DNA of 64,000 nt, from assembly GCF_008831285.2 (NCBI RefSeq), contig NC_045140.1, forward strand, positions 25,562,131-25,626,130, read 5' to 3'. This DNA is from Nymphaea colorata. Its lineage: Eukaryota > Streptophyta > Magnoliopsida > Nymphaeales > Nymphaeaceae. The notes beneath the pieces are model-generated. The model saw only the letters and a program-made list of their open reading frames with translations, was not told the origin of the DNA and searched no databases. Position 1 is the stretch's first letter. Every line of letters begins with the position of its first letter. Shown here piece after piece: positions 1 through 64,000 of this stretch. A program made the translations under genes and the position numbers.

Positions 1-1440
1 GGCACAATGGAAAAATATGTGCATAATTATGTTGGGATGAGGTGACTTTCCATATGATAGCACCATGATAAATCCATTTTACTCATCGAAAGCCTCGATC
101 CCATAACCGAAAACTTCGATGTAACCATTATTTTCCATAAAAATCAGAACCAATAATTGGGTTTCCATGTTTAGGATGGACTCACATCTACATAGTCGTT
201 CAGGTTCTTTGCTTGCCTTATGTAAGATTCAATTTCCTGGTGATAAATTTTATAGTTCGTTTCCTTTTTTCTCCAAAGCTGGTTGCAATAATGTTACTTA
301 CTGATAAACAAAGTAGCTGAAGCCCTAAACAGACTTCATATTAACATCTTCTTGTATAATTGAAACACATAGTTCAGGTGATTTTGAGGAAGTTTCCCTA
401 ATCTCATTCTGCCAACAGAAAAAGATAAGACTGGAAGACGTTTTAAGTAGTTTGAGTAAGCATAAGTTTCTAACGATCATCGACATATTTATGCATAAGT
501 TTCGAACGATCATCAACATATTTGTTAAAACTTTATCCTAATGGAGATACCAATGCAGTTATTTGTCTATGAAAATTAGCTTTCCTAATTAAGCTTAATA
601 ACAGTTTTTTGTGCTTATAGAAAAATTTGATGTTTTTACTACTGAAAAGCAAATGGAATCTCGGGACTTGATTGCCATTTTTTTCCCATTTTTGACAATA
701 ATCGGTCTTTCCTTAGCGTCTTAACAAAGCAAGTCGAAATAGTAGTTTTTTGTTTGACATGTTTCAGGCTCAATTATTTCTTTTCATAATGCCTAAATAG
801 AGCAAATTAGAGTGAGAATAATACTTCATTGCAACGACCATTTGTGATCGAGACCAGGTTGGCATATACCCTCCTTTCATACTTAGGCTTTCATTTTGTG
901 ACACATGGTAGGAGATTATTTAAGTTCCAATATATTGGCATAAGTTTCTTAAACATTTGGCTACTCTCTCTGTTACTGCACTAAGCCAACTTTTCCCAAG
1001 AGAGGTGCTCTGTTCTCTTCCAATCTGCCATCTCTTTTGTGTTCATAGTGGCATTGGCACATTTGCTTTTTCTTACATCACTGATTAAGGAGCAGTTTAT
1101 TTCATATTAGATTTAGTTTGGATCCATACATTTGATATATTTGTTTGGTTCATTATTTATTTTTGTTTATCAAGTTAAATATGGACCTTTTATTTCAATA
1201 GTGGATTCAAGATCCAATGTTGTCATAGAAGACCTATTTAACGGAACCTGTGTGTGATTCATTTGTGATTGGTGAGGTTAACTAGTTGAAACCCTAATTT
1301 CTATTCTGTTGTTTCCTTGGTTCCTGTTTGCTTTCCATGATTCCATCGATTTATTCTTACCCACATATGTGTAACCTTTATGGTAAGTTATATTGTGCTT
1401 AGAGGCTAGAAGATGCAGGACTTTTCAATGCATCATGTTT
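1..1440. other. AT-rich intergenic stretch, no gene seen
   Basis: All frames are short and broken and I recognise no protein family. A 20-base near-identical repeat (taagtttcgaacgatcatc-like) occurs twice near 465 and 495, which makes the small minus-strand frame there repetitive. I see no RNA gene. Confidence 0.5.
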
Positions 1441-1841
1441 TTATGTACGTTTCAATGTATCAGGGATAATTATAACAAATATAAAATTGTATATTTTAAA
1501 AAATGATAATAACATCTGTAACGCACTACCAACATTATTGAATCTACATATCCTTTTGCAACATCCATCTATAACACACTTTCTCGTTACTAAAGCATAC
1601 GTAACATGCTTTTAATGTCGATTAAAGGTTTGTGGTAATTTGTCTTTCGTAATGCAGTTGGAACTGTCGGTAAAAGTCATATGTAGCATCATATGCATGT
1701 TACAAAGAATTCGATCAGCAAGCGTTATGGAAGCATCCAACACACAACTTTTGGTGTCTCAGTTGCTAACGTAGGAACTTCGTTACTAAAGATTTTTCAT
1801 CACATGTTTTAATGTCACTGAATGTTAGAATTCTTGTAGTG
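1441..1841. mobile_element. Probable right end of a CACTA (En/Spm) DNA transposon
   Basis: The stretch ends at 1831-1841 in TTCTTGTAGTG, the reverse complement of CACTACAAGAA, which is the usual CACTA terminus. Upstream are short recurring subterminal motifs, for example cgttactaaag near 1585 and again near 1780, and several taacgcac/taacacac variants. Such arrays are typical next to CACTA termini. No transposase frame is visible and the partner terminus was not found, so this is a fragment or a non-autonomous remnant. Confidence 0.45.
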
Positions 1842-2402
1842 TGTTGACATCTCCTAATCAAAATCCCAACGCCATACCAGTGGCAGAGCTAGACATTGTT
1901 TACTAAAAGCATTGACGTAGATCCAAACTAGTTTGGGCCTGCACCACACATGACGTTTTCAAGAACTCATCATTTCAATGAAGAGCAATATCTTTTGCCT
2001 AAGGGGCATAGCATGACTGGTGCCTTGACAACGCATCCTCAGTTCAATTTGGATGAGTGCTTTTCCTTTAGATTGCAACGTGGATGAGCTTTACGAGTTT
2101 ATCAGTATATCTGTTGTCATTCGCATCCGAACCATCAAATCTTTGGATCTCCCACTTGGATGCTTTGTAGGATATACGATTGTCATCCAGAAAAGGAATT
2201 CCCAACTTTCCAAATTGTTGGTTTCCATCTTTGGGTAGTAGTTCAGGTATACCCTCCAAAGAATTACACGATGGCCTGAAACGTTTTGTTTCATTCCCAG
2301 GTCTTGGACGAATATCACCGTTCCACTTTTGATGTACAGTAAAAGTTCAGATCTTTTATGTGAATCTTCAATTGGATCAGATCATGATGGATGAGAAGCT
2401 AC
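1842..2402 (-). pseudogene. Possible gag-like retrotransposon remnant
   Basis: A minus-strand frame at about 2068-2259 contains KWEIQRFDGSD, which resembles the K-x-E/D-x-P-x-F-D-G-x-D motif near the start of many plant Ty3/gypsy gag proteins. The surrounding frame is short, stops quickly and shows no zinc knuckle. This is a weak motif-only call. Confidence 0.2.
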
Positions 2403-2830
2403 CACTACAAAAAAGAAAAAAAAAAAAAAAAGACGGATTCAACGACGCTTAGGAAACTAGACGTTGATGAAAGGATACCTCTACTGACATCTGGCTTTAA
2501 ATGTCGATGAAGATTAATTGTTATCAACGTCAGAACAAGATATCGGTGAAAGTAGCCTTCACCGATGCTTACTACTAGAATGGCTTTGAAGTTGAGCTAA
2601 AGACATCTAGTTCGAAAACGTCGATAAGCACGTCACTTTTACCTATGTCTGGAAAAAAACATGTCGGTGAATAGTAACCTTCCCCGACGTGTGCTGCTAT
2701 AATATCATTTCAAGTTGATCTTTTACAGACTTCCAACTCAGAAACGTTGCTAAACATATTATGTTTATTGATCTTTTACAGACTTCCAACTCAGAAACGT
2801 TGCTAAACATATTATGTTTCTTCATCTTTT
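2403..2830. mobile_element. Probable left end of a second CACTA-type element
   Basis: Position 2403 begins CACTACAAAAAAG, a CACTA-family terminus. It is followed by a poly-A tract and many variants of a short subterminal motif, such as aacgtcgataag, gacgttgatga and gtcggtgaa in both orientations, up to about 2700. No matching terminus was found downstream and no transposase is visible. The subterminal motifs differ from those of the end at 1841, so these are probably two families. Confidence 0.5.
2715..2820. repeat. 53-bp tandem repeat, two near-perfect copies
   Basis: The unit starting ttgatcttttacagacttcc occupies 2715-2767 and 2768-2820, identical except for the last base of the unit. A third, degraded start (ttcatcttttacagatg) follows. 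It lies inside the CACTA-like subterminal region and is probably a local duplication within it. Confidence 0.85.
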
Positions 2831-4010
2831 ACAGATGTCATTTCTCGTTCCAAGGAGCAAGGATGGTTAACATAGTTGGTTGGGCAGATGGTTTGCATAG
2901 AAAGTGCATTGGTGGTTAGGAGCTACTTTTTTAGACTGCAAAGGATAGTATCATAACACTCTAGTTGACAATTATACTGTACCCCACCCACGTCTTGACG
3001 ACCCACGTCTTGATGCAACCCAACCCAGAGACCTTAAGGTCAGGAAGAATTAGGGGACCATTTTTATCCATTAGGGGACCTCAAGCCCTTTCTATCTATA
3101 ACATCTGCCTTTGGGTTCCTTATGGGGGGGATTTGACTAAACATAGTGTTCTATAAATTTGAGGTAAATATTGGGTCAGATTTATGAAAGCTCATGAATT
3201 TACTTTAATATTTAAGAAATATTTACTATGTTAATGTTCTTGATGCCAAACGATTAATGAAACACCAAGGGAGACATGCAGATGTGATGTATCATATCCC
3301 TAAGTCTTTTCAGTTCCCTACTTCATCAATCAGGTGGAAAAATGGCACTATATGGCCCATTAACTTGTTGACGGGACTTGCAAAGATCGTGCTTCATGTG
3401 ATTGGTGTAGCGGATAAGAAATTTTAAGTATATTTGGAAATGCTCTTAAAAAATTTAGTTCCCGTAGCTCATTTCTCATGGGACAATCTCCATCCAAAAA
3501 AAAAAAGAAAGAAAAGAAGGGATGAGCTCTTGAGGCAGGATCGTTTTGTCTTAAAATGGAAATAAATTTTCCAAATAAATTTTTTTCGGGCAAGGTGGGA
3601 CGTTGCAAGACTCACCCAAGTTTCAAGGGACAGGCAAATCCTTTAATTGTAATGTCTGTCTTCAATATGCACCCAAAAAGGACCACAACACTTACTTTCT
3701 AGTATAAATCATGGGTAGCCAAGGAGTTTAGGTTGGGCCAATGGCTGCTGTAAGGTCAGTTGTCACTTTAATTCTTGTGGACGACAGCTCTCTATATAAG
3801 CCCATCTCTATTGTTAATCATGCTTGCTGCACCAACATCTCTCTAAGTTTCTTTTTTTTGGTCATGTGACTATTACTATATACATTCAATTGTTTATGAA
3901 TTTTTGTACCTAAACACTTTCAGGTGGTTTGTATTTGACAAATTTAAGTTATATTTCAGTTAAGTTATTGTGTTTTTATGATAAAATGATGTTTTTCTAT
4001 AATATGGGGA
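2831..4010. other. Intergenic, no supported gene
   Basis: I see only short unrelated frames. A 13-base motif (acccacgtcttga) occurs twice in a row near 2990-3013. Otherwise it is AT-rich sequence with homopolymer runs. Confidence 0.5.
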
Positions 4011-4640
4011 TTTTAGGTTAACTATATTCGTAGAAAGAGAAATAACAAGAGAGGGAAAAGATAGAGAGAGTATTTTTTTATCATATGTTTTTATCTTGTT
4101 ATCATGTATTTTTTAATCTTACATGTATTTTAGGTTGTTTCTATTTGGGGCGGGGAGAGAGAGAGAGAGTATTTTTATTGTCTTACATACTTTTACATAT
4201 TTTATCATATACTTTCTTTCATTTTATGTGAATTTTATGTCATTAATATGTGTAAAGAGAGAGAAAAAGAGAGGGAGTGAACAACTGGGAGAGAATATTT
4301 TTTTTTTAACTTTTCTCATAGTATCCAGATTTTTATGTTGTTCATATGGCTATACAGAAAGAGAGTGAGAGAGAGAATATTTTATTTGCCTGAATGTTTT
4401 TTGCATGTTTTATTAGGTATTTGTTTCGATTTTATGTTGATTTTAGGTTTCTCGTATGTGTAGAGAGAGAAAATCTTTTTATTGACATATTTTCAGTTTG
4501 TTTTATAGAATATTTTCTTTCATCATTTTAAAATTTAGGTCGTTCGTATGTTTAGAGAGATAAAAAAGAAAGTATTTTTATTAGTTCGTATTTTTTGTTT
4601 TATCATATGTTCGGTTGGATGTGGGGAGAGAGAGAGAGAG
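4011..4640. repeat. Degenerate GA-rich minisatellite, about seven units
   Basis: The recurring unit is a [T]TTTA[G/T]GTyGTTcgTATGtgtagagagaga block, then GAATATTTTTAT and a T-rich spacer. Unit starts lie near 4011, 4128, 4233, 4331, 4441, 4533 and 4600, so the period drifts between about 75 and 117 bp. Each unit has its own (GA)n run. No conserved reading frame runs through it. Confidence 0.65.
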
Positions 4641-6145
4641 AGAGAGATGCAAACCCAAGATTAAGGCAGGTTTATGGAACATTGCCCCAACCTCTGGGGC
4701 AAATCCATTGGACAGTAACGAACTGTTTACTGCTGCTGCCAACATCCTCTTAGCTCTTGATTTCATCATTAAAAAGTTCCAACTCTTTTCTATCTTGCTT
4801 ATTTTCTGATCATTCCTTTTTTGTGTCATAGATAAGTTTGTGCAGAATGTAAATTTGTTTCACAGCCATTAAATAATGTTTATGGGAACACTCAATCTGC
4901 CATGAATCTGCACCATTTTCATAACCAAAGCTTCTCTACCGTGCAAAATCACTCGGGGTACGTCCTTTATACTTCGGATTAAACTGGACTCTGACAATGT
5001 AATCACACACACTATTAACCATGACGAAAGCTTTTCCGCTCTTTTTCTTGCTAAGTGTTGGTGGTTGGCACACCTGCTTTGAATTCAAGAACTGGCTGAA
5101 GACATTGAACTCTTTTAAAGGTTAAATTTTAATGGGAAGTACAACGGACTATTAAGTCCGTCACCTAATGTACAATCATGATGTGTTGTACAATGATCTG
5201 CATTGCACATGATAGGTTGAGACAGATAACAAATCATCCAGTGATTCAGAAAAGAGAGTTTGTTACAGATATTAGTATCTGGTATCATGTTCTACGGATC
5301 CACCGCAGGGGAATATGAGAAATTCTTCGACACAAATTTCCCAAGAAATATACCAGATAAGCACATTTTCCCATGCCAACTGACGCATTTTGAAGAACTA
5401 GATAGAAAATAATAATTCAGAAAGAAATCCTGATGTGGATATCAAATGACAGCCGCATCACGAATTGTAAGTAAACTAAGTTCAAGGCAGAAGCCAGACA
5501 GAAGTACAAACGTGCAGATAGAATTCTGCTACTACGATGAAGCTTCGCCGATAAGTGACAAACTCCAGCTACTTAACGAGTGGAAGAAGCCATTTGCGAG
5601 AGGAATTTTTCTAATGCATCATGGGGAACAGTTGCAGCGGAAAAGCGCTTAAATGTTAAGCAAGATGTACCAAACCTAATTATTCAAGAGAAACACACTG
5701 CAAAAGAACTCCGTTCCCCGCAGAAGAACCACCAATCACAGAGTATTTCTCGAGAGAAGGTTGATTTCATAACTATGCCAATCTACTAAACATGACAAAA
5801 ATCGCTGCACCACCCAATATGAACCACAAACTGCTGGCGTAAATGGCATTCGTGCGTCTATATCATCTTATAAGCAGTTGGAATTTCAGAAAGTATCAGT
5901 TTCTGCTATCGACATTTCTGGAAACAAACAAGGAACTAGTAGACCTTTCTTTTCGACACGAAACTGAAAATACAGATTATACAAAGAGTAGTTTCAGGCA
6001 TATACATTATAAAGTCCACTTGACTGGCAAATAAACACAAGAGAACACGTTAACACTTAACAGAATTCCCCACATCATGTCTGGCTTACCATGCCTCCTG
6101 ACCGGTTTCAATTCTAAAGTACAAGGTGTGAATGGTCGCACGAAT
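4641..6145. other. Intergenic, including the F-box gene 3' flank
   Basis: No recognisable protein. Several frames of 60-70 codons exist on the plus strand around 5446-6034 but lack family signatures and overlap one another. The part nearest 6146 should carry the 3' UTR of the minus-strand F-box gene. I could not identify a convincing poly(A) signal. Confidence 0.45.
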
Positions 6146-7360
6146 TTAGCATTTACAGTGAGAAGCAGCAAGATGGGGACCGAAGTTTGCAACTCTAGGC
6201 AAAGCAAGCTGCTTCAAGCAGACAAGGCTATCGACATAAGGAGAGACACCATTAACTCCATTCTCCAATTGTAGCTCCTCTTGTTTGAAAGGATGAAAAT
6301 TTCTCTGTTCAGGATGGTACAACACCAAATACTGCCGCTGCGTGTAGGCGGAAGAAACCCACAACAGAATCTCACCGCCGATGACGGATACAGGATCTAT
6401 GCGAATAAGTCCCGTCTGCAACTCCCCAGGAATGAATCCTACTCTGAGCTCATATTCCCTGGACCAAATCCCATTACTGTAATCCTTCATCACCCACATT
6501 TCCATGGTGGTACAGAGGGAATCAAAGTGAAGCACATGCAGGAAGCCATCCAGCTCAACAAGACACACCAAATGCCGGCACATCGGTAGCCCATTGCAGG
6601 AACTCTCGCGGCAGCGACATTCAGGATACACCATCGTCCGGAATTTCTCGTCACTGATATCAAATGCGAGTATGCAGCCAGTCGAAGAGAACCCGTTAGT
6701 CCAATGAGCGGCCCCACTGACGCGAGGATGAGAAACGCCGAAAGCCCAAGCTCCTGAAACTTGGATGGCAATATCCAGCTTTCGCCAAGATGAATCTTTA
6801 CAGAGAGTCATAATCTCCGAGTAAGAGGCGCTTCCGTTCCACTGTACTATGAGCAGTTTGTAAAGTCCGGACAGAGGGTCGCGGATGAGCTCGCATATCC
6901 GAGCCTTCAAATCCGGCCGGCTATGAACCGGCAGAGTCACGCACTGCCGCATCGCGAGATTCGCAACGTGCAGGTGCTCTCGGCCGTCAACGGCCTCCAA
7001 GCAGAGCAACCCGTCGCAAGAGGACCGAATGCTGAAGTTGTGCATCGGGAAAAACTGGTTATCCCCTTTCTCCAATGGCGGACGTCCTTCATTATCCAAC
7101 AAATGGACCTTGCGACGAGTCTCTTTGAGGATTTTGGTGGCGTTCCTGGAGCGAGCGAGATGGATGGCGATGAAATGCTCGTCATGGTCGACCAGGGAAC
7201 GCCATGAGCGGCAAACGAGCCGCAGTCTAAGGAGAGTCTTCACAGGGAGACGAGACAGTATCTCGTCGACGAGGATTTGTGAGGGAAGGGTCGCTCCATC
7301 TTCTCTTTCTTCTGCCTCTTCATCGGATGGCGATGCCATCTCTGCTGCTTCATTCGCCAT
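6146..7360 (-). CDS. F-box protein with C-terminal F-box-associated (FBA-like) region
   Basis: This is a single-exon, 404-aa protein. It has an acidic N-terminus (about residues 1-22), then an F-box at about 24-65 (LPSQILVDEILSRLPVKTLL, then RLVCRSWRSLV), which is the SKP1-binding motif of SCF ubiquitin ligases. The remainder, with SCDGLLCL near residue 113 and a YVDSLVCLKQL block near the end, has the layout of FBA/kelch-related substrate domains. Start choice: the frame is open 40 codons further upstream, but the ATG at 7360 begins an acidic segment typical of these proteins and the upstream extension looks like 5' UTR translation. The gene presumably supplies substrate specificity to an SCF E3 ligase. 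The substrate cannot be read from the sequence. A TATA-like tract lies near 7449-7460. The frame is intact. Confidence 0.88.
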   Translation of the reverse strand: MANEAAEMASPSDEEAEEREDGATLPSQILVDEILSRLPVKTLLRLRLVCRSWRSLVDHDEHFIAIHLARSRNATKILKETRRKVHLLDNEGRPPLEKGDNQFFPMHNFSIRSSCDGLLCLEAVDGREHLHVANLAMRQCVTLPVHSRPDLKARICELIRDPLSGLYKLLIVQWNGSASYSEIMTLCKDSSWRKLDIAIQVSGAWAFGVSHPRVSGAAHWTNGFSSTGCILAFDISDEKFRTMVYPECRCRESSCNGLPMCRHLVCLVELDGFLHVLHFDSLCTTMEMWVMKDYSNGIWSREYELRVGFIPGELQTGLIRIDPVSVIGGEILLWVSSAYTQRQYLVLYHPEQRNFHPFKQEELQLENGVNGVSPYVDSLVCLKQLALPRVANFGPHLAASHCKC

Positions 7361-9487
7361 CGCCGTCCGGCTTTTCTTTATCTTCTTTACCACCCAATGG
7401 CTATTGGCTGCCTCTTGCCAAAAAACGGTGAGATTCTCGGTGGAGAGGAGATATAAAATAATTAAACAACAAGCAGACACACGTTCTCCTCAAAAATGGA
7501 CAACAATATTTTTTTTAAAATAATTGCCAACTTTTTAAAACTTTATAGATTTAGTTGACTTGTAAGATTAATTTATAAGGAAACATAAAAAATGTTAAAA
7601 TACAAAAATAAAAAGACTATTTTATTTTGAGTAAAAGTGATTTTTCAAAAATCACATATTGCATTTTATTCGGTTTATTTTTCTGCGTTTCACATTAACA
7701 ACTCACTTTTTTTTTTTGGTGTTTTTGTCTATAATTTCAAGAAACGGACAAAAATGAAAAATTTAGTTAAAAGATTTTTATTTTCAGTTACAGTAATTTA
7801 AACTATGTTTTAATGATTTTCATTTATAAAAAGTGTGTATGCAAAAGCATGATTCGTCCGTTACACACATGCCTGTGATGGGTTATAGAAGGCACGTATT
7901 TTATTATCGTAAATGTTATTCTTTTAAATTTTAAATAAAAAGTGAGATTGTGATGTTGAAGTTGAACGGTTTAACGTATAGATCTCGATGCAACCTAAAG
8001 ACTATTATTTTCTTGCTCCCCAAATTTAAACCATTATTTATATATTTTTTTTACTTTAATCAGTCTTTCTAATGCCATCAAAAGTCGCATTGAATACTGA
8101 ATTGGTCCACCTAATATTCTAGCTTAAAGAATCATGTAATCATAAAGAATCAAGTAATCATCAACGTAATGCTATGCTCATAATTGGTACCGGGTATTCG
8201 ATCTTACTCAGGCTTGGGCTCGAAAAAAGGGGCACCATATTTTATTAAAATTAATTATATTTATATATTATGTTATATTAAAAAATATTTTTTTAAAATT
8301 TAATCGAGTCCAGAGCGAGCCCAAACAAGAGCCAGGTTTCGAGTATCAAGTTGGCCCAGACCTGGCTCCTTATCGAGCCAGACTCATACTTAATTTTAAC
8401 TATTTTCAGCAAAAAAGTGTTTTCTCTCTGTTTTCGATAGAAACAAAAAAAGAGATTAATTGTACAAAAAATTGAATTTGTTATATAAAACATTTAAGCA
8501 TCCCACGCGTCTTCGTTGGTTTTTCATCATCTCCTTAAGCGTCACGCCTTTCCTTTGAAAATATTCAATGCAATTCACCTTGCCAATCATGTGCGCGGAA
8601 AAATAATGGCGTCTGACTTGGAGGAGCCTTTAAAGATGCATGCACGAAGTCATACTTAAAATTGAGAATTAAAATTTAGAAAAAAAAACACTAAAAGTGG
8701 CGTTGTGAACTAATAAAATTATTTGAATTTGAATTTTATAAATTTCCCTAGAATGTATATTCGAGAAAAACTTTTTGGGTTGTCAAGTAGGATCAAAATT
8801 TTTAACGACTCCCAATTACTATATTTATCTCTTTTAGCCATATTCGTTATTAATCAAACTTATTTTGTATATAAAGAAAGAGAGAACGACGTCAACGCAA
8901 ATTTTTGAGTTTACTGTGAACTCCATTTCATAACACTTGCAAAAAGATATCATAATTAGGGGTTGGATAGTTTATTTAATAAATGAAAAGCTTTAAATCA
9001 TATTTTTTGCGTGTCCAACAAAGAATAGTGAACATAATATATTTAAGTGACCACATCTAAAAAAAGGTATATTCACAAAAAGGCTGGACCCGGTTTGTTT
9101 TCTGCCTTTTCCTCCCTGATTTGGACTCAAAAGAATCCTTGAGTTGGATCATTGTTTACATACAAACTTTTTATCATACATATATATAGACATCCCATTG
9201 TGGAAAACTTGCAACTCACCTAGAAAGACAAAACCCGACCTATTGATATGAAGTTTTTTACTAAAGGTAATCAAATCAATGACTATATTTTATATTTTAA
9301 TGTTTACGTATTGATTGTCTCTAATTCCTATATACATGACGTGTTCTAATATTGAAAGGACTCATTTTAAAATGTATATGGATCAACAAAATTTCAGGTT
9401 TTTGAACATGAATGCTCAAGGAGACATTGTTCAATCTTGTATTCATCTTTGATCCATAACCTAATCTAACATGATTCAATGCACCTA
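7361..9487. other. AT-rich intergenic region
   Basis: No gene supported. Around 8195-8385 is a stretch of alternating gggctcgag-like and gagccagg-like motifs in both orientations, including gcgagcccaaacaagagcc, that could fold back on itself. It is probably a small degraded transposon. The rest is very AT-rich with no frame above about 66 codons. Confidence 0.5.
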
Positions 9488-9671
9488 CAGAGAGGCAGAG
9501 CCATAAAATTTTCATGAGAAGGCAGCCGAATTAAAGTTTCTAAATTTTGACACCTGTCAAAATTCAAAACTTTTATGTAAGACAAGTAAAATTTTTAAAA
9601 ATATACATGTAAATTAAAAAAAAATTGACGTGGGGCTAGGACCCATGGAGCCCCCTTTGGCTCTGCCCCTT
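9488..9671. mobile_element. Short non-autonomous hAT-type element with 8-bp target duplication
   Basis: The element starts CAGAGAGGCAGAGCC and ends GGCTCTGCCCCTT, imperfect terminal inverted repeats like those of widespread plant hAT MITEs. It is flanked by TGCACCTA (9480-9487) and TGCACCTG (9672-9679), an 8-bp duplication with one mismatch, the length expected for hAT insertion. It is about 184 bp with no coding capacity. Confidence 0.6.
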
Positions 9672-12600
9672 TGCACCTGTGTTATACATGACCAGGATAT
9701 GGTTTCCAAGGTTAGGGGTTTAGGACGTGGCCCTGAAATCTAATTTAATCTAAATCAAAGCTTTGTTCAACTGGAGATCCAATGTTAAGATTCATGATCT
9801 AATTTCACATTAATGATTCAGACATCAAACCAAAGATCTAGTTCTTAGTCAGGATTCTATTGATCCAGTTCCAAAATCCAAGGTCATATTGAACAGCTAA
9901 GGTCATATTGAAATCCAAGACCAAGGCTCCAGGAGTCATCTAGGATTAAGATCCAAATTATCATAACATGAGATACACCAGGGTTCATAATCCAAGTTTG
10001 TTTTAGATCTAACATCCAATATTCACATTCTTGGTCCAATTTCAGATTCATCATTATTGTAACATAATATCCATCATCCAAAATTAAGATCTAGGCTACC
10101 ATAAAGCTTTTACTTGATTTAGGTCTTCATGATTGAATCTAGTTAGGCTTCAGGATAATTGGGATTTAGTATCAGATAAAACCAGGGTTAAGTATTGGGC
10201 TTCAATATCGCTTCTTGATTGGATATTAAAGTGTAGTTCATGAGGGTCAGTCGGGGTCTTAGTGCTAGGTTTTTGGGAAATGGGTAGAAGGTTCTAAGGC
10301 CGGTCTGGGTGGAGCTAAGACACAAAAAGACGTCAAACCTAAGCTAGATCCTTATTAGACATAAAACTAAGGGCTTTCAAAAAATTGTTTAAGAAAGAAT
10401 TGAATTTAGAAATTTATTTTGAAAAATATGATTTATAAAATGTGTTCACGTTAAGGCTAAGTCATATTAGTGTTTTCACATGATAGGACTATTATCACAA
10501 GACATGGTACTAGCCCCATCTGACCTAGCTTTTATACAAACCATGGTGTGTGCTAAATGTGTAATTCATCATGCCTTATTTATATAGGGAGTGAATGGTG
10601 CCTACACACACACACTCACATATATATATATATATATGGATAAAAGTTAAAATCTATCATTAAAAAACCATCATCAATGAGCATTAATGACAGTTTATAA
10701 TGCAACAATGGTTCATGATGTTTTGAACAACAATTCATGGTACTTTTAGTGACAAAATTTTAGTCTTTAGCCATTCAACAACATATAGGATATGGTATCG
10801 AATAATATCAACTGTGATTAAACCGTGTTCAACCATTGTAAAATAAAACAAATCTTTAGGTAATGCTCTTCTACATGACCTACCACAAAATAGCTGCGTG
10901 CATAAGTGCAGTCGACACGAATCATCTGATTTTTTCACATAAGCAGAAACCTGCACAGCCTAATCCACATCTCGAAAACCCTAACTTCAAAAACACAATC
11001 TACCAGCCATCCGATTCTTCTTTTTCAATCTTTTCACAAAAAAAAGAGTAACCTGCAAGCATGATTCCTGAATCCTAACTTCAAGAAACACAATCTGCTC
11101 ATTATGGTCGCCTTTGAACACAATCTACGTTGTTGCTTAAACAACTTAGTCTCCATATTTTAAGGAAGAAGCCATTTTTCTTTATTTATTTTCCTCCATG
11201 CTATCAATTGAATGTAACCAAGTTATCCAACATCAGTACATCAATTAAATCGATTGAAAGGCTAAACTTTGAACAACATTTCAAAACCAGAGTAAACGAC
11301 GTAATAAATTAACAAGATCAACTAATGAATCCCGAAAACCAGGAGTCTGTAGATAGAGTCAACAACAGAGGTTTTTTTTTTTTTTTTCTTCTAACTTAGC
11401 CCACCTGGAAAAATATTCAAGCAATCAAAATTGCCTTTAGTAAGCATCAATGAGAAAGAGGGTGTACCTCCTTCTAGTGCTCCTCATGAGCTTTCCGAGT
11501 GAAAAGATCAGGCCCATCTTTTTTCACCCAAGGGGCAGCTTTTCTCATAAGCAAAGACACTCATTTGGCCATCCATCATGTTTCATTATTTAACAAATCT
11601 AAGCACACATGGATATAGAAGTATAAAAAGAAAGCAATATATTATTTCAAAGAATGGACCATATTCCATAAGTCATGAAACTGCAGCATGCTCCCCATGA
11701 ATGAGACGATATGAAATTGAAAAGGATCTGGTTTAAGTTGATTGGCCTATCTTGCCGATTTTAACAACATTGATTCAGATTAGTACACCAAATGGGTTCT
11801 ATTGATACTCCAAAGAGAGGTGGGCTCCAGGTTTTCCTTTCAGTTAAGAGACCGGCTTGGAAAGAAACCGGAGATTAAATAGAAATCCTGACTACTCAGC
11901 CAGGTTGTGACTAGCGGCAGGGGCTAAAACGAAACTGAAGTTGCAGATATCCAGTTTACCTGTATCCCAACCGATGGGAGAAAATATTTTCTAAGAGGTG
12001 ACTCGATGGTAAAAGAAAAGGTATGCACATAATATTCCATGTGCAGAACACAACCCAACCTACGGACAGCATCTATAGAACGCAAAAAAGATTAAGGACC
12101 AGAGAGAGAAGAAAGCTTCAGGAAATTATACCTAGTGCAGCTTTTTTTTGAAATTTAAGTTCACTAGCCAGAAGGCATTCAACTTCATCTGAGATGCAAA
12201 GATTTGGAGAAGGAAGAAAATGGTTGGAAAGCTGCACTGCCGGATCAAGAAGAAATACATAGCACAATGGGTATTTTCCAACCAGAAATTGCTGGGAGCG
12301 AGGCTGTCAAACTTTATTGGCGAAAATGAATATGCACAACAGTACAAGAGATGTTGAACATCATCTCAAAAATAACAGGCAAGACTTCAGCCAGCCACCC
12401 CTAGACCTGTAACAGTGAAACATAGAAAGCCACCAAAAGCAGCAACAAAAAATTCTAAATAACATCTGAGAGCCGAAATAAAATCTACCATCCTGTTCAG
12501 TTCTTTCCAGCATCAGCCATCCCACTTCCGTTGTTATAAGCTTGTTAGATATGGTGAGTCAGTTCCCGTATTCTTGAAGAGTATAAACCAAGACAGGCTG

Positions 12601-13468
12601 TTCAAAGCATGAAGTACAGCAACAGACTGCTGAAATATATGCTTTGCAGAGGAGCAGCCTGAATTGGACACACCACCATTTATCACATGACGTACAAGAA
12701 GGGCCAGGGTTACATATGGCAAGGCAAACATGGCAGAAGAAGGTGTTCTACCCAGCATAACAGCAAAGTAAAGAGAATCTGATGCATATTTTTTATCAAA
12801 AGCTGAAGAACCACGCTATGTTTTGTTAGCATGTGATTGTCGATTGTAGTCTGTCACCAACAATCACAAGTGTCAAAGGTCTTATATGCCATTTCTCGGT
12901 TTGCATAAGTGATGATTCTTCTATCCCTGTCACGAGGGATCACATGAACTTGTGAAGATTTTGGAATCACAGGGTAAAGAGATTGGTTATTTTCTGTTAC
13001 ACAGGTATATGCAGTTCAGTTATTCACAGTATCATAGACTTTAGACAAGGAATGGGCAAAATATGCATAAAAAGATGTCTAGAAACAGAAACATCTTCCA
13101 TGTTAAAAATGTCTGGCCTAAGACTGATCTGAATCTCAATTCCACACAGGTAGCCGTAGTAGCTCATAGAGACACCTAATCATGCAAATTAGTAATCCTG
13201 CCGGGCAGCATGCCAAGCTGAATCAGAGTAGATAAATTGACCGACAAATATAGGTGGCATGCATCAAACTAAGTAAAAGCAAAAAAGAGAGGAAGGAGAA
13301 AGCAAGTAACAACTCCATTAGAATGAATAAATACGTCGTCTGTGATTAAACAGCTATAGCAACTGACTGAGTACACTTATCTTGTAGCAAACTAAAGTTT
13401 CCAAGATATCCTCTATCCCCTGGATTGCTTCCTCCCAAAAGAGACAGAGGCTGTGGAATTTCTATTTT
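9672..13468. other. Long intergenic region downstream of the GAUT gene
   Basis: At 9760-10200 the sequence is built from many degenerate copies of short words (gatccaa, aatccaag, gatctagg, ggtcatattga), repeat-like but unassigned. An (AT)n run lies at 10621-10638. Between 10940 and 11130 a phrase like cctaacttcaaaaacacaat recurs about 90-100 bp apart. From 11400 to 13468 I see short unrelated frames only, for example a 74-codon minus-strand frame at 12534-12758. The nearest part is the GAUT 3' UTR or flank. Confidence 0.45.
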
Positions 13469-15316
13469 CTAAAGGCCAAAATTGCACATTTGCACAAACT
13501 CCATATCGTAGTCTACATGTTTTTTCCAAAGCTGCTGAAATTGTTCCATGCCAATGTCAAGCCAAGGTTTCATATTCCCATTGAAATGTATCACCGCAGC
13601 ATTCTGTATCTCATCCATGCTTATGCTAGGATTGTAACCAAGCCCAAGAACATGCCAGGACTTGTCTAACGGCTTTGTTGTCGAATAGAAAGTGATCAAT
13701 CCTGGTGGTAGTGTTCCTAATTTCCAGAGTGTTCGGTTCTCATTCTGCATGTCAACAATCAACAGTAATGAACATACGTTATAAACAACTGAAAAGAAAG
13801 GTTGTCTCTATCACCTTCCTACCTGGAAAAGCATGGAAAGAAAAGGAACAATATAAAGATGAACAAGTTACAATCTTACCATATTCTGCCAGTAATGGTA
13901 CTGCTCCGTACATTTCTCCCTCCTCCAAGCATCAAGATCAAAGAAATTCATCCCATATGCCCAGGCACAGGCCTTGGGATTAAACCTGTCCCTGATAAGG
14001 GGATTTGAGAAGTTCATGTATTTGTCATACCTATGGAATGACCCGAAACATGTCTCTACTGCCCCATTCACCTTTCCTTCCATATCAACCTTCCATAAGC
14101 CTGTCAAGTCCTTTTGCACCACCACATCATCATCCAAAAACAGGATTCTGTGCAACTTTGGGTACATTTCTGGCAGATAAAACCGCAGATGATTCAGCAT
14201 TGAAAGATACTTCGGGTTTCTGAATTTCATATTTGCAGTGTCCTTGGTCGCATTCTGTGCATTGTTTTCAAAGTAGAATCTTTGCAGATTCGCAGACTCA
14301 AGCTGGCGCAGAACTGGAACATAAGATGAGTTGAGAAACTTGTAGTCCTCCACTGCCTTGACCTCAACATGGGCACCATTCAGGGGCCTCATTTTGAACC
14401 AGACCTGCATCGCAGGAAGGTTCATCTTGTCGGTCACAACATGGAAAACGTGTTTCCGTGGATCCTTTGCATTCTTCACTGCTGAATTCACAACCACGGA
14501 TGCCGCAATGACATTATCTGAGAAAATAGCATAGTGATAAAGATTGGGGTTCTCCAACTCAGGAGGTGGGGGCCCTGAATCAACGTACTTTTCTGGGTTT
14601 GAGATTCGTTCCTCCATCAATCTCATAGCGAGGCAATGCAGGCTCTTCGGTATCGACTTGGCAGCAATTAGGCTCGAGAAAACCCCATGTTTCTTCGCAC
14701 GGGTTAGCTGCTCATTGACAGCAAATATGGTATCCTTGAGTTTCTGGATCTTAAGCTGGTTATCAAAAGACTCTTTGGCGTCGGCAATAATCTGCCGAGT
14801 GATCTTGATCCGCTCCTTGAGGTCTCTCTCAAACTGGCGTAGGGTCTCTTCTTCAATGGCGTTGTCAGATTGCAGAAAAGCCCGATAAGATGGTTTTGAG
14901 AGCAGATCTGAAAAATTTCGCGAGAGCTCGGCAAAGAGCCGGACCTGCTTAGTGTTCTCGAGCTTGAGTTTGCGAGCATAGGCAGCATAGGCGTTAACAA
15001 GGGCAACGTGATCGTTGGCTTGCTTCACAATCAAGTCGAGTCGAGTCTTGAACGGATCGGTTTTGAGGGCGAGGAATGTCCTACTGACATAGGCGTGTAG
15101 ATGGTGGTGGTGATTCGGATTCTTGAGGAGACCAACGGGATCCGGCATCGTGGTGGTGGAGGTCGTGGTGGTGAGAAGAGAAAGAGAAGCGAGGAAAAGG
15201 AGAGAAAACATGGCTGTAACGAAGACTCTGTAAGAGAAGAGGGCGCGGAAGAAGCCGTGTCCACTACCCCTCTCCACCGATCGAGCACCAACGCGGATCA
15301 CGCCAAAACCCGCCAT
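13469..15316 (-). CDS. GAUT8-like: Galacturonosyltransferase of the GAUT8/GAUT9 group (GT8), pectin synthesis
   Basis: Two exons: 15316-13880 and 13744-13469, with a 135-bp GT-AG intron, giving 570 aa. GAUT enzymes transfer galacturonic acid from UDP-GalA to homogalacturonan in the Golgi. Visible features are a short basic N-terminus, one signal-anchor helix (about 31-48), a His-rich linker, a coiled stem region, and the GT8 domain with LFLDDDVVVQ (Asp395-397, metal and UDP binding) and HFNGNMKPW (His532-Trp540). The protein ends in CNFGL, as the family does. By memory the N-terminus looks more like Arabidopsis GAUT9, but the stem and catalytic core (AAKSIPK, WAYGMNFFDLDAW) look like GAUT8/QUA1. 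The start at 15316 is chosen because upstream residues are unlike the family. A possible 5' UTR intron has a donor near 16055 and an acceptor near 15535-15541. Intact. Confidence 0.93.
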
Positions 15317-18300
15317 TCTTCTTTCCAAGTATCGTGTGGCTTCTGAAAGATGGATCAGAAAAGGCAATTGTTTGACATCGAGTAATAGATCTTCAACAAC
15401 GCAAGCAAGCACACACTCAAAAATGCCAGATCTAGGGCGACGCAAGCCGTCACACTCTAGATCGGCTCCCTGCAAATCTTACTGTGCAATCCAGAATTCG
15501 GCATTTTCCGGCGCCGAGTACTTCAGCCAGTGCTGAAATACTGAAGAGCCAGAAGCCGAAACACCAAAAAGTTGGGTTTACACGCTTAATACAAAAGACT
15601 CTGTTACGATTAACATGCCGCAGTGAAAGATTAACGTACTTTTGAATTCAACTACTATAATACGCTCATCCTGCTACGCAAGACGGTCGATTTCTCAAGC
15701 CATTCTTATTTCAAAAAAAAAAAAAAAAGGAAACAAAGAAAAAGAAAAACACCGCTATCATGTCACAGATCGAAATCACGTAGATAATTTTCCGGCGGCT
15801 GCCGTCGACCACATACTGAGTCAGATTTCCGCCCAGAACGAACAAAATCTAGATGTGCCAGTGGGTCTTCCGAAGAAATCAAATCTCCCCAAATGGATTT
15901 CCATGCAGGGGCCTCCTATAACAGGACTACCTACTTCTCTTGTTGCCGGCAAACGATACCCAAAACAAAACTAAGATTTTCGGTCACTCATCAGCCCACA
16001 AAACGACTGCCCCAATTCGCAGCGACGCAGAAAGAGAGAGAGAAAGAAAGAGTACCTGGACTAGTCGATGAGGGCTCACATCGAGGAGATCGCGACTGCG
16101 GAAGGGAGGGAGGGCTAGAGAGAGGGATGGCGATGAAGAAGATTTGTGAGAGATCTCAGGAAAGAGAGAAGAGATTTGAGAGAGAGGAAGGAAGGAACTG
16201 AGGGAGGGAGTTCATTCAAAACAACTGCACCGACGATTCACCACCGCCCATCAGAGTCGACGCTCGATCGAACGGCAACCAAGAGAGGAAGGGCATGTCT
16301 TCTGACGCGAAAACATACAGAAGAAGATACGGGAAACCACGTTCTTGTTTTACGATTACGCTCCACGACAGATCCACCCTCGAGTTTTTCTCCGCTTCCT
16401 TTGTTCCTTTTTAATATCTTTTACGCGGTTTGCTTTTCTTTCTTATTGTTGAGAGCCCCCGACTTTCCAAACGGGGCCAAGGCCTAACCTCTTCGTCCCC
16501 GTCCCCGTCCCCCATATGGGGAACTTTCGGGATCTAGAATTCGCTGCCGCTTTGAGCCCCAACTAAATTCTGGATATTTGTCGGCAGATAAGCGCGTTGA
16601 GGTGTTTGTGGATCTAACTTTTATCAAAATCTTATGATTTTAATCCTGCAATCCATTAGAATGGGGATTTGCATCCTCATTCCAAAAGGCAGAGCATGTT
16701 TGTTGAGCTTGGATTATAATATACTTCAATATGGAAAGAATTTGGAATGTAGTTATATAACAACTTTTTTAAATCAAAAGCTGTTAAACACTCACACATA
16801 CGGTATGTTTCATTTTCTTAAATAGTTTCACTGCTCCATGAAGATCACCGACTTGAGCATAGCCATCGATCATTTCATTCCATGAGATGAACATTCAATC
16901 GAAGTACATCATCTAAGCCACTCGCTTTCATATGCATAATCCAGTGAATATAAAGAGCTACTGTTTAATTGAGAGCTGAAACCCAAATGTCGATACGATT
17001 TCAGCCTCCATCCAAAAACAAACCAAAAAAAAAAAAAGATGAAGAAGAAGAGATCAAAAATCAACTCTTTACATTGACTTAAACGAGAAGTCTTAAATGT
17101 CGGTGCTCAAAGTATCGGGATGAATTGAATGAGGCCATAGCAGCAGCTTGAGCTCGTTAATTAATGGCACCAACCAGATTTAAACGAGGCATACTGAATT
17201 TTGAAGGGATAAGAAGCGTCCCTCTCAACAGGATCCAGGTGTAACTCGCAACAAGTAGCGGATCTCACAGATTTTAATTTTTACCAACAAACAATATCGA
17301 TATACTTTCAGCATATAAAGTCGTGTAAAGGGGAGTGGTCCAGAAAAAGTTTTTCTTTTCTTAATAATAATAATAGGATCAAGGAAAAAGGACCATATTT
17401 TTTCACATAAATCTAGTGAAAAAAAAAAAACATAAATTACATCTCAATTTTTACAATATCACAGTCTTGCTAGTCGAGGGTTTATCATCACAAGTTTTCT
17501 TTCGAATTCTTTGTCCGTGTTTGGTAACCTTGAATCTCATATTCCAACCTCTACATTAGGTGAAAGATTCGGGATCCAAATTATGGTGTAAAAACCATAA
17601 GATCCAGATCCACGGTCTTCAGATTTCCGCCAATTGTGGTAGCCCTCTCCCATAAAATTGAAATCTTATATCCAAAGCGATCAAATATTTCTTTTCTTTT
17701 GTGTGTGGACAATTTCTGACTGAAAACCCTAAAAAAAAAAGGAAAAAAACTGAATTAAGAAATTATAAAGCAATGTTTTTTTTTTATTAAGAAACAAAAT
17801 AGCATCTAAAATAAAATTTCCCTTAAAAATATCGCCCCCAATTGTAGGCACGACGCGCTTTGATTGACTTGCAAAAGTCATTGCTACCTTCAAACGAAGT
17901 GCCGGCATGACTGTCTCTTCTGCGGTGGACTTCTGTCAAACCCAATTAGCAATTCAAAATAAAATAAGGGCTCCGGTCGTCTATCATAATATATTCATAT
18001 TTTATTTTTATGTTTTAATATTTTTATTTTAAATATCGAAGCCGTTTGATGCATTGGAAATATGGAGTTGAAAAGAAGTTTTCATAAATTTATTTCAGGA
18101 GTTAAAAGAAATGAAAACAAAATTCAGATTTCCAAAACCTCTTTGTGTTTGGTGTATTTAGATTTATGTTTAGAGAAATAAATGTTTCAATTTGATAAGT
18201 ATGAAAGAAGAAAAAACAAAAATAATTGGATTAAAACCCAAGGTAACTTTTTTCATCATGTAACTTAAGTATCACGCTTTTTAGCTTAAGATACAAAAAC

Positions 18301-20753
18301 ATTATCATAAAAATAGAACTAGAGACCTACAACTTTGAAAGCTAATGAAGCTATGCCTTGCACCATCATCATCCCCACATTGAATTAATGTCAATGTAAC
18401 CTAATCCTAACTCTCACTGTCATGCAACTGTATATTTATGTTAGACACATCTCAATGGATTGAATTATTTTCAAAGCAAAAAAAAATAAAGAAATTGAGG
18501 GGACGTTTGGATGACACTCAACCAATTTTTGGAAGTATAAAATTGGTTTTTACTTCTAAAATACTATTTCAAACTTGTTTTGCAAGAGATAATTACGTGT
18601 TTTTAGTCCTATTACCTAAACACACAAACCAGTTTTCCAAAATTGATCTTCAAACAACTATTTAAAAAACTTGTTTTCATAAAACTGAGTTTTCTGAGCG
18701 TCTTCCAAACGCTAGTATCCGAGCAGTGAAAAAGAAATCCTTTGGAACTTCCATAGATGCACATGCATCCGACTACGGGTCATACTGCGACCTTGTTTGT
18801 CTCATGCTTTATCGTCAAAACAAGTTTCTGTCACCAAGTTCGATGCTTATACGGGCGTAACGAACAAGTAAGCAACAGGTGATTTTTGAGCTGGGGATCG
18901 ATGAAAGGGAGTTTGCTTTGCCCATCTCATTTTCACCGGAAAATTCAGTCCGGCATCTTCCTCAACTGTTGTTTTCCGTCATGGAAATCGATTCTCACGA
19001 AAGTTTTCTTCTCTCTTATCAGAATTGAGACCGAGGGACGTTTTGAAGACTGGATCGGCCTGGACAGCCTGTTCGACGGTGATGGTTGGCCCCACGGCGT
19101 CGACCGCTTTGGATCCATATCCCCCGATCTTTTTGACTACTAATCATATGGAACAAATTTGTTTGTCGATCAAACTTCCGATCCTTTGACTCCAATAAGA
19201 AATTAACAGAAGTCTTTTGTGGGTTGGGTAATTATCCAAAAGCTGTTGATGCCTGATGGTTTCCTACCGGTCCGTCGCCGGTGCCTGAGATAAAAATGGA
19301 ACGGATGAAACATATTCAGTCTCGTGCTTGATACCCTGAGAAAAGATGTCTCAAATTTATTTTTCGAGTGCATTTTGAGACACGAGATTCCACCCATTCA
19401 AGTATGCCCTCATATATGGCTGCCAACTTCCAATCTCCAAAGATGCAGACAAAAACTGCCTAGCCCTTGCTTATTTGGATTCGATTAATATCTTCCCTCC
19501 CTCCCACATGTTCCATCTATGCACTTTTCTCTCCTTCATATGCAAATTCACTCCTCTAGAGCTCATGAACTAGATGGAACATCTTCAAGATCTTGAACTT
19601 TATCCTTCATCAGATTTGATGGGAGTCACTTGGCCTGTCAATTCCAAGGAAATAGATGGTGGAAAATAAATTGTAAACATGTAAACCAAACTGTTTTTTG
19701 AAGAGCAGAAAGGTGGAGGAGCAAGAATTTCATATTCGAAGGGGGCAGATGTATTCCAAAGATAATTTCGTATAGGCAGACAAATATTTATGTTATGTAC
19801 ATAGAGATTTTGGCAGGGCCTCTGTCTCGTCTGTGGTGCTGATACTGATATAAAGTGAACGTAGAAAGATTTCCATGTTATGTTATATTCTGTGAATGTG
19901 TACTGGCAGTCTAGATTTTTGTGTTGTTCGGCATAAAAGAAATGGTTTTATGTTGAACCAATTAAATGTTTGTCAACAGGGACAGGGGAGAGAGGAACCT
20001 ATTGATCGATTCAAGTCCATTGTTGTCATGTCGGTTTCACTGTTTTATTTCAGTGAGCAAGAAGGTTATCCCACCACGGTAACACCCAAGGAGAACGAAG
20101 CCCCCTCCCTTTCCCTTGACCCTAAAGTTCAGAATTACGTCCCCTGCTTCAACTTGCAGATAGGACCTGCTCCCTACAGATACACAGAATTGACCTTTAT
20201 GGTTAGGCCTGTATTCGTCTATATCATATAAATTTCTCCCCTCGTAATACGTAGCAGACGACTTGTCTCCGTTCAAAAAAGACGATCTTCCTCCACCATG
20301 AATGGCCCCATCGTCATCATCCTTTGTAAAATGATGGCTCATACGAGACAAGATAGGTCAAGGCTCGAGGAAAATTCTGTCCTGGACGAAGGCGATGAAG
20401 AGACGACCTTCCAGTTAAGAGCACAAAGCAGTCTGCACCAAGTGTGAAATAATGGTCTTTAACGTAAATTTGTTATCTCGCTATATTTTCCAACATGGCC
20501 ATGACTATTTTAGCTTGAGATGGCTCCCCGAAACGCATGGAGGCCCTTCGATTGGTCAGTGTAAAGGAACGTTTGAGGGGATGGTAGAAGGTCACATCAG
20601 ATACCTGCATTATGCAATGGATTGAAATTTCAACGAACGTTTATGAGGTCCAGTTGATGTTGGAGATAGCTTACGCTTATATTGCTTGCAGAGTTTCAAG
20701 GACTCCATCACCGCCATCTCTTTGTGCTTCTCTTTCGTTTGTGGTTCTTTACA
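15317..20753. other. Divergent intergenic region between the GAUT and receptor-kinase genes
   Basis: 15317-16250 holds the GAUT 5' flank, including a GA-rich tract at about 16028-16200 likely in its 5' UTR or promoter. 16250-18880 is AT-rich without a supported gene. At about 18497-18715 the ends (gacgtttggatgacac and the inverse-like cttccaaacgctag) suggest a small MITE. A frame at 18901-19143 (start ATG at 18901) has no recognised homology. From about 20125 onward the sequence is related to 29270 and beyond, the upstream part of the receptor-kinase duplication. Confidence 0.5.
20037..20342 (-). CDS. Unrecognised small open reading frame, possible gene remnant
   Basis: From ATG at 20342 this minus-strand frame encodes about 101 residues with an acidic/His-rich start (DDDDGAIHGGGRSS) and a beta-rich-looking middle (YLQVEAGDVILNFRV). 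I recognise no family. It sits just upstream of, and opposite to, the receptor-kinase gene. The related segment near 29280-29400 has lost the frame, so there is no sign of conservation. It may be chance. Confidence 0.15.
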   Translation of the reverse strand: MSHHFTKDDDDGAIHGGGRSSFLNGDKSSATYYEGRNLYDIDEYRPNHKGQFCVSVGSRSYLQVEAGDVILNFRVKGKGGGFVLLGCYRGGITFLLTEIKQ

Positions 20754-21733
20754 ATGGATCGTATACCTCGCATGCGCTTGAAGTTGCTGCTTGTCTTTGC
20801 CGCAAGCTGCTTTGCTGCAGCGTTGGCTGACACAGACCCGCAGGATGGTACGACTCTCTGCCGAGAGAGAGAGAGAGAGGGAGAGGGAGAGACCTTTCTC
20901 GTTTCTGTATTTAAGAAAAATGTTTTTCTACTTTCACAGTTGTGATATCTCGTATCCTGCAGCAATTTCATATTATTTTGCAGAGTTGGTGGAGTTTTTT
21001 TTGTCGAACAGATAGAATAACATGTAAAAGCAACAAAAGTTGAGCTTACTTCTGTTGCATACCATGTTCTTGAGAATTCAAACATGATAGGTGTGCCAAT
21101 AGATTCCTTGTACATGAAGCCATCGACTGAAATGTATATCTGGAATTTCTATAAACAGCTCTGACATCTCCGTTTATTTGAACTACCAAATCTTTGTTAA
21201 CTTCTATTTACTGGTTTGGGATGCTGTTGCAGCTGCGGCACTTCTCTCTCTCAAGGCACAGTGGCAAGGAACACCACCAAGCTGGGAGGCGTCAGACCCT
21301 TGTGGTGCTCCCTGGGATGGAGTCAATTGCTCCAATTCCAGGATAACTTTCCTGTAAGTTCTGATAAGGCCTCCTTGTTTCGATAATTGACAGCTACTTT
21401 TCTTTCTCGAAGGATTTTAACCATTTCATTCTTCTTGGTCCCTGTTTCAGGAAGTTATCCTCCATGAATTTGATTGGAACCATCGATGGCATTGGGTCAC
21501 TCGTTCAGTTGAAAGTCTTGTATGTGTCTGATCGTCCTTGACTTGATTGGCGGTTGCAAGATTCTATACTTACTATTCCCTTCCCTTGTTCTTAATCTGC
21601 CTCCACAATTTCGTTGCCGTTGCATGCTCATAAACCGTTTACTTGGATGCAGGGACTTGTCTTCAAATCCCAACCTGACGGGTCCAATTCCACGAAGTAT
21701 AGGAGAACTAATCAACCTTGAAACACTGTAAGA

Positions 21734-21791
<58 letters not shown>

Positions 21792-24700
21792 TTTGCTCCC
21801 TGATATCAAGATTGAACCTTTTGTCGTATCAGAATCCTGACTGGCTGCGATTTCAAGGGTAGTATTCCTGCAGAAATAGGAAATCTGGGAAAGTTAACGC
21901 TTCTGTAAGGACTTGGAATTTAAACGTTGTCTGTTTATTCTCGTTTGGTTTCCCACTTCATAACTTGCCTGTGCTCTTCTTTCCACATCCAGGGCACTGA
22001 ATGATAACCATTTAAGTGGCAGCATACCAGCTTCACTGGGGAGGCTCTCGAACCTTAGGACGCTTGACCTTGCATACAATGAACTCACTGGATCTATACC
22101 TATCTCATCTGGTAGTGAACCTGGTTTAGATTTGCTTTTTGCTGCAAATGATTTGTAAGTTGGACTACTCCTTCCACAGTACATTAGTGTGTCGGCTGAA
22201 AACTGAACTACCTAAGCCAAATGTTTATATGGTGTTGTAGCATTTTAAGTAATAACCAGCTCTCAGGCTCCATACCGCCGCAGCTTTTCAGTTCAAAAAT
22301 GAACCTATCACACATGTAAGTTAATCGTGTCATCATACCCCTGCAAAGAGCCTATACTTCACCTTATGTGCCCTTTTCTCTCTCTTTTTTTTTTATTTAT
22401 TTATTTTGACCTCTAGGTTGTCTTTTCTTTCTTTGAGCTCTGGGACTGACTAGTTTGTCTTCTGAAGACTATTTTATGCAAATAATTTCGCTGGTGAAAT
22501 TCCTGAAACAATAGGGCTGGTTCAAAGCCTCAAGATCCTGTAAGTGTCCAACCCGTACTTTTCAACAATGATTTTATAGCCAAGTTGGTTCAGCCCCCTC
22601 AATTCATGCTGCAATTGGTTTATCCTTTTTCCTGTTTTCTAACTTCGGCTTTTTTCTTTACAGTCGACTTGATAGGAACCAACTCGGTGGTTCTGTGCCT
22701 GGAAGCCTTAACAATCTATCTTCCATTCTTATGCTGTAAATTTCTGTGTCCACTTTTAAGTTACATTTCTACAGTTAGCTTCTGATTTTCTTCTGAAATA
22801 CAATCGTTTATTTAGGAATTTGGCAAGCAACCGCTTGATTGGTCCTATACCTGATCTTGGCAACATGGGAGACCTTTGTTATCTGTATGAGTCTCCGAAA
22901 GCCTCTTCTCAATTTAGTTTATATATGTCTCTGTTTTCATATGCCCAACTTTATGATTACACTTCAAACCAGGGATTTAAGCAACAATTCTTTTGACGCA
23001 TCACTAGCACCACCATGGCTCACAATGATGGAGTCTCTGACAACAATGTGAGTTGTTAATCGCTTTCACATTTTCCAACCTGTCATTGCATCATATAATC
23101 CATTGATGATATGCATAGAATCATGGAAAATGGAGATCTCGAAGGAGCGGTTCCGGAATCCCTGTTCAACCTACCCTCAATTCAGACTATGTAAGTACCA
23201 AGTACACGTCAACAAAGTATTTCCGACTAATCAACCAAAACACCTGTTTTTTTTTTTTTTTCTGATCTGGTCTACTTCTGTTGAAGTACAGAAAGCTGAG
23301 GAACAATTCATTCAATGGCACACTCACTTTGGGAAGAATCAACACTCAGCTCCAGCTTGTAGATTTGGAAAACAATCATATCTCGAAGTTGATGCCTGAA
23401 AATTCTTACACGAACAGCATATGGTAGGAATAACATGAAAATATTGGATATAACAGAACTTCCTTTTCCAACTCCCACAAACATGCCATTTTTCTGATCA
23501 TGCAAAATTGCAGGCTTGCTGGGAATCCAGTTTGTTACAGTTCTGATTTGAGGTCCTGCAAGACACAGATTCAGGAACCAGCGCCATATGAAACTAGCTC
23601 GAGAAATTGTGGCCGTGAATGTAAACGTGGCATGATGCCTAACCCAGAAAGCTGTGCGTGTTCGTATCCTTATACTGGAGTTCTGCATTTCAGGGCAGTT
23701 TTCTTCTCAGACTTGTCCAATAGTACCATTTTCAAGTCGCTGGAGGAGGAACTCTGGAGACAACTTCTTCTGACACCGGGCTTCGTGTCCATTTCCAGGC
23801 CAGAGTTTGATGACTGCGACCATCTAGATGTGCAATTTCGACTTTTCCCATCAAGTGGTACGTCGTTTACCAGGGAAGAAGTCATTGAAATTGGGTTTTT
23901 CCTGAGCAATCAAAACTTTGAACCACCGCATGAATTTGGACCATACTGCTTCATCATGTCAGATCTTTATCCATTTCTACTAGGTACGTGATCCTGATAA
24001 CCATGAGAAAGGATAGACTATTCTACTTTACGAACTCCTGTCCTCTACTGTATGTGTTGGTACTGACAATGGAGTTGTATCAGATCCAATTGGCCGGCGA
24101 TCTCTCAGTCCAAGCATAATCATTGGAATAGCAGTTGGTTGCTCTGTTTTGATCTTCATACTTGTTGGAGTAGGAATTTATGCCATCCGGCAAAAGAAGC
24201 GTGCTGAAAGAGCCACATTACAAAGCAGACCTTTTGGTGGGTTCCATGTTTCCCGTCTTTCTGATCCGATTGCTTGTATATGGACCCAGAAAGTGAGCCG
24301 TCTCATATGCATATGAAAGATTTTGGTCTTATTAGTTTTAACTATAAGAAACTTTCGCCTTTTGTTCAATTTCAGCATCCTGGAGAAACACGAGCACCAA
24401 AGGCAGTGGTCCAGAACCAGAAATAAAAGGAGCTAGTTGTTTTTTGTACGAAGAGATCAAGAAATTCACAAACAATTTCTCCGAAGGCAACATAATTGGA
24501 GTCGGTGGCTTTGGCCAAGTAAAGCCTATTCCTTGTCTGGTTTAGCTTGTGCAGTAGTCCTTCCAATACCTTATTCGTCGTCAACAAATTTTTGCAGGTT
24601 TACAAGGGGATACTTCCTAGCGGTGAGATCGTAGCAATCAAGAGAGCTAAAAATGGAGTCATGCAAGGTGGACTCGAGTTCAAGACTGAAATTGAGCTGC

Positions 24701-26132
24701 TATCAAGAGTTCATCACAAAAATCTAGTTAGCCTTGTGGGTTTCTGTTTTGACAAGGGCGAACAGATGCTGGTTTATGAATTTATTGCTAACGGGACCTT
24801 AACAGATTGCTTGTCTGGTATAACAGCACGAGTTTAGACATGTAATTTTTTTTTTTCTTGGTAATGCCATTTCTCTCTGAAGTTCTAACATCAATCTCTT
24901 GTAAATGAACAGGAAAAAGTAAGATACAACTTGACTGGCATAAGCGGCTTCAAGTTTCTCTGGACTCAGCTACAGGACTAGCTTATCTTCATGAGCATGC
25001 AAATCCTCCAATCATTCACAGGGACGTGAAGTCCGCAAACATTCTTCTTGATGAGGACCTGACTGCAAAGGTTGCAGATCTTGGTCTATCAAAGCTCGTC
25101 CCGAACGTTGCCAAAGTGCATATCTCCGGTCAAGTTAAGGGCACCCTGGTGAGTCTCGCTGGTTTATCATGTGGTTCCTAATTTTATGGTGGACGAACAG
25201 AGATGTCGGCATGGATAATATGAATATATGCTTGTATTATGCACACATTCAAGAAAATTTGTGTCTTTTCAGCTGTTTTTTATGTTCCAAACTCGTTTAC
25301 TACTTCGGATAAGCGTTTTCGAAGGGCTTTCTTTTTATTCTTACTTCAAAAGTGTCTGCATTGCACATTTATTAAAGTTTTTGTTGCTTCAGGCTCAATC
25401 ATTTTACCGGAAAGGGGAAAACAAAGAAGATTTACGATTTACCAGCCTCTAGGTGCTTGATTTTTTATTGACTTAGAACACATCCATACTTGAAATTGGC
25501 CAATTAATCACATGCTTTCTGCTATGTGGGTTTCAGAGAACAAAATTGAAAAGCCCAAATCAAGAAAAGCATTCCAAACTTATAAATAAACCACTAATGA
25601 TGACATCTGTGCATGTGGCTGTGTGACCTCACTGCAGGGGTACCTGGATCCTGAGTATTATACAACTCAGAAGCTGACGGAGAAGATAGATGTGTACAGC
25701 TTCGGCGTGGTCATGATGGAGCTGATAACAGGGAAGAAACCAATCGAGAGGGGCAAGTACCTCGTCCGTGAGCTTCAATTAGCCATGGATAGATCCAAAG
25801 AACTCTATGGCCTCGAAGACCTACTGGATCCAGCCATCAAGAAAGAAGGTGCTCTTATTGGATTCGAGAAATTTGTGGATTTAGCCTTGAGGTGCGTTGA
25901 GCAGACAGGAGTTAACCGGCCAAGCATGCGAACGATCGTAATGGAACTGGAAAACATTTTGCTGAAGGCGATGGACATGAACCCTGCAACGGCCATATCA
26001 TCTTTTCTTGAATCCACATCAAGCGATCTTCATCATGGATACAATTATCCACTCTCTATCAGTGGGACAGAGAGCCATACCTTCAGTAGCAGTGATGTCT
26101 ACACATTCTCGAAAACAATTGAACCAAAATAG
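20754..26132 (+). CDS. LRR receptor-like kinase, LRR-VIII-1 (HPCA1/CARD1-type) family
   Basis: Nineteen exons encode 958 aa: 20754-20847, 21233-21353, 21451-21519, 21653-21727, 21833-21904, 21993-22154, 22241-22315, 22468-22539, 22664-22735, 22816-22884, 22973-23047, 23119-23190, 23292-23423, 23514-23983, 24084-24236, 24376-24518, 24598-24817, 24913-25148 and 25638-26132. All junctions are GT-AG and phases agree. Order: signal peptide (about 1-25), LRRs mostly one per 69-75-bp exon, a Cys-rich juxtamembrane region with Cys419, Cys423, Cys434 and Cys436, one membrane helix (about 555-578) followed by RQKKR, then the kinase: GVGGFG loop from 636, VAIK Lys657, HRD 751-753, DLG 771-773, GYLDPEYY from 795. 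In Arabidopsis HPCA1 four extracellular cysteines at nearly the same positions sense H2O2, so a peroxide or quinone receptor role is plausible but inferred. DLG replaces the usual DFG. Intact, with a decayed tandem copy downstream. Confidence 0.93.
21737..21792. repeat. (CT)n microsatellite in intron 4 of the receptor kinase
   Basis: About 55 bp of CT dinucleotides with one TTT interruption directly follow the donor of exon 4. The corresponding intron of the decayed copy (after 33442) has only about nine CT units, so the tract has expanded or contracted since duplication. Confidence 0.9.
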
Positions 26133-27197
26133 CATGTTCACGTACCTTCTCATCTACCAGGTACTGTTCGTTGTTGGGAATGCAGTTGTTATGACTGTTA
26201 TTACTTACGTGCCTAAGACTGGTGAGCGATTAAGACTCTGCTTTTATGTTCTATTTTGGCATTGCTTGCTTAATAATTTATATTTCATGAATGTAAATAG
26301 TAATCTGTGTTGCTTAAAATCTTAAGTTAGCTATGTATATATATATATATATATATATAGCTTTCTGGGAAATTTCTTTAATGATGAATTTTTGAATGCA
26401 AAAGTCATGACTATATTAAAAGGAAGTGCAGGCATCACAGTCTCCATATTGCACTTCTCTCATATCTTGTTAGCAAACTATCTACATATCTTAAAACTGT
26501 ATTTGTTAAATGAAAAATAAAGATCTTTTTTAAAATCTCAATTATGTAAGTATGATCTATTACTACTTCTTAGAATTGAAGAACTTTAGGGGTTTGACAT
26601 ATTGTCGCACTCGCATATGCAATTACCTGTAAGACTCCAAGTTTGGATACTCTTTTTCCAAAAAAAAAAAAAATTACCCTACCTTAAAAAAACTTTGACT
26701 CAATTTATGGAACCTCCATAAACTCAGAACCTGAAAATTCGCTCTTGGGTAGTCGATTTAGATCTGTGCATGAAAATTTTTCTAAAGCACAAACAAGGTG
26801 CCCCTTGTTGAATTTCATGAGTTATATAGAACCTTTATGAATTGAAAACAAACCGACCTTTATTGCTTGGCTGGCTTCATTTCTGATTCTAAAAATACAG
26901 TTTTAAGCCCCACTGACTATAGAGCAAGAATTATATATTTGTATATTCCACGCCTTTGACCATCATTATCCCAGCATTAAATTGAGTTAATGCACCCTAA
27001 TCCTAACTCTCACTGTCACAGGCATTTTAATTTATATTAAACCACAATAAAGCATTAAATCCAGCCCCAACCGTCATATGCATCCAATTAATTTTTTCTT
27101 TGTTGGATCTATTCAATGCAAAAGCCAAACCTGTGGTACTTAACCATATGCCATATACTCATTTTAGATAAACAAGATTGAATCATGCGATCGGTGT

Positions 27198-27469
27198 AGG
27201 GATGTCAATATATCTAATTTGGATTGGATATTTGACCGAACACTTTCGAAAAAATCGGATATGAAAGAATTTAATATGTGATTTAAAAATCAGATCGGAT
27301 TCGGTTTTAAGGAAATGACATCTGATGGGATTTAGGTATGAATATAAAAATCAGATTCGAATTCAAATATGACTTTAGCTTATTCATATTCGAATTCAAA
27401 CTGTGAATATCCGAAAAAGCAGATACATTTAAGAGTATATCCAATTCGAATATGATTGATTGACATTTT
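27198..27469. mobile_element. Fold-back MITE-like element, copy 1
   Basis: It starts AGGGATGTCAATATATC and ends near tatgattgattgacattttt, an inverted terminal motif. The interior is made of alternating aattcgaatatga and tcggattcgg-like words that can pair with each other. There is no coding capacity. It is related to the copies at 28059, 48841 and 61309. Confidence 0.5.
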
Positions 27470-28058
27470 TAATCGAGCATTCTGATATCTAAAATTGAAA
27501 ATTTTAATAAGGACGGTTCACTGCTCCTTTGGATTTATTCATTAAATGAGAAGTCCTATTCCGATGAGACTGAAGGGGATGGCAGGCTCCCTTTCCTTTT
27601 CCCATCATAATTTTTGCACAGAAGAGTATACAAATCGCATTAAGTGGATGCGGGCTCCATGAACTGTTAAGGGATCTCAGTTAGCATCACGGGCCCTCCA
27701 GCCTCCATATCCAAATTAATTCATCTACTGAGACAGAGAGTAAGCCACATACCTCTGCCGCCGCCGCATTGTTGCTGAACTTCCAATCTGCAGAGATGGA
27801 GATAAGCGCGCGTGTAGACTGTTTGGCCTTGAAGCTTGCGTAATTTGATTGCCGGCATTGAATGAACATCCTCCATTGCAGACCACAGGTTGCATTCACG
27901 CACTTGTTCAAAGCCAAGCTCTCCCGCATGTGCAAATCAAATCTGTTCATTCAATCTTCCTCAACCTTTATCATTGCTATAATACTTTCATTGTTGTTGT
28001 TACTGTGCACAAACAGCTGGACGATTACAAACTCCGCCCAAGCCAAGATTTTTTATAC

Positions 28059-28372
28059 AGGGCTGTCAATAGATTTGATTCAAATCAGATATTGCTTTAT
28101 CAATATCCACTTTTTTTCGGATATCCTATTCATATTTGAATGTGAATAAAGAAATGTCATATCTGAATCTGAAATATGCTTTCACAATCCAAATTTTATT
28201 TTTACATTCATATCCGAATTTCAATTTGAATTCCAAATTTGAACTAAGCATTGATGATATTATATTATTTAAAACTAAATCTCATCTGAATTTGATGGGC
28301 CATTTATATATATCTGAATCCAACTCCAACCAGTTCTCATTTAGTAAATCCAAACCCAACTCCGTTTCTTAA
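28059..28372. mobile_element. Fold-back MITE-like element, copy 2 (truncated)
   Basis: It starts AGGGCTGTCAATAGATTTG and has the same style of interior (aatccaaattt and ttcgaattc-like words). The right terminus with the inverted gacatccct motif is not seen, so this copy is degraded or truncated. Confidence 0.4.
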
Positions 28373-29269
28373 AGATATTAAATTTTTGTTTATATACGAA
28401 ATTTTTGCAGTGGTTCCGTCAGATGATCCAAATCAATATATTGAAATTCCTACTTGTAAAAGTTGCCCTACTTTTAAAAGATTTTATTTTATCCATGTAA
28501 AAAGTGGAGCGCCAGAATTACAAGAAGAGTCACAAATATACAAAGTTTAGTTCATGAAGAGGCACCAAAAAAAAAATTGAGTCAGGGGACCTTTCTTTCC
28601 GGGCTCATATGTGGCTCCTCACTGTTATTAAAGACAGAAAAAGACGTTTCCATGTCATATTCACCGCACCTGCACTGTGAAATTTAGACTGAAAGCTTAA
28701 ATTTGTGCTGTTGAGGATAAAAGAAACAATTGGTGGAAGCACAAATGAATGAAACTGTGACTATGCCAAACGAAATCGTTTTCTTTTTAATCTTTAACCT
28801 CTAAAATGAAGGAGCAATTGACCAAAAACAGTTAGATGTTTGACAAGAAGAAAAATTGAGGACTGACGGGGAGTTTGATCCTTGCATAGCTTGGCGAGCA
28901 GAACTTGGGCAGAGGCAGGGGTGGGTTACGTGTAGAAAATTGCTTATACGAACTCTAAAAAACTTTTTATTTTTATATTGATATTTTTAATTAATTTTTT
29001 TCATTTGTCTTTTGGTATCTCTTAAAATTTAAAAAGTTTATAAGTGGTGTCCTTTAGCTAGCCAGAATTTTCTCAGATCGTGTTATGTGCACAATTATAT
29101 GCAGGCAACAAATATACACCTTCAATAGAAGGGTTGGGGGTATTTTACAATTTTTTGATGATCAATGTATATGTTTGTCTGTTTACTTTTTTATAATCTC
29201 AATTTTTTCTGTTTCAAAACCTTCTTTTTCGCTTTATGAGGGGTATTTTGATGATTGTGTGCACGTAAA

Positions 29270-30158
29270 GAACCAGCTTCAGAATTTTCAACTCCAAGTA
29301 CATCTATATGACTCTTCCAATCGCCTAGCAGACTATTGGCTACGTTCAAAAAGAGTGATTCTTCCATTCAGGAATGGCCCCAACATAATCTTTTGAGTTT
29401 GAAAAACCATGACGAGTTAGAGGACCAGGAGACAGGTCAAGCCTCGAAGAAAATTCTATCGTGGATTGAGTAGGAGACAGACAGACAAGTCCGCATCAGT
29501 GTGAAGTAATGATTTTTAACATAAATTTGTTCTCTTCTTATATTTTCCAACCTTGACAATTCCAGCTTAAGATATTCCTCCTCCTTTCCCTTCCCTTCTT
29601 CCTCTCTCGCTCCCTTCTTCCTTCCTGGCTCCCTTCTTCCTCCTCTCTCCTTCCCTTCTTCTTCACCATTTCTACCAAACTAAGAAATTTCTTTTCAGAA
29701 AAATATTTCCACTTTAACAAACACAAGCTGGTTTTGAAAATATGAAATTTTATTTCTTATTCCTCAATTCCAGAAATTTTTTTCTAGATTTTTTTTTTCG
29801 TTTCCATATTTCCAGCCATCAGACGGCCCCTTAATAAAAATGGTTTTCTACTTTCACGGCTGTGATATCTTGTATCCTAAAGCAATCCTTATTATTTTCA
29901 GCTGTTGCTGGAGTCTTTTTGTCGAATAGATAAGAAACATGTGAAGGCAACAAAAGTTAGGCTTTATACTTCTATTGCACACCAAGCTTCTGACAATTCA
30001 AACATGATAAGTGTACAAATAAATTCCTTGTACTTGAAGCGGTCAAAAGCAATGTTTCTGGAATCGCTACATTCAAATAAAGAGTCTAAGATCTTTCTTT
30101 ATTGGAGCTACCAACTTTTTGTCAACTTACATTTTCTAGCTTTCGAATTCTGTTGCAG
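29270..30158 (+). other. Duplicated 5' flank and intron 1 of the decayed receptor-kinase copy
   Basis: 29270-29560 resembles 20125-20510 (shared words include gttcaaaaa, ggaatggcccc and ggtcaa-gcctcga). 29825-30158 resembles intron 1 of the intact gene at 20905-21232. The part that should carry exon 1 with its start codon and signal peptide is missing, and 29570-29815 instead holds a polypyrimidine tract (CTTCC/CTCCTTCC repeats) and unrelated AT-rich sequence. Confidence 0.7.
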
Positions 30159-30419
30159 CTGCAGGGCTTCATTCTCTCAAGGCTCAGTGGCTTGGAACAC
30201 CACCAAACTGGGAGGGGTCAGATACTTGTGGTGCTCCATGGGCTGGAGTCAATTGCCCCAATTCCAGAGTAACTATCCTGGAAGTTCTGATGGGGCCTCC
30301 CTGAGAAGTGTTTTGGAATGCAAAGCTACTTTTCTTTCTTAAGGAATTTTAACCATTTCATTCTTCCTTGTCTCTGTTTTACGAAGTTGTCCTCCATAGG
30401 TCTGAGAGAAACCATTCAT

Positions 30420-33200
30420 TGTCACAACCCAAGTTTTTGACACCAATTTTTTTTTATATATAATAAATAATAGCGGAAGTAACATTGAGTCATGACCAAA
30501 ACCAAATCAAATACACTGCATTAAAAGATAGTCTGATTTATTTCAACCATAAAACTCTTGGACCCAAACAACTAAAATAACCACAAATCTCAAAACCGAC
30601 GCAGTGTCCAGATTGCCAATATCTGTCCGTCACAAGACTGAGGTCGTCACTACATGAGCCAAACTCTCTCAAGAACTACCTGTAGAGATAGAAAGAAAGA
30701 GTCAGAGTTCCTCTGACTATGGGAAAATCCAATCATGAATGGAACATGGCCCCACAAAGTACTATTTGGTCTCGTCACACAAATTCATAATTCATAAGGG
30801 ACCTTATGGTCAAAAGTCATAAGTTAGCAAATCTTAACACACATTAGAGTTACGTATCATCATCAAAAACGAGGTATGCACAACCTCCAAATATTCGTAG
30901 ACTTCCAACCGTGACATATTATTACAATGAGTATGGTCATCGTGTCGAGCGATAACAAAAAACTACGTTGGCACAACTCACAGGCAAAACAAAATATATC
31001 TTCACCAGGCGATTCAACAGATCGATGGTAACCTACAGTGAAGCCTCCTGAGATATCCCAGATCGCCACTACAGCAGCAGGGTCCAACTACGGTGTTACC
31101 CGAAGTGGTAGACTGGCCCCTCTAAGCACTCGGAGTGAGGGACCAGGAGACACCTTGCTCTCCAACAAAAACAACAAAATCTCAGGCCCTTGTGCCGCCC
31201 AATACCCTGTGGGCCCTCCAGTGCAGACAGATGAGTGTACGACAACGGTGAGCTCACGCGCACCACTACCTCTTAGGACGAAACCAAACACTGGGCAAAA
31301 CACAAGCTCGCACTCGCATATACCAATGAATACACAGTCTATGTTTCACATTCGAAATTCGAATGTGAGGATTTATCATCACTAGACATCGTCTATTACC
31401 TCTCACAGAAACCACCCACAGACTCGGTTTCTCAAACAAAAGCAATAAGCCATTTTATAACTTAATTTATTGGCAACAAAGCAAAGTCGAATAGACATGC
31501 ATCAATACACAGTTTATCACGTTCAAAAATCTTAAATAATAATATTGTGAACATCATATAGAAACAAGAGAATTCAAAACCTTTTTTCTGAAATTTTAAT
31601 TAAAATTAAGGGTACCACATACCAATAATGCATAACATTATGTTTTTCCATCGAAATTGCAAACAAATATAAGAAAAACCCCTTTTAGGCTACAAATACT
31701 CACAATTAGATTGGTAGGAAGGACCCCGAGGGACTTAGGATCAAATCCCAAATCTGCCCATCAGTTGAATTTGACAATGGTAGAAACAGAAGACAACTGT
31801 TCTGTCGATGGTTTTTCAACCGTCGCAGAAAGCACTCTAGTGATAGCGGTCATTCAAAAATTCATATATATTTATCGGTTTCTTCAAAAATTATGAAATT
31901 TTAAAGGGATAATTTCAGAACCAGATGAATCCAACGAGCTCTTGCTCGACATTTTCCAACACCGGAACTGACAACGCCTGTCGCCGGAATCTGGTTCAGT
32001 TTCTGGTTTCACAGAGAAACATTCCAGCGATAGGCGGTCACTCAAAAATCCATATCTCCTCACCCGCTCACCCAAAAATTATGAAATTTTACAGGAGTAA
32101 TTCTTCAGGAGCATACAAATCCAACGAGTTCTTACTCGTTATTTTCTGACACCGGAGCTGACAACGCCGGTCGCCGGAATCCGATGTAGTTTTCAGACTT
32201 TCCGTAGCAGAAAACACTCCAACGACATGCAGTCACTCAAAATTTCATATCTTTTTATTGGCAGCTCCAAAATTTATGAAATTGTATAAGAATAATCTAC
32301 ACAAGCAGACAAATCCAACTAGCCCTTATTTATTAATTTTCCAACACTTTAGCTCATAGCGCCCGTCACCGGAATCCAACCAACATAAGTTTTAGATTTT
32401 GCAGAAACTGTAAAAATAGCGGGAACATAACGCTCTCCTCTTTCCATCTTTGATTCCTTTTTCATTTCCATTGCTGTCTAATTTCTGTCGCCTTACGTGT
32501 GCAGTTGAGTCTTATGTAAAACTTTAGGGGCTCATATTGATCCTAATCAAATATGCAAGTGCTTGTTCGAAAATCTGACAGACTTGTCATTCACGTATAT
32601 AGACTCTATGATAAGCACCAGTCTTTAAGCAAACTATAAGGGTTCATCAAAACCCTACTCCTTACTTCAGATTTGTAAGAACAGAAACACAGATTTAACG
32701 AAAGGGAAACTTCTGCCGAGTGCCAAATAAAGCATGCCCCTATCAAACATCAATAGACATCTAAGATTAAGAGTGCGTTGTATCATTTCCAGCATACCAC
32801 ACATCATACATCGTTATATTTAGGCACTTAGATACACTACTATACACAGGCATATATATATATATATAAAAGCTACCCATTTCAGTCTCAATTAGAAAGA
32901 GGGCAAAAATGAGGACGCCCTCTTTCTCTTTCTCTCTCTCTCTCAATCCTTGTTGCCGGACTCTCTAGTTCATTGGCCGCAGCAAAGAGGGAATGATTAT
33001 TTATCAACCTCTTCTCAAGAAAAGGAATAACTCGTCAGTTTTTTCCTTCCCCTTTCTTTCTTTCCATAACTGCTCCCTTGATTATTAACTTGACCGTTCC
33101 AATTATTTTTGACAATCAATTAATTCTACCGTTTAGAATTCCTGCCCATATTATCGTTTTCCATAATTAAGAACATTGAAACAAAATCGTGGGCATTACA
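30420..33200 (-). mobile_element. Solo LTR, probably Ty3/gypsy, inserted in pseudogene exon 3
   Basis: The 2,781-bp insert begins TGTCACAACCCAAG and ends GTGGGCATTACA, so both ends are TG...CA. Read on the minus strand it starts TGTAATGCCCAC and ends GGGTTGTGACA, the end style of plant gypsy LTRs. It interrupts exon 3 between sequences that align with adjoining bases of the intact gene. Flanking pentamers TTCAT (30415-30419) and TTGAT (33201-33205) fit a 5-bp target duplication with one change. No gag-pol frame is present, hence solo LTR. Confidence 0.7.
31828..32395. repeat. Three diverged ~190-bp tandem repeats inside the solo LTR
   Basis: The motif CAyTCAAAAAtTCATAT starts near 31851, 32039 and 32234 (spacing 188 and 195). 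Each is followed by ttatgaaattttA, an aatccaacgag-like word, a ttttccaacaccgga-like word and CGCCGGAATC. The copies are clearly diverged, so the array predates or aged with the element. Confidence 0.75.
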
Positions 33201-34484
33201 TTGATGAAATTCGATCACTCGTTCATTTGAAAGTCTTGTATGTATCTGATCGTTTTGACTTGATTGGTTGCTGGAGGATTCTATACTCACTATTATTTCC
33301 TTGTTCCTAACCGGCCTCCACAATTTGATTGCCGTTGCATGCTCGTAATCTATTAACTTGGATGTAGGGATTTGTCCTCAAATCACAACCTTACGGGTCC
33401 AATCCCACGAAGTATAGGAGAACTAATAAACCTAGAAAGACTGTAAGAGCACCTCTCTCTCTCTCTCTGATATTCATGATTGGACCTTTTTGCCGTATCA
33501 GTATCCTGTCTGCCTGCAGTTTCACGGGCAGTATTCCTAAGGAAATAGGCAATCTCGGTTAACGTTTCTGTAAGGGCTTGCAATTTAGACGTTGTCTGTT
33601 TATTCTCGTTTGGTTTCCCACTTCATTATTCTCGTTTGGTTTCCCACTTCATAACTTGCCTGTGCTCTTCTTTGCACATCCAGGGCACTGAATGATTACA
33701 GTTTAACTGGTAGCATACCAGCTTCGGCTCTCGAATCTTTTTTCGCTCGACCTTGTATACAATAAACTCAATGGACCTATTCGTGTCTCATCTGGTGGTG
33801 AACCTGGTCTAGATTTGCTTTTTGCTGCACAACACTTGTAAGTTGGACTCCTTCCACAGCATATTAGCGTGACTGCAGAAAACTGAACTACCTAAGCCAA
33901 TCGTTTATATGGTGTGCTAGCATTTTAAGTAACAACCAGTCAGTTCAAGAATGAAGCTTTTACACATGTAAGTTAACAGTGCCATCATACCCTTCAAAGA
34001 GCTTATTCTTCATTTAACGAGCCCTTTTCTATTCCCTTTCTTTTGACCTCTAAATTGTCCTTTCCTTCTTTGAGCTCTGGTACTGACTAGTATGTCTTGT
34101 GAAGACTATTACATGCAAATCAATTCACTGGTGAAATCCCTGAAACAATAGGGCTGGTTCAAAGCCTCGAGATCCTGTGAGTGTGCAACCCGTACTTTTC
34201 AATATTGATTTTGTTCGCAAGTTACTTTAGGCTTCTCAATTCATGCTGCAATAAGTTCTATTCCTCTTTTCCTGCTTACTAACTTTCGTTTTTGTCCTTA
34301 CAGTCGACTAGATAGGAACCAACTCAGTGGTTCTGTGCCTGGGAGCCTTAACAATCTATCTTCTGTTATTGGACTGTAAATTCCTGTATTCCACTTTTAA
34401 GTTACATTTCTACAGTTTGCTTCTAAATGTCTTCTAAAGTACAATCATTTTATTCAGCAATTTGGCAAGCAACCACTTGATTTT

Positions 34485-34971
34485 ATTCAAATGTTTTTCA
34501 ATCGCTCATACCGGTGTTTCAGACTTTGCATTAAGGGGGAGTGATGAAAGTTAATGCAAAATTAATGCAGCTGCCTTTATGAAGAAGGTGAACGGTTTAA
34601 CTTTTGGGTTCTCCAAAAGTTCCATCGTTCCAAGACATGTGCCCTATTTTAAATTTCAGTTTTTTGTTTTTAATATGGTCATTATATTTTCAGTTTTCTG
34701 TTTTTAATATGTCCATAATGACCATAGTGGAGTTACCAAGAGTCAATGTCATTTATTTTTCAGTTTTTTCTTACATGTATATATATGGCCCTTTGGGTTG
34801 GCTAAAGGTGTGAGAAAAAGCATTTCAAGTGTGCTCCAAACTTTTAGTGTTGTGTGCTCTTATCACATGTCATGCCTTTGTGATCACTTGTAGAAACAAG
34901 TGCTCGATTAGTGTGTTGTTTTCTTGTGTTGTGTCATTCACAGGAACATAAGAAGAGGAAGTGCAGACAGG
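34485..34971 (+). mobile_element. Copia-type retrotransposon fragment with one LTR, inserted in pseudogene exon 10
   Basis: About 490 bp separates the two halves of exon 10. Inside, a purine tract (TTAAGGGGGAG, 34531-34541) directly precedes TGATGAAAG at 34542, the usual polypurine-tract/3' LTR junction. The LTR would end at CATTCACA (34942), about 401 bp long. Sequence left of the purine tract would be the internal 3' end. The remainder of the element is gone. Confidence 0.5.
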
Positions 34972-37357
34972 TCATTCCTTTTGCTAACAGAAATGCCTTT
35001 CTTATCTGTATGAGTCTCTAGAAACCTCTTCACAGTTTAGTTTGTATATGTCTTTTCATATGCTCAACTTTTTTATTACACTTCAAACCAGGGATTTGAG
35101 CAACAACTCTTTTGACGCATCACTAGCACCACCATGGTTCACAATGATGGAGTCTCTGACAACATTGTGAGTTGTTAGTCGCTTTCTCATTTTTGAATTT
35201 GTCATTGCATTCATCTAATCCGTTGATGATATGCATAGAGTCATGGAATATGGAAAACTGGAGGGACCGGTACCAGAACCTCTGTTCAGCCTACCCTCAA
35301 TTCAGACTATGTAAGTACCAAGTACATGTCAATAAAGTATTTCCAACTAATAAACTAAAACACCTGTTTTTTTCTGATCTGTTCTACTTCTGTTTAAGTA
35401 CAGAAAGCTGAGGACAATTTATTCAATGGCACACTCAATTTGGAAAGAATCAATACTCAGCTCCAGCTGGTAGATTTGGAAAACAATCATATCTCCAAGT
35501 TGACAAATTCTTACACGAACAGCATTAGGTAGGAATAACATGAAAATATTGGATATAACAGAACTTCTTTTTCCAACTCCCACAAACATGCCATTTTTTC
35601 TGATCATGCAAAATTGCAGGCTTGCTAGGAATCCAGTTTGTTACACGTCTGACTTTAGGTCCTGCAAGCCACAGATTCAGGTACCAGAACCATATGAAAT
35701 TAGCTCAGGAAAATGTCACAAAGACATATGTCCATCTGCCATGAAGCCTAATCCAGAAAGATGCGCGTGTGCATATCCTTTTATTGGAGTTCTGCATTTC
35801 AAGGTAGTTTTATTCTCAGACTTGTCCAATAGTGCCATATTCAGGTCTCTGGAGGAGGAACTTTGGAGACAACTTCATCTGTCACCGGGGTCAGTGTCTC
35901 TTGGGCAGCCAGAATTTGATTGCAGTGACGATGTAGATGTGAAATTTGAACTTTTCCCATCAAGTGGTGTGTCCTTTACCAGGGAGGAAATCATTGAAAT
36001 TGGGTTTATCCTGAGCAAACAATACTTTGCACCACCGCCTGAGTTTGGACCTTACTGCTTCATCATGTCAGACGCCTCCGGTGCTTATTTATTTCAAGGT
36101 ATGTGACCCTGATAACCATGAGAAAGGATATACTTGTGTACTTTATGAACTTGTGCCCTCTGCTGTACGTATTGACACTAAACAAGAGCATTGTATCAGA
36201 TGGAATTGGCCGGCAATCTCTCAGTCCAAGCATAATCGTTGGAATAGCAGTTGGTTGTTCTGTTTTGGTCTGCATGCTTACTGTCGCAGGAATTTATGCC
36301 GTCTGGCAAAAGAAACGTGCAGAAAGAGCCGTATTACAAAGCAGACCTTTCGGTAATGGTTCCAAGTTTACTGTCCTACTGATCTAATTGGTTATATATG
36401 TCCCGAAAAGGGAGCCGTTTCACATGCATACGGAAGATTTTGATCTTGTTAGTTTTAGCTACATGACACTATCAATTTTTTGTTGAATTTCAGCATCCTG
36501 GAGAAACATGAGCACCAAAGACAGTGGTCCAGAACCGGAAACAAAAGGAGCTAGGCATTTTTTGTATGAAGAGATCAAGAAATTCACAAACAATTTTCCT
36601 GAAGGCAAAATAGTATGTTCACATAGTTTGTTCTTCCAACACCGATGTTGCGGCTGAGTTTTATTTTGGTCTAACCAAATCCTATCCAATAGCCTATCTC
36701 CTTTGATCAACATAACTTTCCATCAAATCCAAATTTCTCTTTTTTTTTTGATAAAAAGCTCCTCCAGTCATATCTGTAGCTTTTCTCTATGAGTAATAGT
36801 TCGTTTAAGTGCTCTTAAATGCGGCTTTCGTATTATACAACATTTTGGTAATCGATCCAATAGATTTGAATTGGTCTTGGTCGAAGTTGAAATTTGTAAA
36901 ATGATTTAAAAAATTATAAAAAACATAAAAATGAAAAACCATGAAAATAAGCGGCAAAAAATGTTCTGATCGATTCACGTTGAATTCATCGATCAATGTG
37001 TTTGACTGCTCCTGACCTAAAATCTTCAATATTTGAAAATCATGAATTTAGAGTCAGACCCTTTTTATCCTACTTCTTTTTAATGCAAAAAATAAAATAA
37101 AATGATAAAATAATAATTTCCAGTATACATCTTAAGTCTGATGTTAGGTTCCTAGTTTCATGAACTATAAATTTTAAACGTATGTCACTCGGATCTAGAT
37201 CAAATCCATGAAAATGCAAAACAGTCAAACTCTAGTTTGTCTCATTAAAAAAAAATCCGTTGATTCATATTAAGATTAAAATAATTTAATTTTTACAATC
37301 CATTAATGATACCAACATTTGGGCATAATCGTGTTTCTCATATATGCTATTAGCTAA

Positions 37358-37422
37358 GGTCAGGTAACAGAACGGAGCCAAAGTCGGTGCCAATTATTAT
37401 GGTGCTCCGTTACTTGCTGACC
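37358..37422. repeat. Imperfect inverted repeat (possible hairpin)
   Basis: GGTCAGGTAACAGAACGGAG at 37358 is matched by the inverse arm ctccgttacttgctgacc ending at 37422, separated by a short loop containing aattattat. Pairing is imperfect but covers about 20 bp per arm. It could be a small transposon end pair or a structured RNA. Its function is unknown. Confidence 0.45.
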
Positions 37423-38717
37423 CCAAGACCGAGTTCGGGTCTAAGTCGATGGGGCTGCACAGCCTCACCTTCCACTTATATATATATATATATATATATA
37501 TTATGACTTTTATGATCTACTGATTCGATGATTCGAAGATTGAAGAAAAAGCGGAAAATGAATGATAATGACGATATTTCCGGTGAATCGCATCACCGCT
37601 ATAGACCCGCCTAACGACGGCCCCCCTTTTCTTCTACTTGCTGCTTTTATTACGTGTCTTCTTTTTACTTTTCTTCGTCTTTCTCTCATGGAAGTTATCT
37701 TCCTGTTCGCTGGGGACGAGTTTAGGCTCAGTTCAAAGGCTCTCTCTCTTCCAATTTTATGACATCATCCATGATCGTTCAAAGACCTAGGGTTACTTGT
37801 CGTGGCTCAATCTTCTTTTTTCCTTTCGGGTTTTATGACATTTTATCCATGATTGTTCTACGATATCGGGTTCTTATCTAAGATCTTTTCGCGGTTCGTT
37901 TTTTGAGTTCCAAGAGATAGACTTCCTTTAATTTATTTTCTCTCCTGTGTTTGATCCATTTTTGTCTTCCATATGCTTGATCGGTAGAGCCTCGTTCTTG
38001 TGAAGCATTTTCCCCTTTCTATGTGTTTTCCACGGATTTGTTAACCGGGGCAGCTATGCAAAATCTGTTCCTCTATGCAAATTCTTGATATGTTTTTTTT
38101 TTTTAAAAAATCTTGTATGGGAAAATTTTCTAAAATGTGTTATGCAGAACTTACGTATGATGTGCTCTGTTTTTTATGCTGTCATTCTATGATAGTTGGG
38201 CAATTTGGGTGCTTAGTTGTACACAACCATCTCAAATGGAGAGTTTGCCAATGACAGGTGGATGAATGAACTTTAAGTAAGTTCTGTGGACTTTAGAAAT
38301 GAGCTAGTGATGCCTTGTAAAAGTGTAGAAAATAGTAATAGGTTGTGTTTTCTGACTTGTTGGTGTAATATTTTGGTAAAACACGACCTGAGTTCTCTTT
38401 TTCCTCGAATAGTGTGATGATGCTTCCAAGATACCAGCGTCCATATTATAGAAAAGATAGTTAGAGGCAATATGATTGTCAGCATGATCTATTTGATAGG
38501 AATGATGTTTCCTTAGACATGGAAACATGAATTTTCAAGCCTTAAAAATCAATACATCTTTGACTCTTTTTCATTATCTTAAAATGTTCATGTTTATTCC
38601 AAAATTACAACATTTAGAAGTTGTTTTCCAATGAAAAAGAAAAAAAAATATTTGGAGATATATATAGAACTTTGAAAAAAGAACTGATCATTTATTAAAG
38701 GAATGAAGTTTCCAATA

Positions 38718-38749
<32 letters not shown>

Positions 38750-39360
38750 GAAACAGTAATACTAGGCTGCTTTATCTGCAGCTAATATTAATATGCAAAG
38801 CAAAAACAGTTAGAATCGATGAGCGTTACATGAGAGAGTGCACCGAGACACCATCAGTCGTCCTGCAGTGGATCCTCACCGAAAAAAGACGACACTGAAT
38901 AACGTCATCAAAGACTCAATCTCTCAACTTTTTTTGAAGGCAAGATCTAAAGGGAAAGGGAATTGAACTTTTTCTGTGGCGCAGCATTTTGACGTTCTCG
39001 ATTTAGCCCATGGATCATTGGGCAGTTGGTACAACTAAAATTAGAGCAATAATCTGTCAAACCACGGATGGCCAATTCTGTTTGTTCCCAATTAAAGCTG
39101 CTTAGCGTCCTATCAGGATGGGACCCTGATGGCTTTGAGTCAAAACCCTCATCCCGGGACTAAAGACTGGAACCAGAATATAGAAACCATGGAACCAGCC
39201 ATTTTTCGCTTGGAAGTTCTTCACAATACACGAAAGAAGAAAAACAGTTTGACTCCAACTGGCTGGGTCTTCTTTGTGCCCGGTTGGATACAACCAAATC
39301 TTTGTAGGGTTCGTCAGCCACCCTAACCAACAAGACTCCCTCTCTGAGCCACGGCTGCCA

Positions 39361-39368
39361 TATATATA
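39361..39368 (+). promoter_or_regulatory. TATA box candidate of the first CHX gene
   Basis: TATATATA sits 182-189 bp before the ATG at 39550, in GC-richer surroundings. With initiation about 30 bp downstream the 5' UTR would be about 155 bp. Confidence 0.45.
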
Positions 39369-39549
39369 GAAGCCCACATTGGGCAATCAAGCACAAGAAC
39401 AGAAACAACTGTTGTCATTGAACAAAGGAGCCAAGCCTGGGAGCTGCAAGAAGAAGAAGAAGAAGGAAAAGCAAAGAAGTTGAAATCGAGAGCAGTATAC
39501 CAAAAGAAAACTTGGTCGGGGCACCTCTTGGTGGCCTGCTGCAGAGAAG

Positions 39550-42500
39550 ATGGACTTTACTGGTGCATCCGTCTCTTGCCACTCCATAGGTTCCGTATCC
39601 AGCAATGGGATCTTCGAGGGAGAGATGCCGCTCAACTTCTTCGTTCCGCGCCTTGCCTTCCAAGTGGCCTTTATTTCCTTCCTCAACTTAGCCATGCAGG
39701 AGCTGCTCAGGCCACTGGGTCAGAGCAGATACATCTCCAGCCTCATTGTAAGATCTCCGTCCTTCCTCGCCTCTTTGTTGAGATCGATGAGATCAAGTGC
39801 AATCATGTTTAATTTGCCCCAGAAAATTAGCATCGATAATCCAAAGAGACTTTTGCTATTTGGTCGAACAACAAATCATATTTTAGTGTGTGTGTGCGTG
39901 AACAATGCATTCCCCGCAATCAAACAACAACCTTTTGCTTAACGTGGGCTGCATATATGTTTTGGTATCTTCAACAGGCTGGTCTGTTACTGGGTCCGTC
40001 GTTCCTGGGCCATTTCGCACCTGAGCTGGTGGACAAATACCTGTTCCCGGAAAGTGGGACGCAGGCCCTGCAAGTGGTGGTTCAGATTGGGGTGCGGTTC
40101 TGGTACTTCCTGTTTGGAGCTCAGATTCATATTGGCCCCATGTTGAAGAAGATGACGACGAAGGCACGCTGGATAGGAACGACTTCCTTAATGGCACCCC
40201 TCCTTCTCTGCTACCCGGTCGCCTCCCTTGTCAACAAGATCGTCCCCGCCACCATGCACTGCGACATCAAGCCTCTGTTCTTGGGCATGTACTTCGTCAT
40301 GACCAACGTCAGCGTCATCGCCGGCGAAGTCATCGACCACGAGCTCCTCGACTCCGACTTGGGCAGCACCGCCATGAGCTCAGCCATCTTCATTGCAATT
40401 GCCTCGGCACTGCCAATAAATGGCATTCTTTGGCTTGTTCCTGTAGAGGGGAAGCCATTCGACGCCCACTGGAGGGTTCTGTGTGGTAATCTCTCTTGCC
40501 CTCTAGATTCTTAAGCAGCTAGCAATTGGATTGCAGCTGAATTCGTTTCTGGTCAGTAATTGTCTCCAAGTTTATTTATCGAAATCTATGATCTTAAATG
40601 GCGGTACATCTTGAAATTGCATGCAACTAAATCCATGCATCCCTGCAATTATGCATACCAGATTAAAGCAATGCTCCTTGCTCATGTTATGTTACTGCAG
40701 GATCTGCGTTCGTAGCATTTCTATGTTTTGTTGCCCGTCCGATCGTGAATTGGATCGTCCAGCACACGCAGAACGAGGAAGATGTAAAGGAGCACCACGT
40801 CTGTGGAGTATTGCTCGGCGCCCTTGTGGCATCAGTAGTTACGGAGTCGATCGGTGCGCATGTTACGTTCGGCGCGTTTACCTATGGTCTCATGATGCCA
40901 CACTGCGCGCTCACCACGGTCGTGACCAAGAGGCTGGAGGACTTCAACACCATGGTGCTCATGCCTCCTTTTTTTGCCCTCATTGGTCTCACCATCAAAC
41001 TGCAGTCCATGTTCACCAGTCCAAAGGACTGGACAATGGTACTCATCCTCTTCCTCCTCTATCTTGGCAAGATTGGCTTCATTGGCCTCGCAGCATCCCG
41101 CTACAACTTGCCCAAGAATGAAGGCATCTTGCTTGGTGTTCTCATGTCCTCTAAGGGAATTTTGGACATCATGTTGGTGACTTGGTCCACAGGAAAAAAG
41201 GTGCTTGACATTGGAATAATTTCATATTGTACCGGCTTGAAATGTAGTATACTTATCTTGTTGAACTTACATGGTGACACATATATCTCTGACACCTTTT
41301 GAATCAACGAAATTTCAGCTTAATGGGGCGGATGGTGGGGAGTTTTCAATTCTCATGGTTGGTATCGTGGTAACGAACTTGATCATCGGTCCAACTGTTT
41401 CCTTCCTCTACAAGCGCCCAACGTTGCAGCTGCACAGAGGCTGCCGTTCCATCCAGGAGCTCAAACCGAACTCCGAGTTGCGCATTCTTAGCTGCGTATA
41501 TGATCACGAGACCATCCCGGCCCTAATAAACCTAGTCCATGCCACCCCTGCCACCAAGATGTCGCCCGTCAACATCTCAATCCTGCATCTGGTACACGCC
41601 ACGACCCGTGACTCGACCATGCAACAACAGAGCTTCGAGACCGGCGGATTCTTCCGTGGACACGACACTAGCTCCGTGGCTGAGGCCATGAAGATGCAGA
41701 AGTGGACCAACGGTACCACCACCAACCTCCAAACCAAGCTCTCCTCATACTCCACCATGCCGGAACACATCGTCCACGCCGCCGAGTCCGGCCGCGCCAC
41801 CATCACAATCGTCCCCTTCCACATGAGAAGGGTATTGGGCTCCCACATTGGAGTGTCCAATGACACGGTTAGGAACATCAATATGACCGTGCTGGAGAAG
41901 GCTCCATGCTCCGTGGGTGTATTTGTGGACCTGGCCTTTGCCGGAGCAACAACCAAACCCTTCCAGAATGTGGCTGTTCTCTACTTTGGTGGGCATGATG
42001 ACAGGGAGACCCTGTTCTATGCATCAAGAATGGCGGAACAAGAACCCACAAGGCTCACTGTGGTGAGATTCCTGCCCCCGCAGGACGCAGCATCCACACC
42101 TCCCCCTTATTCTAGCTTCGTGAATGAAGACGATCTGTGCATACATAGGTTTAGATCCATGGCCGAAGGCAAGCTATGGATCAGTTACACAGAGAAGTTT
42201 GTCAGCTGCGGCGCAGACATGGTCACTGCCATTCAAGGAATGAACAAGATACATAACCTTTTCATGGTGGGGAGGCGCCATGGGCCGGCCACCGCACGGA
42301 TGCTGTCGGGGCTGGAGGCATGGAGCGAGTACCCAGAGCTGGGGACCGTCGGCGACCTGCTGGTATCACCGGATTTCTCAGCGCAGGCAGTGCTGGTGAT
42401 GCAGCAGCACACATGGGCGGAGGACTATGAAGTTGAATTAGGTGATGGTAGAGAGAGCGTTCATGATCTTCATTCTCAGGAGCAAGGTTACCGCTATGTT

Positions 42501-42623
42501 CTGCATGACCAATCAAAGGACAGTGCGCCTCTGCGTCACAGAGCGCACAACTCGGCCATCGATCACAATGAAGTCCAGTTTGATGAGTTTGGATGGAACT
42601 GGAACATGCGTGCTGGCTTCTAA
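39550..42623 (+). CDS. CHX-family cation/H+ exchanger (CPA2), first of three tandem copies
   Basis: Four exons: 39550-39747, 39978-40485, 40701-41200 and 41319-42623, giving 836 aa. CHX proteins are endomembrane or plasma-membrane K+(Na+)/H+ exchangers with about 12 helices and a long cytosolic tail. Exons 1-3 plus the start of exon 4 encode the membrane domain (about 1-432). The rest is the soluble C-terminal domain, with the CHX signatures LYFGGHDDRE and WSEYPELGTVGDLL and the end QFDEFGWNWNMRAGF. By memory it is nearest the CHX15 group, but divergent. The CPA2 Asn-Asp pair is replaced by Ile205-Ala206 (SSAIFIA) and the VGxExD motif by GAQIH (113-117). Lys and Asp in SSKGILDI are kept. The ATG at 39550 is the first good start after the TATA box. 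The frame is intact, so it looks functional but with altered ion-coupling chemistry. Confidence 0.92.
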
Positions 42624-44751
42624 GTTCCACTCTGTCAAACGCAGAAAGAAGGAGAGATGGCGATGCAAGTCACGGGTTTCGAGCTAAATGCCGTCATCCT
42701 GAAGCTAGTGCAAATTGCGAAAGCTGTGGAGAAAACATACAATGCCTTTGATCTTTGATCTCCTTGAAGCGAGACGCAGTCCTGTTATCTTGATCAAAAT
42801 ATTTGCGTCAAGCAGGAAACTCCAATCCATGTCTGGAAAATGTAATTGCTTCACTTGATTTCTCGGCCTTCAAATCGGAGTTGACTTTGTACAATTCTGC
42901 AAATATCTTGAATCAACAAAAGAAAGGAAGAAATGCATCACTTGATTTCTCGGCCTCAAATCGGAGTTGACCTGTACAATTCTGCAAATATCGTGAATCG
43001 ACAAAAAAAGGGAAGAAATTAACCAAAATGCAAAGGGGACTAATGGAAGGCGCAATTAAAGTTACAAGCGAAAGATACCCACTGTCTTTAAACACATAAA
43101 TGAGAGAGGATCACATAAAGTTGAACCATCTCAAGAACACAAGAGAACAGGAAAACGGAGGAGAGTCTGATTTGTATAACTTCTCAATTTCTTCCACAAC
43201 AATCATACTTCTGTGAATCAAGTAATATACTTGAAGCTAAAAGAGTCTACCAACCTAAAGCACTGACATTAAAGTTGATTCACACTGCATACATCACGCA
43301 AAGCATCGAAATAGATTAAACCACAAACATCGATCATAAGATTGAACCACTCATTCGAAAAAGCATCATGCATCATTCAACAACAGATTCAGTTCTCGCC
43401 CGAATTGAACAACAGATTCATTTAAGGTTTACCTATTTGGTTCTTTTCTATCAACTTGCTCCAGCTTTTTATTTTGTTGCACAGTAAAAATACGAAGACC
43501 AACTGTTTTAGTTTTAGTCTCCAAGGTATTACTTGTTTTTTTCTTGGACTTCTTTCAGTTTTTTCATGCGCAAAATAAATAAGGCCCCAAAACACAGCAG
43601 CTAAATGCAAATTTCCTTAAGAAAAGACAATTTATTGAAACATTAAGTTGGAATAAAGTCAAAAAGAGAAAACATCAACTCAACTTAACTCTACTCCAAC
43701 TCATTCATAAATGCTCGACATATTAAATTAAAAGAAATGAATTAAAACGAGTTAAGTGAGTCAAGCTCTAGCTCGATGCCTTATAGTGGAATTGAGATTC
43801 GACTCGACTTATGTGCAGTCTTAGCAAACAACGCATCGCAGTTCAAGTCTTATGTTTCGTCGAGACATTCAAGTATATTCGATAAATTAAAATACATTTG
43901 TTTCTTTTCATAATTTTTACGTATTTCCAGTTACATATAAACGATATTCAGACAGCTGGAACATAAAGTTTTCAAAATTTAGTCAATCACTTGGATCTCG
44001 ACGTCTCAAGCCCCCATTATAGCATGAATTATATATGCTCAAAACTGTGAGACTTCCAAATGCAGAAGGGACCCAAAGAATTTGGCTTGAGATCCAAACC
44101 TGTTCCATTTTTTGTCCCAAATGATCAACGATGAATCACCCTTCCAAACAAATATAAGATATGGAGCCGCGTTTTTTTTCTTTCACAAGCTTTTACATAC
44201 TGATATTAGAAAGCCACTTAGCTCCAATGGAACATTGACCAGGCAGCCGAACACCATCTCTCTCTCTCTCTCTCCCACCCTCTCAATTTAGGCAGAAGCT
44301 GTATTGAGCACATGGGCGGCCGTTTATTTAGGAGGTCACACTGACCAAACAAGCCAACCATAACCATTTTCGTGGTTCCTCATTGTCAACAATAGCGGGG
44401 CTTTTCAGCCACTCGTTAAGTCATAGAAAAGAAGAAAAAGAAGAAGGAGAGGAGGAGGAAGAAGAAGAAGAAGAAGAAGAAGAAGCAAGGGAAGCCTCTG
44501 TTGGGGAAGACACACCTGGGTTGAGAGACTCAGTCGCTCGCCCAAGGTGGTGATCAAACCCCCATGGTTAGGACCCCAACCTCCATACACTAGACTTTAC
44601 AAAACAGCCGATCGATCCTCATAGAGCTCAGTTAACTGTGAATGCGCATCGATCAATCAAAGATTCGACCTGCGTTCGTTAGGCCACGCCCCTCTGCAAG
44701 TCGACCTTGATCTCCGACGAACATACCCATCAGAAAGTTGCCGCATTGAAA
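42624..44751. other. Spacer between CHX copies 1 and 2
   Basis: No gene seen. A roughly 95-bp phrase (cttgatttctcggcct, gagttgac, acaattctgcaaatat) occurs at 42853-42915 and again at 42941-43005, a diverged direct repeat. A fold-back-like gagtcaagctctagctcga stretch lies near 43750. A (GAA)n tract is at 44426-44485. No clear TATA box for the second gene was found. Confidence 0.5.
44426..44485. repeat. (GAA)n microsatellite in the CHX copy 2 promoter region
   Basis: About 60 bp of imperfect GAA/GGA triplets lie about 270-325 bp upstream of the second CHX start codon. They could be in the promoter or 5' UTR. Confidence 0.9.
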
Positions 44752-47700
44752 ATGAACTCCAGCGATCCTCAGCCTCCTTGTATGTGGATCCCAGGATGGG
44801 TCAATAGCAATGGGATCTTGGCGGGGGACACGCCGTTCGATTTCTTCTTCCCGCGCTTCGCTTTCCAATTGATTATCGCTTCATGCATGAGCCTCATCAT
44901 GCAGCATCTGCTCAAGCCGCTGGGTCAGACCAGATACATCTCCAGCCTCATTGTGAGTTCTTTCTTCTTGCTCACCTATATATTTGTTTCTCTCTGGCCG
45001 GTCGACGCGATCAGGTGGGGTGCCCATGAACTTGGACAAGGGATTTCCCTTTAGGTTGCATTTGTGGGAGATGCTCAGTTTGTATAAATTTGAAATTCAT
45101 GCTACATATTTAAAACCTCCAATTTAAAGTTAGACCTTCGATCTGCAGTGAAACAAAGGCAATCTTAAGAAGTTGGGGAGACTTTAGGAAACATGAAATG
45201 GGGGATATATCTGACTCTGTAATCAATTTTAGTAGGAAATTAACATGCCCCATGAGCTTTGTCCTATCACGATAATCAATGACTCATGCAATCACTGAAA
45301 ATTCGATTGTAATGACTATCTATGATTGAAAGGGTTATCAATATGAGGTTTTCTCCATAAAGAGGGAGAAGAAATATATATATTTGGGATGTATGTTGTG
45401 TAATATGTATGTGCGTATTAGAGGTAATCGATGGTTCTGAGCCTTTTGGCAACTGAGCAGGGTGGCATGCTCTTGGGCCCAAGTTTCTTGGGCGGAATAG
45501 CACCGGAAGTGGTTCAGAAGTACGTGTTCCCAAAGGACGGGGTGCAAATCCTGGACATGGCATGCCGTTTCGGCCTGTGTTTCTGGCATTTCTTGATGGG
45601 AGCTCAGATTCACGTCGGCCCCATGATGAAGAACGTGCCGCGGAAGGCTGTATGGATAGGAATGACTGCCCTGGTTTCACCGCTTCTTCTCGGCTTCGTC
45701 AGCAGCTTTTCCGTCAACATGCTTCTCCCCGACAGCATGCAGTCCCATCTCTACCCTTATTTCATGGGCTTGCCTTTCGTCACCACCACCCTCACCGTGT
45801 TGGCGGGCAACGTTGTCGACCACAAGCTCCTCGGCACCGAGATGGGCAACCTGGCCATGTCGTCTGGCATCTTCATTGCAGTTGGCGCCGTAGTTCCCCT
45901 TAATATCATGGTCTGGTGTCTTCCTCCCCACGGAAAGCCATATAATCCGCAATGGAAGCTTCCATCCGGTAAACAAAACTACTTTGACACTTTGGTTTTG
46001 TGTCTGTGTCTATATTTGCTCTTCCGATGGCGGCAGGTTTTGACTTCACATTGTTGGTTAGGTTAGGGGTTTAATAAAGAAGCGAACCCGTTGCTGATGC
46101 TATTTTGCTGCCAGGTGCAATGTACATAGTATTTATTTTTTTCGTGGCACGTCCGATACTGCACTGGATAGCCCGGCGAGTGCCGAACGAGGAAGACGTA
46201 AAGGAGTACCATGTTTCCGCCATTATCCTGTGGGCGGTGGTCGGGGCCACGATCACGGAGGTATTGGGTGCTCACATCACCGTCGGCGCGTTCTTCGCCG
46301 GCCTGATCCTACCGCACAGCGCGCTGACGACGGTGGTAACCAGCAGACTGGAGGACTTCAACTCCACGGTGCTGATGCCTCCTTTCTTCATAATTATCGG
46401 TCAGCAAGTCAATCTCCTCAACATGTTCGAGAACAGCAAAGGCTGGTTTTTCGTGCTCATGCTCCTCATCGTTTACCTGGGGAAAGTTAGCCTTATTGCG
46501 TTCGTCGCATCTTGGCATAGCGTTCCCCTCAACGAGGGCCTCTCCATTGGCTTCCTCATAAGCTCCAGGGGAATTCTGGACATCCTCCAACTCTCTTGGT
46601 CCACAGTGGCAAAGGTAATATCGCCGGAATTAACTAAGACAATCCTAGATCAGAGTTTAAAAGCCAACAGCAAACAGTGATGTTAAGTAGATCAGATTAA
46701 TTATCATATTCGATTTATCAGATGTTCACATGTTTGCTCTCGATTTATCAGACGCCATTCAAAATTTGATGAGCGTGTTGCATGCTTGCCTTTTTATCAT
46801 TTTCATGCATTTCAAAAGCTCTTGTGCCAACAAAATGTTCAACTGTTTCTTCACAATCCATGTTTTTTCAGCTTAACAATGCGGATGAACAAGAGTTTGC
46901 GATCATGTTGTTTGGTACCATGGTGACGAACTTGATCATCGGCCCCGCCATTTCCTTTCTCTACGACCACCCTCTGTTGTTACGGCACAAGGGGAGCCGA
47001 GCCATCCAGGAGCTGAAACCGGACGCCGAGTTCCGCATTCTCGGCTGCATCTACGACCATCACACCATCCCGAGCCTACTGAACCTGGTTAAGTCCAGCC
47101 ACGCCACCAGGTTCTCCCCCATCTACCTCTCCGTCCTCCACCTCGTCCACGCCACGTCCCGCGAATCGACCGTGCAGCAGCAGAGCCTGGAGAACAGCGG
47201 GATCGGAAAGGGACGGGATGACAGCTCCCTGAACGCGACCTTCAGCAAGCACAAGTTGGCCGGCTGGGTCAGCCTCAGCCACCACACCCAGCTCTCCTCA
47301 TACTCCACCATGCCCGACCACATCTGCAACGCGGCCGAGGCCAGCCGAGCCACCTTCCTGATCGTCCCCTTTCATATCAGGAAAGTGGTGGGCAGCCACA
47401 GCGGATTGGCCAGCGACCCGATCAGGAACATCAACCTGAACGTGCTGGAGAACGCCCCCTGCTCCGCCGGTGTCCTCGTGGACATGGGCGTCGCCGGGAC
47501 TGGGACCACCAACAACTTCCAGAACGTCGTCGTCCTCTTCTTCGGCGGACCCCACGACCGGGAGGCTCTGACCTACGCATCCAGGATGGCTCAGCACGAC
47601 CCCGTCAGGCTCACCGTGGTGAGGTTCACGCCGGCCGCGCCGTCGTCCACCGTCAGCTACCAGAATGAAGACGATCTCTTCATACAGCGATTTAAATTCC

Positions 47701-48173
47701 TGGCTGACGCCAACCGATCGATCACATATCTGGAGCATCAAGTCGGCAGCGGCGCAGACACTGTGGCGGCCATCCAGGGGATGGACAGGGCGTTCGACCT
47801 CTTCATGGTGGGGAGGCAGCACGGGCCGGCCGTGTCGGCGCAGATGCTGTCGGGCTTGGAAGCGTGGAGCGAGTACCCGGAGCTGGGCACCGTCGGCGAC
47901 CTGTTGGTGTCGTCGGACTTTAAGGCGACGGCGGTGTTGGTGGTGCAACAGTACTCGTGGGCGGAGGACTACGAAGCGGTGGAGGACGAGTGCAGGTTCC
48001 CCGTTCATGATGTTCAAAAGTACGAGAAGCATACTCGTCACCACATAATGCAGCAGGAGCAGCCGATCTCACGAGGCGCGCAGTTGCGTGCGAGAAGGCA
48101 CAACGCGACTCGTCAGAATGGAATCCAGTTTGATGAGTTTGGATGGAACTGGAACCTGGGTGCCGGATTCTGA
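44752..48173 (+). CDS. CHX-family cation/H+ exchanger (CPA2), second tandem copy
   Basis: Four exons: 44752-44952, 45461-45968, 46115-46614 and 46872-48173, giving 836 aa. Exons 2 and 3 are 508 and 500 bp, exactly as in copy 1. The membrane domain occupies about residues 1-433, then comes the C-terminal soluble domain with LFFGGPHDREALTYASRMAQ, WSEYPELGTVGDLLVSS and VVQQYSW, and the end QFDEFGWNWNLGAGF. At the Asn-Asp site it has Ile206-Ala207 (SSGIFIA), and GAQIH (114-118) at the VGxExD site. SSRGILDI is retained. Start: a longer open frame begins without an ATG, and the ATG at 44752 (aaaATGAAC) matches the N-terminal length of the other copies. The last exon is strikingly GC-rich at third positions compared with copy 1. 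Presumed role: monovalent cation transport in an internal or plasma membrane; substrate not determinable. Confidence 0.92.
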
Positions 48174-48840
48174 GGAAGGCACCCATCATCTTCTCCTGAG
48201 GAAGAAGGAGGTGAACCAGGATTTTGGTCTGCCATTAGATCCAGTTTTGGAGCTAAAATCCTATCCTTCCTAAATGCTTTCTTTTCTTTTTATTTAGGGA
48301 GGCTCTTGAATCAATCAAGGATATAGAGAATCTGTACATTGATCGAGGAGAGTATGCAGCTGAGGTCGGAAAAGTAGTCTACGTTGGTTGGGATACCCCG
48401 AATGTGAGCACTGGGGACTTTGTCTTTGCTTATTCTTTGTAACTTGTACAATTTTTTTTTACTGTTCTTTTTTTCCCTTCCATTAATCTACGAGTGGGGG
48501 TCTGCGTAACCCCAGTTTTTTACCATAAATATTCGTGGGTGAAGTTAGAATTTTTTTTTTTTATGAAGCATTAAATTTATGATTAACATTTTTTTTAATT
48601 GATTATAATGCTTGAATCTTTCAAGGCTGCCTTCTATATAACTGAACTCAAATTTAAACACTGGGTTCTTTAGAGCCCTACCAAGACGCCAATAAAAATG
48701 AAAGAACATAGAGGAGCCTCGGACAAAGTTGAAAAAGTGATTTTTCTTTTCTTTTGAAATTATCCTTAAACAAGGCAAAAATCTTTAAAAAAAAAAAAAA
48801 AAATGCCCCTCCCGTTTGGAGTTCATTGAGCCCTCCTAGT

Positions 48841-49266
48841 AGGGATATCAATGAATGGAATATGCATATTTATTTGATTCATCGGATGTTTGCAAATTCG
48901 TGCAGGAATTTGGATTGGAATATGAATGAACAAAGGGATCTATACCGCAAAGAAAATCCGATTATTAAATTTATGATGTGAATCTGCTCCAAATCCGACT
49001 TTTATTTTCATGCCCGAATCCAATTTTTAAGCAGACACTAGAATTCAAACTCCATTCCATTATGGTATGTCAAAAACTAAATTTCAAAATATCTAGATAT
49101 TGGATACATAGGATATTTATTTGAAGTTGAATCTAGATATGATCGGGTGTTTATTTAAAAAATAAGTTTAAACCCAAATCCGAACCAAACTGATTTCTTA
49201 ATGAAATGTTATTTTTTCTAATATATATGAATTTTTTTGTTCTGAATTCAATTCATTGACATCCTT
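48841..49266. mobile_element. Fold-back MITE-like element, copy 3 (complete)
   Basis: It starts AGGGATATCAATGAATGGAA and ends gaattcaattcattgacatcctt, which is the inverse (AAGGATGTCAATGAATTGAA). The interior alternates gaatttggattgg and ccaaatccgac-like words able to pair. It is about 426 bp and non-coding. Confidence 0.6.
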
Positions 49267-50372
49267 AACGAAGCGCACAGAGGAGAAGAAACAAATTAAA
49301 AAGTACCATTAAGAACCCAAAAAAAAAAAAAAAAGTGTGGCTTAAATGTATGACAAGTGATCAGGTTGCCATCTGATTCGGGCGAGATTGTTGGATCATA
49401 CCCGATCCATACTCTAACTAACATGGCGGAAGATAAAAGCGTTACATTTAAAGGGCGAACAGATCCAAGAACCAGAGATCCAACTCAATATGAAAGCGGC
49501 TCACGAAAGTTGATGGAAAAATCTAATATTGCAGCAACACAATTAAGTAAAATTTTAGAAATACAGCTAAAATATAGAAACACTAAAAATTAAGTCTTCT
49601 AGATGATATAACAAAAATATATATATATATATATATACAACAAAGTTTGTGCATCATGCTCAAAAAATAATCTTCTATTTATTGAAAGTAGACACAAATT
49701 ATTATTATTATTATTCATTTGTTTCATAGTTTTGACGGATTCACGAGCAATTCAGCGGAATTCCCGTTCACCAATTTTTTTTATTTTTTTTTTTCATTTC
49801 TCGCGTTGTCGCGTGTTGCAGTGTTTCACCTTCTAAATTTAGAGAAGCCGTTAAAGTCTCTTCTTTTCGCCGCCTATTTCTGATGGCCGTTAGGCTCCAC
49901 AGTACAGCTCGTTCCGGCCACCTGGATCCGATCCACTGCGATCTTGGAACCGACCCGGGATCTAATCCAGACGGGTCCACTAAAAGAAAATAAGATCCGA
50001 TTATCAATCAGATCTGGATCCGGCATATAATCAGATTTTTCTTTTTACCGGCACAAAACACAGGGCCATAAGACACTCGGAACCGGGTTTGGTTTCGGCA
50101 AATCATACCCGCACCTGGACAGATCTGATTTGTGAGGCCCCGAGAAGCCTAGGTTCGATCGGGGACCGGATCCATTTGACAGCCGGAGCTACCAGAACCG
50201 GCCAGTTTTAGGCAAAGAAATTTCCGGTACCTGAAAAGGGAGGCCCATTCACTAGAAATTGGGTGGCTTCGTCCCCCAGATCCCCTGTTGGGTACAACCG
50301 CATCGAGTGCAGACCTGTCACCTGAATGCCATCCCTCTGTCGATACAGAGGAGCACAGGCAGGCTTGGCTGC

Positions 50373-50380
50373 TATATAAG
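50373..50380 (+). promoter_or_regulatory. TATA box candidate of the third CHX gene
   Basis: TATATAAG lies 181-188 bp before the ATG at 50561, almost the same distance as the TATA candidate in copy 1 (182-189 bp). This supports a conserved core promoter. Confidence 0.6.
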
Positions 50381-50560
50381 AGCTTAGCTCATACCGGTAC
50401 CCAACCACGGAACCTCCACATTCTTCTCATTGTCAGCAGCAGAGGAGGCCGCGAGAAACTTAGCTCATCCATACAGAGAGGAAGAACGAAGAAGGCGTTG
50501 AAATCAAGAAACGCCAAGAATCAGGCCGGCTTTCATCTTGCCGGTCGGTTTTCGGTGAAG

Positions 50561-50950
50561 ATGAACAACTCCAGTTTTCTGATTTGTGATGACCTGGGAA
50601 AGGTGACTAGCAATGGGCTGTTCGCGGGAGAGCGTCCGTTCCACTTCTATCTGCCACGCCTCACCTTCCAATTGACGGTTCTTTCGCTGGTGACGCTCGC
50701 AGCACAGGTGGCGATGAAGCCAATGGGGCAGACCAGATACGTTGCCAACCTAATTGTAAGCGCTCGGTTCCCCGATCTCTTTATTTAATTGTTAGGACAA
50801 AGGCTTTTGGATCATCGGCAATCTTCGCCGCTTAAGGAATCCGATCACATCATCTTTAGATTCGAAGAGATGTGCCATATAATGCCTTGTGTAGAGTTCT
50901 TTCTAATGCAGGACAGACCTTGATTTATAAGAAAAGTTAAATATGTTGAG

Positions 50951-50986
<36 letters not shown>

Positions 50987-53537
50987 ATTTCCTTATGGCC
51001 TGACTGCAACTTTCGGCGACGGAACAGGCCGGCGTGTTGATCGGTCCAACTTGCCTTACGCACATAATACCGGGGGTGACGAAATTCCTGTTCCCACAGA
51101 ACGGGCCGCCGCTCCTGGAATTGGTGCTCCATTTTGGTCTATGCTTCTGGTACTTCCTGATGGGGGCTCAGCTTCATCCGGGCCCCATGCTGAAGAATGT
51201 GTCTGCGAAGGCTGCACTGATAGGCATGACTTCCATGCTCTCCCCTCTCCTTCTCTCCTACCCCGTCGTCATCATCGTCAACAAGCTCGTCCCCGAGCAC
51301 ATGCAGAGCGGAGTCGCCCCTTGGTTCATGGGCTTCTATTTCCTCCCCACCACCGTCACAGTCTTGGCCGGCAATGTCATCGACCACGAGCTCCTCGGCA
51401 CCGATGTGGGCAACCTGGCCACAACCGCCGCCATCTTCACCTCGATCGCCGTCGTTCTGCCATTGAATGTGTTGCTCTTGGTGATTACTCCTAAAAGGGA
51501 GGATGAGATGTTCTATCAGTTCCCGCTGGGGAAGTTCCTGTCTGGTAAGGCTTATCTTTCTACCTGCCTTATAAATTAGGCAGCTAATGAAAGTGTGTCT
51601 CTCATTTAAAAATAATGATCTCCCCCCCCACCCCCACTGCAGGTATAGGTTTCGCCGCCTTTTCATTTTTCGTGGCCCGTCCGGTGATCAGTTGGATAGC
51701 CCGGCGAATCCCAAGCGAGGAGGATGTGAAGGAGAACCATGTCTGCGGAGTGCTTCTTTGGGCCGTAGGGTCGGCCGCAGCTACCGAGGTTCTCGGCTGC
51801 CGGATCACATACGGCGCCTTCTTGGCCGGTTTTGTCCTACCGCATAGTGCACTCACGACGGTGGTGACGAAGAGGCTGGAGGACTTCAACACCACGCTGC
51901 TGATGCCTCCATTCTTCGCCGTCGTCGGGCTCAACACCAACTTGCTGTCCGTCATGAACGGCGGAAAAGGGATAACGCTGGCTTTCATAATCTTGCTCAT
52001 TTACGTGGGCAAGGTTGGACTGGTTGCACTCGCCGCATCCAGTAGCAACATCAGCACAAATGAAGGCTTGATGATGGGCGTGCTCATGTCCTCCAGGGGC
52101 ATCCTCGACATCCTTATGCTGTTTTGGGCCTCAACAAGAGGGGTATGTTATATATATATATATATGCTTAATTAATTAAATCATTTTACTACTGCTTATG
52201 TGAAACCCAGAAACCTTACTTCCCTGCCAATTAAATTTCAGATTGCCCGGACGGGAGATGAAGAGTTTGCGACTTTGGTCCTTGGGATCATTGTGCTGAA
52301 CATGATGATCGGCCCCGCCATTTCCTATCTCTATGAGCGCCCTATGGTGCTGCTGCACAAGGGTTGTCGAGCCGTGCAGGAGCTCAGACCCGACATGGAG
52401 CTGCGCATCCTCGCCTGCCTCTACGATCACCACACCATCCCCAGCCTGCTGAGCCTGGTCAAGGCCACCAACGCCACCAAGTTCTCCCCCATCTACCTCT
52501 CCGCGCTCCACCTCGTCCACGCCACGTCCCGCGAGTCGACCGTGCAGCAGCAGAGCCTGGAGAGCGGCGGGTTCGTCCGGGGCGGCGACACCGGCTCCTT
52601 GAACGCGGCCTTCATGATGCACAAGTGGCCGGCGTGGGTCAACTTCAACCTCCAGACCAAGCTCTCCTCTTACTCTACGATGCCAGAGCACATCTGCAAG
52701 GCCGCCGAATCCGGCCGCGCCACCCTCGTCATCATCCCCTTCCACATAAGGAGACTGCTGGGCAGCCACACCGGCGTCTCCAACGAAATAGTTAGGAACA
52801 TCAACCTGAATGTGCTGGAGAAGGCCCCCTGCTCCGTCGCCGTGCTTGTGGACATGGGCATCGCCGGCGCCCGCACCAACGTCTTCTTCAACGTGGCCGT
52901 CCTCTTCTTCGGCGGCCCCCATGACCGGGAGGCCATGTCCTACGCTTTGAGAATGGCGGACGTTGAGGGCCTGAGGCTCACCCTCGTGAGGTTCACGCCT
53001 GCGTCTGGTGCATCCACCAAACCTCTGCCCGTTTCCGGCGAGATGACGGAAGATGACATTTTCATAGCCAGATTTAGAACCATGTTCGAAGCAAGGAGAT
53101 CGGTTACCTACATGGAGAAGGAGGTTGGCTGCGGCGCCGACACCGTGACCGTAATCCAGGGGATGGATAAGACCCACGACCTCTTCATTGTGGGTCGGCA
53201 CCACAGAGGGGCGGCCGCGCAAATGTTGGCGGGGTTGGACACGTGGAGCGAGTACCCGGAGCTGGGGACGGCGGGGGACCTGTTGGTGTCGCCAGACGTT
53301 TCGGCGCCGGCAGTGCTGGTGGTGCAGCAATACTCTTGGGGAGAAGATGCTGAGGAGGAGACTAGGGAGAGCAGGCATGGCATCGGACATGGCGGCCAAA
53401 CTTATCGTGGCTATGTGCTGCATGATCAGGTAAGGGCTTCGGCGCCTGCGCCTGGGAGAGGAAGCAACGTCGTCTCTCAACATGCAGTCCAGTTTGATGA
53501 ATATGGATGGAACTGGAACTTGCGCGCTGGATTCTAA
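50561..53537 (+). CDS. CHX-family cation/H+ exchanger (CPA2), third tandem copy
   Basis: Four exons: 50561-50755, 51028-51544, 51643-52142 and 52242-53537, giving 835 aa. Exon 3 is again exactly 500 bp. Exon 2 is 517 bp, three codons longer near its end (TPKREDEMFYQF loop). The soluble domain shows LFFGGPHDREAMSYA, TWSEYPELGTAGDLLVSP and VVQQYSW, and ends QFDEYGWNWNLRAGF. The Asn-Asp pair is replaced by Thr203-Ser204 (TAAIFTS), different residues from the other two copies, and the VGxExD site reads GAQLH (111-115). SSRGILDI is kept. The open frame upstream of 50561 has no ATG, so this start is well supported. Codon use is strongly GC-rich in exons 2-4. Apart from the replaced motifs it looks fully functional. 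Confidence 0.92.
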
Positions 53538-53789
53538 AGGCACCACAGTTTTCTTTCTCACTAAGAAGAAAACGTCAGAAGTTAAAAGATTATCACCGAA
53601 CCGAACAAGTTTTCTTCTTCTTTTTTTTCCCTCTCTCTCTTCCTCGGAAACGGAAGAGACGAGGCCATCGGAGCCGGCCGGTTTTGTATGCCACTGAAAG
53701 CGCCAGATCAATGAAAAGCCACTCACTCGCTCCCTCTCCCTATGATCTCTCTCTACGGCTGTGTTGGCCAGAAGATTTCTCCATTTAAA

Positions 53790-53888
<99 letters not shown>

Positions 53889-55757
53889 AGTATCCTATTT
53901 AGCCAAAACGAGTAAAAATATGGCCACCATTTTTTATTGTCATAGGTTTTATATAATTTCGTTGTTACAATTTGCTAGACAATCAACATTTTTCCTGCTT
54001 AAAAACATTAAGAAAGAATGTTATTTTCTCAATCATTTAAAGAATTAAACGTGTTATTTTCCTCACATCTCGACGACTTCTCCTCATTCGTCCCTCCAAA
54101 AGCTAGCAGCTTCAACCTTTTGAACGTCTCTCAGGAAAATGTTCGACTTCTAATTTCTTATTTCTCGACAATTGATAATATTTTTACCCCTCTTTTTTTT
54201 TCACTTTGATGTTTTTAAATGACAGACTCTTCTATACTGTAAAGCCTAAAGTCCCCATTAACCATTGTACTATCATTAATATTATAATCGTATTTTTTTT
54301 ACAATATATTTTTAAATTTTAGTCCCTTCAGCAGTTTTTTTTAGTAAAAATGATTTGAGTAAAATCCATTCTAATTTTCGTTATCTCCTCTCTTCCATTG
54401 GATTCATCACTTTGAAGGTAAGAAAGGTGTAGGTGTAAAGACAAAAATGAAAAAGCTTATAAAATGGAGGGAAAGAGAATATATATCGTCAATATACCAA
54501 CATCAAGAAACAGATGCCAAGTTGCCTGAAAATCCAAAACTCTAACATTACAAACAATTCCTCCATCTTTTTACTTGGTACGCGTTTGCACCTCAGGTAG
54601 ATTTCTTTTCTTTCTTTTTTTGGTAATAGGGACACAAATGGGTCGGATTCTGCTTCGATATTGAATATGGGACCCGACTCAATTGGACCCTGATTTGAAT
54701 TCATAATAAACGAGTAAAGGGGAAAAAAAAAATTTACCATTCTGGGGCCAACAAGAGCCCCCCTCCGTTTGATTAGAACTAGAAGGCTGGCTGGATGTAA
54801 AGAGGTTAATAAGTTGAGAAACTTGAAGGAGCAGGGTTGTCGATGCAGAAACTTTCTATCTCGAGATAAGCAGTTCTTGATTAGCATGTCAAATCAAACG
54901 TTGGTTGCCTGATAAATGTGGAAAGGCGGCCTGTTGAGCAGAGTTAAGAGGAGATTGTAGAGACAAAGATCCACATTGTGGATTTTGGACCATGAACTAG
55001 TGCATAAGAAAAGAAATTCGAAGAAAGTTTTATCTGGAACCAAAACTGTCCACATCAAACACTTAAATGTTGCTTGTTCCTACTTCTCTCATTTTGTCCT
55101 CATATAAGACAAAAAAAAAAAAAAAAAAAAAAAACTGTGGTCCACTTAGTAGTGTCACGAACAATTGTCTCGTCAACCTATCTTAAAAATTATGACATAA
55201 TATTTTACAAATCTACATAATTATTCAGACAAGCAAACAGCTTGTCGATATCGTCAAACGTTCTTTAAAAGATTAAACTTTTAATGAAATTTTAAAGATT
55301 TTAGATATAAAAAAAATGTATTTCTTAAAATTTTGGATCTCCCTAAAATTTATTTTATAGAGCAGATGTGATGCAAAGAAGTTGGAGAACAATTAATGGC
55401 ATCAACAAGAGTCAGGTGCGGTGCGAGCCACCAATTTTTGATAAAAGTGACCTTTAGTTTCCAAAAAAAAAAACTTTATTCACTCATGCAGTAAAATAAC
55501 TTGAAACTTAAGCACGTTTTTGTCATTTAAACTTTTTTTCCCACGCCCTGGAAGTGACGAATAATTTACGTCTCCCAGCTCATTGGATTAAGCTTGTTCC
55601 AATCAATTGAGTGTTCCTTCTTCTCCTCTTACAACCAACCATCCACCACACACACTCTTTTCATATTGGTAGAGCGAAGTTGTGACCCTTTTGATTCATG
55701 TAAAAGCTTAGACACTTGGGAAATGAGACCAAATACCGCTAACGGACAACTAACTAC
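53538..55757. other. Spacer between CHX copy 3 and the HLS1-like gene
   Basis: Contains a pyrimidine-rich CHX 3' flank, the (AT)n block at 53793-53884, a poly-A run at 55109-55134 and AT-rich sequence. A 132-codon minus-strand frame at 54489-54887 has no recognised similarity. No gene supported. Confidence 0.5.
53793..53884. repeat. Long (AT)n microsatellite
   Basis: About 92 bp of uninterrupted AT dinucleotides (about 46 units) are flanked symmetrically by CTG on the left and CAG on the right. The whole tract is a perfect palindrome and may extrude a cruciform. Confidence 0.95.
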
Positions 55758-58700
55758 CTACCCTTTCCCCAAAACTTGCCTCGGAAGGAAAGGGGAAGGA
55801 AGAGTGAGAGCGTCACACCTCCCTGGGGTCCACGAAGATGGAGCTGCCCGGCGGCGACTTCGTCCAGTCGCCCACCTCGCCGTCCGAGTAGCCTTCCCCG
55901 CCCCCAGCCGCTTCACGCACCACACGTCCTCGAACGACAGCCTCGCCCAGTGGGGCACCCCCGCCCTTAGCGGCTCGCAGCATGCCACTTCCGCCACCAC
56001 CACCGCCGCCCCCCTCTCCCTTCCCAGGTTGTGCGCCCACCCGCACAGCCCCCTTACCATCCTCACTGCCTCCTCCCCTTCCCCAGCCATCCCGTACAGG
56101 AACAGGCAGCCGAACGGCCGGAAAATCTCCGGGGCCGACGGTATCTGTAGCCACGGCAGAGCCCTGTCCAGGACCCTGGTAGCGCGCACCGCCGCCACCG
56201 TCGCCCGCGACACGCCCGCCAGCTTGAGGCGGAAGAGGCCGCCCGAATCCCAGACGGAGACCGCCGCCCAGGACGGCGGCGGGCAGGCACAGAAGCTCGC
56301 GAAGTCCACGGCATTGGAAGACGAGGGCACGGCGAGGAAGGTGCCGAGGGTGAGGGGGTTCGAGAGGACGCGGCCGATGTCGGTGGGGAAGAACTCGACC
56401 GTCGAGGAGCGGGAGAGGTAGAGGGTCTCTGCCTCGGATGGGGAGAGACGGAGGAAGCGGACGCCGCGTGGGAGGGGCTTCCGGTGGGCGTGGACGGGCT
56501 GGACCAGCACGGCGGGGGCGCGGAACTTGGAGTAGCCGAGGCGGCGGGTGAAGAGGCTGAGGGAGGCCTCGTTGGAGCCGGCGGTGGCCATGTACGCGTA
56601 CTCGGCGCCGTTGTCGCGGAGCCAGGACTCGAGCCTCGTCACAAGCTTCAGCCCAATTCCCCTTCGCCTGAAAACACAGATTTGTGGAAGTGAGATTTCT
56701 CTGACACCCGGAGAAATGGGCTTTTGTTGGAAGAGTGAGATCCTCTTATTAAAGAAATAATATGAGAAATTAGCTTTCTGTGATTATTCTATCGATGTGA
56801 GAAGAATACGTTGGAGAGTGATCTCTCCATGAAGAAACACTACATTGTTTTTCAGTCACGCTAAGATTGGTGGTAAGAAATGAGAAGAACTATGGAATCC
56901 AGTTGTTGCAGAAGGGAGCTCTTCACGGAGTGATAATCGATTGGTGGCTAAGAAAGATGAACGGTTTAACTTGGACGAGAAGGATTTTCTTGAGGAAATG
57001 TCGGGATGCTGCTTGGTTTCATCCTTCAGTTGTGCCTCCGGAGGGAGTTTTTTTGTCGGCAAGAAACAGAGTGGCTTTTCTTTCTTCTTCTCCATATTCT
57101 GTGTTTTTCATTCAAGGGATGTGGTTACGAGAGCAGAGGAATGTCGGGTTTTCTTGCTCGAATTTCGACATGATGGAGGTGGTACGACGACGGAAGCCTT
57201 CTCGTTCATGTTGATGAATGGTGATCTAAATTGGACGAATGATTTCTTCGAGAAGATGATAAAATTGATCTTGTTCTCTGCTTACAGATGCTGGGCATCA
57301 ACAAAAGAATGGAACAGAATGAAGAACGTTTTCATTCGGAAAAAAGGACCGTTAGCGTAGGAAATTAAGACCGATACTTAAAGAGAAACCCTGAGACGCG
57401 TTTGAAAGCATGGATTAGAAAGTCTTAGTCAGGCAGAATACGCTTTTTCCTGTCACTTCTAAGTTCTATCCTACCCACCACCAAGAGTAGGACAGAAATT
57501 TTGGAAAAAGAAAGGTTTTCAAAAATGGATTGGCGGTCATCCACTGTGTTTTGGGCCTCGACGACATCATTCGAGCGCACCAACAGTGAATTTTGGTGCT
57601 GTATGTGGGGAAGGGAAGCTGTTCTTTGTGTTGCCTCCGTTGCTTCAAGTGGAAAAATAAAAGAAAGAGCCCACCCATAGTGCTTCTGAACAGAAATGAT
57701 ATACACAGAGAGAGAGAGAGAGATGCAAACTTGCAGAATGTGATAATTGCTAAAGCCTAAAAAAGATCAAGAACCTCCCAAGGAAAGTCAGGAAGGACGG
57801 AACAAACAAGATAATGAAAATCAAGAAATGGCATCGTTTAAAACAGAGGAAAATAGCAAAAACTAATGCCATCATCAATGTAAGGTAGAGCAGAGAACGC
57901 ACTGTATATCGCATTACAGAATAGAGACACAACAGTGCAGAGGTTAAGTGGAGAATGGTAATCAATATTTTTCTATTTTAACTTCCCTTCCTGAATCTTG
58001 TTCTAGAAATTCAAATTAAAACCCACAATCTAAATCCAAAGAACAAAACAGAAGACAAAATCCTGCGGTTTAAAATTTAAAAGGGTAAAAACCATTAGAA
58101 TGGTAAATATCAGAAAAATCCAAAATGAACTGAAATTAACTTGGTTGTCCTTTACCATCATATGGAAAAAGCCACTTACGGTGCTTGGGAAATTTATCAA
58201 CCTTACATGGTACCCACGATTGGTGTTTAGAGAATGACGACAGATGCAGAGAGAGGAGGAGGACAGAGATCTTCCGAAAGAACCTATACTACCATTTTCT
58301 GAACTTTATAATTCTGGAGCTCGAGAGAGAGAGAGAGAGAGTACCACCAACAACATCCAGGGCCCCCTCCTTAAGGACAGCTATAAACAAAATAAAGTAT
58401 ATGTATATTTAAATAAGAACAAAAGGAAATAAGATGAAGATGAAAAAAATGGGGGGGAAAAAAACCAAGTAAACACACAGCCAAGCACTCGAAACAGGGC
58501 AAAATCAGAAAGGTGCTGCAATAAATAACAGCATCTGGATTTTCAAAGAAACAGGACAAGAAGCCAGCCGAAAGCCAGGACCAACGCATCAAAAAGCAAG
58601 ATGGAAGCATCGTCTTCTTCTATCAATATTTCATTTTACCCTGTTGAGAACGGAACTACAAAAAAGGTTCTCGACAAAGAAACAAAACGAGGAAAAAGAA

Positions 58701-59269
58701 ATAGTAAAAAGAAAGAAAACAGAAAGCGACAAACGGCATTAATTTCTTGACTCTTCGGTGTTTTTTTCTTTTTTACCTGTGCGAGGGTGAAACTCTTAGG
58801 CCGAGAACGTACGCAGCCTTGGTGAAGACAGGAACAGGCTTGCTGTTACTTTCTTCACACCCGCTCCTGGCATTTCTTGGGATTTTTTTACCACAGGTAA
58901 CCGTCTTTATGCATCCCCTCACCACTCCCACTATCTCTTCTCCTCGCACCTCTGCTACCTGCTCAAAAAAAAAAAAAAAGCGGTGATGTGAAGAGAGAGA
59001 GAGAGTTCTTAAAGACATGCCATCATGAACAGCAAAAGAAAACCAAGAAATTAGACACTGTAAACTCAACAAGAGAGATTAGCAGAAAAAGGAAATTTCA
59101 CCAGCATGATGAATGCAGGAGCGTGACGAATCCTGCAAATGGGATCTCCCATCAAGTCCGTTAGCAGAGAAGCCTTCCTACTTGGACCAACTTCACATCT
59201 TCTTTCCAGCAACTCCACTCGCTCACAATCTTTCGCTGCATCATACTCCCTGATCACTACCACTTCCAT
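55758..59269 (-). CDS. HLS1-like: HOOKLESS1-like GNAT N-acetyltransferase, C-terminus frameshifted
   Basis: Three exons: 59269-59102, 58958-58777 and 56667-55758 (introns 143 and 2,109 bp), giving 419 aa as it stands. HLS1 is a putative N-acetyltransferase that links ethylene, auxin and light in apical-hook formation. Visible are the HLS1 N-terminus (REYDAAKD, RRCEVGPS, GDPICRIRH), the GNAT core with VVRGCIKTV and YVLGLRVSPSHRRRGIG (acetyl-CoA loop at about 117-122), LRDNGAEYAY and NEASLSLFTRRLGY, then the plant-specific C-terminal half (FFPTDIGRVL, GIPHW-like GVPHW, FEDVWCVKRLG). After RLG the frame departs. The conserved family ending (GDWTKSPPG, IFVDPRE) is encoded in another frame, ending at 55813, implying a 1-bp loss in the G/C run at 55896-55905. 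The present frame instead adds about 45 Arg/Ser/Pro-rich residues. A real mutation and an assembly error in a homopolymer cannot be told apart here. Confidence 0.85.
56668..58776 (-). other. 2.1-kb intron 2 of the HLS1-like gene
   Basis: The acceptor is CAG before 56667 and the donor is GTAAAA at 58776. A plus-strand frame of 139 codons at 56941-57360 and a shorter overlapping one have no recognised homology. GA microsatellites lie at 57704-57722 and 58322-58341, with A-rich sequence around 58430-58740. Nothing identifies a transposon. Confidence 0.5.
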
Positions 59270-61071
59270 CTCTCTTCTTCTCCCCGTCCCTCTCTCTCTC
59301 TCTCGCTTAACCTCAGGCCTCCATACTTATGAGCTCTGAGCAAGACATAATTTGCCTGAACAAACAAGTTTGGATAAGAAGGGAGAGCCCAATGGTTAAA
59401 GCCGGCAGCTTTTTGCAGAAAGCATCCCTCCCGAATCACGTGTGAGGCAAGGTAAGGTCATGGTAGAAAGCAGAGACGACGGCGCCACTGGACTCTTGTG
59501 GCTCTCCCTCTCTCTCAACCAAAGGGCTCTGCTGCCTTTTGTATTTCGTTAGTCCGCCCCCTCCCCTTCCTTGCTTTTTGCGGGGCTTCAGTGAATCATC
59601 ATTGGGGATTGCATCCATTTAAATACTCAGATCCTTTTCTCCATCTCTCTCTTTCTTCCCAAAATCTGCCCTTCCACATGGCATGATTGGCATCTCCCAT
59701 TCCTGCTTCTTCTCTCACTAGTTTCTCCCTTTAAACAAAACTTTCTTTTTTATGGCCGGAAGGCGGCTGTGGCTGCGCCGTCTTGTCTTAAATTAATTAC
59801 GGCTGTTGCTAATGATCACCACCATTAACAGTCATCGACATGTTCATCTCTCTGTATCATACCATAACAGTAACATGATTAAAAGATCTGATGATGGTCA
59901 TAATAAAGGAAGCACCATCAGAATCGACATGGTCATGAGAATACCATGATCATCATCATGTCCATGGCAGGGATGGCATCTCCATCCCCGAAAACGACCC
60001 AACGTGGCGGAAAGGCAGCCGTTGATGGGTGAGTCTGAAAAAAGCTGAGGAAAAGCGTACGGCGTCGAAAGAGAAAGGAGACAGGCGGTTGACACTTGAC
60101 ACGCGCGAGATGGGGGGAATCTTCTACCCCAGTATTGGCCGTGTCTCTGTAATTTTCGCTTCCCAGAGGCTATTTCAAGAATTACTGAGGAGAACGAGGG
60201 GTTGACTGAAAGTTTGTGTGCCGGAACGTCCTTGTTCGGTCCTCCTCCTCTTTTAGTCCTTCGTTCGAGCTGTAAACCGTTTGTTAGGAGTCAGGTCCCC
60301 GGCCTGAGTTAGACGAGGAATTCGCCGTCTCCCGTTTGAACTTGGACCTGACTTTTTCCAAATCAAAGCTCCTCAAGCGAAAATGTTACTTCAGTTCTGG
60401 TCGTATAAAATGACAAAATGTGGGTCTCACTTGGTACCGATAGATTGATGAACCATAAAACCTTGATGTATATTTCTTGCCGTATCAGCCTCTTCATGTC
60501 ACATCATGCTTATAAAATTAAGGACTTTCCCTCTCATGCATATCTTAAGGGGTCAGGCTACAATCTTCTGGGAAATGTTTCAAGAATTATTTTATTTTAT
60601 CTTGATTTCAAACAAGACTCTGAAATCTTTGCGTGCCTTCATGTGCAAGATACATGGATTAAATCATGCATTTTCAAATCCATGAATTTCAAGTCAAACC
60701 TTACCTAAGACAGGAAATACTCAATGTCCCCAAGCGAGTCAGGTCTACAATTGGTTAGGGTTTTTCCTTGTCTTCATTGTCGCCCTGTTTTTCTACATGC
60801 AAGAATTTGGGCAAGCTGTGAGGGTGAAGGTGATGAATGCATGACCAAGACCCAGGTGAATTGGAGTATGGATCATAGTTGGCTAACTCGCATTGGCTCG
60901 AGAATCACTGAGTCATTTTGGATCTCTAAAAAACCTGGCGACAAGTCAAGGTTGGCAAGGCTCGCCCTTGACTTGGCTTGACTCGTCACGACTCGCCTGA
61001 TTCAAGTTATTTTAAAATTTGATCGAGTCAGCCAGTCAACCCGGTGACTGGGTCATCAACCAATTTGAGTC
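59270..61071. other. HLS1-like 5' flank and intergenic sequence
   Basis: Nearest the gene is a CT-rich 5' UTR (minus-strand GA at 59287-59305). A TATA-like box is annotated separately. The tract 59860-59960 is rich in atcatgatcatc-like words. From 60880 to 61075 sequence such as gagtcagccagtcaacccgg resembles repeat-derived gactcg/cgagtc foldback stretches seen near 43750. No gene supported. Confidence 0.5.
59617..59625 (-). promoter_or_regulatory. TATA box candidate of the HLS1-like gene
   Basis: On the minus strand TATTTAAAT lies about 350 bp before the ATG at 59269. Initiation about 30 bp downstream would give a roughly 320-bp CT/GA-rich 5' UTR, plausible for this family. Confidence 0.35.
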
Positions 61072-61285
61072 TGAGTCACGGATTTGCCAACAATAATATG
61101 GATATCAGCAATGAAATTGAACATGAAAAATCAAAGCAGAAAACCAAAAACGTTTAAAAGAATATACCGGATTTTGATTGAGTCACGGATTTGCCAACAA
61201 TAATATGGATATCAGCAATGAAATTGAACATGAAAAATCAAAGCAGAAAACCAAAAACGTTTAAAAGAATATACCGGATTTTGAT
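61072..61285. repeat. Perfect 107-bp tandem duplication
   Basis: The unit from TGAGTCACGGATTTGCC to ccggattttgat occupies 61072-61178 and 61179-61285 with no differences that I can see. It directly abuts the fold-back element at 61309. Identity implies a very recent duplication or an assembly artefact. Confidence 0.92.
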
Positions 61286-61308
61286 TGTGTAGGGGAAAAG
61301 TAGAAGCT

Positions 61309-61755
61309 AGGGATGTGAATTGAATCTGATGTGATACTGTTTACGAAATTCGAAGTCTCGATTGTTCACATAATCAAATTAGGATTCACTTGCAAATGAA
61401 AAAAAGTAATATACCATATCTGAATCCGATTGAATTTTAAATTCACAATCCAAATCTAATCCCCATCCAAATTTTATTTTCACATCCAAATCTGAATTGT
61501 AATACACTACGGAATCCAAACGGCATTATGATCATATGACGTTAGAAACCAACTTCAAAAATGTTGGATACTAGATATAGGAATCATGTTTTAAACCTGA
61601 GTCCAAATTCAAATTCAAATCCAAATTATATGTTCATTTCTTAAACCCAAACCAACCAATTTCCTAATCGGATGTTAAACGTTTTTTTCTTGTCCAATTT
61701 TTTTTTAAAATAGTTCAACCGGATATCGATTGGAATTCGATTCATTAACATCCCT
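61309..61755. mobile_element. Fold-back MITE-like element, copy 4 (complete)
   Basis: It starts AGGGATGTGAATTGAATC and ends attcgattcattaacatccct (inverse AGGGATGTTAATGAATCG). The interior holds complementary aatccaaatc and gaatttgg-like words. It is about 447 bp and non-coding. Confidence 0.6.
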
Positions 61756-64000
61756 TCCTGCACAAACAAGAAATTAGTTTACCAAACTTTTTACTGCATG
61801 GAATTTCTCAGTTCATGATTGCTATGCTTTCCAAAAGGCAAGCTTCCCACTCTAAGTATGAGATCCACTAACTATTATTTAATCTCAAAAAGATAATTAT
61901 AAGAATATAGATTTACTTAAGCAAACATTGCATTGACTACGTTACTACGAGCCATTCATCCACCACCCACATGATTCCATTTCAATAAAATGCCAAAAAC
62001 CTCATTGGTTGGCAAATTATGAAGATAAGAATGACTACCGAGTGGCCCAAAGATCATAGTTTCGTCAACTAGAAATAGTAAATAAACGCGATTGAATATG
62101 CTCAACAGTTGCTTCTTGCTTTAAAATTAATATTTTTAGGTCAAGGGCTGAATGGTAGTCTAGATTTCCGAAGGTGAACCTTTTTTTCAGCTGAAGTTTA
62201 TGGGAGACTGGCAGTCATAGCCCATACATAGTGATGTTGGCTAGAGAAGACGGAAGCACTTTAAAGTTGTAGATATGAGGCAGGGGATGAGGTTTGACAT
62301 AACAAGGCGGGCCTCGCCTGTCATGCAGACGGTCGTGGTTCACCTTAAATTTATTATTCCTTCTCTTGGCGATGCCATGACACATGCAAGCTGTTCTAAT
62401 GTTGCTCTCACTGGTCTCTTTCTCTCTCTCTCTTCTCTACAACTTTATTTCCATAAAAAAAAGAACATTGTATTCCCAAGATTTAACACAACACACACAC
62501 AAGGAGCTAGGATTTTTTTCAAGGGTGAAATAAACGATCCGTGGGTCGGGCCAAGAGGAGCGACGGGTAGGACCAAGAGGAGCGACCGGCCAGGCCAAAC
62601 TAAAAATTCTTGCGCTTACCTTGGCAATGGCCCATGCGGCTCCCCCCTCCCTTCGCCCCTACACGTATATATATATAGAGAAAGAGAGACAGTGAAGTGA
62701 AAATGCTCCCTCTATCTATTGCATACATGTGTGAGAGCTAGCCTAAAGAATCTAGCCTTTGATTGTATCATGTTGTGTGCAGCACATCTCAACCAGCCCC
62801 TTAGCAGTTTTGGTTTCAACCCTAAAAAAGATTGAGAACCAGAACAACCATCTCTTTAATAACTCTCTTTATAAGCCCTTGAAAATCCCTCACAATTTTC
62901 AATACGAAACTAAATTTTTTGGATGTTCAATTAGATTGTGTGCGTGAGAGACCAAATAACACTAAGGAACCAACATGTGTGTGCGTGTGTATATATATAT
63001 GTGTGTATGTATGTATGTATGTACATATGTATGTGTATGTGTGTAGAGATGAAACTACGATGCAGAAAACTACTGCGCATGTCAACATCTTACTCTCACC
63101 AACATATCTCGACCAAATTCCTAGCAGATGCATGATCCAGTTACTAGTTGCCAAACACACATGCTTAAGGAAAGCGACATGCACTTTAAATTTTCTTTCA
63201 GTGGGTGGAGGAAACAATCTTTTTGGCTTGCATCGAGCTTGGGTGGACCAAAGCTATGATACATTCTTTTAACTCGGTTGTCGTGCTGCCTACCATTTGT
63301 AACCCAAAAGAGTAACACACAGAAATATAACAACAACCATGAAATTTGAACCTTGCACTCATGTGATCCGTCACTCAGCAGATGGGCTAAGTGCCTTTAT
63401 TATTATAATAGTTGGTGACGATTGGGTGGTGATAGCCGCGGTGATGTAATCCATACCTTTGTTTGTAGCATACCCTTTTAGCCGAATACTCATCGTTAGT
63501 CTTTGCTTGATAAAAAATGCTGAGTTACTCATTTTTGCCTAATAGCTCATACCACCAGCTCCAAGTGTGTCAATTCACAGTAAAAATAGCAAGCATATGC
63601 CGATATCGACATCTAATCCACCTTTAAATTTGTTTTCTTTCAGTTATTGGTGATAAAGATGGAAGCAGGTCCGATTCTCATCCGGATCCAACTCATCTGC
63701 ATTCACATTCACGATTGGTGATAATTAAGACAAAGAACTAATATTAGGAAGAAAAAACATTTTTATGCAACAATATATCTCAAAGCCATAGAGAAACACA
63801 GACTAAAATTAGTCTCTTGGTAGCACTTAGTCATACGTCCATAGCTTCGGCTTGAGCAAAAAAATCGGCCATGCAAAGTGAACCATGACTGACTGTGTGC
63901 GGTGTCAGAGCCGCATATGGGCTGCAGCCGCCGATTAATGTCTCTTTATTTTCACATTAATATTTTTTAAATATTTGCTCCGTAATATGCATGAGCATCC
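61756..64000. other. Intergenic, microsatellites, no supported gene
   Basis: Frames such as those at 62275-62700 and 62919-63272 are built partly of simple repeats. A 14-base word (ccaagaggagcgac) occurs at 62551 and 62573. (TG/TATG)n microsatellites span about 62981-63045. I recognise no protein or RNA gene. Confidence 0.5.
62981..63045. repeat. (GTAT)n/(GT)n compound microsatellite
   Basis: It is a run of GT, TA and GTAT units, including four to five consecutive GTAT tetramers. Confidence 0.9.

Follow-up and report, generated by a model that had tools for sequence, protein, structure and literature searches.

Loss of the TM5 aspartate in a CHX gene triplet of Nymphaea colorata: a six-gene subclade with a possibly rebuilt transport core

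The antiport mechanism of the NhaA fold is seen as centred on the aspartate of TM5; according to PMC6181914, 94% of CPAs have conserved this residue, which has repeatedly been found essential, while the AtNHX1 replacements D185N and D185L are described as inactive (PMC10421325). What, then, can be expected of CHX proteins that have open genes but carry no aspartate at this site? The question is raised by three CHX genes, A, B and C, that stand head-to-tail on the + strand between positions 39550 and 53537 of the window, i.e. of the whole 64,000-nucleotide stretch of Nymphaea colorata DNA that was analysed. Among the matches listed in a literature search, titles and abstract openings held no mention of an Asp-less CHX group. 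The three genes are as follows.

39550..42623, + strand: CHX gene A; exons 39550-39747, 39978-40485, 40701-41200 and 41319-42623; 836 aa; Pfam Na_H_Exchanger, CHX17_2nd and CHX17_C
44752..48173, + strand: CHX gene B; exons 44752-44952, 45461-45968, 46115-46614 and 46872-48173; 836 aa; Pfam Na_H_Exchanger, CHX17_2nd and CHX17_C
50561..53537, + strand: CHX gene C; exons 50561-50755, 51028-51544, 51643-52142 and 52242-53537; 835 aa; Pfam Na_H_Exchanger, CHX17_2nd and CHX17_C, also Usp

In our own gene models each gene has four exons, every intron is of the GT-AG type and in-frame stops are absent. PF00999 (Na_H_Exchanger) was recognized by Pfam in all three products at E 2e-31 or better, and both tail domains exceeded the cut-off in 3/3, CHX17_2nd of A only barely (27.2 vs 27 bits). 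Amino-acid identity within the pairs is 54.5–56.5%, and dN/dS by NG86 is 0.37–0.47 at dS of 0.71–0.90, the latter being so high that the ratios are rough. Neutral substitution simulated at 0.1–0.35 per site gave mean numbers of stops per gene from about 6 to 21, and none is observed; the lowest count in 200 simulated runs was also 0, for gene C at the lowest rate. Since the models are predictions from sequence, and those of the ten other CHX loci considered below are likewise our own, early pseudogenes or wrong gene models might be suspected. Open frames with canonical splice sites, the missing stops, dN/dS below 0.5 and intron places and phases that the triplet shares with L039–L042 make this suspicion very hard to maintain. 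Coding constraint on the triplet is clear and decay of A, B and C very unlikely, which agrees with the sequence-only reading, where the genes were taken to be intact and not decaying.

The same reading held that the Asn-Asp pair of CPA2 antiporters is lost in all three proteins, and the residues that it quoted for this site are exactly those of our models:

40392..40397, + strand: Asn-Asp site of A, codons for Ile205-Ala206 (SSAIFIA)
45875..45880, + strand: Asn-Asp site of B, codons for Ile206-Ala207 (SSGIFIA)
51439..51444, + strand: Asn-Asp site of C, codons for Thr203-Ser204 (TAAIFTS)

Each of them is placed by the gene model, by the CHX alignment and by alignment of the CHX profile with NapA and KefC. 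TM5 of the triplet aligns without gaps to the 10 other CHX loci of the same genome; L039 and L043 have in this alignment a one-residue insertion immediately ahead of the TM4 core. A profile built from 9 of the 13 CHX loci found Thermus NapA (5bz2, E 1.5e-29) and E. coli KefC (8bxg, E 1.2e-20) in the PDB, while phmmer with protein C alone returned zero PDB matches up to E 1. From TM4 through TM5 the profile alignment to NapA (5bz2, 4bwz) and KefC (8bxg) is free of gaps and sets the Asn-Asp columns opposite D156-D157 of NapA, the triplet residues being placed there via the CHX alignments. Thus, where NapA has Asp-Asp and KefC Gln-Asp, the triplet has no acid, and position 7 of the CPA motif is taken by Ala, Ala and Ser instead of Asp in A, B and C, respectively. 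In a family this distant, with membrane domains of the triplet only 27–29% identical to that of L044, one may think of an alignment error and a true Asp located elsewhere in TM5. Not only are both alignments ungapped, but no acidic residue was found along the helix, either between residues 194 and 222 of A or in the equivalent segments of B and C, so that a register shift cannot restore the acid and an error of this kind is highly improbable. The claimed loss of the pair is, therefore, real for all three proteins.

To place the triplet among its relatives, the genome was searched (407.8 Mb, 783 contigs), and at least 13 CHX loci, the triplet included, were found among the best-scoring candidates; PF00999 had matches elsewhere too. 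Among the matches listed, the second position of the site is Asp in 7 of the 13 loci and not Asp in 6. The pair is Asn-Asp in L043, L044, L045 and L048, Val-Asp in L039 and Ser-Asp in L046 and L047, while L040, L041 and L042 have lost the acid as well, reading Thr-Gln, Ala-Gln and Met-Gln. In these models L043 and L045 are without exon 1, L048 is without its last exon and L046 does not start with Met. L044, L045 and L048 are putatively of the AtCHX17–20 kind; the corresponding residues of AtCHX17 are Asn200, Asp201, Glu111 and Lys355. AtCHX13 deviates at the Asn-Asp site yet keeps an acid there. For comparison with bacteria 41 distinct rows were used (46 open frames from 44 loci), representing the best-scoring part of a search over 188 genomes of one phylum together with other loci, rather than a survey of all CPA2; the Asp position is occupied by Asp in 39 of them, by Glu in one and by a gap in one. 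The search of genome contigs with a single protein gave three bacterial loci, and among the viral contigs searched the protein encoded by exon 3 of C had no relatives. With Asp in 7/7 of the other CHX loci and 39/41 bacterial rows the Asp-less state is not a matter of chance. The earlier view of it as a local trait of the triplet is, however, only partly right: it is true of A, B and C, but extends to L040–L042 and marks a clade of six genes with linked changes.

The six Asp-less loci form one clade with support 100/100 in a tree computed without the two columns of the site (13 plant and 8 bacterial rows), and a single change of state is enough to explain the Asp loss on it. After removal of nine diagnostic columns, with ten bacterial rows, the support was 100/99 and stayed the same with or without L046 and L047, which are long branches; in both analyses long branches and the odd letter composition of row winB drew a warning from the tree program. 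The 13 CHX loci, all plant rows being from this genome, separate from the 10 bacterial rows. L040–L042 are sister to the triplet, and L039/L043 appeared as the starred sister of the six in two of three trees, one of these two being computed without L046/L047, while the third tree gave no resolution of that node. The six and L039/L043 have in common a phase-1 intron within the region coding for the membrane domain, which is absent from our models of L044–L048; together with a distinct C-terminal end this intron distinguishes the triplet from the plant CHX family (CPA2). L039 and L043, with the same intron, differ from the triplet in having kept the TM5 Asp and in having no such C-terminal motif. 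Based on these data one may tentatively assume, as a part of the explanation proposed below, that Asp was lost once, in the common ancestor of the six genes. Because the six genes descend from one ancestor, the changes linked to this loss count as one evolutionary association, not as six.

These linked changes were found by a column scan and then counted over the 13 plant and 41 bacterial rows. The main positions in the triplet are the following, those of TM10 being placed by profile alignment and column counts and those of TM11 by column counts.

40122..40124, + strand: TM3 Gln115 of A, Glu/Asp in most other rows
45605..45607, + strand: TM3 Gln116 of B, Glu/Asp in most other rows
51169..51171, + strand: TM3 Gln113 of C, Glu/Asp in most other rows
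41069..41071, + strand: TM10 Lys359 of A, retained, opposite K305 of NapA
46483..46485, + strand: TM10 Lys360 of B, retained
52011..52013, + strand: TM10 Lys361 of C, retained
41165..41167, + strand: TM11 Asp391 of A, candidate for the remaining core carboxylate
46579..46581, + strand: TM11 Asp392 of B, candidate for the remaining core carboxylate
52107..52109, + strand: TM11 Asp393 of C, candidate for the remaining core carboxylate

The TM3 site is Gln in 6/6 of the clade and Glu/Asp in 6/7 other plant loci and 39/41 bacterial rows. The site of the TM4 Arg is occupied by Gly, Gly, Gly, Asp, Asn and His in the six (Arg in 5/7 others and 37/41 bacterial rows, so that it is missing from 2/7 Asp-bearing loci too), and that of the TM4 Pro by Ser/Thr (Pro in 7/7 others and 34/41 bacterial rows). 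Compared with the CHX family at large, the triplet has thus replaced the Asn-Asp of TM5, exchanged the TM3 Glu for Gln and dispensed with both Arg and Pro of TM4, having in common with it the Na_H_Exchanger and CHX17-type tail domains, the TM10 Lys and the basic-Gly-x-x-acid pattern of TM11. The Gln group, L040–L042, shares with the triplet the missing Asp, the TM3 Gln, the absence of the TM4 Arg and the C-terminal end, but has Gln at the Asp site, where the triplet has Ala or Ser, and a Pro in TM4 against Thr of the triplet. The TM10 Lys is present in 6/6 of the clade and in 41/41 bacterial rows; in the triplet the Lys/Arg expected at position 8 of the CPA motif is Lys in 3/3, and NapA and KefC resemble the triplet in this Lys as well as in the profile match, although NapA chains (~390 residues) have no CHX tail. 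A Lys/Arg and an Asp four residues past it are each kept in TM11 of all six. Finally, the C-terminus is of a W-N-W-N-L-x-x-G-F-like type in 6/6 and in 0/7 others, with the L048 model, which is among the latter, devoid of its last exon and the pattern itself defined post hoc, after the ends had been inspected.

Close to the helix crossing the six proteins share a single acid, the TM11 Asp, which could be supposed to stand in for the TM5 Asp; ordinary cation/H+ exchange would then persist. Its presence in 6/6, four residues after a basic one, fits this supposition. The acid is, however, also found in 6/7 Asp-bearing plant loci and is not, therefore, a newly gained substitute; the aligned NapA position is Gly, and the CPAs tested become inactive when the TM5 Asp is lost, as reported in PMC6181914 and PMC10421325. 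Such a replacement is rather improbable. The conservation and essential role of this Asp (94% of CPAs, PMC6181914) and the inactivity of the AtNHX1 replacements (PMC10421325) together indicate that canonical exchange is probably not the mode of action of the clade, and the opinion that Asp-based exchange is unlikely in A, B and C, where the residue is gone and its loss is inactivating in CPAs studied so far according to these papers, was well founded. The further roles named in the sequence-only reading, those of uncoupled transporters, channels or sensors, are hypothetical candidates.

Whether the membrane domain still moves ions is a separate matter, and the main rival to the explanation favoured here comes from this side. 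Proteins of the clade may be pseudo-transporters, in which the membrane domain has ceased to move ions and serves the cytosolic tail as an anchor, a sensor or a partner in a dimer, with active CHX or trafficking being what is regulated. Both conserved core carboxylates, of TM3 and of TM5, are gone in 6/6; the tails of the triplet contain CHX17_2nd and CHX17_C in 3/3 and Usp in C, and the C-terminal motif, with the reservations given above, separates the clade from other loci. In the triplet the tail is also better conserved than the membrane domain (60–66% vs 49–52% identity), and dN/dS of the membrane domain exceeds that of the tail in all three pairs (0.38–0.54 vs 0.29–0.38). We considered such relaxation as a mark of lost transport and rejected it, since Asp-bearing L039/L043 and L046/L047 show an equally low membrane-to-tail identity ratio, so that it does not discriminate; only L044/L045 have the reverse ratio. 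On the other side, the two halves of the clade are on average no more than 32% identical in the membrane domain, and polar and charged residues of the core are nevertheless fixed, which would not be expected of a mere anchor and suggests selection on a working core. The TM10 Lys, TM3 Gln and TM11 pair, unchanged at this level of divergence, favour a rebuilt moving core over a bare anchor. Regulatory pseudo-transporters appear, therefore, less likely, even though they are the strongest competitor.

The explanation that we prefer, with a confidence that falls slightly short of even, is that in this CHX subclade the carboxylate ion/proton site was dismantled once and rebuilt as a mostly uncharged polar core of a protein that is still carrier-like, but transports in a non-canonical manner. 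In the ancestor of the six genes the carboxylate site of the NhaA fold would have been taken apart and replaced by this core, with the TM10 Lys and the TM11 Lys/Arg...Asp pair retained. Folding and movement would still be those of a CHX carrier, and an ion would still be handled, presumably by a route other than canonical Asp-based cation/H+ antiport. Its movement may be either uncoupled from protons or coupled via the TM10 Lys and the TM11 Asp. Several observations speak against this explanation: the retained core residues could be structural, the TM11 acid and the loss of the TM4 Arg also occur in Asp-bearing loci (6/7 and 2/7, respectively), and the higher membrane dN/dS in 3/3 pairs leans to the regulatory rival. 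In EcNhaA D163N the TM10 Lys is left as a lone positive charge (PMC6181914). A bolder version, which we consider improbable, is that the subclade has given up cation/proton antiport and become permeable to ions, perhaps anions, in a proton-uncoupled manner, with the permeation path arranged around the lone buried lysine of TM10.

If uncoupled permeation proves true, the mechanism of transport would have changed within the plant CHX family. Being open, duplicated and constrained, lacking the TM5 Asp and TM3 Glu but having the TM10 Lys, the clade represents a natural experiment on the residues that couple protons to cations. It also serves as a warning that not every CHX gene should be labelled a cation/H+ exchanger.

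Three CHX loci elsewhere in the Nymphaea colorata genome (G000) belong with genes A, B and C of the window to the six-gene clade that lacks Asp at the TM5 Asn-Asp site:
C5:1.08 Mb, CHX gene L040
C6:1.18 Mb, CHX gene L041
C6:1.19 Mb, CHX gene L042

The Asp site is occupied by Gln in all three of these loci, and the TM4 Thr is replaced by Pro in the same 3/3. A few kb separate L041 from L042, and the two may represent a second tandem CHX pair.

One further CHX gene of this genome is a partial departure and stands outside the six-gene clade:
C1:6.86 Mb, CHX gene L039

Val-Asp is found in it where Asn-Asp is usual, and its TM3 Glu site is His. In the bacterial Na_H_Exchanger protein L063, Glu was registered at the place of the TM5 Asp.

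Other features of the window were also registered:
6146-7489, minus strand, open frame, F-box model match
13868-15478, minus strand, open frame, family 8 glycosyltransferase model match
55758-56783, minus strand, open frame, GNAT acetyltransferase model match
23434-23991, plus strand, open frame
35504-36106, plus strand, open frame
25590-26132, kinase-domain exon

The two plus-strand frames resemble each other by eye, and the Pfam scan of 35504-36106 gave no match. The kinase-domain exon may belong to a duplicated receptor-kinase gene.
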